From a virus: 41,778 nt of DNA. This document shows positions 1-41,778 of this stretch, one piece after another. The notes beneath the pieces are model-generated. The model worked only from the letters and a program-made list of their open reading frames with translations. It did no database searches and was not told the DNA's origin. Both the position numbers and the translations under genes were made by a program. Numbering within the stretch: position 1 is the first letter of the stretch; every line of letters begins with the position of its first letter. The stretch covers positions 1 through 41,778 of IMG/VR virus record IMGVR_UViG_3300022925_000055, one strand, 5' to 3'.

Positions 1-140
1 GTTACAGTAGTCCAGCGAGGCTGACCATTGACATCAAGACGAACACGGAATGTTCCGTTCTTGTTCTCAACAATCTCCTGAACAATGCCAGTTACGCCTG
101 ACTTTGCGGTTGTGAACTGCTGTCCAACTATTGCGTTCAT
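1..140 (-). CDS. Small phage protein of unknown function, 3' end cut by window edge
   Basis: The ATG at 140 is preceded by GAAAGGAAG, a variant of the ribosome-site leader shared by the early genes here. The visible 46 codons begin MNAIVGQQFTTAKSGVTGIV and continue with alternating charged and hydrophobic residues (VQEIVENKNGTFRVRLDV), suggesting a small beta-rich fold. No family is recognised. It has its own TTGACA promoter and a leader of about 80 nt with three hairpins, so it is probably a separately regulated unit. Confidence 0.75.
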   Translation of the reverse strand, partial: MNAIVGQQFTTAKSGVTGIVQEIVENKNGTFRVRLDVNGQPRWTTV

Positions 141-153
141 TATGCTTCCTTTC

Positions 154-224
154 ACCTAGATTTCTTGACTAGGTTTTTCCGTTGTGGCGAGCCAGCCACT
201 TTTGTTATCAACTTTTGTTGATAA
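154..224 (-). promoter_or_regulatory. Structured 5' leader with three hairpins
   Basis: Three inverted repeats lie between the -10 and the ATG at 140. The first is TTATCAAC/GTTGATAA with a 4-nt loop (205-224). The second is GTGGC/GCCAC (184-199). The third is ACCTAG/CTAGGT (154-174), which directly abuts the ribosome site at 145-153. The last could affect ribosome access. No riboswitch class is recognised. Confidence 0.5.
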
Positions 225-228
225 GTCT

Positions 229-257
229 ATTGTCCCAGAAAAATGCTTGTTTGTCAA
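229..257 (-). promoter_or_regulatory. Sigma70-like promoter (TTGACA-17-GACAAT)
   Basis: On the minus strand TTGACA (257-252) and GACAAT (234-229) are 17 bp apart. The promoter drives the gene starting at 140. Its -35 overlaps the stop codon of the upstream gene, and a direct-repeat site lies 9 bp upstream. Confidence 0.75.
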
Positions 258-814
258 GCTGCTTTTGATAACGAATGTATAACAGCCTGGATACTTTCGT
301 CATCCATTCCAAATCTCTTTAGGTAACCTTCGACACCTAGTTCCTTAGCCTCGTCAAAGGTAAGGGTGACAATGATACCATTATACTTAGATGTGTATGT
401 CTTATTATCTAAATTGACTTCATACACGCCCTCACAAAACAGGTCGTCATTCTCAAACTCAATGTCCAGATACAAAGGGACTAGCGTTGTAGCATTAGCA
501 ATTAGATACAGGATTTCTGCCCCAGTATCTCTAGTTAGACTAGGATACTTCTCACCATAAGCCTTGCCACTCTCAAAGGTCATCCAACCCACATCGTGCC
601 CATCCTCAAATGGCTTAGCGTATTCTCTCCTCTGCTCTTCAGTTGGGTAGAAGATAAGCTTGAGATTAGCCTCAAGACTTGCCATTACATCATCTTTGGT
701 AACAGCAAAGAACCCAGTCAGGCCCTGCCCAGATGGATAGCCATCCCATTGCCCATACTGTGCGACAACAACTTCGCCATCCTTGATTACCTTAGTTAGA
801 TTTCTAGTTCCCAT
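254..814 (-). CDS. Conserved phage protein of unknown function (MGTRNLT family)
   Basis: This is a 186-aa soluble protein. The N-terminal pattern MGTRNLTKVIKDGEVVVAQY followed by GQWDGYPSGQG resembles a family often seen as a hypothetical protein in phages. I know of no assigned function. There are no membrane segments. The ATG at 814 has the ribosome-site leader GAAAGGAAAG upstream, and a class-A promoter (839-863) provides the transcript. The 3' end carries the -35 and a regulatory repeat for the next gene, so regulatory DNA is embedded in its coding sequence. Confidence 0.85.
   Translation of the reverse strand: MGTRNLTKVIKDGEVVVAQYGQWDGYPSGQGLTGFFAVTKDDVMASLEANLKLIFYPTEEQRREYAKPFEDGHDVGWMTFESGKAYGEKYPSLTRDTGAEILYLIANATTLVPLYLDIEFENDDLFCEGVYEVNLDNKTYTSKYNGIIVTLTFDEAKELGVEGYLKRFGMDDESIQAVIHSLSKAA
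267..283 (-). promoter_or_regulatory. Direct-repeat regulatory site, copy 1
   Basis: Reads GTTATACATTCGTTATC on the minus strand: two half-sites 11 bp apart, 9 bp upstream of the TTGACA at 257-252. Copies at 3620, 4135 and 5941 have the same orientation and nearly the same distance to a TTGACA. Confidence 0.6.
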
Positions 815-838
815 ACTTTCCTTTCATCTTGTAGTTAC

Positions 839-863
839 ACTATAGCATTACCCACCGACATTT
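839..863 (-). promoter_or_regulatory. Class-A promoter for the gene at 814
   Basis: The minus strand carries AATGTCGG, then TGC-TATAGT as an extended -10. The same combination (ATGTCRG box about 10 bp before a TGn element) recurs at 1612, 2185, 2884 and 3151, with looser copies at 3905 and 4338. Confidence 0.65.
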
Positions 864-874
864 TAGCGGGGTAT

Positions 875-910
875 CGTAAACCTTTCGTAACATGTTATCA
901 TTTTGTTACC
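875..910. promoter_or_regulatory. Pair of opposed direct-repeat sites
   Basis: Minus-strand GTTACGAAAGGTTTACG (891-875) and plus-strand GTTATCATTTTGTTACC (894-910) lie 2 bp apart. They are 31-66 bp upstream of the -10 at 844-839. Both show two GTTAY-like half-sites with an 11-bp period. Confidence 0.55.
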
Positions 911-1145
911 TGGCGTGATCGGGCCACGCCTGTGGCCAGTTTTACGTCATGGCCAGGACGGCACAGGTCCGCAGAAAGGATAAAGCGGACCTCTTCGTTA
1001 TATGCCCCTATGCATATACATCTATTGATTCTTACGTGCAGATGGATGGCCTACCCTGATAGCGTAGCAGGGAGCACAAACATTCACCGTCTCAAATTCA
1101 AAAAGGTTACGTGTCAACCTGTTGCAATCAAAACAGTTATACGTG
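911..1145 (-). other. Hairpin-rich stretch without a gene
   Basis: No convincing gene lies here. It has several inverted repeats: GGCGTG/CACGCC near 913-931, TGGCCA repeats near 934-957, a strong 8-bp hairpin at 965-992, and CCCTG/CAGGG near 1058-1076. It follows the gene ending at 1146, so it is probably a structured 3' untranslated region or terminator zone. Confidence 0.45.
965..992 (-). ncRNA. Hairpin with a loop complementary to the shared ribosome-site leader
   Basis: Perfect 8-bp arms AGGTCCGC/GCGGACCT enclose a 12-nt loop. On the minus strand the loop is TTTATCCTTTCT, the exact complement of the AGAAAGGATAAA that precedes the ATG at 2858 and, with small changes, most early genes. It could be a cis or trans antisense element. 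It could also be a displaced leader copy inside a terminator. No dedicated promoter is obvious. Confidence 0.4.
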
Positions 1146-1433
1146 TTATAAGTCTTCTTCATCATACTCCTCATCTAGCTCTACCCAGAAGTCTAGGTGG
1201 TGCTGTTCAATAATTGCGTGGGTAGGTGCAACAGTTAGTCCTTGGTATCCTACGCCCTCAGGAAGTGATACATTCTTCATCCAGTCACCTGCATTAGCAT
1301 TCTCAATAGCCTCAATGCATACTGGGACCATACTAACTGGAACTGGGGGGAAGTGGTTAGAAGTTAGGTGCCAAGAAATAGCACTCTCAATCTCCATTAG
1401 TTCTGCCATCTCTGCTGCTTGAATGCTACCCAT
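1146..1433 (-). CDS. Conserved small acidic phage protein
   Basis: This 95-aa protein has the central motif HFPPVPVSMVPVCIEAI and a very acidic C-terminus (WVELDEEYDEEDL). The Pro-rich motif looks like one seen in actinophage hypothetical proteins, but the function is unknown. The ATG at 1433 lies inside the end of the preceding gene (8-bp overlap), so the two are probably translationally coupled and share the leaderless transcript that starts near 1605. Confidence 0.8.
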   Translation of the reverse strand: MGSIQAAEMAELMEIESAISWHLTSNHFPPVPVSMVPVCIEAIENANAGDWMKNVSLPEGVGYQGLTVAPTHAIIEQHHLDFWVELDEEYDEEDL

Positions 1434-1605
1434 TATCTCTACTTTCTCTAATTGCCTTATTCTTGTTTGACTGGCGTGTGCCTTTATACTGCTTAGGGGT
1501 TACGACTAAGTGAGGTGCCTTTAGCATTTCACGAAACAGCGACTGAGACTCTGCTTTACGCCTAGCCTCATTCGCCATTCCTAGTTTCTTAGCCTTTTTC
1601 TTCAT
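1426..1605 (-). CDS. Basic 59-aa protein, leaderless
   Basis: The protein begins MKKKAKKLGMANEARRKAES and is Lys/Arg-rich throughout, as expected of a nucleic-acid-binding or ribosome-associated peptide. This is inferred from composition only. The ATG at 1605 is 6 nt after the TATAGT -10, with no ribosome site between, so the message would begin at or next to the start codon. It overlaps the next gene by 8 bp. Confidence 0.7.
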   Translation of the reverse strand: MKKKAKKLGMANEARRKAESQSLFREMLKAPHLVVTPKQYKGTRQSNKNKAIRESRDNG

Positions 1606-1611
1606 AGTTTC

Positions 1612-1635
1612 ACTATAGCATAGGGGTCTGACATT
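1612..1635 (-). promoter_or_regulatory. Class-A promoter, leaderless output
   Basis: The minus strand shows ATGTCAG, CCCC and TGC-TATAGT, followed 6 nt later by the ATG at 1605. The box overlaps the stop codon of the gene at 1634-2155. Confidence 0.7.
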
Positions 1636-2155
1636 ATAGTGCAGAACCTCTGACGATAATCCAAATCAGTGCCTGCATAGTTCTAGGGGTAGTGCCATAG
1701 ATTTTGGCAACCTTAGTTACAGCCCTAGCCATTTCCTTATACTGAGACTGGGTAGGTGTTTTCTTCTCAATACCTAGTGCACGCAACATCCAAACATCTA
1801 TCACAACTGCGTTCTCATCACCTGCAATAGCTCTAGCGAAAGAGTTAGTCTTTTGCCCATTTAGTGCGTCAAAGCCAAGTTTGATAGACTTCTTAGCCAT
1901 TGCCAAGTTGTTAGGCAACCCAACAACCTTCTGACCTAGGGAGAAAGCTACAGCCTTTTCAACATTGTTTGTCCAACGCTCTCTAGGTGAGAATGAAGAG
2001 ACAACACTTGCCCCAACTTCTAAGTCTGCGTCTAGGTTTCTAGCAACCTCGTGGGCAACACGCTCTGCGTCAAGATACCACTTGCTAGCCTGCTCGATTT
2101 GTCCATAAGTAGCCTTAGCCGCAACCTGGGTGAATAGCTCTACATAGTTTTCCAT
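1634..2155 (-). CDS. Possible helix-hairpin-helix (HhH-GPD-like) protein
   Basis: This 173-aa helical protein contains SPRERWTNNVEKA (about residues 55-67), NSFARAIAGDENAVVIDVWM (about 104-123) and a C-terminal helix with TTPRTMQALIWIIVRG. The order (SPxxRWxxN, then GD..VxID.W..RA, then a QAxxWIxxR end) resembles a family of phage hypothetical proteins related to HhH-GPD DNA glycosylases. Here the Asp of VID would sit near the glycosylase catalytic position. Enzymatic activity is not shown. The ATG at 2155 is preceded by GAAAGGATAAATAA. Confidence 0.6.
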   Translation of the reverse strand: MENYVELFTQVAAKATYGQIEQASKWYLDAERVAHEVARNLDADLEVGASVVSSFSPRERWTNNVEKAVAFSLGQKVVGLPNNLAMAKKSIKLGFDALNGQKTNSFARAIAGDENAVVIDVWMLRALGIEKKTPTQSQYKEMARAVTKVAKIYGTTPRTMQALIWIIVRGSAL

Positions 2156-2184
2156 TTATTTATCCTTTCGACTTGTAAGAAAAT

Positions 2185-2208
2185 ACTAACACACATCACC
2201 GACATTTT
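2185..2208 (-). promoter_or_regulatory. Class-A promoter for the gene at 2155
   Basis: AAATGTCGG is followed by TGT-TAGTAT on the minus strand. This is the variant -10 of the class and is similar to the copy at 3151. The leader then runs to GAAAGGATAA. Confidence 0.55.
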
Positions 2209-2217
2209 GTGGCGTTT

Positions 2218-2234
2218 CGTAAACGTTTCGTAAA
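2218..2234 (-). promoter_or_regulatory. Direct-repeat site upstream of a class-A promoter
   Basis: The minus strand reads TTTACGAAACGTTTACG: two TTTACG half-sites 11 bp apart, just upstream of the ATGTCGG box. It is comparable to 875-891 and 3276-3291. Confidence 0.5.
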
Positions 2235-2249
2235 TTACTTCCTGGGGCT

Positions 2250-2344
2250 GGCCCGTGTGATCGGGCCGCCAATATTCCCCCAACGGAATGAAAGGATAAG
2301 AAACTTTCCGAAGGGGGAATAGACTAGTCGCTTGGTTAGACTAG
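2250..2344 (-). ncRNA. 3' hairpin cluster, including a second anti-leader loop
   Basis: This directly follows the four-gene operon ending at 2341. The three hairpins are CTAGTC/GACTAG (2324-2344, over the stop codon), a two-part stem ATTCCCCC/GGGGGAAT with inner CGGAA/TTCCG (2274-2320), and GGCCCG/CGGGCC (2250-2267). The middle loop contains TTATCCTTTC on the minus strand, complementary to the GAAAGGATAA leaders. There is no U-tract after the stems, so a simple intrinsic terminator is uncertain. Confidence 0.45.
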
Positions 2345-2472
2345 AATGGCGGGATAAAGCTATCCCTCTTGGTGGAGTAGTAACGATACTTAGTTACGTT
2401 ATAGGTAACGGCAATCGCAACCCCAACCAAAATCAAATCAACTAGCAAGTTGAAACCATTGTAGAAAATCAT
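2341..2472 (-). CDS. 43-aa membrane peptide
   Basis: MIFYNGFNLLVDLILVGVAI starts a single membrane helix (about residues 8-24), followed by a basic, Tyr-rich tail (KYRYYSTKRD). It has a very strong ribosome site, AGAGGAGG, within the end of the upstream gene. The ATG overlaps the upstream stop as ATGA. It is the last gene of a four-gene overlapping operon. The function is unknown. Confidence 0.65.
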   Translation of the reverse strand: MIFYNGFNLLVDLILVGVAIAVTYNVTKYRYYSTKRDSFIPPF

Positions 2473-2573
2473 TCTGCCTCCTCTGTTGTGAATAGACTAG
2501 CAGAATTGTCTGCCAACATCAAGTCTATTTTGAAAATTAGTTCTTCTAGTTCTGCGGTAGATAGTTTAGACAT
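2469..2573 (-). CDS. 34-aa acidic peptide
   Basis: MSKLSTAELEELIFKIDLML and an acidic end (TTEEAE) form a likely amphipathic helix. It overlaps the upstream gene by 8 bp and the downstream membrane peptide by 4 bp. Its last codons encode the strong AGAGGAGG ribosome site for the next gene. The function is unknown, but the tight packing supports it being a real gene. Confidence 0.6.
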   Translation of the reverse strand: MSKLSTAELEELIFKIDLMLADNSASLFTTEEAE

Positions 2574-2715
2574 ACTCTAGAAACTCCTCTGGAAAGTCTT
2601 CGCCCAAGTAGTCCTGGGCATCTTTGATTGGCATTAGCCCGTCATACTCGTTGCAGTGAGGGCATACATAGTCATTGACAATGTTTAGGCAGTATACGCA
2701 TACTGATTCACTCAT
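2566..2715 (-). CDS. 49-aa zinc-ribbon peptide
   Basis: There are two Cys pairs, CVYC near the N-terminus and CPHC about 12 residues later, spaced as in a small zinc ribbon. An acidic C-terminus (DFPEEFLEYV) follows. The start overlaps the upstream gene's stop as ATGA, indicating coupled translation. The role is unknown; phage zinc ribbons often bind nucleic acids or host proteins. Confidence 0.7.
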   Translation of the reverse strand: MSESVCVYCLNIVNDYVCPHCNEYDGLMPIKDAQDYLGEDFPEEFLEYV

Positions 2716-2858
2716 TTTACCAACCCCAATCTGACTTGCTCTAGAGCGTAGTCCATTAGAACCATTTCCATTTCTGTTAGGTCACGACCAATGACAGCCT
2801 CTGCACTAGCAATGACTTTTTCACTTGTTACATTCTTGACGATTACTGACTGATTCAT
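2712..2858 (-). CDS. 48-aa protein, first gene of a four-gene operon
   Basis: MNQSVIVKNVTSEKVIASAE, then a helical segment ending RLGLVK. The ATG at 2858 follows AGAAAGGATAAA, the best copy of the common leader. Transcription would come from the class-A promoter at 2884-2908. The function is unknown. Confidence 0.7.
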   Translation of the reverse strand: MNQSVIVKNVTSEKVIASAEAVIGRDLTEMEMVLMDYALEQVRLGLVK

Positions 2859-2883
2859 TTTTATCCTTTCTGATTATACGATT

Positions 2884-2908
2884 ACTCTAGCATAGGGGTC
2901 TGACATTT
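2884..2908 (-). promoter_or_regulatory. Class-A promoter for the four-gene operon
   Basis: ATGTCAG-ACCCC-TATGC-TAGAGT on the minus strand is nearly identical to the copy at 1612. It overlaps the stop codon of the gene at 2907. Confidence 0.65.
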
Positions 2909-3122
2909 ATGAGACCTCATCTCTCTCGAAACGCTCTTTCATCTCAAGGAACCTGACCCAAGACTTGGAACCCTCTGCTATAGTGATTCCCATTAGGGCA
3001 ATAACCCTACCAACAACACGAGGGTCCATAGTGGAGACACCAGTCTCGCCGTCCCTCTTCTCTACGAACGCTACCTGGGTAGCCTCAAACTCTGCGATTA
3101 CATCCGCTACTGATTTTGACAT
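2907..3122 (-). CDS. 71-aa helical protein of unknown function
   Basis: MSKSVADVIAEFEATQVAFV leads into two predicted helices and a charged C-terminus (MKERFERDEVS). There is no Cys motif and no membrane segment. The ATG at 3122 is preceded by AGAAAGGATGACAA. It forms a single-gene unit from the class-A promoter at 3151-3173. Confidence 0.75.
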   Translation of the reverse strand: MSKSVADVIAEFEATQVAFVEKRDGETGVSTMDPRVVGRVIALMGITIAEGSKSWVRFLEMKERFERDEVS

Positions 3123-3150
3123 TTGTCATCCTTTCTTGTTATGTGTATAC

Positions 3151-3173
3151 ACTAACACAGGGGTCTGACATTT
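3151..3173 (-). promoter_or_regulatory. Class-A promoter for the gene at 3122
   Basis: ATGTCAG-ACCCC-TGTGT-TAGTGT on the minus strand. The box and spacing match the copies at 1612 and 2884, with a variant -10. Confidence 0.6.
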
Positions 3174-3214
3174 TAGGGGTGACACGCCGTGTTTTCTTAT
3201 TCTTTTTTATCTTT

Positions 3215-3291
3215 GTTATCATTCTGTTACATTAGAACAAGTGTTCGAATCAACTGTGGGGTTTCGACCGTCTCTCGTAACACTTCGTAAA
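3215..3291. promoter_or_regulatory. Two direct-repeat sites upstream of the 3151 promoter
   Basis: Plus-strand GTTATCATTCTGTTACA (3215-3231) and minus-strand TTTACGAAGTGTTACG (3291-3276; period 10 instead of 11). The mix of one site per orientation parallels 875-910. Confidence 0.5.
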
Positions 3292-3294
3292 TTC

Positions 3295-3377
3295 GGATCT
3301 GGGGGGCCCGTGTGCCCGTATACGGTACACACCAATTCCTGGGTGTCAAGGCGACACGCCGAGGAATTTGAAAAAGC
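3295..3377 (-). terminator. Hairpin cluster after the zinc-ribbon gene
   Basis: AATTCCT/AGGAATT (3334-3340 with 3362-3368) encloses GGCG/CGCC (3350-3360), and a GC-rich inverted stretch lies around 3301-3330. It immediately follows the gene ending at 3378. It probably ends transcription or protects the 3' end, but no clear U-tract follows. Confidence 0.4.
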
Positions 3378-3536
3378 CTAGTTTATTTCACCATAGGCTT
3401 CCCAGCAATACTGGCAACCCTGTTCTGGGTAACCACTTTCAGTAACCAACACCTGTGGGGTGTAGTTGGAGCAGATGTCGCAGAATGCGAACTCTCCTGC
3501 TAGGAACTGAACTGAAATGTTTGAAACTGAAATCAT
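3378..3536 (-). CDS. 52-aa zinc-ribbon peptide
   Basis: MISVSNISVQFLAGEFAFCD precedes CDIC and, about 20 residues later, CQYC: two Cys pairs of a zinc ribbon. The ATG at 3536 has AGAAAGGATAAA upstream. The opening MISVS resembles MISIS of the gene at 4157-4297, hinting that the 5' ends of cassettes have been shared. The function is unknown. Confidence 0.7.
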   Translation of the reverse strand: MISVSNISVQFLAGEFAFCDICSNYTPQVLVTESGYPEQGCQYCWEAYGEIN

Positions 3537-3581
3537 TTTTTTATCCTTTCTATGAAATCTTGTTTTCTTTTATCTAGTATT

Positions 3582-3636
3582 ATTCAATCACACTTTGGTG
3601 ACTTTGTCAAGTCTTTTTTGGTAACAAAATGGTAAC
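3582..3636 (-). promoter_or_regulatory. TTGACA promoter with direct-repeat site upstream
   Basis: On the minus strand TTGACA (3610-3605) is 17 bp from TTGAAT (3587-3582). GTTACCATTTTGTTACC (3636-3620) ends 9 bp upstream of the -35. It drives the zinc-ribbon gene at 3536. The spacer AAGTCACCAAAGTGTGA is nearly repeated in the promoter at 4098-4126. Confidence 0.6.
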
Positions 3637-3641
3637 AAATT

Positions 3642-3716
3642 TTAGACTGACATTGTCCTGATTATGAACAGCGAGACCAGGAACCAGGCACTGAAGATTA
3701 GTAGGTCAATTAGCAT
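3642..3716 (-). CDS. 24-aa membrane micropeptide
   Basis: MLIDLLIFSAWFLVSLFIIR followed by TMSV: essentially one membrane helix with a positive end. Its ATG overlaps the stop of the upstream 55-aa gene as TAATG, which supports coupled translation. It is too short for family assignment. Confidence 0.5.
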   Translation of the reverse strand: MLIDLLIFSAWFLVSLFIIRTMSV

Positions 3717-3883
3717 TAGTAGACCTGCTTAGTGCCAAGGGCATTAGCCAAACCAATTAGGCGGTTTATGTATTCCGCAGTTTCATCTGACATAGTGTCA
3801 GGGTTGAGAGTGAACAGGAAAGCCAATTCTTGTTCTACATCTTGTAGAGATAGAGTGTTTAGAACTTTGTATCTTGAATCCAT
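3716..3883 (-). CDS. 55-aa protein of unknown function
   Basis: Starts MDSRYKVLNTLSLQDVEQEL. The upstream in-frame ATG at 3913 is rejected because it precedes the -10 and the AGAAAGGATAA ribosome site, which fits the ATG at 3883. The protein is helical and acidic. It is followed by the overlapping membrane micropeptide. Confidence 0.65.
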   Translation of the reverse strand: MDSRYKVLNTLSLQDVEQELAFLFTLNPDTMSDETAEYINRLIGLANALGTKQVY

Positions 3884-3904
3884 TTGATTATCCTTTCTAA
3901 GATT

Positions 3905-3930
3905 ATTATACAACTAGGGCCAGACTTTTT
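3905..3930 (-). promoter_or_regulatory. Class-A-like promoter for the gene at 3883
   Basis: The minus strand reads AAAAAGTCTGGCCCTA, then TATAAT (3910-3905). The upstream box is a diverged form of ATGTCAGACCCC, but the -10 is a perfect consensus. Confidence 0.55.
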
Positions 3931-4069
3931 AGTCTAGGTTACCACTAGTCTCAACCATTACAACAACTAGACCTTGAGACTCTAGTCTCTCAGTTAGTTC
4001 CTCAATGGAAACGGTAGCAGGGTAGAGAGCCTGCTTTAGAATTCCATCTGAAAAAGTTACTTTGTACAT
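3929..4069 (-). CDS. 46-aa protein of unknown function
   Basis: MYKVTFSDGILKQALYPATV then an acidic helix and LVVVMVETSGNLD: a compact alpha/beta peptide. The ATG at 4069 is preceded by AGAAAGGATATCAA. It is expressed from the TTGACA promoter at 4098-4126. Confidence 0.6.
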   Translation of the reverse strand: MYKVTFSDGILKQALYPATVSIEELTERLESQGLVVVMVETSGNLD

Positions 4070-4097
4070 TTGATATCCTTTCTTTGTATCTATGTAT

Positions 4098-4151
4098 AGT
4101 CAATCACACTTTGTTGAATTTGTCAAGTGTTTTTGATAACAAATTGGTAAC
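4098..4151 (-). promoter_or_regulatory. TTGACA promoter with direct-repeat site upstream
   Basis: TTGACA (4126-4121) with GTTACCAATTTGTTATC (4151-4135) ending 8 bp upstream. The -10 is unclear: TTGACT at 17 bp, or CTATAC a little further on. The shared spacer core CAAAGTGTGATTGA with 3582-3610 suggests duplication of the whole promoter. Confidence 0.5.
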
Positions 4152-4156
4152 AAATT

Positions 4157-4297
4157 CTAGTAGATGAAATCCAGAATCTGGAATCCATCTGACCTCAGCC
4201 AAGCAACTGCTGACTGGAAGTCCGAAACTGGAACGGTGATTTCCATCACCTCGCCAGCCTTTGAAGCGACGATTATGTTTTCTGAAATTGAAATCAT
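4157..4297 (-). CDS. 46-aa protein of unknown function
   Basis: MISISENIIVASKAGEVMEI then a helix and QILDFIY. The ATG at 4297 is preceded by AGAAAGGATAGAA. It is a single-gene cassette. The first five residues resemble the gene at 3378-3536, but the rest does not. Confidence 0.6.
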   Translation of the reverse strand: MISISENIIVASKAGEVMEITVPVSDFQSAVAWLRSDGFQILDFIY

Positions 4298-4337
4298 TTT
4301 CTATCCTTTCTATGATTTATCTTTATTTCTTTATACT

Positions 4338-4366
4338 ATTATAGTAGGGGAGGGGGGTGACATTTT
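4338..4366 (-). promoter_or_regulatory. Class-A-like promoter for the gene at 4297
   Basis: AAAATGTCACCCCCC precedes a TATAAT (4343-4338) on the minus strand. The ATGTCA box is kept and the C-tract is longer. Confidence 0.55.
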
Positions 4367-4396
4367 AGCCCTGTTTGACGGCGTGTCGGAATAGTT

Positions 4397-4413
4397 GTTA
4401 CCTTTTTGTTATA
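4397..4413 (+). promoter_or_regulatory. Direct-repeat regulatory site
   Basis: Reads GTTACCTTTTTGTTATA with an 11-bp period, 53 bp upstream of the -10 at 4343-4338. Orientation and distance resemble the sites at 894 and 3215. The following bases to about 4520 hold no supported gene. Confidence 0.55.
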
Positions 4414-4524
4414 AAGGGCGTAGGGGTGTGCGGACTAATCCTGGTTGTATTTTTTCTCAAAACATGCATCGTACATCATTACAAAATATTCAGATTTTTG
4501 GTAAAAATGAAATTTTTCAGATTC

Positions 4525-4533
4525 TGGTATAAT
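4525..4533 (+). promoter_or_regulatory. Extended -10 promoter (TGGTATAAT)
   Basis: A perfect extended -10, 5 nt before the ATG at 4539. It points against the surrounding minus-strand genes. Confidence 0.6.
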
Positions 4534-4538
4534 TAGAT

Positions 4539-4604
4539 ATGAAATGCAATCGATGCGGATGCAAAGTTGAAAATGGTAGTTGTTGCTGTGATCACGGAGT
4601 CTAA
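4539..4604 (+). CDS. 21-aa cysteine-rich micropeptide, leaderless
   Basis: MKCNRCGCKVENGSCCCDHG then V. Six Cys and one His in 21 residues suggest a zinc knuckle or metallothionein-like metal binding. The start codon is 5 nt after TGGTATAAT with no ribosome site, matching the other leaderless genes. The stop overlaps the stop of the convergent HTH gene by 3 bp. It is too short to prove by composition alone, but the Cys pattern and promoter placement argue for it. Confidence 0.5.
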   Translation: MKCNRCGCKVENGSCCCDHGV

Positions 4605-4768
4605 TCTTCGTCAATAACAACAGGTATCATAGATGTAAACGGTATGTTAAACTTTTCGAGGTAAATCTCGACAAGCTTATACGAAACGCCTAGGTCCTTA
4701 GAGATATCTCTAGAGGTCTTTCCTGACTCTATAGCGTTTCTTAAGTAATTTTCATCTTGATGTAGCAT
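4601..4768 (-). CDS. 55-aa helix-turn-helix protein, possible regulator
   Basis: MLHQDENYLRNAIESGKTSR then DISKDLGVSYKLVEIYLEKF. The stretch SGKTSRDISKDLGVSYKLVE has the form of a helix-turn-helix (invariant-like G in the turn, hydrophobic spacing on both helices). DNA binding is likely; the target is unknown. It overlaps the upstream membrane peptide gene by 17 bp. It lies in the middle of the direct-repeat sites, so it is a candidate to bind them, but nothing in the sequence proves that. Confidence 0.65.
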   Translation of the reverse strand: MLHQDENYLRNAIESGKTSRDISKDLGVSYKLVEIYLEKFNIPFTSMIPVVIDED

Positions 4769-4859
4769 AATTTCCTAATATATGTATAACTCCCATAAAA
4801 AGACCTATCCAACTAGCAATAATTATGGAGGTATACAACAAAATCCATAGTTTCTTCAT
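4752..4859 (-). CDS. 35-aa membrane peptide
   Basis: MKKLWILLYTSIIIASWIGL continues as a hydrophobic helix, with a positive N-terminus and SR end. It sits first in a two-gene unit with the overlapping HTH gene. The leader of about 24 nt has no strong ribosome site. The promoter is TGATATAAT at 4898-4890. Confidence 0.5.
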   Translation of the reverse strand: MKKLWILLYTSIIIASWIGLFMGVIHILGNYATSR

Positions 4860-4889
4860 CTTGATAGCTCACTTGTCTGGGGACATTAC

Positions 4890-4933
4890 ATTATATCATA
4901 TCTTCGGAGGTATAATTATAACGAAATGGTAAC
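4890..4933 (-). promoter_or_regulatory. Extended -10 promoter plus direct-repeat site
   Basis: TGATATAAT (4898-4890) on the minus strand. GTTACCATTTCGTTATA (4933-4917) covers the place of a -35, so a bound protein could block or recruit polymerase. It drives the membrane peptide and HTH genes. If the HTH protein binds the site, this would be autoregulation (inference). Confidence 0.55.
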
Positions 4934-4935
4934 GA

Positions 4936-5130
4936 TCACTGATGCAAATTAATCACACCATGCTCGTATAGAGCATCAAACAACATACTATTAACTCTAT
5001 CTAGTTCAGGCTTCATAGCCTCTAGTGTCATTACAATCTGCTGTTCTGGGACTCCTTGTTGTTCTCCCATTTCTCTATTCATATCTAATACTACCTTAGT
5101 CATAACATCGATAGCTTCTTCTCGTCTCAT
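4936..5130 (-). CDS. 64-aa helical protein of unknown function
   Basis: MRREEAIDVMTKVVLDMNRE then a Gln/Glu-rich helical region and a C-terminus ending GVINLHQ. The ATG at 5130 lies 1 nt after the stop of the upstream zinc-ribbon gene. The ribosome site GGAAGGAA is inside that gene's last codons, so translation is probably coupled. There are no motifs. Confidence 0.7.
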   Translation of the reverse strand: MRREEAIDVMTKVVLDMNREMGEQQGVPEQQIVMTLEAMKPELDRVNSMLFDALYEHGVINLHQ

Positions 5131-5131
5131 T

Positions 5132-5335
5132 TTATTCCTTCCAATATCCCATAGGACATTTTGCTTGTTCCAAGGTTGTCTTCATAGTCATAAAACACCC
5201 ACAAAGTTTGCATCGTTGCGATCCTGGTAAAAAGAACTCACAGCTTCTGCATGTTTCTAGACGTTCTTTCTGGATATCTTTCTGGGTCCTAGGTTGTTTA
5301 GGATCAAAGAGATCAAAGAAATTTACGTCACTCAT
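5132..5335 (-). CDS. 67-aa zinc-ribbon protein, leaderless
   Basis: The ATG at 5335 (MSDVNFFDLFDPKQPRTQKD) is preferred over an upstream in-frame ATG because a TGGTAGAAT -10 lies 7 nt before it. The upstream start would be ahead of the promoter. The Cys pattern CRSC...CKLCGC...C (residues about 30-60) with RLETC and a final GYWKE matches a small zinc-ribbon family widespread in phages, of unknown function. Confidence 0.75.
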   Translation of the reverse strand: MSDVNFFDLFDPKQPRTQKDIQKERLETCRSCEFFLPGSQRCKLCGCFMTMKTTLEQAKCPMGYWKE

Positions 5336-5342
5336 ATAGTAT

Positions 5343-5388
5343 ATTCTACCATAGATCAGCGATACCATTCTGTTACCGTTTTGCTATA
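5343..5388. promoter_or_regulatory. Minus-strand extended -10 with tandem overlapping direct-repeat sites
   Basis: TGGTAGAAT (5351-5343) drives the leaderless gene at 5335. Just upstream, plus-strand GATACCATTCTGTTACC (5361-5377) and GTTACCGTTTTGCTATA (5372-5388) share their middle half-site: three half-sites in a row at 11-bp spacing over the -35 region. Confidence 0.55.
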
Positions 5389-5435
5389 TTCGCTGTTATT
5401 TTGGTAGGGGTACTTCTCGCCGCCGATTTTAAAAG

Positions 5436-5457
5436 CGAACTTTAAAAACGAACTTTA
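5436..5457 (+). repeat. Short direct repeat CGAACTTTA
   Basis: Two exact copies (5436-5444 and 5449-5457) 13 bp apart, flanked by two CGCCGA-like words. No gene lies in 5389-5494. Meaning unknown; it may be a further protein-binding site between divergent promoters. Confidence 0.35.
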
Positions 5458-5469
5458 CCGCCGAATTTA

Positions 5470-5500
5470 TTTATCATTTTGTTATAAACACCCTTATAAT
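5470..5500 (+). promoter_or_regulatory. Direct-repeat site and TATAAT promoter for the gene at 5510
   Basis: TTTATCATTTTGTTATA (5470-5486) lies 8 bp before TATAAT (5495-5500), occupying the -35 region. The ATG follows 9 nt after the -10 with no ribosome site. Confidence 0.6.
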
Positions 5501-5509
5501 TAAAGGGTT

Positions 5510-5806
5510 ATGACCCCACTATCGACAATAGAAACTATCCTTGCAATTTCAGTAGCGATAGGTACGCTATTTACAATGGTGGCCATGGCAATTAGATGGT
5601 TAGTCAAACATTACCTGGGAGAAATTAAGCAAGAGCTTAAGCCTAACGGCGGAGGAAGCATAAAGGATCAGATTAACCGTCTAGAAGTTAGAACCGAAAG
5701 AAACGAAAACCTAAACACAGAAAGCTTTAGAAGAATAGAAAAAGTAGAACGCAAAATCGATGATCTTTATGAAAAGTTTATAGACTATATTGCTAATAAG
5801 AAGTAA
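5510..5806 (+). CDS. Membrane protein with coiled coil, possible holin
   Basis: This 98-aa protein has an N-terminal membrane helix (ILAISVAIGTLFTMVAMAI, about residues 10-28). A linker KPNGGGSIKDQINRLE follows, then a charged coiled coil to the Lys-rich end. The single-helix-plus-coiled-coil plan and the PNGG-S-D linker recall small actinophage membrane proteins often listed as holin-like. No lysin gene is adjacent, so lysis function is a guess. It is leaderless and expressed from 5495-5500. Confidence 0.75.
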   Translation: MTPLSTIETILAISVAIGTLFTMVAMAIRWLVKHYLGEIKQELKPNGGGSIKDQINRLEVRTERNENLNTESFRRIEKVERKIDDLYEKFIDYIANKK

Positions 5807-5989
5807 TTACTATATATTATATATAAATAATAAATATAAGTAAATTCACTAAACTCTATTAGAGTTAGTTTGAATAATATATATTAATAATCAACCCTTC
5901 TATATAATACACTAAAAATATCTTTGTCAAGTCTTTTTTTAATAACTTTTATATAACAATTATAAAGTTCTCTATCTCTTGATGCTTTT
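5807..5989. other. AT-rich spacer without a gene
   Basis: Almost purely A/T runs (ATATATTATATATAAATAAT and similar). It holds an inverted repeat AACTCTA/TAGAGTT (5852-5866) that could end the 5510-5806 transcript weakly, since no U-tract follows. A minus-strand promoter sits within it. Easily melted DNA here could serve an origin or the divergent promoter zone; neither is shown. Confidence 0.45.
5902..5957 (-). promoter_or_regulatory. TTGACA promoter with direct-repeat site, no sense gene downstream
   Basis: TTGACA (5930-5925) is 17 bp from TTATAT (5907-5902), with GTTATATAAAAGTTATT (5957-5941) 10 bp upstream. The layout equals that at 229-283 and 3582-3636. A transcript would run antisense to the membrane protein gene at 5510-5806. 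Confidence 0.5.
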
Positions 5990-6017
5990 GTTATCATTTC
6001 GTTACATATGATATAAT
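5990..6017 (+). promoter_or_regulatory. Direct-repeat site over an extended -10 promoter
   Basis: GTTATCATTTCGTTACA (5990-6006) ends 2 bp before the TGATATAAT at 6009-6017. The site covers the -35 position. The transcript would start near 6024 and meet a terminator at once. Confidence 0.55.
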
Positions 6018-6023
6018 TATATA

Positions 6024-6080
6024 AAGCTGGTACCTAGGATGTCTCTCATACCCACTACTAGGTACCAGTTTTTAGTTTTT
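6024..6080 (+). terminator. Strong intrinsic terminator ending a transcript of about 55 nt
   Basis: Perfect 11-bp arms CTGGTACCTAG/CTAGGTACCAG (6027-6037 and 6058-6068), a 20-nt loop, then TTTTTAGTTTTT. The promoter at 6009-6017 starts just before it, so the unit may make a stable small RNA. It also insulates the late genes from upstream transcription. Confidence 0.75.
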
Positions 6081-6082
6081 GG

Positions 6083-6091
6083 TGGTATAAT
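6083..6091 (+). promoter_or_regulatory. Extended -10 promoter (TGGTATAAT) opening the fibre region
   Basis: Perfect extended -10, 9 nt before the ATG at 6101, with no TTGACA upstream. The upstream terminator is only a few bases away. Confidence 0.7.
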
Positions 6092-6100
6092 AAAAGTACT

Positions 6101-6487
6101 ATGACATCATCTTGTGGACCAGAAGCCTTTGGGGCTAATCCCGCCAACATTAAATGGAATGTTGTGCGAGGCGACACGTCTGAGCTACGTGTAGAGTTTT
6201 ACGAAAACGACGAAGCCACTGCTTGGGATACCAGCAGTTGGGAATATGCTGCGTCGGCCTATGATTACAAAAATGGCATCACAGATGAATTAGAAGTTGT
6301 CGCTGGCGACGGATATGTAACAATTACCGCAACAGCAGATATTACATCGCTATGGGGAGAAGGATATTCTCGCACCGTAGCAGAATTGGCTTTCGATCTT
6401 CAAGTAACAATTGACAGAGACACGGTGTGGACACCAGTCGTGGGGACTATATCAGTTATTGGAGACGTTACAGGAGGTAGTTTATAA
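6101..6487 (+). CDS. RGDT-motif beta-sandwich tail protein, copy 1
   Basis: This 128-aa protein contains [17 protein letters not shown] (about residues 18-34), followed by beta-strand-like segments and the end [14 protein letters not shown]. Copies at 7794 and 12726 share the RGDT strand near the N-terminus and a V-V-D/E-V-T-like end. The fold resembles the Ig-like/BppU-type domains used as baseplate or fibre adaptors, an inference from motif and context. The gene is leaderless, and the stop overlaps the next start as TAATG. Confidence 0.7.
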
Positions 6488-7050
6488 TGCCAACAGTTAA
6501 GATTGTACCGTTTCCAGGCGTACCTGGACCACAGGGCCCACGTGGACTACAGGGCATCCAGGGAGAGACTGGACTAACAGGACCAATGGGTCCACAGGGT
6601 GAGCAAGGCCCACAGGGAGAGCAGGGAATTCAGGGTGAGTCTGGAGTTTCAGAAATCACTTCGTATATTGTAGGTGGAGGAACAGATGGAACTCAGCCAA
6701 CATTCAGTGGAGACCCACTATTTGCAGGCGAAGCAATTGTTATTGGAGACCTTGTGCACTTTACAGTTAATGTAGATTTTGATAACATCACAAACTTTGG
6801 AACGGGGCAGTATTATGTCACACTACCATTCAATGCAAGAGATGAATACTACTTCAGAAGTGGTCACCTTTATGATGACTCAAGTAGCAAGAGCTATGGG
6901 ATTTCTGGCAATGTAGCAGCAGGCTCAAGCCAGCTTAACCTTTACTACACGGCTAGCAATGGTCAGGACGAGACCTTTACTTCTACTACACCAGTGTCCC
7001 TAACAGTAGAAGATAATTTTCACATTAGCGGAACGTATCTGAAATCCTAA
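6487..7050 (+). CDS. Collagen-like tail fibre
   Basis: In this 187-aa protein, residues about 10-52 are Gly-X-Y repeats ([16 protein letters not shown] and so on), a trimeric collagen-like stalk. A C-terminal beta-rich head of about 130 residues ends [17 protein letters not shown] and may be the receptor-contacting or trimerising domain. The start codon overlaps the stop of the RGDT protein (TAATG), implying co-production of adaptor and fibre. Confidence 0.85.
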
Positions 7051-7055
7051 CAATC

Positions 7056-7064
7056 TGAGATAAT
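7056..7064 (+). promoter_or_regulatory. Extended -10 promoter (TGAGATAAT)
   Basis: The TGn element and a GATAAT lie 7 nt before the ATG at 7072; no ribosome site is present. Confidence 0.55.
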
Positions 7065-7071
7065 AGATTAT

Positions 7072-7776
7072 ATGGAACAGGACTTCCCAAAAATTCGTAA
7101 AAAGGCTTCTCCGTATGAAAAAGAAGCTTCCTCGCAACCACTACTAGATGGTCCCCAATATATTGCTGTGCCAGGGCCAGAAGGCCCACGTGGTCCACAG
7201 GGGGAGAGGGGTCCACAGGGTATTCCTGGTAAAGATGGTCCAGAAGGTCCTAGGGGAGAGAGAGGTCTTCCAGGAAAAGATGGAGAAAGTTATTTTCCAA
7301 CTTACAAACAAAAGACTGGATGGGCAAGGTATACTGCCAAGAAGCAAGAGCAGATATCTTTGGGTGCCAAGAAAGGTAGAGACGGCTGGGTATCTTTTGA
7401 CCTAGACGCATCTGGAAAAGATACTACAGAACTATACCTACCAGAAAAGTCTGTAGCTCTTTACAACAAAGAAGCAGATAGAATTAATCTCAAACACCTC
7501 AAGCTAGGAACAAGACTACAAATCACTTACGACTTTGATTTTGTGACCCTAGGTTCCAATACTGAGCTATGGCTACGCTCTGTATTCCCAAATAGCGAAA
7601 GAGCATATACATCATTTGTAGGTCTTTTCAAGTATGAATATGAGTATCGCCTATCTGTAACACACTTCCTTACCTTGGAAGAAGATTCTGAAAAAACACA
7701 CGGTATTTTGCCACAAGCAAGATCAGATATGAACAGCCTCTTCACACCTCTAAGTATTACAATTTCTGTCAGCTAA
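7072..7776 (+). CDS. Second collagen-like tail fibre
   Basis: In this 234-aa protein, a charged N-terminus ([20 protein letters not shown]) is followed by Gly-X-Y repeats at about residues 34-72 ([16 protein letters not shown]). The C-terminal domain of about 160 residues has predicted beta strands and ends LSITISVS. It differs from the head of the first collagen-like fibre, so the two may recognise different ligands. Leaderless start. Confidence 0.8.
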
Positions 7777-7778
7777 CG

Positions 7779-7787
7779 TGCTATAAT
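7779..7787 (+). promoter_or_regulatory. Extended -10 promoter (TGCTATAAT)
   Basis: Perfect extended -10 that overlaps nothing else. The ATG at 7794 begins 6 nt after the hexamer, so the predicted +1 is the A of the ATG. Confidence 0.7.
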
Positions 7788-7793
7788 ATTCAT

Positions 7794-8153
7794 ATGGCTT
7801 TTCCAGGTACTTATAATTTTTCTTATTATCGAGGTGACACTTACGAGTTTAATGTCATCCCTCGCAAATCTGACGGCACTGTCCTAGACAATCTATCTGG
7901 ATATGATGCTACCTTTACGATCTCTACAAGTAGGGGTGCAGATGGTTCTGCTAACCAGATTACAGCTTACACAAATGTCACAGATGCAGCAATTGAGTGT
8001 GCGATAACCCCATCCGACTCTGATGCCCTAACGCTTGCCACAACTTACGTTTATGACGTAGAGATTAGCGATCCAGATGCTACGCCATATCCAAAGACCT
8101 ATACAGTGCTAACTGGAACAATCACAGTTACAGAACAGGTTAGCGGTGCATAA
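7794..8153 (+). CDS. RGDT-motif beta-sandwich tail protein, copy 2
   Basis: This 119-aa protein has YNFSYYRGDTYEFNVIP near the N-terminus, then Thr/Asp-rich strands and the end TGTITVTEQVSGA. Overall similarity to copies 1 and 3 is low outside the RGDT strand and the last strand, so they diverged long ago or were captured separately. The gene is leaderless and its stop overlaps the next start as TAATG. Confidence 0.7.
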   Translation: MAFPGTYNFSYYRGDTYEFNVIPRKSDGTVLDNLSGYDATFTISTSRGADGSANQITAYTNVTDAAIECAITPSDSDALTLATTYVYDVEISDPDATPYPKTYTVLTGTITVTEQVSGA

Positions 8154-8836
8154 TGGCAGAAGTAGACATCTCCTCAGTTAGTGTCGTAGTTGTCGGTGGG
8201 TCAACTAGTCAAGAAGTAGACTTGAATATCGGACCACAGGGAACCAGGGGTACTCGCACTTGGGGAGTTACTGCAGACCCAAGACTATCAACAACCACTA
8301 AACCTGCTGGAGTAGCCCTCTATGATATTGCAATAGTCGTTACTGATACAGAAACAGACTATCGTGTTATGTACCAGAAAACTGGAAATGGTGCAGAAGA
8401 CTGGATAGAGCTGATTGATCTTAACCTTAGTGCAGCTGCATCAGATGTAGAAGGTATCCCAGCTGCAGGTACATCTGGTCAAGTGCTAGCTAAGGCTTCA
8501 AATACCGATTACGATGTAGAGTGGGTAACTCCATCTACAAGCAGTTCCACTTATGGAGATACCGACGTAGCCAGCTATCTTGATGGAACGTATCTTAATG
8601 GAAACATTGATTCTCACATGATACCAAGTACACATGCTACCTATGATTTGGGTACTGCAGAATATAAGTGGAGATATCTATATACTACAGATATCCATAT
8701 GAGCAACGAGGGCATAGGAAACGATGTTGATGGAACATGGGGTAACTATACTATTCAGGAAGGCGAGACTGACCTATTTCTTATAAATCACAGAAATGGT
8801 AAAAAGTATAAGTTTAATCTTACGGAGGTTTCATAA
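8153..8836 (+). CDS. Tail fibre protein with short collagen-like segment
   Basis: This 227-aa protein has a short GPQGTRGTRTWG collagen-like or hinge segment (about residues 26-37). It is followed by GTSGQVLAKAS...VEWVTP, a phrase common in phage fibres, and the YDLGTAEYKWRYLYTTDIHM element typical of fibre shafts near a C-terminal domain. It is the second gene of the second RGDT module and overlaps its downstream neighbour as TAATG. Confidence 0.75.
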   Translation: MAEVDISSVSVVVVGGSTSQEVDLNIGPQGTRGTRTWGVTADPRLSTTTKPAGVALYDIAIVVTDTETDYRVMYQKTGNGAEDWIELIDLNLSAAASDVEGIPAAGTSGQVLAKASNTDYDVEWVTPSTSSSTYGDTDVASYLDGTYLNGNIDSHMIPSTHATYDLGTAEYKWRYLYTTDIHMSNEGIGNDVDGTWGNYTIQEGETDLFLINHRNGKKYKFNLTEVS

Positions 8837-9594
8837 TGCCAGAGCAAATCGGAAATCTTTACCCAACACAGGTGCCAGCATACTCAGAGTCTGCCGACAT
8901 CAGACAAGCTTTTAATCTTTATCACTACGGTACCACAACGGTACCAACAAATGAGAATGACATCTTGCCAGAGTCAATGGCTGGCTATATTAGGGATACC
9001 CTAGCTGCACTAGAAAACGTAGAAGCTGGTGTTTCTGCAATTACAAACCTTGGACTAACAACCAACCTTAATGACATTGTAGACACAGGGGTTTACAATA
9101 GCACTGGGTCACCAACTGTAGAACTAAACTATCCAAGCACACAAAATGGTATTCTAGTTGTCTACAACGCATCTGGAACAACCTATCAGACTTATCACAC
9201 AGCTGGTGCAACGAATAATATCTATTACCGCTCTACACAGTTTGGAACAACCACCTGGAGCTCCTGGGCACTAGCATCTAAAGATGGACACACTCACGAT
9301 ACAAGGTATTACACCAAAGACCAGATTGACTCTAGGGTTAGCACATCTGTTACAAGCTCAACAGCTGCTATCATAAATGCAGATGGCAAGATTTCTTCGT
9401 CACCACTTATTTCTCAGGCAGAGCTAGAATTCCTAGAGGGTGTAACTCAGAATGTGCAGACACAGCTTGACGACAGGGCACTTGCCTCACATGATCACAA
9501 TGATTTGTATTATACAAAGTCTGAGCAGCCTAAAATCTATGTCCAGTCTTCCCAACCTTCAGGAGCTTCTGCAGGGGACCTTTGGTTCTACTAG
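8836..9594 (+). CDS. Tail fibre with pyocin-knob-like domain
   Basis: In this 252-aa protein, residues about 75-150 (DIVDTGVYNS...GTTYQTYHT...YYRSTQ...TTWSSWALAS) resemble knob domains of pyocin and phage fibres. SHDHNDLYYTKSE and the final QPSGASAGDLWFY are common fibre phrases. The last also ends the fibre at 19456 in altered form. The ribosome site CGGAGG lies in the upstream gene. Confidence 0.75.
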   Translation: MPEQIGNLYPTQVPAYSESADIRQAFNLYHYGTTTVPTNENDILPESMAGYIRDTLAALENVEAGVSAITNLGLTTNLNDIVDTGVYNSTGSPTVELNYPSTQNGILVVYNASGTTYQTYHTAGATNNIYYRSTQFGTTTWSSWALASKDGHTHDTRYYTKDQIDSRVSTSVTSSTAAIINADGKISSSPLISQAELEFLEGVTQNVQTQLDDRALASHDHNDLYYTKSEQPKIYVQSSQPSGASAGDLWFY

Positions 9595-9603
9595 GAGGCT
9601 TAA

Positions 9604-11088
9604 ATGGCAACTAAGACTTATGGAACAACTGGCGGAAGCAATGTTGCCTATGTAACAAGTTCTGATAGAGCAATTATTTCTAGCTTCACCCCAGATGATT
9701 GGGGAGGAAACACAAACCCACAAGAAGGAAGAGCTCTCTATACTGTTACCAAAATGACAGTGTATGCAAGGCTGGGAGACGCTGATAGCGGAGACAATGG
9801 TGTCAACGTTGTTATGGGTAGTACTACTGCATCTTTTAATAAAGCAAGAACTAGAGCGTATAGTACCTATGATGGATCAAGCCAGCTTGGTAGTAGCTAT
9901 AAATATATGGCAGGGAATGTTTCTGCAGTATTAGGAAGCACCTCAGAATATTATGGTGGACTGGAAGCTCTGGGTCCAGGAGGAGCATACACCTTAAGGG
10001 GGTCCGCTTCAGGAGAGACTACGTATGTTGTAGCACCAAGCACTGGCTCTGTTACCTATAGTTGGAGTGGATATCAGCAATACCTCTCTCTTGAATACTA
10101 TGGACTACCGAATGCACCATCTTCTTTGTCTGCAACCACAACAGGTCAAAATAGCGTAAGCTTGTCTTGGGGATCTGTCTCTGCTTCTGGTGTTGCTACT
10201 GGTGCAGATGGATATGATGTTCAATATAAAGCATCATCATCTTCTACTTGGATATCATTTACAACAACTACTTCTACATCTGCTTCTGTAACTGGACTAT
10301 CTGCAGGAACAGCCTATGACTTTAGGGTAGCAGCCTATGACAGCACTATCAGAAATGTTGTATCAGGATCTACTGGGCCATGGTCATCTACAGCCAGTGC
10401 AACTACTGAATCAGATACCCCACCAGTTCCAGCACCAACATGGAGTGGCTCTTTTAACTCTGGACAAATTAATACTGGGTATGTTCAAGACTCTGCAAGG
10501 GCATCAGGACACGATACTGCATATGGAAATATCTATATATCTTCTGGATCGTTGCCACCAGGGTTATCAGGAAGTGCTTCTGGAGAATACTACTACGTAA
10601 GCGGAACCCCAACATCTTCTGGAACATACACATTTACTCTTCGTGCAGAAAACGACGGCGGGCCAGCAGAACAGCAGTTCTCTATTTATATAGCATCTTT
10701 GCCAGCCCCGTCATGGATTGACCAGACACTAGCTACTACAGCTACAATTGGAGTATCCTATTCTGATTCGGTTTCAGCATCCAATGTTGATAGCTGGTCC
10801 TATTCGGGAACTCTTCCAGCAGGATTAATTTTTAGCAATGGCTCTCTTGGAGGAACCCCAACAACAGCAGGAAGTTACACCTTTACTATCTATGCCTCCA
10901 ATACTTCTGGAACTACAGAAAAAACTTTTACAATTACAGTTGAGTCAGCACTTCTTAATGGAGGTTACAGAATGACAGGACCAAGCTCATCTACTCAACT
11001 AACAACTTTTAAAAGGTATAACGGAAGCAGCTGGGTGGATCTGACAGTAGCTAAAAGATATAATGGAAGTAGTTGGGAAGATATCTAG
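9604..11088 (+). CDS. Minor tail protein with FN3 and two Ig-like (He_PIG-type) domains
   Basis: In this 494-aa protein, an N-terminal virion-type domain is followed by a fibronectin-III domain (about residues 173-265; LSWGSVS...YDVQYKASS...VTGLSAGTAYDFRVAAYD). Two putative-Ig domains with the LPPGLSGSASGE / LPAGLIFSNGSLGGTPTTAG signature follow. The C-terminus repeats RYNGSSW twice. It would be virion surface decoration or carbohydrate contact. Ribosome site TAGGAGG overlaps the upstream stop. Confidence 0.8.
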   Translation: MATKTYGTTGGSNVAYVTSSDRAIISSFTPDDWGGNTNPQEGRALYTVTKMTVYARLGDADSGDNGVNVVMGSTTASFNKARTRAYSTYDGSSQLGSSYKYMAGNVSAVLGSTSEYYGGLEALGPGGAYTLRGSASGETTYVVAPSTGSVTYSWSGYQQYLSLEYYGLPNAPSSLSATTTGQNSVSLSWGSVSASGVATGADGYDVQYKASSSSTWISFTTTTSTSASVTGLSAGTAYDFRVAAYDSTIRNVVSGSTGPWSSTASATTESDTPPVPAPTWSGSFNSGQINTGYVQDSARASGHDTAYGNIYISSGSLPPGLSGSASGEYYYVSGTPTSSGTYTFTLRAENDGGPAEQQFSIYIASLPAPSWIDQTLATTATIGVSYSDSVSASNVDSWSYSGTLPAGLIFSNGSLGGTPTTAGSYTFTIYASNTSGTTEKTFTITVESALLNGGYRMTGPSSSTQLTTFKRYNGSSWVDLTVAKRYNGSSWEDI

Positions 11089-12059
11089 TGACGAATGCAC
11101 TTGTATTCGGTGCAGGTGGACTTATAGGAAGTCATCTGGTTAAAAGGCTTAAGGCTATGGGCTACTGGGTCAGGGCAGTGGATATAAAGGAGCCAGAGTT
11201 TTCAAAATCTCCAGCAGATGAATACCTTCTCTTAGACCTAACAGATTATGAGTCTGTAAAAAAGTCTATATCTCTACATGGCCACCCATTTGACGAAATA
11301 TATCAGCTAGCAGCAGATATGGGTGGTGCAGAGTATATTTTTGTTGGCGACAACGATACAAATATCATGACTAACTCAGTGCAGATAAACCTTAACCTAA
11401 TAAAAGCAATCCTTGAGCTGGGAATGTATAGTTCAAAAATATTTTATTCAAGTAGTGCTTGTATTTATCCAGAAGAGGCACAGCTAGACAGTAGTATAGT
11501 TAACTTAGTAGAAACGGCTGCCTATCCAGCTAATCCAGATTCAGAGTATGGATGGGAAAAACTATTTAGCGAGAGGTTGTTCTCAGCTCTGCACAAAAAC
11601 TACGGAGTCCCCGTAAGAATTGCTAGATTTCATAATGTCTTTGGGCCAGAAGGAACATGGACTGGCGGAAAAGAAAAAGCACCAGCAGCAATTTGTAGAA
11701 AGATAGCATCTGCTAACTGGGGGACAGAAGTAGAAATCTTTGGCGATGGAGAACAGCTAAGATCTTTTCTATTTATAGAAGATGCATTAGATGGTATCTA
11801 TGCACTAATGAAATCTGAATGTGTATTGCCAGTAAATATAGGCTCCGACATGCCTGTCACAATTAATCAGCTTTTTGACATAGTGGCAGACATTGCTGGC
11901 AAAAGACTAAAGAAAAAGCATATACCTGGACCAACAGGGGTTGTTGCTAGAAACTCAGAAAACACTTTTGTATTTCAGCAAACTGGATGGAAGCCAAAAA
12001 CCCCATTGGCTAGAGGATTAGAAAAAACTTTTTGGTGGATAGCAGACCAGATAACTTAG
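11088..12059 (+). CDS. NAD-dependent sugar-nucleotide epimerase, GDP-mannose 3,5-epimerase-like
   Basis: GTG at 11088 is chosen as start: it overlaps the upstream stop (TAGTG) and places the Rossmann motif GAGGLIG at residues 8-14. The extended-SDR YxxxK is YGWEK at about 154. SSSACIYPE (Cys about 125) and GTWTGGKEKAPAAICRK closely follow plant GDP-mannose 3,5-epimerase, where that Cys and a Lys in the second motif are the acid/base pair. At 323 aa it is slightly shorter than plant enzymes. It sits between fibre genes, so it probably alters a host or virion glycan precursor. Confidence 0.8.
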   Translation: MTNALVFGAGGLIGSHLVKRLKAMGYWVRAVDIKEPEFSKSPADEYLLLDLTDYESVKKSISLHGHPFDEIYQLAADMGGAEYIFVGDNDTNIMTNSVQINLNLIKAILELGMYSSKIFYSSSACIYPEEAQLDSSIVNLVETAAYPANPDSEYGWEKLFSERLFSALHKNYGVPVRIARFHNVFGPEGTWTGGKEKAPAAICRKIASANWGTEVEIFGDGEQLRSFLFIEDALDGIYALMKSECVLPVNIGSDMPVTINQLFDIVADIAGKRLKKKHIPGPTGVVARNSENTFVFQQTGWKPKTPLARGLEKTFWWIADQIT

Positions 12060-12670
12060 TCTGAATAGTTTCCAACAATCTTTTTTGCTTCAGGGTATGT
12101 AGTCCAAGCAGACCAATCAGTTCCACCATTAGATATTTCCCAAGCTACCCTAGCATTAATCCCAGGATTAAATAAATCTTCGTTTCTAGAAAGCCCAAAC
12201 TGTTCAAGCCTTTGCTCCTCTAGACCCCTAAACATATTAATCTGGAATAGACCATAAGAGTTATCACCAGTTAGGTGATTTGGGTTATGAGCATACATTC
12301 TTCTTGTTGACTCTAGGAAAATGATTGCTTGAGCCATTCTAAGAGAATACCCTTCAAAACCTGCGTATCGTAAAACACGCTTTAGCTGATCAACATCCAT
12401 TTGCTTTGCAGCAACTTCTGGTTTTTCCCAAGGAGCTATTGTAATAATTTCATAGCTAGAGTTTCTAGTAAAGTCAGGAGCATTTAGGTCAATCCATCCG
12501 TGGCTACTATCTTCTGTGCCAACCAGACTTCTTACTTTACCTAATTGTAAACTTTGTGTTTGGGGTTCTGAGTCATCAGCAAGAACAGCTGGGGCAGTTA
12601 TCATATGGCATTCTGAGATACCGAGAACTACCATTCCGACAACGCCTACTTTGGCAATAGTTTTGTTCAT
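12056..12670 (-). CDS. Secreted lysozyme-like (SLT-type) protein
   Basis: An upstream in-frame ATG at 12682 overlaps the TATAAT, so the ATG at 12670 (10 nt after it) is preferred, giving 204 aa. It has a signal peptide (MNKTIAKVGVVGMVVLGISE..APAVLADDS). The C-terminal domain has AQAIIFLES (Glu about 120 as likely catalytic residue), NSYGLFQINM, FNPGINARVAWEI and GTDWSAWTTY, the order seen in transglycosylase/lysozyme-like domains. It would cleave peptidoglycan outside the membrane. It lies opposite to its neighbours and overlaps the epimerase stop by 4 bp. Confidence 0.8.
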   Translation of the reverse strand: MNKTIAKVGVVGMVVLGISECHMITAPAVLADDSEPQTQSLQLGKVRSLVGTEDSSHGWIDLNAPDFTRNSSYEIITIAPWEKPEVAAKQMDVDQLKRVLRYAGFEGYSLRMAQAIIFLESTRRMYAHNPNHLTGDNSYGLFQINMFRGLEEQRLEQFGLSRNEDLFNPGINARVAWEISNGGTDWSAWTTYPEAKKIVGNYSD

Positions 12671-12680
12671 AAGACTTACC

Positions 12681-12689
12681 ATTATACCA
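12681..12689 (-). promoter_or_regulatory. Extended -10 promoter of the lysozyme-like gene
   Basis: TGGTATAAT on the minus strand, divergent from the plus promoter at 12710-12718. Only about 20 bp separate the two -10 boxes, so polymerases could interfere. Confidence 0.65.
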
Positions 12690-12709
12690 GTGATTTCCCC
12701 AAAAGTCTA

Positions 12710-12718
12710 TGCTATAAT
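12710..12718 (+). promoter_or_regulatory. Extended -10 promoter (TGCTATAAT)
   Basis: Perfect extended -10, 7 nt before the ATG at 12726. It opens the third RGDT module. Confidence 0.7.
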
Positions 12719-12725
12719 ATAAGAT

Positions 12726-13124
12726 ATGGCAAGAGGCGGACCGCAAGGACTTGGAAGCACCCCACCACAATTAGTTTGGACTATTGTGCGTGGAGATACT
12801 GCTGCATTTAAGGTTTATGCTACAGATGATAATAGGATTCCGCTAAATATCCCAGACTACACAATCTCAATGGAGATTAAGAGACCAAATAACTCTTCAG
12901 ATTTGGGAATTATTACAGACGATGCAACCCTAGTGCTTACACTAAGTCCATATCAAGATCCAGACGATGAGGCTGGCGAATTTACTGTCCGCTTATCGGC
13001 TGCACAGTCATCTCAACTCGAAACAGGAGATATTTTTGACATAGAGCTACGCTCTGCACAGGATGCAGTTGTATGGACAGTTGGTCAGGGTAGTGTTTCA
13101 GTAGTTGAGGATGTAACCAACTAA
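12726..13124 (+). CDS. RGDT-motif beta-sandwich tail protein, copy 3
   Basis: This 132-aa protein has LVWTIVRGDTAAFKVYATDD at about residues 16-35 and the end GQGSVSVVEDVTN. Of the three copies this resembles the first most clearly (W-x-V/I-VRGDT and a G-SVxxDVT end). Acidic and hydrophobic alternation suggests a beta sandwich. The gene is leaderless, with a TAATG overlap to the next gene. Confidence 0.7.
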   Translation: MARGGPQGLGSTPPQLVWTIVRGDTAAFKVYATDDNRIPLNIPDYTISMEIKRPNNSSDLGIITDDATLVLTLSPYQDPDDEAGEFTVRLSAAQSSQLETGDIFDIELRSAQDAVVWTVGQGSVSVVEDVTN

Positions 13125-13345
13125 TGGCAAAGTCAACATTCTATACTAAAGACAGATATAAAGCTGACTTTATTCAACCAAAAAAGTATACCGCTAAGTT
13201 TATTGATGTCAAAAACAATGTTAAAATTACAGAAATATTACCATTTCGTGTAAAATTTGTAAACATTGGCATAGAGGCGTATGGTCCAGGCAATGCTGCC
13301 CCGATTGGCATTGCTATCATAGGTCTGAACAACTATGTAATGTAG
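13124..13345 (+). CDS. 73-aa protein paired with RGDT copy 3
   Basis: MAKSTFYTKDRYKADFIQPK, a basic beta-rich N-terminal half, then GPGNAAPIGIAIIGLNNYVM. It takes the position of the fibre in the other two modules but is far shorter. It may be a truncated fibre or a small attachment piece. No family is recognised. Confidence 0.65.
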   Translation: MAKSTFYTKDRYKADFIQPKKYTAKFIDVKNNVKITEILPFRVKFVNIGIEAYGPGNAAPIGIAIIGLNNYVM

Positions 13346-13360
13346 TTTTATTTAAAAAGG

Positions 13361-13375
13361 GCTCTATAATAGAGC
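13361..13375 (+). promoter_or_regulatory. Promoter -10 inside a perfect palindrome
   Basis: GCTCTATAATAGAGC is a perfect 15-nt palindrome around the TATAAT at 13365-13370. The ATG at 13377 follows 6 nt after the hexamer. The palindrome may be an operator or simply base-composition chance. Confidence 0.5.
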
Positions 13376-13376
13376 T

Positions 13377-13823
13377 ATGTCTAGAACGTCTATCCCATAT
13401 GTAAAAACCCGCTTTGAGCAGGGTGATCGTCCTGAGCAACAGGACTACGAAGATCTTATCGATACCGCTGCAGGTCAGGCAACTGATCTTGGAACAGCTG
13501 GTAATAACGAAAACACCATCTCTGGAATTGAGAATGCAACCGTAATCGACAGCTTTGATGCAACGGTATGGAGAATGGTGAAATACATTGTTTCTATCTC
13601 AAAGACTACAGAGGGAGATAACAAGTTCTATGCAACAGAGTTCACCATCTTGGTAGACGGATCAAATGTTTCCGTTGCCGAGTATGGAACAATTGACAAT
13701 GATGGGAATATGGGCACCATTGATGTCTCTCGTACTGGAGATACAGTCGCTTTGACTGTGACCCCAGATTCAGCTATCAAGCCAGTTACCGTGCGATATG
13801 GTCGCATTGGTCTCAAGGCTTAA
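13377..13823 (+). CDS. Virion protein with fibre-type C-terminal beta domain
   Basis: In this 148-aa protein, the C-terminal ~85 residues (FTILVDGSNVSVAEYGTIDN ... DTVALTVTPDSA..PVTVRYGR) match in pattern the C-terminus of the next gene (VLLTLDSSNNIAITEYGNVQ...IELLVTTENNNSDVTVTGTL). This domain also occurs in many phage fibres. The N-terminus (SIPYVKTRFEQGDRPEQQDY) looks like a fibre attachment segment. Leaderless. Confidence 0.65.
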   Translation: MSRTSIPYVKTRFEQGDRPEQQDYEDLIDTAAGQATDLGTAGNNENTISGIENATVIDSFDATVWRMVKYIVSISKTTEGDNKFYATEFTILVDGSNVSVAEYGTIDNDGNMGTIDVSRTGDTVALTVTPDSAIKPVTVRYGRIGLKA

Positions 13824-13846
13824 TTTATACAGGAGATGATTAATAA

Positions 13847-15505
13847 ATGGCTACAGTAAACAAAAACTTTAAGATCAAAAATGGTCTTGTAGTTGAGGGC
13901 ACAACAGCTACAGTAAATAACTTTGATATTCTGACCAAGAGTTCAGCTGACCAGAGTTACATTACTACGCTCGTTGGAGGCTCAGGTACTTCCACAAACA
14001 CCCCAGATACCCTAGTACTTCGTGATTCAAATGGAGACTTCGCTGCTGGAACAATCACAGCAACATCGTTTGTCGGAGACCTCACAGGCGATGTACTCGG
14101 TGATGTAACTGGTACAGTATCTGACATTTCAAACCACGATACAGATTCGCTTTCTGAAGGTGTAACAAACCTTTACTTTACAGATGCACGTGCACTATCT
14201 GCTACATCAGCTGCATATGACCCAGCTGGCTCAGCTTCTACAGCAGAGGCCAATGCTAACACCTACACAGATGGAGAGATTTCTACACTAGAGTCTTCTC
14301 TACAGTCATATGCCGATACAGCAGAAGCAGATGCTATCACTTCAGCTAACAGCTACACCGATGGTGAAATCAGCACTCTAGAGGGTTCTCTTCAGACATA
14401 CGCCGATGATGCCGAGGCAGCTGCAAACAGCTACACCGATAGCCTCGTTGGAGATGCTACTGTTGACGGTACTGGCGGAAATACAATTACTGACCGCATT
14501 GCTACAGCAGTTGCTGATCTTGTAGATTCTGCACCAGCTACTCTTGACACACTGAATGAGCTAGCTGCAGCTCTGAATGACAACCCAGATATTATTTCTG
14601 ACCTCACCACATCTATTGGTGAAAAGGTTGCAAAGTCTGGCGATACCATGACAGGTGCTCTGGTTCTTTCTGGAGACCCAACACTTGCCCTACACGCTGC
14701 TACAAAGCAGTACGTAGATGCAGCTGAGTCTGACGCAGTAACCACAGCTAATTCTTACACCGATGGTCGTGAGACAGCAATCACCACAGCTTACGAGGCT
14801 TACGCTGACCAGGCTGAGACAGACGCTAACACCTACACTGATGGACAGATTAGCACTGTAAATACTACAATTGGTGCACTAGACACTGATGACGTAGCTG
14901 AGGGTTCAAACCAGTACTTTACAGACGCTCGTGCAAAGACATCCGCTGCAGACTTGCTAACAAATGCAAGCCTAACCAACATCACCATCTCTGGTGACGG
15001 AACTGGTCTTACAATTACAGCTGAGAACGGTGTTGCAGATTCTGACACTGACGATCTAGCTGAAGGTTCAACTAACCTTTACTTTACAGACGCTCGTGCA
15101 CAGGCAGCAGTTGCAACTGACATCTCAGATGCAGTAGCAGCTGGTGATGGAACAGCTACACCAACTTACCTAGCAGTAGATGTAAACTCTGTTGCTCTTC
15201 AGGTTGCTGCTACCCAGTCGGTAGCTACAGCAAGCCAGGTAGTTGCATACAGCTGGGCACTTGCCGACTACGGCTCTGCAGAGCTTGTTGTTAAGGTTGG
15301 AGACGGAACAAACACCGAAATCTCCAAGGTCTTGCTAACACTTGACAGCTCTAACAACATTGCTATCACAGAGTATGGAAATGTACAAACAAGTGGCTCA
15401 CTATCTTCGGTTTCCGCTGGAATCAACGGAACAGACATAGAGCTGCTTGTAACAACAGAAAACAACAACAGTGATGTCACAGTCACTGGAACCTTGATGG
15501 TCTAA
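13847..15505 (+). CDS. Long tail fibre with repeated shaft motifs
   Basis: In this 552-aa protein, the N-terminal VNKNFKIKNGLVVEG is shared with the next gene. The shaft carries TSFVGDLTGDVLGDVTGTVS, three copies of an EG-x-N-Y-FTDARA motif, and repeated ANSYTDGEISTLE segments forming likely trimeric coiled stretches. The C-terminal domain (about residues 455-552) is homologous to that of the 13377 gene. Ribosome site AGGAGATGA. Confidence 0.85.
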   Translation: MATVNKNFKIKNGLVVEGTTATVNNFDILTKSSADQSYITTLVGGSGTSTNTPDTLVLRDSNGDFAAGTITATSFVGDLTGDVLGDVTGTVSDISNHDTDSLSEGVTNLYFTDARALSATSAAYDPAGSASTAEANANTYTDGEISTLESSLQSYADTAEADAITSANSYTDGEISTLEGSLQTYADDAEAAANSYTDSLVGDATVDGTGGNTITDRIATAVADLVDSAPATLDTLNELAAALNDNPDIISDLTTSIGEKVAKSGDTMTGALVLSGDPTLALHAATKQYVDAAESDAVTTANSYTDGRETAITTAYEAYADQAETDANTYTDGQISTVNTTIGALDTDDVAEGSNQYFTDARAKTSAADLLTNASLTNITISGDGTGLTITAENGVADSDTDDLAEGSTNLYFTDARAQAAVATDISDAVAAGDGTATPTYLAVDVNSVALQVAATQSVATASQVVAYSWALADYGSAELVVKVGDGTNTEISKVLLTLDSSNNIAITEYGNVQTSGSLSSVSAGINGTDIELLVTTENNNSDVTVTGTLMV

Positions 15506-15531
15506 ATTAATTAAAGAGGGAGTGGTAATAG

Positions 15532-15987
15532 ATGGCAACATCAAACAAAGACTTTAGAGTCAAAAATGGAATTCAGGTAGCTGGAGATGCTACCATTGGA
15601 GGTACAATTAGTGCCTCTGACCCTACAGCGGATTCCCATGTAGTTACAAAGTCTTATCTTGATGCCAATGCAGGTAAAATTCCTGTATCTTCTACCGCTC
15701 CCTCTTCACCATCAAATGGTGCATTGTGGTTCGACACAATCACCCAGAGAGTTAACGTCTACTACAGTGGCGTTTGGATTACGATTGCAACAATTCAGGA
15801 TGCTGAAGTTCTACAAGACCACATCCACGACACGTCAATCGAAGGAAATGGACTTATCTCAACTACATTTGTTGAGGGTGGGACAGTTTCTGACCCACAA
15901 TCTCTGGCAGTTAGTGCTGGAGACCCATCAACTACAGATTGGGATACAACTTGGTCTGGCGGTATCGTAACAGATCAGTACAACTAA
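15532..15987 (+). CDS. Short tail fibre or fibre-associated protein
   Basis: In this 151-aa protein, SNKDFRVKNGIQVAGDATIG repeats the N-terminal module of the preceding fibre. SSTAPSSPSNGALWFDT and VNVYYSGVWITIAT form a small beta unit common in fibres. The rest is Ser/Thr/Asp-rich. It could provide the tip for the long fibre. Ribosome site GAGGGAGTGG. Confidence 0.7.
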   Translation: MATSNKDFRVKNGIQVAGDATIGGTISASDPTADSHVVTKSYLDANAGKIPVSSTAPSSPSNGALWFDTITQRVNVYYSGVWITIATIQDAEVLQDHIHDTSIEGNGLISTTFVEGGTVSDPQSLAVSAGDPSTTDWDTTWSGGIVTDQYN

Positions 15988-16005
15988 ATATCATCACTAA
16001 AATAG

Positions 16006-16014
16006 TGGTATAAT
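16006..16014 (+). promoter_or_regulatory. Extended -10 promoter (TGGTATAAT), leadered
   Basis: The start at 16056 is 41 nt after the hexamer and has its own TAGGAG ribosome site. Confidence 0.6.
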
Positions 16015-16055
16015 TTAAAAAGATAGGGCAACACCCTTCATTAGGAGATTAAATA

Positions 16056-17717
16056 ATGGCAACTAGAATGCAGCAACGCCGTGGAACTGCGGCAGAATGG
16101 ACAGCAGCAGATCCAGTACTCGCTGCTGGCGAGATTGGTTATGAAACCGACACTGGAAAATTTAAGTTTGGTGACGGAACCAACACCTGGAGTAACCTAG
16201 AGGCTTTCTCGGATGCTTCCGCTATTATTGGTGCTGCCCCAGCTACCCTAGATACTCTGGCAGAGATTGCAATTGCAATTGACGAGAACCCAGACTTCTA
16301 TACAACAGTAGCAGCAAATACTAATGCAATTGCTTCGCTACAGAGCGATCTTTCAACAACTACAACTACTCTGACAACACAGGATGCAACTAATTTGCAG
16401 GCAGCCTTTGACTATGCAGATCTACAGGATACTGCTGTAACATCGGCATATCAGCTAGCAGATACTCAGCTAGAGACTGACTATCAGGCTGCAGATACGA
16501 CTCTTCAAAACAACATTGATGCAGCCACAGCAGATATTACTCAGTTGCAGGCAGATGTAACTTCAGATGCTGCTGACCTTGTAACCCACGCTGCCGTAAC
16601 CACAAATGTGCACGGTATTGCAGACACAGCAGAGCTTGCTACGAAGACATATGCACAAGATGCAGCAAACGATGCTCAGGCAGCAGCAGAGGCAACAGCA
16701 GAGGCATATGCAGATAGCCTAGCATCAAATTATGATGCTGCAGGAGATGCAGATGCAGCTGTAAGCACCCACAACTCTACAACCACAAATGTTCACGGTA
16801 TCGCAGACACATCAGTTCTAGCGACAGACACTGATGTATCTTCTGCAGTATCTACTCACGCAGCTATTACAACTAACGTGCACGGTATTGCAGACACCTC
16901 TGTGCTTGCAACAACTTCAGATGTCACTGCAGCACAAACAGCTGCTGAGGGACACGCAGATGGAGAGATTGTAACCCACGCTGCTGTAACCACAAATGTT
17001 CACGGCATTGCAGATACATCCGACCTAGCACTTCTAAGTGGTGCAGACCAGACATTCTCTGGAAACATTACAGTGTCTGGAGACTTTACAGTATCTGGTA
17101 CTACAACTACAGTTAGCACACAGGACCTAGTCGTAAATGACCCAATGATCTACATTGGTGAGGGCTCAACCTCTAACACTGCAGACCTTGGTCTCGTAGG
17201 ATCGTTTGATGACGGCACCTACCAGCACGCAGGTATTGTTCGTGATGCTTCTGACGACATCTGGAAGCTCTTTAAGGGTGTTACAGACGAGCCAAGCACA
17301 ACAATTAACTTTGCTCAGGGATCACTTGATGACCTAGCAGTTAACAATGTTGAGGTGGCTGGAGTTGTATTTACAGATGGAACTCAGACAAAGGTTGGAG
17401 TGCCTTCCATTACACCAATCGCTGAGAAGACAGCAGCTTACACACTTACAAGCACTGACGAAAAAGACACAATTATTGAGGTCAACAGTGGTTCTGCAGT
17501 AACACTAACTATCCCAGAAGATGCAACCGTAAACTTCCCAGTAGGTTCTACGCTAGACATCATTCAGACTGGAGCTGGTCAGGTTACAATCGCTGGAACT
17601 GGTTCGGCAGTAGTAAACGGAACCCCTGGTACAAAGCTACGCACACAGTGGTCATCCGTTACCCTCCTAAAGAGGGCAGCAAACTCATGGCTTGTCTTCG
17701 GAGATACAGCCGCTTAA
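16056..17717 (+). CDS. Tail fibre with Mtd-like N-terminal domain
   Basis: In this 553-aa protein, residues about 7-50 (RRGTAAEW..ADPVLAAGEIGYE...KFKFGDGTNTWSNL) match the N-terminal domain type of major tropism determinant proteins. A long helical/Ala-rich shaft has at least four TTNVHGIADT repeats. The C-terminal ~100 residues (AAYTLTSTDEKDTIIEVNSG...GTKLRTQWSSVTLLKRAANS) are a frequent fibre end domain. No variable-region or reverse transcriptase was seen. Paralogue of 19456. Confidence 0.85.
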   Translation: MATRMQQRRGTAAEWTAADPVLAAGEIGYETDTGKFKFGDGTNTWSNLEAFSDASAIIGAAPATLDTLAEIAIAIDENPDFYTTVAANTNAIASLQSDLSTTTTTLTTQDATNLQAAFDYADLQDTAVTSAYQLADTQLETDYQAADTTLQNNIDAATADITQLQADVTSDAADLVTHAAVTTNVHGIADTAELATKTYAQDAANDAQAAAEATAEAYADSLASNYDAAGDADAAVSTHNSTTTNVHGIADTSVLATDTDVSSAVSTHAAITTNVHGIADTSVLATTSDVTAAQTAAEGHADGEIVTHAAVTTNVHGIADTSDLALLSGADQTFSGNITVSGDFTVSGTTTTVSTQDLVVNDPMIYIGEGSTSNTADLGLVGSFDDGTYQHAGIVRDASDDIWKLFKGVTDEPSTTINFAQGSLDDLAVNNVEVAGVVFTDGTQTKVGVPSITPIAEKTAAYTLTSTDEKDTIIEVNSGSAVTLTIPEDATVNFPVGSTLDIIQTGAGQVTIAGTGSAVVNGTPGTKLRTQWSSVTLLKRAANSWLVFGDTAA

Positions 17718-17739
17718 AAATTGATAGGAGAAAATTAGC

Positions 17740-18579
17740 ATGGCAATTGGAAAAAATCTAGGTGCAAACTCACAGAGCTCAAATGACTTTTTGGAGCCAT
17801 TTGCACCAATTAATGTAACAGCAACAAACGTCGGTACAGATAGGCCGTATAACGATGGTGCTGCTTCAGTATCTTTCGAATTGCCAGCTAATTCTCCTGC
17901 TGCAACATCATATGAGGTGACCGCTTCTACTGGAGAGACAGCAACTGGATCATCTTCTCCAATTGTTGTTACTGGTTTTGACTCAGGAGATACTCCAACA
18001 TTTACTGTTGTTGCAAGCAATGACTCTGGAGATTCTCCAGCATCATCTGCATCCTCTGCAATAACTATTACAACAGTTCCAGCAACTATGGCTGCTCCAT
18101 CTGTTTCCTCTCCAACACCTTCTGCAGCAACCAACGCTGCTGGTGCAGAGCAAGATGTCGTTACTTGGACAGCACCTGCTAATGGTGGATCAGCAATCAC
18201 AAACTATCACTGGACCTCCTCTGACGGCAAGTCTGGAGATACGACAGAGCTTTCTGTAACTGTAAACCAGGAGGGTGGAACTTCACAGACATATACCGTC
18301 TATGCAACTAATGGAAATGGAGATGGTGCTGATTCACCAGCTTCATCTTCAATTACTACATTTGGATTTACACCATTTAGCTTTACTCCATTCGGTAACT
18401 TCGGATTCACTCCGTTTGGATTTGTTCCTTTTTCTAACTTTGGATTTGTTCCATTTGGCAACTTTAGCTTCACTCCAACATTTGCTTTTACACCATTTAA
18501 CTTTACTCCATTTGGTAACTTTGCCTTCACACCGTTCAACTTCACACCGTTCAACTTCTTGCCATCATTCCTCAAGTAG
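17740..18579 (+). CDS. Two-FN3 tail protein with Phe-Pro repeat tail
   Basis: In this 279-aa protein, residues about 22-113 and 118-206 are fibronectin-III-like domains. Residues 208-279 are a low-complexity repeat of F-x-F-T/V-P-F units (for example GNFGFTPFGFVPF), with almost no charge until the final Lys. The tail is extremely rich in Phe and Pro. It may stack as an aromatic beta ribbon or attach to another fibre. The repeat is real sequence, not a frame error, because FN3 and tail share one frame. Ribosome site ATAGGAG. Confidence 0.75.
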   Translation: MAIGKNLGANSQSSNDFLEPFAPINVTATNVGTDRPYNDGAASVSFELPANSPAATSYEVTASTGETATGSSSPIVVTGFDSGDTPTFTVVASNDSGDSPASSASSAITITTVPATMAAPSVSSPTPSAATNAAGAEQDVVTWTAPANGGSAITNYHWTSSDGKSGDTTELSVTVNQEGGTSQTYTVYATNGNGDGADSPASSSITTFGFTPFSFTPFGNFGFTPFGFVPFSNFGFVPFGNFSFTPTFAFTPFNFTPFGNFAFTPFNFTPFNFLPSFLK

Positions 18580-18584
18580 CTTTG

Positions 18585-18593
18585 TGCTATAAT
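18585..18593 (+). promoter_or_regulatory. Extended -10 promoter (TGCTATAAT)
   Basis: Lies just after the Phe-Pro protein. The TTG start at 18620 follows with a CGGAG ribosome site. Confidence 0.65.
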
Positions 18594-18619
18594 ATTTATA
18601 GCAAAGAACGGAGTATAGT

Positions 18620-19276
18620 TTGCAACAGTATGATCCAACAATAAGTAAAAGTCACTCTACCCAGCCACACAGGTTTTTTGAATATTTTCTTGACAATGAT
18701 CTAGATGAGCTAAAAAAAGAGCTTTTAGTAAGGTATGATCTTATTGAGCAAGCCAAGGTTGCAGGAGTAACTCCAGTAGGCGACGCAGAAGTCTGGAAAG
18801 ACACTGGCAGTATTTCAACCATGAAGTGGAGGCAGTATAATGTTTTTCAATTCCACATTGATGGGGTTAGAAAGCTATATGATGCAATTTCTAGTATGGT
18901 TAAAGAAGCCTGCAACTATTACGAGGTAGATTTTTCTGAACAGCAGTATATGCTACAGGGATGGTTTAACGTAAACTATTCTAAAAAGGGAAGACTTGAC
19001 TGGCACGATCACTCTCCAGTAGGAGCACCATTCTATCATGGATACTACTCTGTTTCCGCTGAGCCATCAGAGACACACTACTATGCTTTTGGTGAGCACA
19101 AAATTAACAATAACGTAAATAATAAAGCCATTCTTTCAGAAATGGGACACTCACATGCAATGGCCGATTGGGACTGGGAAGGTCCTAGAATCACAATTGC
19201 GTATGACGTAACACCACTTTGGGCATTAAAGGATGCAGGACTTGAGGCAGAGCAGCATTGGCTTCCCCTTTCATAA
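18620..19276 (+). CDS. 2OG-Fe(II) oxygenase-like protein
   Basis: 218 aa from a TTG start with CGGAG upstream. WFNVNYSKKGRLDWHDHSP (His129, Asp130, His131), a distal GHSHA (His177/179) and PRITIAYDV (Arg190) have the order of putative 2-oxoglutarate/Fe(II) dioxygenases: metal-binding HxD/H and distal His, and an Arg for 2-oxoglutarate. The substrate is unknown. Phage members are thought to hydroxylate proteins, nucleotides or sugars. It lies between fibre genes on its own promoter. Confidence 0.7.
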   Translation: MQQYDPTISKSHSTQPHRFFEYFLDNDLDELKKELLVRYDLIEQAKVAGVTPVGDAEVWKDTGSISTMKWRQYNVFQFHIDGVRKLYDAISSMVKEACNYYEVDFSEQQYMLQGWFNVNYSKKGRLDWHDHSPVGAPFYHGYYSVSAEPSETHYYAFGEHKINNNVNNKAILSEMGHSHAMADWDWEGPRITIAYDVTPLWALKDAGLEAEQHWLPLS

Positions 19277-19419
19277 GATCTATAAAAGCTCTTTGGTGTA
19301 AGATTAGAGGCCATAATACTGAAATTAAGCAGTGTCCTGTTACGGGAATAAGGTCTTATACATGTAATGAATGTGGACCTATCCACGATAACAAAAAGCA
19401 TAAAATGTCATTCAACTAG
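19258..19419 (+). CDS. 53-aa Cys-rich basic peptide
   Basis: TTG at 19258 overlaps the oxygenase end by 19 bp, with GAGG about 10 nt upstream. The peptide is MASPFIRSIKALWCKIRGHN then EIKQCPVTG and TCNECGPIHDNKKHK. Four Cys plus His could bind zinc. The start choice is uncertain, as TTG use rests on analogy with 18620 and 19456. The next promoter directly follows its stop. Confidence 0.45.
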   Translation: MASPFIRSIKALWCKIRGHNTEIKQCPVTGIRSYTCNECGPIHDNKKHKMSFN

Positions 19420-19428
19420 TGGTATAAT
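19420..19428 (+). promoter_or_regulatory. Extended -10 promoter (TGGTATAAT)
   Basis: Begins right after the TAG at 19417-19419. The next gene starts 27 nt after the hexamer with a TAGGAG ribosome site. Confidence 0.65.
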
Positions 19429-19455
19429 AGTTTGTATCTATTAGGAGAATAAATT

Positions 19456-20529
19456 TTGGCCGTTCAGAGAATTACCCTTAGGCGTGGTACCACTGCTCAG
19501 TGGGATTCAGCCAATCCAGTTCTTGAATTTGGTGAAATCGGTGTTGAGATTAGAACCGATGGAACAACAGCATTTAAGATGGGCGATAGCTCAACAGACT
19601 GGAGCAACCTAGAGCCTTTTGAAGCAGGAAGCTTCCAAGACTATCTTCTATCATCTAGCGTGGGAGAAAATGATGGAGTGGCTAGCCTAGACACAAATGG
19701 TCAGGTACCAACAACTCAGCTTGCAAATGCAGTCTCTGCAATTAACACTGCCATTACGGCACATAATACTACAACTAATGTACACGGCATCGCCAATACT
19801 GCTAATTTGGCAACAAGAGAGTATGTAGACAATGTTGCAGCTGGTATTGTTGCAAAGCCTGCTGTAGAGGCAGCTACAACATCTAACCTAGATGCAACCT
19901 ATGATAATGGAGCATCTGGTGTAGGGGCAACCCTTACTGCTAACTCTAACGGTGCATGGACATCTCTTGACGACGTGACCACAGACTGGGAATTGCTAGA
20001 TGGCATTCTTGTTAAAGATCAGACTAATGCTGCAGAAAATGGAAGATACGTAATTGAAGACCTTGGAGATGCAACCTCTCCTTGGGTTTTGCGTAGGTGC
20101 AGTCTTTGCGACGAGCCAAGCGAAATTCCAGGAATGTATATCTTCGTAAAGTATGGAACACTTAATGCTGGTGCAGGTTATGTAGCACTTGTAGATGATC
20201 CAGCAACATTTACTGTTGGAACAAGCGATATCACAATGACACAGTTTGCTGGAGGAGTATCTCTGACAGCGGGGACAGGAATAGTTGTAGCAGGAACCCA
20301 AATATCTGTAGACACGACAGTAATTGCAGAGTTGGTAGATCCAACATTTACTGGAACACTAACTGCAGACGCAATAGATGCTGTATCGGTTACTGGTGGA
20401 ACAATTATTGGAAATCTAACGGGCAATGCAGACAACGCCCTGAAGATTAACAATCGCTCTCTCTTTGTTCAGGCTAATGCACCTAGCAGTGGTATGGTAT
20501 CTGGAGATATTTGGATTAAGACTGCTTAG
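19456..20529 (+). CDS. Second tail fibre with Mtd-like N-terminal domain
   Basis: This 357-aa protein starts at TTG with TAGGAG 8 nt upstream. LRRGTTAQWDSANPVLEFGE at about residues 7-26 is the Mtd-type N-terminal domain. TTNVHGIANTANLATREYVD matches the repeat of the 16056 fibre. The middle domain (about 140-265; GVGATLTANSNG...ENGRYVIED) is a known fibre type, and the C-terminus ends APSSGMVSGDIWIKTA. It is a likely alternative receptor-binding fibre. Confidence 0.8.
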   Translation: MAVQRITLRRGTTAQWDSANPVLEFGEIGVEIRTDGTTAFKMGDSSTDWSNLEPFEAGSFQDYLLSSSVGENDGVASLDTNGQVPTTQLANAVSAINTAITAHNTTTNVHGIANTANLATREYVDNVAAGIVAKPAVEAATTSNLDATYDNGASGVGATLTANSNGAWTSLDDVTTDWELLDGILVKDQTNAAENGRYVIEDLGDATSPWVLRRCSLCDEPSEIPGMYIFVKYGTLNAGAGYVALVDDPATFTVGTSDITMTQFAGGVSLTAGTGIVVAGTQISVDTTVIAELVDPTFTGTLTADAIDAVSVTGGTIIGNLTGNADNALKINNRSLFVQANAPSSGMVSGDIWIKTA

Positions 20530-20537
20530 GAGCTAGC

Positions 20538-21758
20538 ATGGCACAAATCGCTATATATGTTGACAGCATTGGCTCTACATCAGCTAGTGGTCGCCTAAAC
20601 GTTTATAATGCTAGTCCTTCCATGGGTGCAACAGCATATGGACATCTTTTTCTCGATCTTTACACAAGAATTGGTAGCAGTAGTGGTGCAGCCATTAACA
20701 AACTTGTAACACTAAACTGGTCAAGAACAGGGCTAAGCCCAGGAACTACCTATGATTTGGACGCATGGATGGACACATCTACGTCTACTCCTGGTAACTT
20801 TTTTGACGGCTCAGCAAGTGCAATTTATGCAACTAGCGTATCATTTACTACAACAGCTGCAGCTCCAACTTGGACAGATAACAGCATTACCTCTACTGCC
20901 AGAGTTGGATCATACTATAGCAGCTCTATTAGTGCTAGTAATGCAACCTCCTATACCTGGAGTGGTCTTCCACCAGGAATAAGTGCAAGTGGTGGATCTA
21001 TTTCAGGTACTCCATCTAGCAGTGGAAGCTACAGTGTTAGCTTTTATGCTTCAGGTCCAGGAGGAAACAGTTCTACTATTACTAGAACAATCAACGTAGC
21101 AAACAGATACCCATCATGGACAGACAACACTGTATCAACTAGTATGAGGCAAGGGGTTTATTATTCGGATGGGGTAAGTGCAAACTATACTAGCTATTAT
21201 ACTGCTTCTGGTAGCATTCCTGCTGGACTTAGCTTTAATACTAGCAATGGAACATTCTCAGGAACACCTACAAGTCCAGGAAGCACATATACTTTTGCTT
21301 TCCAAGCATTTAATGCTGACGGGGAAGGAATAGGAACATCTAACTTTACCGTCACCGTCAAATATCCACTGGCAACTTGGACTGACGATACGATATCAAC
21401 AGCATTTGCTATTGATACTCCGTATTCTGACTCTATATCTGCAAGCAATGCTGCTGGATATGCAGTTTCTTCTGGAGCACTTCCAGATGGAATATCGCTA
21501 GATACTTCGACAGGTGTAATTTCTGGAATACCAGTTGCACCTGGAACCTTTAACTTTACACTGTCTGCTTATAATGGCAGTAATGAGTATATCTATACAT
21601 CTCCTTTTTCAGTCACTATTGATGACATTGGCGGAAAAGTATTTGTGTATGACGGATCTAGCTGGATAGAACGAGAGCTAGATACATATAATGCTGGTTG
21701 GTCAAAGGCAACTGTATACTATTATGATGGTACACAGTGGCAAAAATCACTGCAGTAG
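20538..21758 (+). CDS. Minor tail protein with three Ig-like (He_PIG-type) domains
   Basis: In this 406-aa protein, an N-terminal domain of about 110 residues is followed by three units, each opening with W-x-D and containing G-x-x-x-x-G-T-P (LPPGISASGGSISGTPSSSG, and two more). The C-terminus YYYDGTQWQKSLQ parallels RYNGSSW of the 9604 gene, so the two are modular paralogues. Ribosome site TAGGAG overlaps the upstream stop. Confidence 0.8.
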   Translation: MAQIAIYVDSIGSTSASGRLNVYNASPSMGATAYGHLFLDLYTRIGSSSGAAINKLVTLNWSRTGLSPGTTYDLDAWMDTSTSTPGNFFDGSASAIYATSVSFTTTAAAPTWTDNSITSTARVGSYYSSSISASNATSYTWSGLPPGISASGGSISGTPSSSGSYSVSFYASGPGGNSSTITRTINVANRYPSWTDNTVSTSMRQGVYYSDGVSANYTSYYTASGSIPAGLSFNTSNGTFSGTPTSPGSTYTFAFQAFNADGEGIGTSNFTVTVKYPLATWTDDTISTAFAIDTPYSDSISASNAAGYAVSSGALPDGISLDTSTGVISGIPVAPGTFNFTLSAYNGSNEYIYTSPFSVTIDDIGGKVFVYDGSSWIERELDTYNAGWSKATVYYYDGTQWQKSLQ

Positions 21759-21760
21759 TA

Positions 21761-21769
21761 TGATAAAAT
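21761..21769 (+). promoter_or_regulatory. Extended -10 promoter (TGATAAAAT)
   Basis: One mismatch from TATAAT. The ATG at 21784 has AGGAGA upstream. Confidence 0.5.
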
Positions 21770-21783
21770 AAAGTAGGAGAATT

Positions 21784-24700
21784 ATGACACAGCCAGCCAA
21801 CCTTTATGCGGAGAAGGTATTTTCAGAACACCCGCTAGCTCTTTGGTCACTGGATGATTCTTCAGAATTCCTCTCTCTGATATCACAACAAAACAAAAAG
21901 TTAGTAAACTGGAATGTTTCTGGCGGTACGGCAACAACAGCTCAGCTTTCTGGATTAAGTGCACCAGTGGTAAGTCCAACAACAGAGATTGACTTCTCTG
22001 GCACAAGCCAAGTTATAGCTATTAGCCCAGACGTAATATCAACACAAGATTTAGATTCAGATAGAGGAAGTTTTAATATATCCTTTTACCTATATTCTCA
22101 GAATTCAGCCATAGACTCTGTTGACGTAGGATACGAGTATACTGATGGAACAACAACACAGGTTCTAGAAAATTTTGAGATTGCTGGTACTGGTGTTTGG
22201 GCATTTGTATCAAAAACATTTGATATTCCTGATACCTCATCAAACTTACGAATAGTTATCAAGGTAAACGCCAGCTCTGACGGTAACTATAGCTGCTATA
22301 TAAATGCAATTTCTATGGCACAGTGGTCAGAGAACTATGCTACAGCAAGCTCTGGTGTTGCTTCTAACAGCCTTTACTCTTTGCATGGAGCAAGTATTGG
22401 CATCACAAATGCCCCAGCAGTTAGGGCAGCAGCATATGGTCTTGGAGAAAACCCAGGATACTACTTAGCATCAGAAAATAAAATGTATGCATACAATGCT
22501 GGGTTTCCTATTGTGTATGGCTCATCCAATGCAACAAAGATTATTGAAAACCCTAACGGACCATCACTAATATTGCCAGGTCTAGGCCTAATGAATGAGT
22601 CTGGAAGATATAAAGATCTCACACTAGAATTTTGGATGAGGGTATCAACAAGCTCCTATACTGCTACTAGGATTATGGGTCCAGTAGCTTCTACAGACGG
22701 GCTATACGTAGACGGCCAATTCCTGACATTTAAGCTAGGCAATCAAACGATGTCCCACTTTGTTGGAACCTGGGGCAGACCAATGTTGGTCCACCTTAGA
22801 TTTATTGAAAACTCTATTAGCATGCTAATTAATGGAGAAGAGGTTGTGTCTATGATTGTAGATACTGCCACTATAGATTTGCCAGCCAGAACAAACGAAA
22901 CACTGTCCTCTCTTTTCTATGGCTTTGATCAAGACTGGGTAGGATTCTATGGCAGTGATGACTTCCTTTACTTCGATATAGAGTCTCCAGCCCTATACTC
23001 TTATTCTGTGCCATCTGTTGTGGCAAAGCGTAGATTTATCTACGGTCAAGGTGTAGAGTATCCAGAAAATAGCAACAGCTCCATATCGGGTTCAGCAGCT
23101 ATCATTGACTATCGTAATTCCGAGTATGCAAACAACTACTTATACCCAGATCTTGGATTATGGAATCAGGGAATATCAGAGAATATATCCACTACTTCTG
23201 ACAGTATTAGTGCACCAGATTACGAGCTTCCATCTGTATTTCTTAAAAACTCAAATGAGTCAGGCTGGCTAGAGGCTTGCAGAGTTGCAAATACAGAGAA
23301 CAGGCCATACTTTAGCTTTGGGCTTGACGATGAGACAGACCCTGGAGGCTACCTTCTATTTAACAGCATTGACCTGCTGCAAAAAGATCTTAAGGCTGCC
23401 TACATTGTTTTTAGGTCAGACTCAACTAGCCAGCAAACACTATTCTTAATTGAGGACAAAGTGACTGGAAACTACTTCGAAGTTTCTGTTAGCGACTCAC
23501 AGCTTATCTACCAGCTATCATACAACTCAGAAATAACCACTGTGACTAAGGAAGACCAGCACATTGTGGGTATTAGTGCTGCAGCTGGAATTGACATAGA
23601 TAGGTTTGCAGAAACATACGGCTCAAACATATCTTCCTTCTTCGGTGCCAAGAGTAGACTAAGGATGTATGTTGGAGGCAAGCCAGGATACAATAATACT
23701 TTTACTGGTAGGATATATAAGGTTGGGCTCTCTACAGCAAGAAACCTTAGAAAGGTTAGCGAGTTCTTTACTGATGACGGAACATCTGTAAATATTCAAA
23801 ATCTTTTTGAGGACTACCTTGCAGCAGATCCATCGGGAATCTATGGTGGAGACTACGACACTACAAGCACAGACTTTTTAGATGGTGGATTTCCAGACTC
23901 ATTCTTAATTAGTAGCACTCTATATGGCCACACAGCTACATATACCCTATTCCCTAAACTATACTTAGGAGCATTTATTCTAGATGTTGCAGTAGACTCT
24001 GCTTGGCAAGACTACCTGCCACTAAAATACTTTGCCAAAAATGTTTCAGATATTGAGGGCAATACAGAGTATGCACTAGATTACTTACAGATAAATCTAG
24101 ACAGCCCAACTGTCTATGCTCAGGATGGAGATAGCTACAACACAAGCAATGCATCTGTAAAGACATACGTTTCATTCCAGTATCTTGCCGATGGTGCCAA
24201 CGTCCTTTCTGAAAACATAGCCAACTCCTATCCTGCACCACTAAGCAGGTCTGTAGAGCCAGGAGATGAATGGACTACTTCTAAGTATGAGATTGTGGAT
24301 GGCTCTATTGTCTTTCCACCTAAGAATGTAAGCTTTGATGACATTGCAGTAGTTATACATATTGATATGAATATTGCAGGAGTGCAGAGCGGAAACATTA
24401 GGATAAGTTCTTTGCAAATAGCCTCTCAGGTGCAAGAGGAAGCATCGCTGACTCCAATTAACACTAAGCTAGGTCAGGATATTTACCCTTACATAAAGAA
24501 GGGTATTTACTATGACTACTCAGCACCAAACCCAGTTCAAATCTATAAAAACAGCAGCCCATATCTATATATCTGTGATGATACAGGAATTCAGCTAGTA
24601 GGGGATACCTCAGCAGATAGAGCAATTCGTTTCCCAATTAATCCACAGAGATCTGCCACATATAGAGTTGGTGGAGTGCAGATGCTAATGAGGTATCACG

Positions 24701-25326
24701 AACAGTCATTCCCAACAACACCAGAAAAGGTAATGACCATATCCTCAAGAGACCAATCCATAATCGGATATGTTGTTGCCGAAGAATCCTCTCAGACCAG
24801 AGGAAGGCTCTATTTTGAAAATGAGGCTGGAGTAGAGGCACCAGGTGTATCACTCTTTGTTAATGGGAATCTAGTTCGTAATGGATACTTACTTGGTAAT
24901 GAATGGAATATGATAGGTGTTCAGATGGCAGAACCTCTAAATATGGATAGTTTTTCTGGATTTGTAGATATTTCTGGTAATATTGGGGTAGATTTAGTTT
25001 CAAGTTATAAGATTGCTCCAGATAAGACTGGTGTTACAACAAAGTTTAGAACGTGGGCAGAGCTAGAAAGCATTCTTGATGACGAAGGTATCAACCCAGC
25101 TACATGGGGGAACTTCCTATCTCACGTCCCAGTCATAACATGGGCCAATGTGCTTTACATCCCAACCACTATTCAGTATCTTATTGACATAGCTGGCATA
25201 TATAAGACTTATATTGGAACAAACAAGTTTATTGTCTCTGATACTAGCAGCTTATTGTTTAATAATTACAAGTATCGAGCATATATTGGTGCAGTTTGGA
25301 ACTCAAGTGTTGTTTCTCCAGTTTAA
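21784..25326 (+). CDS. Large minor tail protein with LamG-like domain
   Basis: In this 1180-aa protein, the opening ANLYAEKVFSEHPLALWSLD is a phrase common in actinophage minor tail proteins. Around residues 275-370 a concanavalin/LamG-like segment occurs (LTLEFWMRVSTSS..RIMG...LVHLRFIENSISMLINGEEV). More beta-rich blocks follow. It is probably a large baseplate or tail-tip spike contacting the cell surface. There are no obvious catalytic motifs. It is the last gene before the head cluster. Confidence 0.8.
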   Translation: MTQPANLYAEKVFSEHPLALWSLDDSSEFLSLISQQNKKLVNWNVSGGTATTAQLSGLSAPVVSPTTEIDFSGTSQVIAISPDVISTQDLDSDRGSFNISFYLYSQNSAIDSVDVGYEYTDGTTTQVLENFEIAGTGVWAFVSKTFDIPDTSSNLRIVIKVNASSDGNYSCYINAISMAQWSENYATASSGVASNSLYSLHGASIGITNAPAVRAAAYGLGENPGYYLASENKMYAYNAGFPIVYGSSNATKIIENPNGPSLILPGLGLMNESGRYKDLTLEFWMRVSTSSYTATRIMGPVASTDGLYVDGQFLTFKLGNQTMSHFVGTWGRPMLVHLRFIENSISMLINGEEVVSMIVDTATIDLPARTNETLSSLFYGFDQDWVGFYGSDDFLYFDIESPALYSYSVPSVVAKRRFIYGQGVEYPENSNSSISGSAAIIDYRNSEYANNYLYPDLGLWNQGISENISTTSDSISAPDYELPSVFLKNSNESGWLEACRVANTENRPYFSFGLDDETDPGGYLLFNSIDLLQKDLKAAYIVFRSDSTSQQTLFLIEDKVTGNYFEVSVSDSQLIYQLSYNSEITTVTKEDQHIVGISAAAGIDIDRFAETYGSNISSFFGAKSRLRMYVGGKPGYNNTFTGRIYKVGLSTARNLRKVSEFFTDDGTSVNIQNLFEDYLAADPSGIYGGDYDTTSTDFLDGGFPDSFLISSTLYGHTATYTLFPKLYLGAFILDVAVDSAWQDYLPLKYFAKNVSDIEGNTEYALDYLQINLDSPTVYAQDGDSYNTSNASVKTYVSFQYLADGANVLSENIANSYPAPLSRSVEPGDEWTTSKYEIVDGSIVFPPKNVSFDDIAVVIHIDMNIAGVQSGNIRISSLQIASQVQEEASLTPINTKLGQDIYPYIKKGIYYDYSAPNPVQIYKNSSPYLYICDDTGIQLVGDTSADRAIRFPINPQRSATYRVGGVQMLMRYHEQSFPTTPEKVMTISSRDQSIIGYVVAEESSQTRGRLYFENEAGVEAPGVSLFVNGNLVRNGYLLGNEWNMIGVQMAEPLNMDSFSGFVDISGNIGVDLVSSYKIAPDKTGVTTKFRTWAELESILDDEGINPATWGNFLSHVPVITWANVLYIPTTIQYLIDIAGIYKTYIGTNKFIVSDTSSLLFNNYKYRAYIGAVWNSSVVSPV

Positions 25327-25328
25327 TG

Positions 25329-25337
25329 TGGTATAAT
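25329..25337 (+). promoter_or_regulatory. Extended -10 promoter (TGGTATAAT) opening the head cluster
   Basis: Starts 3 bp after the TAA of the large tail gene. The ATG at 25345 is 7 nt after the hexamer without a ribosome site. Confidence 0.7.
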
Positions 25338-25344
25338 ATTGTTC

Positions 25345-25734
25345 ATGGGTAATAAGAAAGAAAAGCAAGATTTATTCGCAGAAGCACTAGGAAAAGCTAA
25401 GCTAACACTAATGCCACAGTCTGGTTACGCCTGGGGCGTATACGTTTGGAAGAAATCAAACGGAAAATGGTTTACCGATGGTAACGGAAATGTTCTAAAT
25501 GTTCCTGCCAACAAGGGTGACCAGAACCAAATTCAGAAACTTAAAGATGCTGCAAGGCATTATGGAGAGCCAGAGGGAGAGGCAATATTCTTCCCTGGAT
25601 CAGCAAGAATTACAGATGAAGAGCATAGCGAACAGATGGACAGAATGAAGCAAGGACTAATTCCTTCCATGAATGACGTTGGTGCCCTCATAGCTGCAAA
25701 ACAGACACTTAACGCATATGGAGATGAAGGCTAA
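25345..25734 (+). CDS. Protein of unknown function before the portal
   Basis: 129 aa from the ATG at 25345. An in-frame TTG at 25339 is rejected since it lies 1 nt past the -10. Features are SGYAWGVYVWKKSNGKWFTD and a helical C-terminus. It overlaps the portal start as TAATG, so it is co-translated with portal. It occupies a place where a terminase might be expected but shows no ATPase or nuclease motif. Confidence 0.7.
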   Translation: MGNKKEKQDLFAEALGKAKLTLMPQSGYAWGVYVWKKSNGKWFTDGNGNVLNVPANKGDQNQIQKLKDAARHYGEPEGEAIFFPGSARITDEEHSEQMDRMKQGLIPSMNDVGALIAAKQTLNAYGDEG

Positions 25735-27338
25735 TGTCAGAAGCAAATGAATACATCGTTGGAGCCAGACTGGGAGAGACAAAGCCAGAGGTAGATAAGT
25801 TTCAGCAACAGGACCCATTTAACAAGTCCTGGGATGACCTCAAAGGACTAAACGGTCTAGATGCAAACTTTAAGCGTAGGGCTACAAGGATTGCCAAGAA
25901 TGCCGTAGAGCCAACAGACGCTTACCTAAGAAACGCTGGTGCAATTAGAACTGGTGATGGTGCTAGTTCTAAGGAGATTAACCCAGGTGCTGTCTATCAC
26001 AATGGGTACGGGATGTTTGATGTAATTACCCCACCATGGAATCTCTATGAGCTTGCTAACTTCTACGACACCTCATTTGCAAACCACGCAGCCATTGATG
26101 CAAAGGTAGAAAACATTGTAGGTCTAGGCTACGACTTTGAGATTTCTAGACGAGCTATGATGCAGCTAGAGTCAAATACTAATGAGACTGCTGTAGACAA
26201 AGCAAGGCGTAGAATTGAAAGAATGAAGATTGAGGTCCGTGACTGGATAGAAGGCCTTAACCAGGATGACTCTCTTACACATATTCTAATGAAGTTCTAT
26301 ACAGATGTGCAGGCTACTGGAAATGGATACCTAGAGATTGGTCGTAAAACAAATGGCGAGATAGGTTATCTAGGACACATCCCTGCTACAACAATGCGTG
26401 CCCGCAGACTTCGTGACGGCTATGTTCAGATTATTGGACAGAAGGTTGTCTACTTTAGAAACTTTGGGGCAAGGAACCAGAACCCAGTAACCAATGACCC
26501 AAGACCAAATGAGATTTTGCACTACAAGGAGTATTCACCACTAAATACTTTCTATGGTGTTCCAGATATTATGTCTGCCGTTTCCTCACTACACGGCGAC
26601 CAGCTAGCATCACAGTATAACATTGACTACTTTGGAAACAAGGCAACACCAAGGTATATCGTTACTCTAAAGGGTGCAAAGCTATCTGCAGATGCAGAGG
26701 ACAAGCTGTTCAGATTCCTACAGACTAACCTGAAGGGTCAGAACCACAGGACACTCTACATCCCACTACCTGGCGATAACGATATGAACAAGGTAGAGTT
26801 CGATATGAAGCCAATTGAGAATGGTGTCCAAGAGGCATCGTTTAACGAATACAGGCTTCGTAATAGAGATGACATTCTAGTAGCACATCAGGTTCCTCTA
26901 TCAAAGATTGGTGGTGCAGACTCTTCTTCTATTGCTTCTGCACTTGCTCAAGATCGGACATTTAAGGAGCAGGTAGCTAGACCAGCACAGACCAACCTTG
27001 GCAAGATGATCAACAAGATTATTCGAGAGAAGACAGACATCTTCGAGTTTAAGTTCAACGAGCTTACCCTGACAGATGAGATTGCACAGTCACAGATTCT
27101 TGAAAGATATGTTAAGACTCAGGTTATGACACCAAATGAAGCTAGAGAGGCCCTGGGCCTACCACAGCGTAATGGTGGAGATGACGTATTTGAAATGTCT
27201 TCTAGACAGTCTACTGATGCACGAGCTAACCTAGCAGGTAATCGTGAAAGAGATGCAGAAAGAGCAAATAATCAGTCAGATGGTGATGCTACGATTAATG
27301 GTCGTAATGCCCAAGGGGAAGGAAATGCCTCTAACTAA
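25734..27338 (+). CDS. Portal protein (PBSX/HK97-like)
   Basis: This 534-aa protein forms the twelve-fold ring at the head vertex. The region AAIDAKVENIVGLGYDFEIS, the FYTDVQATGNGYLEIGRK segment, GYLGHIPATTMRARR and SPLNTFYGVPDIMSAVSSLH with QYNIDYFGNKATP are characteristic of PBSX-family portals. The C-terminus is Asn/Asp-rich and probably flexible. Its length is usual for the family. Confidence 0.9.
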   Translation: MSEANEYIVGARLGETKPEVDKFQQQDPFNKSWDDLKGLNGLDANFKRRATRIAKNAVEPTDAYLRNAGAIRTGDGASSKEINPGAVYHNGYGMFDVITPPWNLYELANFYDTSFANHAAIDAKVENIVGLGYDFEISRRAMMQLESNTNETAVDKARRRIERMKIEVRDWIEGLNQDDSLTHILMKFYTDVQATGNGYLEIGRKTNGEIGYLGHIPATTMRARRLRDGYVQIIGQKVVYFRNFGARNQNPVTNDPRPNEILHYKEYSPLNTFYGVPDIMSAVSSLHGDQLASQYNIDYFGNKATPRYIVTLKGAKLSADAEDKLFRFLQTNLKGQNHRTLYIPLPGDNDMNKVEFDMKPIENGVQEASFNEYRLRNRDDILVAHQVPLSKIGGADSSSIASALAQDRTFKEQVARPAQTNLGKMINKIIREKTDIFEFKFNELTLTDEIAQSQILERYVKTQVMTPNEAREALGLPQRNGGDDVFEMSSRQSTDARANLAGNRERDAERANNQSDGDATINGRNAQGEGNASN

Positions 27339-27343
27339 AATTG

Positions 27344-27395
27344 TGTTATAATTGTATTACATTTTTGTAACTTTTACACAAAAGGGGTATATAAT
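27344..27395 (+). promoter_or_regulatory. Tandem promoters before the protease gene
   Basis: TGTTATAAT (27344-27352) and TATAAT (27390-27395) lie 37 bp apart. The second is 8 nt before the ATG at 27404, so it gives a leaderless message. The first gives a leader of about 45 nt without a ribosome site. Confidence 0.6.
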
Positions 27396-27403
27396 AAACT
27401 AGT

Positions 27404-28786
27404 ATGACTATTTCAAAATCGCAGTTTACAACAGAGGGAGACAATCTCCGTCTGTCGATGCCCTTTTCTAAAGTTGATAAAGAGCGTCGCATCGTTTCGG
27501 GTTTTGCTACCCTAGATAATGTAGACCGCCAAGATGATATTGTAACCACGGACGCATCTCTAAAAGCATTCGCTAAGTTCCGTGGAAACATCCGTGAAAT
27601 GCACCAGCCACTTGCAGTTGGCAAGATGATTGCATTTAAAGAGGATAAGTACTTTGACCCAGAATCCAAGAAGTTTTATTCTGGCGTATACGTATCAGCA
27701 TATGTTTCAAAGGGTGCACAGGATACTTGGGAAAAGGTCCTGGATGGCACCCTTTCTGGTTTCTCTATTGGAGGAAGAATGAATGACTGGGATGACGCAT
27801 ACGACGAGAAGATGGATAAGTCCATTCGTGTAATTAAGGAGTATGACCTAGTAGAGCTATCGCTAGTAGATACACCAGCCAATCAGTTTGCAAACATCAT
27901 GTCTATCGAAAAGGTAGACGGCGTTGATGTCGTCAAGGGTGACGTAGCAGACGTTGAGATTGAAAATGTTTTTTGGGATGAAGAGTCTGGAATGGTTCTA
28001 ATTACTCAGGATGATTCCGCATCTAGTCCGATTAACGGAAATGCGATGAAGAATATAGGTTTCGTTGAAAAGAATGACAACGAGAAATCAGAAATGATAA
28101 AGTTCTTAGTTGATAGTGCTAAAGGCATTGATCTTTCTAAGATGAACAAGGAGGTAAGTCCTATGACTGAAGAAAACACAACTCCAGCTGATGAGGCTGT
28201 AGTAGAGAAATCAGACGAGGTCGCTCCAGAGGCAGTTGCCGTAGCTGAGGATGCCACAAAGGCAGACGAGGCAGAGGTTGCCAAGACAGATGACATGGAT
28301 GAAGATGACATGGAGGAGAAGTCCGAAGATATGGACGAGACCGAAGAGAAGTCAGACAACATGGAAGAGGAAGAAGACGACAAGTCCTACGACAAGGAGA
28401 AGTCAGATTCCGTTGAGGCATCTGTTGAGACAACTGAAGAGGTATCAAAGTCAGACGATGTATCTGAAGCAGTTTCCGAACTGAAGGATGGAATTACATC
28501 AGCCTTTAGCGATCTTTCAGCAGTTGTTAAGTCTCTAAACGAGCAAATTGCTGATCTAAAGAAGTCACTTGATGGAGCCAATGCAGAGATTAAAGCCGTA
28601 AAGGACGAAGTCACTGCAGCCAAGAGTGGTCTTGATGAGTTTGGAAAGAGGGTAGATGCTGTAGAAACAGACACCGCTTTCCGCAAATCTGGCGATCTAG
28701 GCGAGATCGTGCAGTACCAACCAGAACAGGTTGAAAAATCAATATGGGGCGGACGTTTCCTCAAAACTGCCGACTTATTTAGTTAA
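27404..28786 (+). CDS. Prohead protease fused to scaffold domain
   Basis: In this 460-aa protein, residues about 15-175 are a caudovirus prohead serine protease: REMHQPLAVGKM (His67), LSGFSIGG (Ser121) and EYDLVELSLVDTPAN. Residues about 254-355 are extremely acidic (long Asp/Glu runs with Met and Lys). A coiled coil follows (IADLKKSLDGANAEIKAVKD), with a C-terminal SIWGGRFLKTADLF that may bind capsid protein. Protease plus scaffold in one chain is known in HK97-type phages. An internal start makes the scaffold alone as well. Confidence 0.9.
   Translation: MTISKSQFTTEGDNLRLSMPFSKVDKERRIVSGFATLDNVDRQDDIVTTDASLKAFAKFRGNIREMHQPLAVGKMIAFKEDKYFDPESKKFYSGVYVSAYVSKGAQDTWEKVLDGTLSGFSIGGRMNDWDDAYDEKMDKSIRVIKEYDLVELSLVDTPANQFANIMSIEKVDGVDVVKGDVADVEIENVFWDEESGMVLITQDDSASSPINGNAMKNIGFVEKNDNEKSEMIKFLVDSAKGIDLSKMNKEVSPMTEENTTPADEAVVEKSDEVAPEAVAVAEDATKADEAEVAKTDDMDEDDMEEKSEDMDETEEKSDNMEEEEDDKSYDKEKSDSVEASVETTEEVSKSDDVSEAVSELKDGITSAFSDLSAVVKSLNEQIADLKKSLDGANAEIKAVKDEVTAAKSGLDEFGKRVDAVETDTAFRKSGDLGEIVQYQPEQVEKSIWGGRFLKTADLFS
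28148..28786 (+). CDS. Nested in-frame scaffold protein
   Basis: AAGGAGGTAA (28148-28157) lies 5 nt before an ATG at 28163 that is in frame with the protease (residue 254). The product MTEENTTPADEAVVEKSDEV... would be 207 aa: acidic region, coiled coil and capsid-binding end without protease. The layout is like lambda C/Nu3. The parent start is leaderless while this site is near-consensus, so the scaffold should be made in excess. Confidence 0.65.
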   Translation, partial: KEVSPMTEENTTPADEAVVEKSDEVAPEAVAVAEDATKADEAEVAKTDDMDEDDMEEKSEDMDETEEKSDNMEEEEDDKSYDKEKSDSVEASVETTEEVSKSDDVSEAVSELKDGITSAFSDLSAVVKSLNEQIADLKKSLDGANAEIKAVKDEVTAAKSGLDEFGKRVDAVETDTAFRKSGDLGEIVQYQPEQVEKSIWGGRFLKTADLFS

Positions 28787-28813
28787 GAAACAAATCACTT
28801 AGGAGGTGACAAA

Positions 28814-29938
28814 ATGTCGGAAGAGATTATCAAAAACAATCCAGATGCCGCTGGTGCAGACTCAGGTCTATATAACGGTGAGGGTGCATTCGCATCTGGT
28901 GGAGTTGGAGGTGTAACCGATCCAGGTGCTAGCACCCTCGGAAACATTCCAACCGCTAGCTTCGGTACAACCACTGGAGCAAATGCTGTAAACCCTTCTG
29001 GTGATGCAGGTAGCGGAATCCTACGCCCAGAGCAGGCACAACGTTTCATTGATTACGTTTGGGATGCTACCGTTCTCGCCAAGGATGGCCGTCGTGTTAC
29101 TATGCGAGCTAACACAATGGAGCTTGAGAAGGTCAATGTAGGTGAGCGTGTAATCCGTGCAGCTGCACAGGCTGATGGTGACTACACAAACACTGGTGCG
29201 ACATTCAGCAAGGTGGAGCTTACTACAAAGAAGATCCGCTTGGACTGGGAGGTCTCAGCTGAGGCCCTCGAGGACAACGTTGAAGGTGCAGCACTAGAGG
29301 ATCACCTAGTACGACTGATGACAAATGCTTTTGCAAATGACATCGAGGACCTTGCCATTAATGGTGATGGAGCAACAGGAAACTTCCTGTCCATCATGGA
29401 TGGTTTCGTAAACAAGGCTAAGACTGGTGGCTACGCCCACGAGTCCGTAGTCACAGTTACTGACAACGCATGGACCCCAGAGGTTATGCAGAATGTTATC
29501 CTGGCACTGCCACGTAAGTACCGTGCACTTAAGAACAACCTTAAGTTCTACGTAGGTACAGACGCATTCCAGGGTATTGTCAAGAACAATGGTACACTAG
29601 CAGACGCTATTGCTGAGGCCTTCGGATCTCACCCAGGTGCTGCTGGTACAGAGGCTGGACGTGATCGTTACCTAGCAGGTACCGACCAGACATTCGGTGG
29701 TGCACGCACTACCCGTGTTCTTGGTGTTCAGGTTCAGGAAGTACCTTACTACCCAGATGGTTACGTTGACCTAACATTCCCACAGAACCGTGTATGGGGA
29801 TTCCAGCGTGACATCACTGTAAACCGTGAGTACAAGGCAAAGAAGGATACTGTAGAGTACACCGTCTTCGTCCGCTTCGGTATTCAGTGGGAGGAAGAGG
29901 ACGCAATCGCATATGCTGACGCAGCTGCGGATGCCTAA
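28814..29938 (+). CDS. Major capsid protein (HK97 fold)
   Basis: In this 374-aa protein, the N-terminal ~70 residues (NPDAAGADSGLYNGEGAFAS) are Gly-rich and could be the arm, or partly removed by the protease. ILRPEQAQRFIDYVWDATVL, a VNVGERVIRAA strand, KIRLDWEVSAEALEDNVEG and NRVWGFQRDITVNREY follow the order of HK97-fold capsid proteins. The ribosome site AGGAGGTGA is the best in the window, as fits the most abundant protein. A terminator follows. Confidence 0.9.
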   Translation: MSEEIIKNNPDAAGADSGLYNGEGAFASGGVGGVTDPGASTLGNIPTASFGTTTGANAVNPSGDAGSGILRPEQAQRFIDYVWDATVLAKDGRRVTMRANTMELEKVNVGERVIRAAAQADGDYTNTGATFSKVELTTKKIRLDWEVSAEALEDNVEGAALEDHLVRLMTNAFANDIEDLAINGDGATGNFLSIMDGFVNKAKTGGYAHESVVTVTDNAWTPEVMQNVILALPRKYRALKNNLKFYVGTDAFQGIVKNNGTLADAIAEAFGSHPGAAGTEAGRDRYLAGTDQTFGGARTTRVLGVQVQEVPYYPDGYVDLTFPQNRVWGFQRDITVNREYKAKKDTVEYTVFVRFGIQWEEEDAIAYADAAADA

Positions 29939-29954
29939 ATCCTAACAATATAAA

Positions 29955-29997
29955 CCCAAAGGGGCAGGGGCTATTCCAGCTCCTGCCCTTTTTAGGT
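29955..29997 (+). terminator. Intrinsic terminator after the capsid gene
   Basis: Stem GGGCAGGGGCT/AGCTCCTGCCC with a short ATTCC loop and one G-U pair, followed by TTTTTAGGTTTTT. Confidence 0.85.
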
Positions 29998-30005
29998 TTT
30001 TATTC

Positions 30006-30014
30006 TGCTATAAT
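30006..30014 (+). promoter_or_regulatory. Extended -10 promoter (TGCTATAAT)
   Basis: Restarts transcription right after the terminator. The ATG at 30040 has TAGGAGGAA upstream. Confidence 0.65.
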
Positions 30015-30039
30015 ATAATAAAGAATCTTAGGAGGAATC

Positions 30040-30486
30040 ATGGCAGACGAGTTTAATCCAGATGCTACAGATGGCGACGGCGATGGCCTGGTTCAGGACG
30101 GTACCGAGTGGGAGCGTCCAGTAGAAGATGCAGCAGTAATGCCAGAGGTAGAGGCTGTTGTAGAAGAAGCACCAGAGGCTGAGGAAGATGGACTCATTTC
30201 ATCACCAGAGCCAGTTGCTTCTGAGGAGCCAGCACTTGCACCAGTAAGTGACGGTGTCATTGGAACTAGCACAAAGAAAAAGACAACAAAGAAGGCACCA
30301 CGTAAAGGTGACACATCACCTAAGCCAGAGACTGTTGCACTTTACTCAACACGTAACGTGTCATGGCCAGGAGTCGGTAGGGTCAATGTAGGACTTAACA
30401 TTGTAACTAAAGACCAGGCAGAGCAGTGGCTAACACGTGAGCACATTAGGGCAGCAGATCCGAAAGACGTTGCCAAGGAGCTTTAA
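30040..30486 (+). CDS. Head-region protein with Asp-rich Ca-binding-like motif
   Basis: In this 148-aa protein, FNPDATDGDGDGLVQDGTEW (residues 5-24) resembles an EF-hand/dockerin-type calcium loop and occurs in many actinophage head-region proteins. An acidic, Pro-rich linker and a Lys-rich patch (KKKTTKKAPRK) follow. The C-terminal folded part is WPGVGRVNVGLNIVTKDQAE. It may be a head decoration protein or linker. The function is not established. Confidence 0.65.
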   Translation: MADEFNPDATDGDGDGLVQDGTEWERPVEDAAVMPEVEAVVEEAPEAEEDGLISSPEPVASEEPALAPVSDGVIGTSTKKKTTKKAPRKGDTSPKPETVALYSTRNVSWPGVGRVNVGLNIVTKDQAEQWLTREHIRAADPKDVAKEL

Positions 30487-30491
30487 GCTAA

Positions 30492-31373
30492 ATGGAGATA
30501 CTGAGAGTTCCGCCGTATGATGTAGTAGAAGCATCACTAACTATTCCTGAGGGCTATGCCACACAGGATTTTGTTGCGTATATTACAGATATGGCGGATC
30601 TTTCTGTATCCTCACAATCTTTCTCTGGGGCAACAGGGGAAGAGTTCGTAGTAGAGCTTAGTGCTAAATTTGATAACGACTACTATGTTGAAATTCAAAC
30701 AAGTGATAACAGTCTAGTTATCCACGACACTTACGAGGTAAGAAGGCCATATGTGTTGGCTACAGAGCATGCAGAGGTTGCCTCAGATATTGCAGAGTAC
30801 AGAAAGAATGAAGAGCTTGCACGTGCAATTATTGACTCCATCGTAAGAGAAGGATTCTACTACCAAAAGAAGACTGCAGAAATTCCAGGAAGCGGAACAG
30901 ACTTCCTTCCAGTCTGGGATAAGGTAGTAAAGGTAGCAAGCGTATATGAGAACAACGAACTTGTTACAGATAGAACATTTGGACTTTCTAGAGACCGCAC
31001 AGCAATCGTTGAAATTGTTGAAGGTCCAAATAATAGAGATGAGCAGGCACGACTTGTATTGCCGTCGTCCTCATCTGACAGCGGTATCATTGGATACAGC
31101 TATTTAGGATTCCCAAAGAACTGGGACTACCGTGTTGTCTATGAGCACGGATATCCAACAGTACCATCCGATATCGTAAGAGCAGCAGAGCTACTCGTTG
31201 ACGATATTGCATGTGGAAGAATGGATTATTACAAGAACTATGTTTCTTCATACAACACTGATCAGTTTAAGATTCAGTTTGAAAAGGGTGTATTTGAAGG
31301 AACTGGAAACCTAATTGTAGACAAGATTCTTTCCAAATACAAAAAGGCGATTTCAAAACCTGGAGTGTTATAA
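30492..31373 (+). CDS. Head-tail adaptor (connector) protein
   Basis: In this 293-aa protein, an N-terminal beta domain (MEILRVPPYDVVEASLTIPE) is fused to a helical adaptor. RRPYVLATEHAEVASDIAEY and the end YEHGYPTVPSDIVRAAELLV are typical of gp6-like connectors that sit on portal. AAGGAG lies 11 nt upstream. The stop overlaps the next start as TAATG. Confidence 0.8.
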   Translation: MEILRVPPYDVVEASLTIPEGYATQDFVAYITDMADLSVSSQSFSGATGEEFVVELSAKFDNDYYVEIQTSDNSLVIHDTYEVRRPYVLATEHAEVASDIAEYRKNEELARAIIDSIVREGFYYQKKTAEIPGSGTDFLPVWDKVVKVASVYENNELVTDRTFGLSRDRTAIVEIVEGPNNRDEQARLVLPSSSSDSGIIGYSYLGFPKNWDYRVVYEHGYPTVPSDIVRAAELLVDDIACGRMDYYKNYVSSYNTDQFKIQFEKGVFEGTGNLIVDKILSKYKKAISKPGVL

Positions 31374-31822
31374 TGGCAGATTGCAATACAGGAGACTTTC
31401 TTTTTCCGCTCTCTGCAGAAATCTTTTACCCTACAGTTGAGCAGGGTGCATACGGTAACGTAAAAAAGCAATGGATGTATGATAGGAATATTGCTATATC
31501 TGTTGCATCTCCAGGCTCTGCCATGAAAGAAGAAGTTACCCCAAATGTGAACATTACACAGGAAAAGGTTTTAGTTGGTCGTTCAAAGCAAGACCTACGA
31601 GTAACATCAGAAGATGGAAAGAACTCTATCACTAACGTTGTAATTAGCAACATTAAAGATAGAAACTGTAATCCAATTTATATGGAGACATCTGGCGTTC
31701 GTGCAAACAAGTCAACCATCTTTGAGGTTGCAAGCCAAGAGCCATACGTTGGACCTTTTGGAAAAGTAGAATACTACAAGATTGTTCTACGCCGTTCAGA
31801 GAATCAGGCGGTGGACATCTAA
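31373..31822 (+). CDS. Head closure (stopper) protein
   Basis: This 149-aa beta-rich protein, from FPLSAEIFYPTVEQGAYGNV to PYVGPFGKVEYYKIVLRRSE, lies between connector and neck protein. It overlaps both neighbours (TAATG each). Assigned mostly from gene order, with fold-like composition. Confidence 0.65.
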   Translation: MADCNTGDFLFPLSAEIFYPTVEQGAYGNVKKQWMYDRNIAISVASPGSAMKEEVTPNVNITQEKVLVGRSKQDLRVTSEDGKNSITNVVISNIKDRNCNPIYMETSGVRANKSTIFEVASQEPYVGPFGKVEYYKIVLRRSENQAVDI

Positions 31823-32490
31823 TGAGGGTAGCATTTGACGACAAAAAGTTTTATAAGGATATGACTAAGTTTGTAGAGTATACAGAGGGATTCTTGCAGG
31901 GAGTTCAAAACGCAAAGCCACAGATACTAGACAAGCTAGGTAAGGAAGTCATTGAGCGTATCAAAGAGTTTGTTGATGCCAATGCAAGAGTCAACCCACA
32001 AGCTCTACACCACATTTATGAGTGGTCAATGACAGGAACACCACAGGGAAGACTCTTTGACCTAGGATATCGTGTAAGTGGTGCAGGCATATCCTTTAAC
32101 TATACTTTTAGACAGTCTACCTCTATCTCAGATGGCTCTACCGTCCCATTCTATGACAAGGCTAGGATTATGGAAATGGGTATTCCAGTTACCATCCGAC
32201 CTCGTAAAAAGGTTCTGGCATTTGAGGATAATGGCGAGCAGGTATTTACAAGCAAGCCAGTTGTAGTTGCAAATCCTGGAGGAGAAGAGACTACTGGTGC
32301 TCTAGAGCAAACACTCGAAACATTCTTTAACAGCTACTTTACTCAGGCATATCTAAACTCAAGCCAAATCTTTGACTACCTAAAAAACCCATTCCCATAC
32401 AAGGATAATGTTCAGCGTGGTGTCCGTGGTGGTAGGGGATACGGAAGGTCAGTCGGGTATAGTTGGGCATCAGGAGGTGCAGCAGCATAA
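31822..32490 (+). CDS. Neck/tail completion protein (HK97 gp10-like)
   Basis: In this 222-aa protein, a helical N-terminus (VEYTEGFLQGVQNAKPQILD) followed by RVNPQALHHIYEWSMTGTPQ and a beta part containing ARIMEMGIPVTIRPRKKVLA is the pattern of HK97 gp10-type proteins. The C-terminus is Gly/Arg-rich. Overlaps its neighbours. Confidence 0.75.
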   Translation: MRVAFDDKKFYKDMTKFVEYTEGFLQGVQNAKPQILDKLGKEVIERIKEFVDANARVNPQALHHIYEWSMTGTPQGRLFDLGYRVSGAGISFNYTFRQSTSISDGSTVPFYDKARIMEMGIPVTIRPRKKVLAFEDNGEQVFTSKPVVVANPGGEETTGALEQTLETFFNSYFTQAYLNSSQIFDYLKNPFPYKDNVQRGVRGGRGYGRSVGYSWASGGAAA

Positions 32491-33029
32491 TGGCAATCTA
32501 TTATCCACCAGCATTTATTAATGCATATTTAGCAGAGAAGGTTCCAGCAGAGCTTGGAACAGATAGGTTTGATAATGGTCTGATGAAGTTTTTTCCTACT
32601 TCTCCAACAGCCATCGACGATCTTACAGAAACTTTTCCAGATGCTGCAGGAGATGTGTTTGCAGTGTTTGACAGGATGCTCAAGATGCGTAGGGGGCCAT
32701 TCCCACACATGAAGTATGAGCAACTGCTTTACTATTTCTATAAAATGGCAGGGGATCCAGTAGACCTAATTGAGTCTACACAGGTAATTCAAGACCTACT
32801 AGATAGAGGAGATGAGTCTGCCCAAGAGCTTAATGCATGGATAGCCTCTCAGCCAAATGGCACTACAGAAGGCACAAAGGAAATCAACGGAGCAGATTTC
32901 TACCCAGTATTCTTTCATGAGCTAAAGATTTATCAGCTAGAAGAAACCAGAGACATTATTGACTTTGGCACAGCACGCACTTTTGCAGGAAACAAAATCA
33001 TTATTGATTATTGTTGGCACAAATCATAA
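32490..33029 (+). CDS. Tail terminator protein
   Basis: The start at 32490 (TAATG overlap) is preferred over an upstream in-frame start inside the previous gene, giving 179 aa. YYPPAFINAYLAEKVPAELG and FPHMKYEQLLYYFYKMAGDP suit a tail terminator that ends tube polymerisation. The position directly before the major tail protein supports this. Confidence 0.65.
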   Translation: MAIYYPPAFINAYLAEKVPAELGTDRFDNGLMKFFPTSPTAIDDLTETFPDAAGDVFAVFDRMLKMRRGPFPHMKYEQLLYYFYKMAGDPVDLIESTQVIQDLLDRGDESAQELNAWIASQPNGTTEGTKEINGADFYPVFFHELKIYQLEETRDIIDFGTARTFAGNKIIIDYCWHKS

Positions 33030-33043
33030 TAGTCCAAAATTAG

Positions 33044-33095
33044 TGGTATAATTAGACTTGAGGAAACGAAGCCCTCTTATTCTATGAAAAAGAGG
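33044..33095 (+). promoter_or_regulatory. Promoter and possible switching leader of the major tail gene
   Basis: TGGTATAAT (33044-33052). In the leader, CCTCTT (33073-33078) can pair with AAGAGG (33090-33095), hiding the AGAGGTGA ribosome site, or CCTC can pair with upstream GAGG (33060-33063). These pairings exclude each other. No regulator is known. Confidence 0.5.
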
Positions 33096-33104
33096 TGAAT
33101 AAAT

Positions 33105-33749
33105 ATGGCATACACACGTGGTTCTAGCACTAACATTATTGTTGGTGCAGCTGCTCTCTTTACCTTTGGTACAGAGATGGCTGACTCCGACCTACCAGCA
33201 TACGCTGATGGCGAGTCAATGCGTGACACACTGCAGGACGACAGTACTTTCACTAACGTTGGATACACCATGAATGGTTTGGAGCTTCAGTTCCAGCCAG
33301 ACTTCGGTGAGGTCCAGGTTGACCAGGTACTTGACGTTGCCAAGCTATACAAGCAGGGCATGCAGGTCAACATGAACACGACATTTGCTGAGGCTACCCT
33401 AGAGAACCTTTTGGTTGCAATTGCTGCATCCAGCAGCGATCTCTATGACCTCACCGCAGGAACAGGTCTTTCAGACGGTTCCAAGGAGATGCTAGTTAAC
33501 GCTGGTAATCTTGGTGAGTGCCCAGTAGAGCGTGGTCTTGTTGCTGTTGGTCCAGGTACAGGTGACTGTGCTCCAACAGAGCAGGTAGAGCGTATCTACG
33601 TTGCATACCGTGCATTGTCAATCGACAACGTAACAGTATCTGCAAAGCGTGATGAGGCTTCTATGTTCGACGTATCCTTCCGTTTGCTACCAGACAACAA
33701 TGGTGCATACGGTAAGATCGTTGACCGTATTATCCCAGCAGGAGTGTAA
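33105..33749 (+). CDS. Major tail (tube) protein
   Basis: This 214-aa protein follows the tail terminator and precedes the chaperones. It has repeated beta segments (GYTMNGLELQFQPDFGEVQV, VERIYVAYRALSIDNVTVSA) and a C-terminus RLLPDNNGAYGKIVDRIIPA as in tube proteins. Ribosome site AGAGGTGAA. Ends before a terminator. Confidence 0.85.
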   Translation: MAYTRGSSTNIIVGAAALFTFGTEMADSDLPAYADGESMRDTLQDDSTFTNVGYTMNGLELQFQPDFGEVQVDQVLDVAKLYKQGMQVNMNTTFAEATLENLLVAIAASSSDLYDLTAGTGLSDGSKEMLVNAGNLGECPVERGLVAVGPGTGDCAPTEQVERIYVAYRALSIDNVTVSAKRDEASMFDVSFRLLPDNNGAYGKIVDRIIPAGV

Positions 33750-33763
33750 TAACTTCATAAAAG

Positions 33764-33800
33764 ATTCCCCTGTCAAGCTATTGCTTGCAGGGGTTTTCTT
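33764..33800 (+). terminator. Intrinsic terminator after the major tail gene
   Basis: CCCCTGTCAAGC/GCTTGCAGGGG (one bulged T) with a short TATT loop, followed by TTTTCTTTT. The next -10 starts almost at once. Confidence 0.85.
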
Positions 33801-33801
33801 T

Positions 33802-33810
33802 TGCTATAAT
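33802..33810 (+). promoter_or_regulatory. Extended -10 promoter (TGCTATAAT)
   Basis: Sits within the terminator's T-rich end, with the ATG at 33817 6 nt after the hexamer: a leaderless start. Confidence 0.7.
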
Positions 33811-33816
33811 AGTTAG

Positions 33817-34494
33817 ATGGCTAATCGGGTATACGACAGTGAGACAATCACGCTAATAGATGGCCGTAGTATATACGTTACCCCACTAAAGATCTATTAC
33901 CTTCGTAAGTTTATGGACAGTTTTAATAAACTATTTACTGCAACCACTGAAGATGAAAAGCTAGACATACTACTAGAGTGCACAGCAGCAGCAATGGGGC
34001 AATACTGTCCAGATATAGCTACTAAAGAAAAGGTAGAGGATTCTCTTGACATGGAGGGTCTGTATAAGATTATTGAGATTGCTGGTGGTATCTCGTTTAA
34101 AGGTCAGCCAGAAGAAGACAAGGTAAGAGAGCCAGACGGCTCTACATGGGATACTCTAGACCTAGTAAAGCTAGAGTCAAGAGCATTTTTATTGGGAATC
34201 TGGAAAGACTACCACGAACTAGAAACATCTATATCAATGCCAGAGCTAATAGCCATCCTTGAAGCTAAAAGCGAACTAGACCATGCTGATAAGAAGTTCC
34301 TTGCTGCAATCCAGGGTGTCGATTTAGATAAAGAGACTGGACAAAGTAGGCAAGATGAGTGGACAGCTATGAAAGAGCGTGTATTTGGAAAACCTAAAAC
34401 AGATCCTAATGACGTAACATCTCTTCAAGGTAAGAAGGCAGCAGAGGCTGGATTCGGCATTGGCATGGGCCTCAACTATGAAAGAGTTGAATAA
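33817..34494 (+). CDS. Tail assembly chaperone, long form (GT-like)
   Basis: In this 225-aa protein, the N-terminal ~95 residues (SETITLIDGRSIYVTPLKIY...LRKFMDSFNKL...YKIIEIAGGI) are paralogous to the next gene. A C-terminal part of ~130 residues (FLLGIWKDYHELETSISMPE) resembles the extension usually reached by frameshifting in gpGT. Here it is read in one continuous frame. It probably recruits tape measure and tube subunits. Leaderless. Confidence 0.75.
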   Translation: MANRVYDSETITLIDGRSIYVTPLKIYYLRKFMDSFNKLFTATTEDEKLDILLECTAAAMGQYCPDIATKEKVEDSLDMEGLYKIIEIAGGISFKGQPEEDKVREPDGSTWDTLDLVKLESRAFLLGIWKDYHELETSISMPELIAILEAKSELDHADKKFLAAIQGVDLDKETGQSRQDEWTAMKERVFGKPKTDPNDVTSLQGKKAAEAGFGIGMGLNYERVE

Positions 34495-34508
34495 TTTAGC
34501 CCCCTCTA

Positions 34509-34517
34509 TGGTATAAT
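34509..34517 (+). promoter_or_regulatory. Extended -10 promoter (TGGTATAAT)
   Basis: Gives the short chaperone its own transcript. The ATG at 34554 has AAGAGGAGA upstream. Confidence 0.65.
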
Positions 34518-34553
34518 TAATAACACCATATTGGTAAATAAGGAAGAGGAGAT

Positions 34554-34877
34554 ATGGCTACAACAGTGAATGAAGCAGAGACCCTAAAGTTGATTGACGG
34601 GACAGAAATTTCCGTACGTCCACTAAAGATTTCCCTGCTTCGTGATTTTATGAAGACATTTGAGGGTATAGCAGACGTAGCTACGGACAATGACAAGTCT
34701 ATGAATATCCTAATGAAGTGTGTGCAGATTGCTATGAAGCAGTATAGTCCAGAGATTGCTGGTGACCTAAAGTCACTTGAGGACAACATTGATCTACCAA
34801 CTGTATACAGCATTATTGAAAAGGCATCGGGAATTAACATGACCGAGGCTTTGGGCGGAAACAACCTGCCTAAGTAA
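34554..34877 (+). CDS. Tail assembly chaperone, short form (G-like)
   Basis: This 107-aa protein has AETLKLIDGTEISVRPLKIS...LLRDFMKTFEGI...VYSIIEKASGIN, which aligns along its length with the N-terminal half of the preceding protein. No slippery heptamer or downstream T frame is present: only 25 nt separate it from the tape measure. The G:GT ratio would therefore be set by separate promoters and start sites. Confidence 0.75.
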   Translation: MATTVNEAETLKLIDGTEISVRPLKISLLRDFMKTFEGIADVATDNDKSMNILMKCVQIAMKQYSPEIAGDLKSLEDNIDLPTVYSIIEKASGINMTEALGGNNLPK

Positions 34878-34902
34878 CAAAATATATGTGAGGTGCTAAT
34901 GA

Positions 34903-37900
34903 ATGGCTGATATACAGTCAAATATCAATGTAAATATTGATACGTCCAATGCGTTGGCGGCAGTCAAGCAACTTCAGGCACAGATATCAGCCTTTCATTC
35001 CTCCATACGTAATTCTGGTAACGCAGCAAACCAGGCACTTTCTGACAATCTTACTAAGAATCTTGTCAACTCTATTAATGCGACTAAGCAATTCTCTGCT
35101 TCGCTAACTACGGTCAATAACCGTGCACAAGCTTTTACATCTGCTCTAGAAAAGAACAAGTTTTCTCTAGGGCAGTATTTCCGTTATGGTGCAGCAACCA
35201 CCAAGACTTTTGGAAAAGTATTCCGTAAAGAATTTAACACCATTGAGCAGGTAGCTCAAGAGCGTGTTAAGACTATGCAGACCCAGTTTATTACTCTGGG
35301 TAAAAATGCAAGCGGAGCCTTTGAGGCCATTAAGGTTAAGCCACTAACACTTGACATGCAGAACCTGGGAACTCAGGTAGCAATGACTGCACAAAAGCAG
35401 CAGATGTTTAATCAGCTACTTAATCAGGGATCAACAAACCTTCTAAACTTTGGTAAGAACACCCAGTGGGCTGGTCGCCAGCTAATGGTTGGTTTGACAA
35501 TTCCACTGAGCTTGCTTGGTGGTGCAGCTATGAAGACCTTCTCTGAAATGGAAGAGCAGGCAATTAGATTTAAGCGTGTATATGGAGAGCTCTTTACAAC
35601 CGAGTCAGAGACCAATGCAATGGTTGAAGAGCTAGATGCTCTTGCTAGAAGCTTTACCAAGTATGGCGTTGCAGTAGCAGACACAATGTCCCTTGCTGCA
35701 GATGCTGCTGCTATGGGTAAGATGGGTGCAGACCTTACCGCTCAGGTATCGGAAGCAACGAGGCTTGCAGTTCTTGGTGGGGTAGAGCAATCAGAAGCCC
35801 TGCAGACAACCATCTCTATTACAAACGCCTTTGGCACAGCAGCAGAAGAGCTAGCTGGAAAGATTGACTTCCTTAACGCTGTTGAGAACCAGACAGTAAC
35901 TTCGATTGAAGATCTTACCATTGCTATCCCTAAAGCTGGTCCAGTTATTAAAGAGCTTGGTGGAGATGTAGAAGACCTAGCCTTCTTCCTGACAGCCATG
36001 AAGGAAGGTGGAATTAATGCCTCTGAGGGTGCTAACGCCCTAAAGTCTGGTCTTGCCAGAATGATTAACCCTACTAAGGCAGCATCAGAATTCTTGGCAC
36101 AGTTCAACATTAATGTTAATGAGATTGTAGAAAGTAATGCTGGAAACATTACAGGTGCAGTTCTTGAGCTAGCCAGTGCACTAGACACTCTAGATCCACT
36201 AAATAAGTCACGAGCAATTGAGGAACTTTTCGGCAGGTTCCAGTTTGCACGTATTTCAACACTGTTCAACAACGTTGTAGCACAAGGAAACCAGGCACAA
36301 AGGGTTCTTCAGCTTACAGCATCAACTAGTGAAGAGCTAGCTATTCTAAGTGAGCGAGAGCTTGGCAGGGTAGAAGACTCACCGCTATACAAATACCAAA
36401 AAGCAGTAGAAGATGTTCAAAAGGCACTGATGCCTTTGGGGCAGCAGTTCATGGAGCTTATAACACCACTTCTGCAGTTTGCTACAAGGCTCCTAGAAGG
36501 ATTTAATAACCTTGACGGCGGAGTTAAAAAGTTTATTACTGGTGCAATTGCAGCACTAGGACTTGTTGCCCCAGTTGCCCTGATGACATTTGGTTTGTTT
36601 GCCAATGGTATTGCAAACCTTATTAAGGGCTTTGGGCTAATCCGTAGTCTATTCCTAAAGGTAACCTATGCAGGAACTGGTCTAAGCTCACAGCTATCTT
36701 ATATGACTCAGGAGCACCTGGAGGCTGCTAGTGCAGCGAATGCACTTGGTAGCACACACGGTAACCTGATGAATATCTTTACCGCAGAAACAACTGCAAT
36801 ACAAAACCTTATCAGGGCCTATGACCAAGCTACAGCAGCAATTCAACGTAATAACGTAGCTGCAGGCACACGTGCACGTGGTGGTGCTGCTGGAAGCATG
36901 AAGCTTGCAAGCGGTATTGTTTCTGTTCCTGGACCAAAGGGAGCAGGAGACATTGTCCCAGCAATGCTTTCACCTGGAGAAGCAATCGTTCCTGCAGAAA
37001 TGGCACAGAAGTATGCCCCACTCATTAGGGGTATGATATCCGACAACATTCCAGGTTACAGCAAGGGTAGGGAAGGCCGAAGGGGAGACAACAGAGCAGG
37101 AACAACAGAAAGACGATACACCAAAGACTTTATCGATGAGTATGGAGAAGATCAGGGCCAGGCATATGCTGAAAGGCAAAGGCAGATTACAGAGGCAGAG
37201 CAAAGAGCAATTAAAAAGGCTGCCAAGCAAAATGAAAAAATTACTGGCCCAGTTGCTGACAGATACTGGGAACAAACAGATGCCGCTCACCTTGCAGATA
37301 AGTCTAGTGGATTTAGGTTTGGTAAAACTGTAAGGGCTGAGTCCGCAGTTTCAAATAATATTCTAAATTCTTTCAAGGGGCCTGGAGCAGGAAATGCTCA
37401 AAACAGAGAAGCACTAAAGAAATATCTCGATAAGCAAACACAAAGCTCCAAGAAGACTGCCTCTATTCTTAAACAGCTTGATCAGGGCTATGGGCTTACT
37501 GGTAAAAACGAAAAGTTGTTTGGGAAAGCACTTGACGAAGTTGGAGCAGATCTACGCTCTGGCAAAGCTACCTATTCGAGAAGTGGTAAAGGAAAAACTT
37601 TTGCTGGAACTGGTATTAGGTATGCAGGAGTTGCTGGTGCAGCAATTGGTGCAAGACAAGCAGAGTATGACAAGCTAAGTCCTAAAGAGAGAAGAGTGCT
37701 TGAGGGTCAAAGGCAAGCCGTTGTCAAAAACACTAAGGCAACAGAGAAAGATACAAAAGCAACACAGAAAAAGACTGCTACAACCAAAAAGGCTACTAAC
37801 ACTACAGCTAAGTCTGAGAGAGCAGAGGCAAAATCTGCTGCAGCTAGAAAAGGCTGGGAGACTCGTAGGGCAAACGCAGCAGCAGGTGCTGGCATGGCTC

Positions 37901-40900
37901 CTGGTATGGCAGCCCCAATGTCTCGTGAAGACAAGAAGCTTATGCGTCAGCAAAGAGCCCAGAGGCGTGCACAAATCGGCGGTAGGGCATTTGGTGCACT
38001 AGGAACAGCATCAATGATTGCTGGAATGGGCAGCATGATGGGTGGTCCAGTAGGAGATATTTCTCAAAAACTAATGGGACCGCTGATGGCAGCCTCAGCT
38101 CTTTCTGGAATTTTGCCAATGCTTATGAATCCAGTAGGTCTTGTTGTTGCAGGTCTAGGTGCAGCTGTTGGTGGATTTATGCTGCTACAAAAGACTCTCA
38201 AGGATGCTACAGAGTCGGGAAGAGAAGCAGCCAAGGCTATGACTATGACCTCTGATGAGCTAGAGGAAATGGCTAAGGGTGCAGGTAATGTAACTGCCTC
38301 ATCTGTTGCAGAGAGAAGAAGAGCTGGTGCCCTTTCTGGTGGAGAAAGAGTTAACTCCCAATATGGTCAATCATTCATGGATTCAGAGTTTGGAAAGACA
38401 TTTTTGTCACAAGCTGAAAAGAGAATAACAGAAGGAGAGTCCAGCAAAGCAATTGCTGAAGGATTTGCCCAAGAGCTTTCTTATGCAATTCTACAGGGTG
38501 CCGTAACACAAGATCAGGCAATGAGCATTGCTGCAGAGTTGGGCTACAAGCTACAGGACTACTCAATCTCTTCAAAGATTCAGGCAGACCTTGTTGCACT
38601 TTACGGACCTAACGGAGAAAACCTTCTGACAGATCCGCTGTCTATTGCTACGCAAATTCAAACTGGACAAACAAGGCAGCAAGTATCTGCATATGAAAAC
38701 TTTGAGAATACAAGAACAACGCAAAGGCAAGAAACGACTAGCGGAACACTAATGAACCAGATTGCTGGAGGTGCAATGACAGCAATTGGTGCTGGTATAA
38801 CATTTGCATCTGGTGGAACCCTTTCAGCCCTTGGAGTGCCACTCATGATTGCTGGAATGACTACAATGCTTGGTGCCGAGATTGTTGAAACCATTGGAGA
38901 CACCCAGGAAATTAATAAAGCTGCTGGAGTAGCTGTTCAGCTAGGAGCGGAGCAGCTCGCCCAAAACCAGGGGCTTCTTGACTCCATTCAGATGCAGTAT
39001 GATAATCAAATTGCACAGCTAGAGGCAAAGAAGCAGGCAGCTAAGACAGACGAAGAGCGTGCAGAAATTGAGGCTCAGATTACTTCTAAGATTGAGCAAA
39101 GGGATGCATCTTTAGAAAAGCAAAAGCAAGCAAATGCAGAAATCTTCCGAAATATTTCTGAACAGGCAGAGGCAATGGGGCCACAGTTTACAGATGCCAT
39201 TAACCTAGCGATTGATGAGCGATTCAAAGATGCTAGCGGTGCAATGAAGGCAGCTGCAGAGCTTGCCAAGGAAAGCCTTGAAGGTCTACAAGATGGAAGC
39301 TTTAAGACAACGCTTTCTATTGGACTTGCATCTGGAGAGCTAGACCCAATAACAGTTAGTAACCTTATAAACGCTAATGAAGCAGGTAACGGAACAATAA
39401 GTAGTAAATTTAACCTTCTAGTAAGTGCTCAGGGTACGGCAGAAGCCAACCAAGTTGTACAAATACTTGCTGCTGCTGGAGTGCAGACATCAAACTATGG
39501 AGTAATGCTTGATCTATTTGCAAAGAACGACAAAGACTTTGACTACTACTCTAATGCACTTTTGCAGCTATCTCAACTTGGAACAGAATATGGGGCAGAG
39601 GTTGACTTAAATGTAAATGGGGAGCAAAAGGTAAAGGAAGTTGCTCAAAACCTTAAAGATATTGAAGACCTCCCACCAGTAGTTAGTCAGGAAATTCTTA
39701 CTAAATATCTAGAAGAGCATCCTGGTATGAGTACAGACTCTAAAGACAAGCTAAAAGCACTAATCGATAATTGGGATCTATTCTCAAAGGGTGCAAATAC
39801 TGCCCAATTTGATGTAGTTGTTAACTATATGGCAGCAGGAAGCTTGGCAGATCGTGCAGTTGCAGAATATATTGCTGCAAATCCAGGAAAGCAGGGAGAG
39901 CTAAACGTGGCCAATACTATTGGCGGCTATGTTGGCTCTTCTATGAGAGAAAAGATTCAAGAAGAAGCCCTCGCTTGGTTTACAGGAAGAGGAAACCCAG
40001 ATCAAAAAGATCCAGAAACAACAGACCCAGGAAATACTGGCGGAACAGCTATAGACCCTATTGACGGAATCCTTGAAAGACTAAAGAGGCTACGAGATCT
40101 AGCAATTAATGCTAAGGGTGGAATTACAGAGCTCAAGAGTGTTATTAATAGCGGACTAACAAAGTTCTTTGGAACTGACCAAAAGCTTCTATTCTCTGGC
40201 TACAGCTCAGACTTCGTTAATGCTGTAATGGCAATGGATGAAGGCACAAGGGAAAGATTCGTAAAGATTAGCGATGGTGTTCTTACAGTAACTTCTGCTG
40301 GTAAAGCACTAGCAAAGGCTTACTCAGAAATTAAACTTGGAGAATTCTCCATGAGCCTTACACAAGGACTTGCAGATACGAATAAGCAAATTCAGGCAAT
40401 GAATATTCTTCAGTCCCGTGGCCTATCTAATGCAGACTCCTTTGATATCGTAAGGGATGCATCTCTTGCTTATGCAATTGCTACAGCTGCTACAACCGAA
40501 GAGGTAGATGCACTTATTGCCTCATTTAGGAAACTAGAAGACGCACAATATGACCTTAAGACTTCTACTACCGATGGTATGGAGTCAGAGATTGGTTCGG
40601 CATTTAACGACATTAAAGAGTTCTTTAGTGCACAGGAAGAGGCTGTCAATCTAGCCTTTGAGGTTAACAGTGCAGCAAGCAATGCCATTATTGCAGAGGC
40701 ACAAAATCAAATCATGGATTACCAGTATGTAGTAGATGACCTCAACTATGCTCTTGACCAGATTAAAGAGCAAGAAGATGAGATTAACGAAAAGTATGAC
40801 AAGCGTGTAGAAGCACTTGAAAAGGTATCAGAGGTCAACCAAGACATCATTAACCAGGAGAAGGGCCAGCTAGGAATTGCCCAGGCCTTGGCATCTGGAG

Positions 40901-41778
40901 ATATTGCAGCTGCTGCAAGAGCAGTTCAAGACTACCGTGCAGATCAGGCTAAGAGGCAGCAGGATAGGGCAAAGGAAGTTCTAGATGTAGCAAGAGAGCG
41001 TGAGCTAGCTTCTATTACTGCAGAAAACGGAAAAACTCGCCTAGAAATTGAGACTGAGCTAAAGGATTTGCAAAAAGAGATTGCAGCTATTGAAGAAGAA
41101 AGACTAGAGCCAGCCCAAAAGTACTTGAGGGAGCTGCAGAGACAGCGTGACTTAGCACTTGAGGCTATTGGAGAAGATGGATATCTTGGAAAGACTAAGA
41201 AGGAATGGGCTAACGTAGAGAATGCGGTAAGGCTAGCAAAGGTTGAGTCCGAAGGATTTACAGACTCAATCAAGGAAGCCCTACTGCTTATTCCTCAGCT
41301 TAAAGATGCATATAAGAATAACGGAAAACAAGAGGGCCCAGCGGACGATGGACTAACACAAGAGCAAAGGGATGCAATTGCTAAGATTAAGTCCAACAGA
41401 CAAGCCGTAAGGGACAGCGATGGAACAACTGCAGCCGACAAGGTAATGATGCAAGAAAACATCAGGCTCATTAAGATGCTAGATGCTGCTGGTATTAGCA
41501 GAAGCCTGTTTATGTCTGGTGGAGGAATGGTTCCAAAGTATTATGCAGCTGGAGGATATGCAAGAGGAACTGACAGCATTCCTGCTATGCTAACCCCAGG
41601 AGAGTTTGTTGTTCGTAAATACGCTGTTGACAAGTTTGGTGCAGATAGGCTAAAGGCAATAAATTCTGGTGCATATAACGGCGGAAACATGTATAATAGT
41701 TATGAGCTAAACGTAAACGTTAAGTCTGATGCTAACCCTGATCAGATTGCTAGAGCAGTCATGACACAAATTAAGCAG
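34903..41778 (+). CDS. Tape measure protein, open at the right edge
   Basis: At least 2292 codons without stop from the ATG at 34903, with GTGAGGTG 7 nt upstream. A tape-measure core (about residues 200-400; MVEELDALARSFTKYGVAVA, GAGD-like repeats of helices) is followed by hydrophobic stretches near 542-580, 1030-1100 and 1283-1330, and a Lys/Ala/Thr-rich linker with AARKGWETRR near 980. Two copies of an SPGE motif are AMLSPGEAIVPAEM (about 686) and AMLTPGEFVVRKYA (about 2226). It sets tail length and probably reaches the cell membrane at injection. Confidence 0.9.
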   Translation, partial: MADIQSNINVNIDTSNALAAVKQLQAQISAFHSSIRNSGNAANQALSDNLTKNLVNSINATKQFSASLTTVNNRAQAFTSALEKNKFSLGQYFRYGAATTKTFGKVFRKEFNTIEQVAQERVKTMQTQFITLGKNASGAFEAIKVKPLTLDMQNLGTQVAMTAQKQQMFNQLLNQGSTNLLNFGKNTQWAGRQLMVGLTIPLSLLGGAAMKTFSEMEEQAIRFKRVYGELFTTESETNAMVEELDALARSFTKYGVAVADTMSLAADAAAMGKMGADLTAQVSEATRLAVLGGVEQSEALQTTISITNAFGTAAEELAGKIDFLNAVENQTVTSIEDLTIAIPKAGPVIKELGGDVEDLAFFLTAMKEGGINASEGANALKSGLARMINPTKAASEFLAQFNINVNEIVESNAGNITGAVLELASALDTLDPLNKSRAIEELFGRFQFARISTLFNNVVAQGNQAQRVLQLTASTSEELAILSERELGRVEDSPLYKYQKAVEDVQKALMPLGQQFMELITPLLQFATRLLEGFNNLDGGVKKFITGAIAALGLVAPVALMTFGLFANGIANLIKGFGLIRSLFLKVTYAGTGLSSQLSYMTQEHLEAASAANALGSTHGNLMNIFTAETTAIQNLIRAYDQATAAIQRNNVAAGTRARGGAAGSMKLASGIVSVPGPKGAGDIVPAMLSPGEAIVPAEMAQKYAPLIRGMISDNIPGYSKGREGRRGDNRAGTTERRYTKDFIDEYGEDQGQAYAERQRQITEAEQRAIKKAAKQNEKITGPVADRYWEQTDAAHLADKSSGFRFGKTVRAESAVSNNILNSFKGPGAGNAQNREALKKYLDKQTQSSKKTASILKQLDQGYGLTGKNEKLFGKALDEVGADLRSGKATYSRSGKGKTFAGTGIRYAGVAGAAIGARQAEYDKLSPKERRVLEGQRQAVVKNTKATEKDTKATQKKTATTKKATNTTAKSERAEAKSAAARKGWETRRANAAAGAGMAPGMAAPMSREDKKLMRQQRAQRRAQIGGRAFGALGTASMIAGMGSMMGGPVGDISQKLMGPLMAASALSGILPMLMNPVGLVVAGLGAAVGGFMLLQKTLKDATESGREAAKAMTMTSDELEEMAKGAGNVTASSVAERRRAGALSGGERVNSQYGQSFMDSEFGKTFLSQAEKRITEGESSKAIAEGFAQELSYAILQGAVTQDQAMSIAAELGYKLQDYSISSKIQADLVALYGPNGENLLTDPLSIATQIQTGQTRQQVSAYENFENTRTTQRQETTSGTLMNQIAGGAMTAIGAGITFASGGTLSALGVPLMIAGMTTMLGAEIVETIGDTQEINKAAGVAVQLGAEQLAQNQGLLDSIQMQYDNQIAQLEAKKQAAKTDEERAEIEAQITSKIEQRDASLEKQKQANAEIFRNISEQAEAMGPQFTDAINLAIDERFKDASGAMKAAAELAKESLEGLQDGSFKTTLSIGLASGELDPITVSNLINANEAGNGTISSKFNLLVSAQGTAEANQVVQILAAAGVQTSNYGVMLDLFAKNDKDFDYYSNALLQLSQLGTEYGAEVDLNVNGEQKVKEVAQNLKDIEDLPPVVSQEILTKYLEEHPGMSTDSKDKLKALIDNWDLFSKGANTAQFDVVVNYMAAGSLADRAVAEYIAANPGKQGELNVANTIGGYVGSSMREKIQEEALAWFTGRGNPDQKDPETTDPGNTGGTAIDPIDGILERLKRLRDLAINAKGGITELKSVINSGLTKFFGTDQKLLFSGYSSDFVNAVMAMDEGTRERFVKISDGVLTVTSAGKALAKAYSEIKLGEFSMSLTQGLADTNKQIQAMNILQSRGLSNADSFDIVRDASLAYAIATAATTEEVDALIASFRKLEDAQYDLKTSTTDGMESEIGSAFNDIKEFFSAQEEAVNLAFEVNSAASNAIIAEAQNQIMDYQYVVDDLNYALDQIKEQEDEINEKYDKRVEALEKVSEVNQDIINQEKGQLGIAQALASGDIAAAARAVQDYRADQAKRQQDRAKEVLDVARERELASITAENGKTRLEIETELKDLQKEIAAIEEERLEPAQKYLRELQRQRDLALEAIGEDGYLGKTKKEWANVENAVRLAKVESEGFTDSIKEALLLIPQLKDAYKNNGKQEGPADDGLTQEQRDAIAKIKSNRQAVRDSDGTTAADKVMMQENIRLIKMLDAAGISRSLFMSGGGMVPKYYAAGGYARGTDSIPAMLTPGEFVVRKYAVDKFGADRLKAINSGAYNGGNMYNSYELNVNVKSDANPDQIARAVMTQIKQ

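Follow-up and report, generated by a model that had tools for sequence, protein, structure and literature searches.

The closest described parallel is provided by the CtrA boxes found in phages of Alphaproteobacteria, which are TTAA-N7-TTAA repeats with an 11-bp step (Mascolo et al., 2022, PMC9437464). The boxes that we describe here, in a 41,778-nt stretch of viral DNA (hereafter the window), resemble them in that direct half-sites occupy a small part of the genome, mostly at promoters, and in that the protein involved is a host regulator with an OmpR-like domain for CtrA and probably here too. CtrA boxes originated independently in several phage lineages, as is likely here for two records (G107 and G117). 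The regulator and the hosts differ (MtrA-class and Actinobacteria here), binding and regulation are experimental for CtrA and predicted in our case, and the window boxes, unlike CtrA boxes, occur at several early promoters, in helical phase with -35 boxes. The Pho boxes of cyanophages are host PhoBR boxes situated at phage promoters (PMC10976474) and are likewise sites for a PhoB-type host regulator, a role that we propose for the host here; they differ in serving a limited set of phosphate-stress-responsive genes, and in their box and host. The clustered, promoter-proximal arrangement of phages of the CtrA/PhoB kind is also found here, with a box that would belong to a host regulator.

The Streptomyces MtrA site is a 17-bp direct repeat, GTnACC-n5-GTnACn (PMC13189361, PMC5650626), and MtrA boxes of the same GTnAC type, with a 5-bp spacer in Streptomyces, are described for Streptomyces, Corynebacterium and Mycobacterium (PMC5650626, PMC6265350, PMC13189361). 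These published boxes are chromosomal, and the phage box conforms to their consensus in a stricter form, with T at position 3 (n = T) and T or C, often T, at position 5. By SPR, the S. venezuelae MtrA half-site is far looser, with just T1 and C4 invariant (PMC13189361). The S. venezuelae form of the GlnR box, GTnAC-n6-GTnAC, is similar (PMC10704036) and is also matched by the phage boxes, whereas the GAAAC half of the S. coelicolor form is scarcely used here.

Two phage-encoded systems had been offered as analogies. Lambda CII is a phage activator that binds direct repeats one turn apart, a likeness to our boxes that is mechanical only. Cluster-A stoperators share with them the recurrence of one motif at many phage loci; each of them is one asymmetric site inside a transcription unit, recognised by a phage-encoded repressor, whereas the present motif is a direct repeat at 11 bp and 55 of its 85 sites in ten large relatives are intergenic, against 12% of the DNA (approximate fractions, as they come from a simple longest-ORF caller).

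The repeat and its places in the window

A pattern scan finds GTTAY-N6-GTTAY nine times in the window, every copy within the left 6.1 kb. The original prediction had named eleven places for a motif GTTAYC-N5-GTTAYM, and each indeed carries it or a version with one or two mismatches: the match is exact at 894, 3215, 3620, 4135, 4397, 4917 and 5990, with one mismatch at 267, 5361/5372 and 5470 and two at 5941. The half-site is best given as GTTAY, its sixth base being loose and the spacer weakly conserved. Scanning with a weight matrix derived from 287 sites of other phages (L075, L078 and L079 were omitted because they have DNA in common with the window) confirmed the clustering, with 10 sites of at least 14 bits in positions 1-6100 and none in 6101-41778, compared to averages of 0.03 (60 shuffles) and 0.2 (10 shuffles) in Markov-shuffled sequence. 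The statement that no site lies past 6006 is nearly right; a marginal lone site of 13.9 bits, which may be due to chance, is present at 27355-27371 (minus strand) between the portal and head-protease genes. The additional, looser TTACG forms that had been proposed did not hold up: the scores were 4.5 bits for 875 and 1.2 for a repeat at 2214, with 3276 outside the best 40.

Four boxes precede a TTGACA of their own strand by 8-10 bp. For GTTATACATTCGTTATC (267-283, minus strand) the gap to TTGACA (257-252) is 9 bp, and a -10-like hexamer, GACAAT, follows at 234-229, giving a leftward promoter that faces the left edge; promoters resembling it, with a diverged box, occur in L007, L023, L025 and L043, a likeness that does not imply orthology. 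GTTACCATTTTGTTACC (3620-3636, minus) is 9 bp before TTGACA (3610-3605), pointing leftward and 84 bp before an ORF at 3378-3536, GTTACCAATTTGTTATC (4135-4151, minus) is 8 bp before TTGACA (4126-4121) in a promoter (4098-4151) that is also leftward, and GTTATATAAAAGTTATT (5941-5957, minus) is 10 bp before TTGACA (5930-5925). Two further boxes are found close to a -10 box: TTTATCATTTTGTTATA (5470-5486, plus; 15.1 bits) is directly upstream of TATAAT (5495-5500), before the gene at 5510-5806, and GTTATCATTTCGTTACA (5990-6006, plus) is just upstream of TATAAT (6012-6017), before the gene at 6101-6487. For these six, the systematic placement that had been claimed is borne out; the other sites fit it loosely, no good promoter having been found at a fixed distance from them. 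GTTATCATTTTGTTACC (894-910, plus) and GTTATCATTCTGTTACA (3215-3231, plus) lie 80 and 93 bp upstream of the starts of the leftward genes 254-814 and 2907-3122, respectively, each oriented against its gene, GTTACCATTTCGTTATA (4917-4933, minus) lies 149 bp upstream of the start of the leftward gene 4601-4768, and GTTACCTTTTTGTTATA (4397-4413, plus) is a match to both matrix and pattern. The weakest of the listed places is 5361-5388 (plus), where half-sites GATACC, GTTACC and GCTATA follow each other at 11-bp steps (8.5 and 11.8 bits). According to a mechanical ORF list, eight of the eleven sites touch no ORF; the site at 267 is in the 3' end of ORF 254-814, that at 4397 is in a 53-aa ORF (4375-4536) and that at 5361 overlaps the very beginning of ORF 5132-5368. 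The DUF7178 gene (1634-2155, minus) served as bait for relatives of this early region and is assigned no part in the switch.

The spacing and sequence of the half-sites are strict. Across 155 sequences (the window and 154 loci, redundancy kept), the 11-bp spacing accounts for 338 direct GTTAY pairs, and each other spacing from 5 to 24 for 9-78. With duplicated contexts removed, as was done for the half-site analysis and the promoter-phasing counts, the 269 distinct pairs at 11 bp represent a 17-fold excess over ten other spacings, and any single base change in a half-site, other than at the C/T position, reduces enrichment to at most 3.4-fold. The strict form GTTACC-N5-GTTAC is found 16 times versus 0.7, while the free-n form GTnACC-n5-GTnAC is enriched just 3.6-fold, the phages using T at position 3. 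Phage half-sites prefer GTTAT over GTTAC; this preference, the T at position 3 and the looser S. venezuelae half-site count against MtrA as the binding protein.

Phasing to promoters and conservation in relatives

The -35 boxes downstream of 214 non-redundant sites (pared from 296 via 277) concentrate at +24-27, +35-37 and +45-47, i.e. one helical turn apart, as expected if an activator touches RNA polymerase. In all, 58 consensus-like promoters are found downstream of these sites, compared to 30 ± 5 (maximum 41) in 50 flank shuffles, which preserve base composition only, and in 38 of the 58 the -35 box starts in one of these three intervals. The best period in a scan from 5 to 20 bp is 10.75 bp (Rayleigh z 15.9). 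Loci retrieved with a box+TTGACA query have a mean of 3.16 sites, the query site included, versus 0.04 for a 12-bp spacing control among the loci listed, and the gap is 8-9 bp in 53/57 clusters from that query versus 10/28. A possible repressor class, in which the -35 would be placed at -11 and a half-site would contain the -10 box (295 sites, 230 after duplicate removal), is not claimed, because the half-sites and GTTATAAT themselves look like promoter hexamers.

Comparison with relatives bore out the clustering, in that 76 of the 85 sites in ten large relatives fall in one 20-kb segment per genome. The matrix used for these genomes and for later scans included the window sites and omitted 12 loci of those genomes, near copies of some of which remained in its training set; for G014 and G028 the first 100,000 bases were covered. 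One query matched at least 119 stretches, and 28 of 80 loci from that listing were examined as whole records. Seven records without the portal of the window's phage family have 1-7 sites each and 2-23 ORFs in common with the family; G107 and G117, for example, share three ORFs each with it and G118 shares two. Some of the seven are fragments, and a separate origin of the boxes is likely for G107 and G117 and may or may not hold for all the others. An attempt to find a gene family shared by motif-rich genomes but missing from one poor in the motif was abandoned, since the contrast collapsed when G028, poor by the plain pattern, proved to have five matrix sites in one 20-kb segment.

Three cultured freshwater actinophages offer little in favour of our reading: there is a single site in Planktophila phage E7, none in F5 and none in the 99 of 129 kb covered of DSL-LC01. 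Streptomyces phage NootNoot, too, carries a box. Named relatives infecting Streptomyces and Rhodococcus have one or two sites of at least 12 bits in each of nine stretches, and in six named phages the sites fall within or border a long non-coding gap; the shuffle values of this gap test are descriptive, since it was devised after the hits were seen. WhiB, which has been called an actinophage marker (PMC10202952), is over cut-off in 19/34 and 15/28 virus records, including all ten large genomes, and gives no match in the window, itself a fragment. The window virus probably infects aquatic actinobacteria; prophage-like contigs, tried as a route to the host and set aside, yielded four hits, all weak, of which one was in a Nanopelagicales MAG and three were in other groups.

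A host or a phage protein

The original prediction held that one phage regulator binds all the sites, activating some promoters and blocking others. That one kind of DNA-binding protein recognises them appears probable, and activation agrees with the many sites at activator positions and their strong helical phasing across relatives. That this protein is phage-encoded finds no support. The 55-aa HTH protein (4601-4768) put forward for the role was recovered by tblastn in 4/42 motif-rich loci and 0/10 large genomes, and with so restricted a presence it is unlikely to be the regulator. A phage protein of a fold missed by PF00486, such as a MerR-like protein, or a phage WhiB acting with a host sigma factor, seems to us improbable, though it has more in its favour than the other alternatives considered below. 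The MerR-like family (phrog_9440; named from annotations of named phages, with no Pfam match) is present in 10/10 large genomes, BldC, itself MerR-like, binds direct repeats, CII sets a precedent for a phage activator on such repeats, and WhiB is frequent in the records. Against this, the stretches covered of the seven motif-bearing non-family records, some of them short fragments, yielded no MerR-like protein. Its family also matches 127 Streptomyces phage records, and no box array was seen in the stretches covered of seven such phages. As for WhiB, some motif-bearing records gave no match to it, and it would not readily account for sites placed one or two turns farther upstream. Like phages of the CtrA kind, these viruses show no regulator of the matching fold: the OmpR-type DNA-binding domain PF00486 was found in 0/34 and 0/28 virus records, many of them incomplete. 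The resemblance to a host box, the lack of a matching domain in the phages searched and the presence of the box in phages that share few genes together point to a host protein.

We therefore favour, with a probability of roughly 0.55, the reading that the sites are operators for a host-encoded response regulator of the OmpR/PhoB family, most likely MtrA. It starts from the sites, their clustering, helical phasing and conservation in relatives, the match to the published MtrA site and the lack of a recognisable OmpR-type domain in the records searched, from which we infer MtrA itself, activation and a physiological meaning. Upstream of early promoters, a regulator dimer would sit head-to-tail on a pair of half-sites with an 11-bp step, equal to one turn. 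It would contact RNA polymerase from a position 8-10 bp ahead of TTGACA, from one or two turns beyond that, or from close to the -10 box, where it would replace the -35 box.

Another host regulator of the OmpR family, chiefly GlnR, might bind the boxes instead, in which case the phage would read the nutrient (nitrogen) state rather than MtrAB; we regard this as a rather poor prospect. The GlnR box of S. venezuelae has the same 11-bp step as the phage box, and MtrA and GlnR compete at nitrogen genes (PMC10704036). Enrichment of GTnAC-n6-GAAAC, the S. coelicolor form, is 2.5-fold (12 versus 4.9), whereas there is none for GTTAY followed by GAAAY (0.9-fold) or for GAAAY pairs (0.8-fold). Sugar/solute ABC transporter genes are linked to GlnR, and certain chromosomal matches lie near such genes; the chromosomal copy common to three genomes, on the other hand, precedes a cell-wall NlpC/P60 gene. 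Far less probable than any of these is that the boxes are some other DNA element, such as DnaA/replication-origin repeats, or simply arise from A+T-rich intergenic DNA: some matches in relatives do coincide with the DnaA-box-like GTTATCCACA, but the strict 11-bp spacing and half-sites, the phasing to -35 boxes and the near-absence from shuffled and reversed controls speak against it.

Candidate host chromosomes bear on MtrA in both directions. MtrA (NF040689) is over cut-off in 48/60 genomes from the order to which a Nanopelagicales MAG belongs, which may not be the host group of this phage. In three genomes of that order (G039, G063 and G073), similar copies of GTTACNNTTCCGTTAT lie upstream of genes of the NlpC/P60 class, to which RipA belongs. 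PripA is called a confirmed MtrA target (PMC6265350). Across 31 NlpC/P60 upstream regions, three GTTAY pairs have the 11-bp spacing and a single pair has a different one within the range 5-20, so that 28 regions have no pair at 11 bp; looser GTnAY pairs occur 10 times at 11 bp versus 8 times each at 9 and 13. As for mtrA autoregulation, 0/48 genomes have a GTnAY pair at 11 bp in the ~400 bp upstream of mtrA, and 11 low-GC genomes of the same order show no chromosome-wide excess (86 plain-pattern matches versus 177 for the reversed control). Among chromosomal matches with their neighbourhood examined, the intergenic ones adjoin a DeoR/PfkB gene pair and sugar/solute ABC transporter genes. Such neighbours are not classic MtrA targets and count against MtrA.

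Implications for actinophage infection

The box is common to the virus and many of its relatives, beside early genes. Since it has the appearance of a site at which a host regulator docks, the virus may time infection from the host's own state. Our best reading is that actinophages exploit host MtrA-class boxes in a manner akin to CtrA boxes, the phage coupling expression of its early block of small genes to the state of host MtrAB (cell cycle, cell wall, osmotic state). More tentatively, several actinophage lineages may each have linked their early programme to MtrA, an essential protein, on separate occasions, and how infection proceeds would then depend on the host's MtrAB state. Among the papers listed by our literature searches, none was seen to report MtrA boxes in phages. 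If correct, this dependence would be an actinobacterial counterpart of CtrA-mediated 'lytic deferment', acting at many early promoters simultaneously, and actinophages common in metagenomes would read a host two-component system at the start of infection, as with CtrA. The box with a phased TTGACA would then provide a signature for early promoters and hint at the hosts of orphan viral contigs, and a testable link would exist between the cell-cycle or envelope state of the host and infection in Actinobacteria.

A direct repeat of fixed spacing in the early region

Our analysis bears out the original prediction that a 17-bp GTTAY direct repeat, with half-sites 11 bp apart, marks the left end of the window, an IMG/VR virus record of 41,778 bases whose left 6 kb carries a cluster of small genes, most of them leftward. 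Seven exact matches to GTTAYC-N5-GTTAYM were found, all within 894-6006, and 30 with up to two mismatches, compared to 16.6 expected. With a matrix built from 287 sites in other phages, leaving out the window and its copies, we obtained ten sites of at least 14 bits in the left 6.1 kb, versus a mean of 0.03 in Markov shuffles (n = 60), and none in the remaining 35.7 kb. The original remark that none was noticed past 6006 is nearly correct, one marginal site (13.9 bits) being present at 27355. Eight of the eleven sites originally listed (starting at 267, 894, 3215, 3620, 4135, 4397, 4917, 5361, 5470, 5941 and 5990) are clear of any ORF in a mechanical ORF list; that at 5361-5388 is weak by the matrix, and the three looser TTACG forms failed to qualify on matrix score.

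Loci of relatives were collected via the early DUF7178 protein (71), the 7072-7776 protein (3) and the head protease (80). With the window included and redundancy kept (155 sequences), direct GTTAY pairs numbered 338 at 11 bp and 9-78 at each other spacing from 5 to 24; the 66 sequences lacking a pair at 11 bp belong largely to the head-protease set. In the 75 early-region sequences, once duplicated contexts had been removed, there were 269 pairs at 11 bp, versus 15.7 on average at each of ten other spacings, and changing a single half-site base reduced this 17-fold excess to at most 3.4-fold, except at the C/T position. Ten large genomes of the family (93-125 kb) contain 85 sites of at least 14 bits, the reversed matrix giving 13; one 20-kb segment per genome accounts for 76 of the 85, and 55 are intergenic, a class making up 12.3% of the DNA (simple ORF caller). 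The box is kept while its letters drift at promoters that look alike, at 267 in the window and in four relatives (L007, L023, L025 and L043), a likeness that does not imply orthology. Since high density is seen only in the left 6.1 kb and the box is present across the early regions of kin, neither equal density in late or shuffled DNA nor a lack of conservation describes these sites.

Among the matches listed, Stanwilliamsviridae of Streptomyces are the named phages nearest to the window in head protease and portal (46-48% portal identity), Rhodococcus phages being more remote; blastn of the first 8 kb found no match in the phage collection. The DUF7178 protein (1634-2155) has kin in mycobacteriophages Timshel and Sheen, in Gordonia phages and in roseobacter phages, some relatives bearing the annotation 'glycosylase'. 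Where the rightward block begins, Gly-X-Y stretches resembling collagen lie nearby, at 6487-7050 and 7072-7776; several collagen-like proteins are encoded by phage DSL-LC01 too.

Promoters and other elements beside the boxes

Downstream of 214 non-redundant sites we counted 58 consensus-like promoters, about twice the 30 ± 5 obtained after flank shuffling. Their -35 starts cluster at +24-27 (18), +35-37 (11) and +45-47 (9), with a best period of 10.75 bp in a 5-20 bp scan (Rayleigh z 15.9), and exact TTGAC[AT] counts, made without a promoter score, peak likewise at 25, 26, 36 and 46, where the control set has no peaks. A regulator bound on one helix face and contacting RNA polymerase would predict such helical phasing. 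Such a promoter is absent at the majority of sites: of 230, 57 have one at +17 to +75. In the window, TTGACA follows four sites by 8-10 bp, and TATAAT lies just downstream of two.

A second recurrent element, CGGCGTGTCG, directly precedes TTGACA in many relatives (e.g. near 7642 in locus L009), sometimes followed by its inverse, CGACACGCC, and occurs in the window near 4377-4386, 3181-3190 and 3351-3360; it is perhaps the operator of another regulator. By eye, AATGTCRGACCCC seems conserved between the -35 and -10 regions of a second promoter class, leftward in the window (near 842-870, 1621-1640, 2893-2910 and 3161-3178) and also present in relatives. DnaA-box-like GTTATCCACA repeats, possibly marking a replication origin, adjoin or overlap the motif in loci L025, L028 and L032 and in virus records G023, G024, G026 and G031.

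Candidate regulators and chromosomes of possible hosts

The box of MtrA, an actinobacterial response regulator, is given in the available text of two papers as 17-bp GTnACC-n5-GTnACn, a GTnAC repeat at 11 bp (PMC13189361, PMC5650626). The phage box has the same 11-bp direct repeat in a narrower form: strict GTTACC-N5-GTTAC occurs 16 times versus 0.7, and the looser GTnACC-n5-GTnAC 29 times versus 8.0. WhiB, named an actinophage marker in the portion available of PMC10202952, passes its cut-off in two sets of virus records (19/34 and 15/28), including all ten large genomes, so that actinobacteria are very probably the hosts; the window itself has no WhiB over cut-off. We consider MtrA the best candidate regulator, with a probability of roughly 0.55 judging from the sequences. 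The S. venezuelae GlnR box, GTnAC-n6-GTnAC in what is available of PMC10704036, has half-sites of the same form, and GlnR and MtrA both belong to the OmpR family, yet binding by another host OmpR-type regulator appears improbable. No OmpR-family DNA-binding domain was found in the two sets of virus records (34 and 28), in which incomplete records are common. A phage-encoded binder is also unlikely, if a shade less so. The 55-aa HTH protein (4601-4768), originally suggested for a binding test, is present in only 4 of 42 motif-rich loci (tblastn). A MerR-like protein (phrog_9440; 22018-22560 in record G014, and relatives) is kept in all ten large genomes, but it has matches in 127 records of Streptomyces phages as well, and the parts read of seven of these phages contain no box array. 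Outside the family, seven motif-bearing records, as far as they were read, did not yield the protein.

Evidence from the chromosomes of possible hosts on MtrA and the box is mixed. MtrA passes its cut-off in 48 of 60 sampled genomes from the order to which a Nanopelagicales MAG belongs, but no GTnAY pair at 11 bp was found in about 400 bp upstream of mtrA in these 48. In three genomes (loci of 54-57% GC), GTTACNNTTCCGTTAT lies upstream of an NlpC/P60 gene with 14 of 17 positions identical. The three share a -10-like TAGCGT downstream of it, and good conservation of the upstream flank as well (39/60) places the whole promoter under constraint. The regions upstream of 31 NlpC/P60 genes contain three GTTAY pairs with 11-bp spacing and one with any other spacing from 5 to 20; for the looser GTnAY the counts are ten at 11 bp and at most eight elsewhere. 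Against MtrA, eleven low-GC genomes show no chromosome-wide excess (86 versus 177 for the reversed pattern), and further intergenic copies in chromosomes of this order adjoin a DeoR/PfkB pair (L244, L245, L246), or lie between FGGY kinase and ABC ATPase genes (L247) or an ABC transporter operon and the RpiB gene (L251). L263, L264 and L265 share a conserved GTGAC-N6-TCACAG-like palindrome, presumably akin to a CRP/GlxR site, no more than 60 bp upstream of their NlpC/P60 box.

Boxes in other phages and known precedents

A search of viral contigs for the box with TTGACA 7-10 bp behind it matched at least 119 stretches, of which 80 were used; a control query with 12-bp spacing matched 74, so the background is not small. 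Matrix sites averaged 3.16 in 79 new loci (query site included) versus 0.04 in control loci, 39 of 79 versus 0 of 74 had at least three, and 53 of 57 clusters, versus 10 of 28 in the control, had TTGACA at a gap of 8 or 9 bp. Two or more gene families are shared with the ten large genomes by 48 of the 79, and the portal of the family is present in 9 of 28 loci examined as whole records. In seven portal-negative records, some of which were read only in part, we counted 1-7 sites per record and between 2 and 23 ORFs in common with the family (G102, 23/119; G114, 22/134; G106, 10/76; G111, 4/59; G107, 3/56; G117, 3/35; G118, 2/39). In its portal, G107 shares 50% identity with phage E7 and 47% with F5, cultured phages whose host is Planktophila in the available part of PMC10202952; E7 has one site (19.8 bits) and F5 none by the matrix. 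G111, with one site, and DSL-LC01, with none in the part read, have capsid proteins that are 72.5% identical. Nine stretches of named Streptomyces and Rhodococcus relatives contain one or two sites of at least 12 bits each; in six, by a post hoc gap test, a single MtrA-like box lies in or borders a long non-coding gap (L259 10830, L352 11686, L353 10314, L354 17280, L355 14630 and L262 2710), and that of phage Trina (L261 2904) overlaps a gene end.

MtrA-class boxes in phages were not previously reported among the literature matches listed. The same logic is seen in the CtrA boxes of Alphaproteobacteria phages (PMC9437464) and the PhoB boxes of cyanophages (PMC10976474), as far as the available text of each goes; for CtrA, binding and regulation were established by experiment (PMC9437464), whereas the actinophage boxes are known here from sequence. 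To these precedents, the actinophage boxes add the Actinobacteria and a putative MtrA-class box.

Follow-up and report, generated by a model that had tools for sequence, protein, structure and literature searches.

Two tail assembly chaperone genes apparently in place of programmed frameshifting in a clade of uncultured relatives of Streptomyces phages

The frameshift of the tail assembly chaperone genes is among the most conserved recoding events of tailed phages, and its usual explanation is the need for a fixed ratio between the G and GT proteins. In phage lambda, many gpG and few gpGT, at a ratio of about 30:1, act on the tape measure protein; G binds to it, and T to the major tail protein (PMC5009743). 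In TP901-1, a mutant restricted to the fused protein produces particles that look normal and are non-infectious (PMC4493119). For T4-like phages, a short gene and a fused long gene without frameshift are reported (Vladimirov, Gautam and Davidson 2022, Virology 566:9-15, as cited in PMC10885494). Here, we describe a large clade of uncultured relatives of Streptomyces phages in which the frameshift has apparently been replaced, once, by two genes.

The window, that is the whole stretch of 41,778 nt analysed here, is an IMG/VR virus record and carries two genes of this type on its plus strand. By the open reading frames, they are flanked by the major tail protein gene (33105-33749, +) on the upstream side and by the tape measure gene (34903-41778, +) on the downstream side. 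The upstream neighbour is identified by phrog_885, phrog_2175 and synteny with an annotated major tail protein. The long gene, GT (33817-34494, 225 aa), has G- and T-like parts in one frame, as an earlier note made from the sequence had claimed: phrog_10504 covers the N-terminal G domain (33817-34116, aa 1-100), and phrog_10474 matches only the C-terminal T domain (34141-34491, aa 109-225). The short gene, G2 (34554-34877, 107 aa), consists of a G domain only. Its protein is covered by phrog_10504, has no phrog_10474 match and shares 46% identity with GT residues 1-94 (E 2e-24), which agrees with its earlier description as a paralogue limited to the G part. A six-frame search found no other copy of a G-type protein in the whole record. 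The tape measure gene, recognized from annotated relatives, lies directly downstream of G2; its frame is open from the ATG at 34903 and extends past the window end. No T frame is present in the window sequence between G2 and this gene. Elsewhere in the window, a nucleotide-sugar epimerase gene (11073-12059; phrog_540, E 2e-73) is found inside a region of tail-fibre and collagen-like genes, beside a gene with Ig-like or Fn3-like repeats recognized by eye (9604-11088), and two adjoining genes with collagen-like G-X-Y repeats (6487-7776) stand among the putative tail-fibre genes.

The earlier note had left room for the long gene being something other than a chaperone, and the homology of its C-terminal part to the -1-frame T ORF of relatives speaks against this. 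Identity of the T part is about 40-48% to the Streptomyces phage T ORF, which is annotated as tail assembly chaperone, and 57% on average to the T of other frameshift relatives. By tblastn, relatives occur in 130 phage records (127 Streptomyces and 3 Rhodococcus), many of them annotated as tail assembly chaperone. In those examined, G and T are in different frames, T being -1 to G, and the annotation of several joins the two as a frameshift product. The putative assignment of both genes to the gpG/gpGT functional class thus rests on the position between major tail protein and tape measure genes, on the homology to annotated chaperones and on the layout of a short and a long form with a common G domain. 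Against it weighs that the searches showed no sequence homology to the classical gpG/gpGT of lambda: there is no Pfam match, and phrog_1932 matches weakly (E 0.0024 at best). The overlapping T of the frameshift class is absent from the window locus, where T is in frame with the upstream G and none lies behind G2. A PDB sequence search gave nothing useful and a PDB fold search no match. In the AlphaFold model of GT, the G part is confident (pLDDT blocks of ∼88-93, residues 11 to 90) and the T part weaker. The best named viral match of this model in BFVD is a tail assembly chaperone (A0A6J5QVP5, E 1e-4, TMt 0.72), and the match to the GT of phage N15, also in BFVD, is weaker (prob 0.97, TM 0.40).

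Loci were gathered from six IMG/VR scans (two with the window proteins and four with T-domain alignments as queries), one genome-contig scan and a few reference phages, and were scored with G and T profiles; each scan contributes the best 80 loci of >550 matching stretches, and rarer forms may escape. Among the resulting 420 loci, 323 carry GT in frame with a downstream G (216 distinct cassettes) and 83 carry G with T in the -1 frame (61 distinct cassettes); the remaining 14 are cut contigs or split matches. The earlier note had proposed to scan relatives for a single-gene version, and such frameshift forms do exist, in sister phages. Within this sample of the best 80 per scan, all 406 complete regular loci have one or the other architecture, no intermediate was found (GT with a -1 T, or a frameshift cassette with a second G), none of the complete two-gene loci lacks G2, and in no case is G2 followed by a T-like frame. 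We considered a chance arrangement and an assembly artefact for the two-gene form, and its recurrence in 216 distinct cassettes rules out both. The genome-contig scan returned a single locus, a frameshift form whose contig is binned with a cyanobacterium. The frameshift-form relative L195:6001-6279 is part of a 110-kb contig assigned to a cyanobacterial MAG, which could be a misbinned phage contig or reflect a different host. In the frameshift loci L225:2495-2776 and L274:2495-2776, T runs on in another frame towards the end of the contig, either through a sequencing error or in reality.

The two architectures also differ in their slippery sites. An in-phase CCCAAAC, CCCAAAT or GGGAAAC is located near the G end in 55 of the 61 distinct frameshift cassettes, inside the overlap with the open -1 frame, and the other six have CCCGGAA at the same place, three of them being Boydwoodruffvirinae references. 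Read as C CCG GAA, the latter is a non-canonical slip site, the other frameshift relatives carrying an XXXAAAY heptamer. It is found at L003:2785-2845, L004, L007, L198, L199 and L202; its carriers include the Boydwoodruffvirinae Streptomyces phages Mildred21, Coruscant and Bartholomune, and the three GenBank records examined with CCCGGAA annotate T as a separate downstream gene. Among the two-gene phages, no in-phase heptamer is found in the last 60 nt of 92 of the 97 distinct G2 genes, and the GT linker is free of heptamers in 83 of 97. A minority of linkers has AAAAAAN or TTTAAAN in phase; a dnaX-like slip was ruled out there, the heptamers being sporadic. At one two-gene locus (L020:7058-7067), GGGAAAC is in phase near the G2 end and is possibly a relic of the ancestral slippery site. 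For the window, the earlier note had reported neither a slippery heptamer nor a T frame. The absence of a T frame stands, and the statement on the heptamer has to be corrected, as a weak in-phase TTTGGGC is present at 34850, near the G2 end. A -1 slip at this position leads to a TAA about six codons on, and it cannot yield GT because of this early stop and because no T-like frame lies behind. The same lack of a T frame behind the short gene answers, in favour of the earlier note, its question whether this gene has a frameshift product.

To place the change on a phylogeny, we used a marker tree of the major tail protein, whose gene thus serves as an independent marker here, concatenated with two neck-region proteins (145 rows, 628 columns) and rooted on the Streptomyces frameshift phages. 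In this tree, the two-gene phages form one clade (support 100) nested among frameshift phages, with one state change. All outgroups, that is the Stanwilliamsviridae Streptomyces phages and the Rhodococcus phage Francesca, have the G/T(-1) form. In the G-domain tree, which has few columns and long GT branches, the G domains of GT group into one long-stemmed clade (SH-aLRT 96); GT and G2 as a single clade are not rejected and give a likelihood above that of the free search. A single clade for the T of GT is not rejected either (p-AU 0.9). A single origin of the two-gene form and the direction of the change are thus supported by the tree. G2 is closer to the frameshift G than the GT copy is (61% versus 43% mean identity), and it is also the better conserved between phages, with a mean pairwise identity of 69% versus 53% for the G part of GT, the latter being lower in 97% of pairs. 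The G domains of GT and G2 share 43% mean identity.

The earlier note had further assigned a promoter to each gene, one leaderless and one with a strong ribosome site, and the sequence is in accordance with this. GT is preceded by the predicted extended -10 promoter TGCTATAAT (33802-33810, +), which ends 6 nt before the ATG at 33817, so that its transcript is predicted to be leaderless, whereas G2 has the predicted extended -10 promoter TGGTATAAT (34509-34517, +), a leader and the Shine-Dalgarno region AAGGAAGAGGAG (34540-34551, +; duplex of -8.8 kcal/mol) ahead of its ATG at 34554. To this we add a strong intrinsic terminator ahead of the GT promoter (33767-33802, +; -19.4 kcal/mol, z -5.8), located in the interval behind the major tail protein gene and made of a hairpin (33767-33793) followed by TTTTCTTTT.

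This contrast is general in the clade. A TGN-extended -10 is present in 94 of 95 distinct GT upstreams, and in 90 of the 95 it is located 5-9 nt before the start codon (mean of 1.1 expected by chance from dinucleotide shuffles). None of the 98 distinct G2 upstreams has it so close; in 97 of them, its distance to the start is 20-40 nt. Within 70 nt upstream, a hairpin that resembles a terminator and has a T tail occurs in 95/95 GT and 0/98 G2 cases, one shuffle each of the GT upstreams giving 11. The -10 is a perfect TATAAT in 97/98 G2 upstreams versus 16/95 for GT, and the median Shine-Dalgarno duplex is -10.2 versus -2.8 kcal/mol. Within phages, GT has the weaker -10 in 76 of 92 and G2 in one of 92, and GT has the weaker Shine-Dalgarno in all 92; the contrast persists in 92 dereplicated representatives. 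From these upstream signals, it looks as if GT is kept low and G high. A promoter and leader arranged as in G2 also precede the frameshift G gene, and the ancestral signals thus seem to have been retained by G2. The window shows the difference in leader and Shine-Dalgarno but none in the -10, both of its hexamers being perfect TATAAT; there, leader, Shine-Dalgarno and read-through would have to set the ratio on their own.

A missing Shine-Dalgarno need not mean low output, because leaderless translation can be robust in actinobacteria; in mycobacteria, it is comparably robust to leadered translation (PMC4633059). Mycobacterial leaderless reporters show a lower predicted transcript production (PMC7148126), and transcription may outweigh translation in the G:GT control, with mycobacteria taken as a guide that may not be the group of the host. 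A generic -35/-10 scan showed no promoter excess (19 found versus 20.5 expected), because these phages use extended -10 promoters. We also observed 17 TGNTATAAT sites in the window versus 2.1 expected (examples at 33044, 33802 and 34509 on the plus strand and at 4890 and 12681 on the minus strand), many just before gene starts and several 6-9 nt before the start codon. This suggests a phage with many single-gene promoters, some of them leaderless.

The sequences show both architectures with their distribution and homologies, a slip site and T frame that have been lost, two-gene phages that form a single clade, and signals of opposed kinds ahead of the two genes. Considered together, these findings make it very probable that an ancestral single gene with a -1 frameshift was replaced by two tail-chaperone genes, the ratio being now set by expression. 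The most likely route would be a tandem duplication of the G~T cassette. The upstream copy would then have become a permanent GT gene by in-frame fusion, and the downstream copy would have lost T and the slippery site while keeping the ancestral promoter and Shine-Dalgarno. Both proteins would be made and act as gpG and gpGT, many G coating the tape measure protein and few GT recruiting the major tail protein. A permanent GT requires a separate source of G, as the fused-only TP901-1 mutant is non-infectious, and G2 would supply it. The excess of G over GT would be set by expression: on the GT side by a promoter behind a terminator, a -10 that is usually non-consensus and the absence of a leader, and on the G2 side by a consensus -10, a leader, a strong Shine-Dalgarno and possibly read-through from the GT transcript. 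We therefore infer that two genes, and not one slip, control the G:GT ratio. It is likely, though with less assurance than the replacement as such, that this clade gave up programmed frameshifting on a single occasion and re-established the ratio through an expression circuit, in which an attenuated, terminator-shielded leaderless GT is opposed to a consensus, Shine-Dalgarno-led G.

Three other explanations have to be weighed. That frameshifting still operates, at the G2 3' end or in the GT linker, draws on the in-phase heptamers of some members, namely the window TTTGGGC at 34850, GGGAAAC at L020 and the AAAAAAN or TTTAAAN of a minority of GT linkers. We regard it as extremely improbable, as 92/97 G2 ends and 83/97 GT linkers lack a heptamer, no T-like frame lies behind any G2 among the loci listed, and the window slip at 34850 meets an early stop. 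It is also very unlikely that GT alone performs both functions, or a new role, and that G2, a paralogue in decay or with a specialised task, is dispensable as gpG, which would leave no two-gene ratio. The G domains of GT and G2, at 43% mean identity, may indeed not be interchangeable. However, among the loci listed G2 is found in every complete two-gene locus, its identity between phages exceeds that of the G part of GT (69% versus 53%), and the strongest signals, the consensus -10 and the strong Shine-Dalgarno, are on its side; such constant presence, conservation and signals are unlike decay.

The remaining explanation reverses the direction, the two-gene state being ancestral and the frameshift relatives derived from it by loss. 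In the free G-domain tree, the G domains of GT fall outside G2 and the non-Streptomyces frameshift G, as an old duplication would have it. Against this, the outgroups (Stanwilliamsviridae and Francesca) are all G/T(-1), the marker tree has one change with the two-gene clade nested, a shift of T from upstream of G2 to the G2 3' end costs more steps, and the tests do not reject a single GT+G2 clade, whose likelihood is the higher one. We thus hold this reversal to be very improbable, and retain the replacement of a frameshifting gene by two genes, in which the tandem duplication is the step that we infer from these relationships.

If the replacement is true, the clade is a natural experiment in which the ratio requirement is separated from recoding itself. 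The frameshift was lost in one clade and is retained by its sisters, and the ancestral sequence can still be recognised in both; such a contrast makes it testable whether selection keeps the ratio, the coupling on one mRNA or the slip. It would also provide a comparative case of duplication and subfunctionalisation in place of recoding. For annotators, paired tail chaperone genes should not be forced into a frameshift.

Text searches of the open-access literature found no earlier report that relatives of frameshifting siphoviruses carry such a two-gene form, that this form arose once, or that its genes are split into a leaderless and a Shine-Dalgarno-led one. The idea of a short plus a fused long gene is already known from T4-like phages, and the one-sentence description in PMC10885494 matches the window in having one gene of each kind. 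The T4-like phages are different and contractile-tailed, whereas in the window clade the switch is on one branch, its sisters use the frameshift, and the opposition of the expression signals is conserved. What appears to be new is the siphovirus-type case, together with its single origin and the contrast between the signals of the two genes. The laboratory TP901-1 mutant with fused gpG-gpT has, like the window, a fused GT without frameshift, but it lacks a separate G gene and is non-infectious, whereas the natural two-gene phages keep a separate G. In lambda (Xu, Hendrix and Duda 2004; in PMC5009743), a short G and a long G-T lie between the major tail protein and the tape measure as in the window, with the same presumed need for excess G; lambda uses one gene and a slip at one site, and the window two genes with separate promoters and no slip. 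The closest named relatives of both genes are those of the Stanwilliamsviridae Streptomyces phages (Mildred21, Coruscant, Patelgo and Francob), which have the same gene order and the same G and T families. Unlike the window, they carry T in the -1 frame, have no second G, and slip sites are present as CCCAAAT in Patelgo and Francob and as CCCGGAA in Boydwoodruffvirinae.
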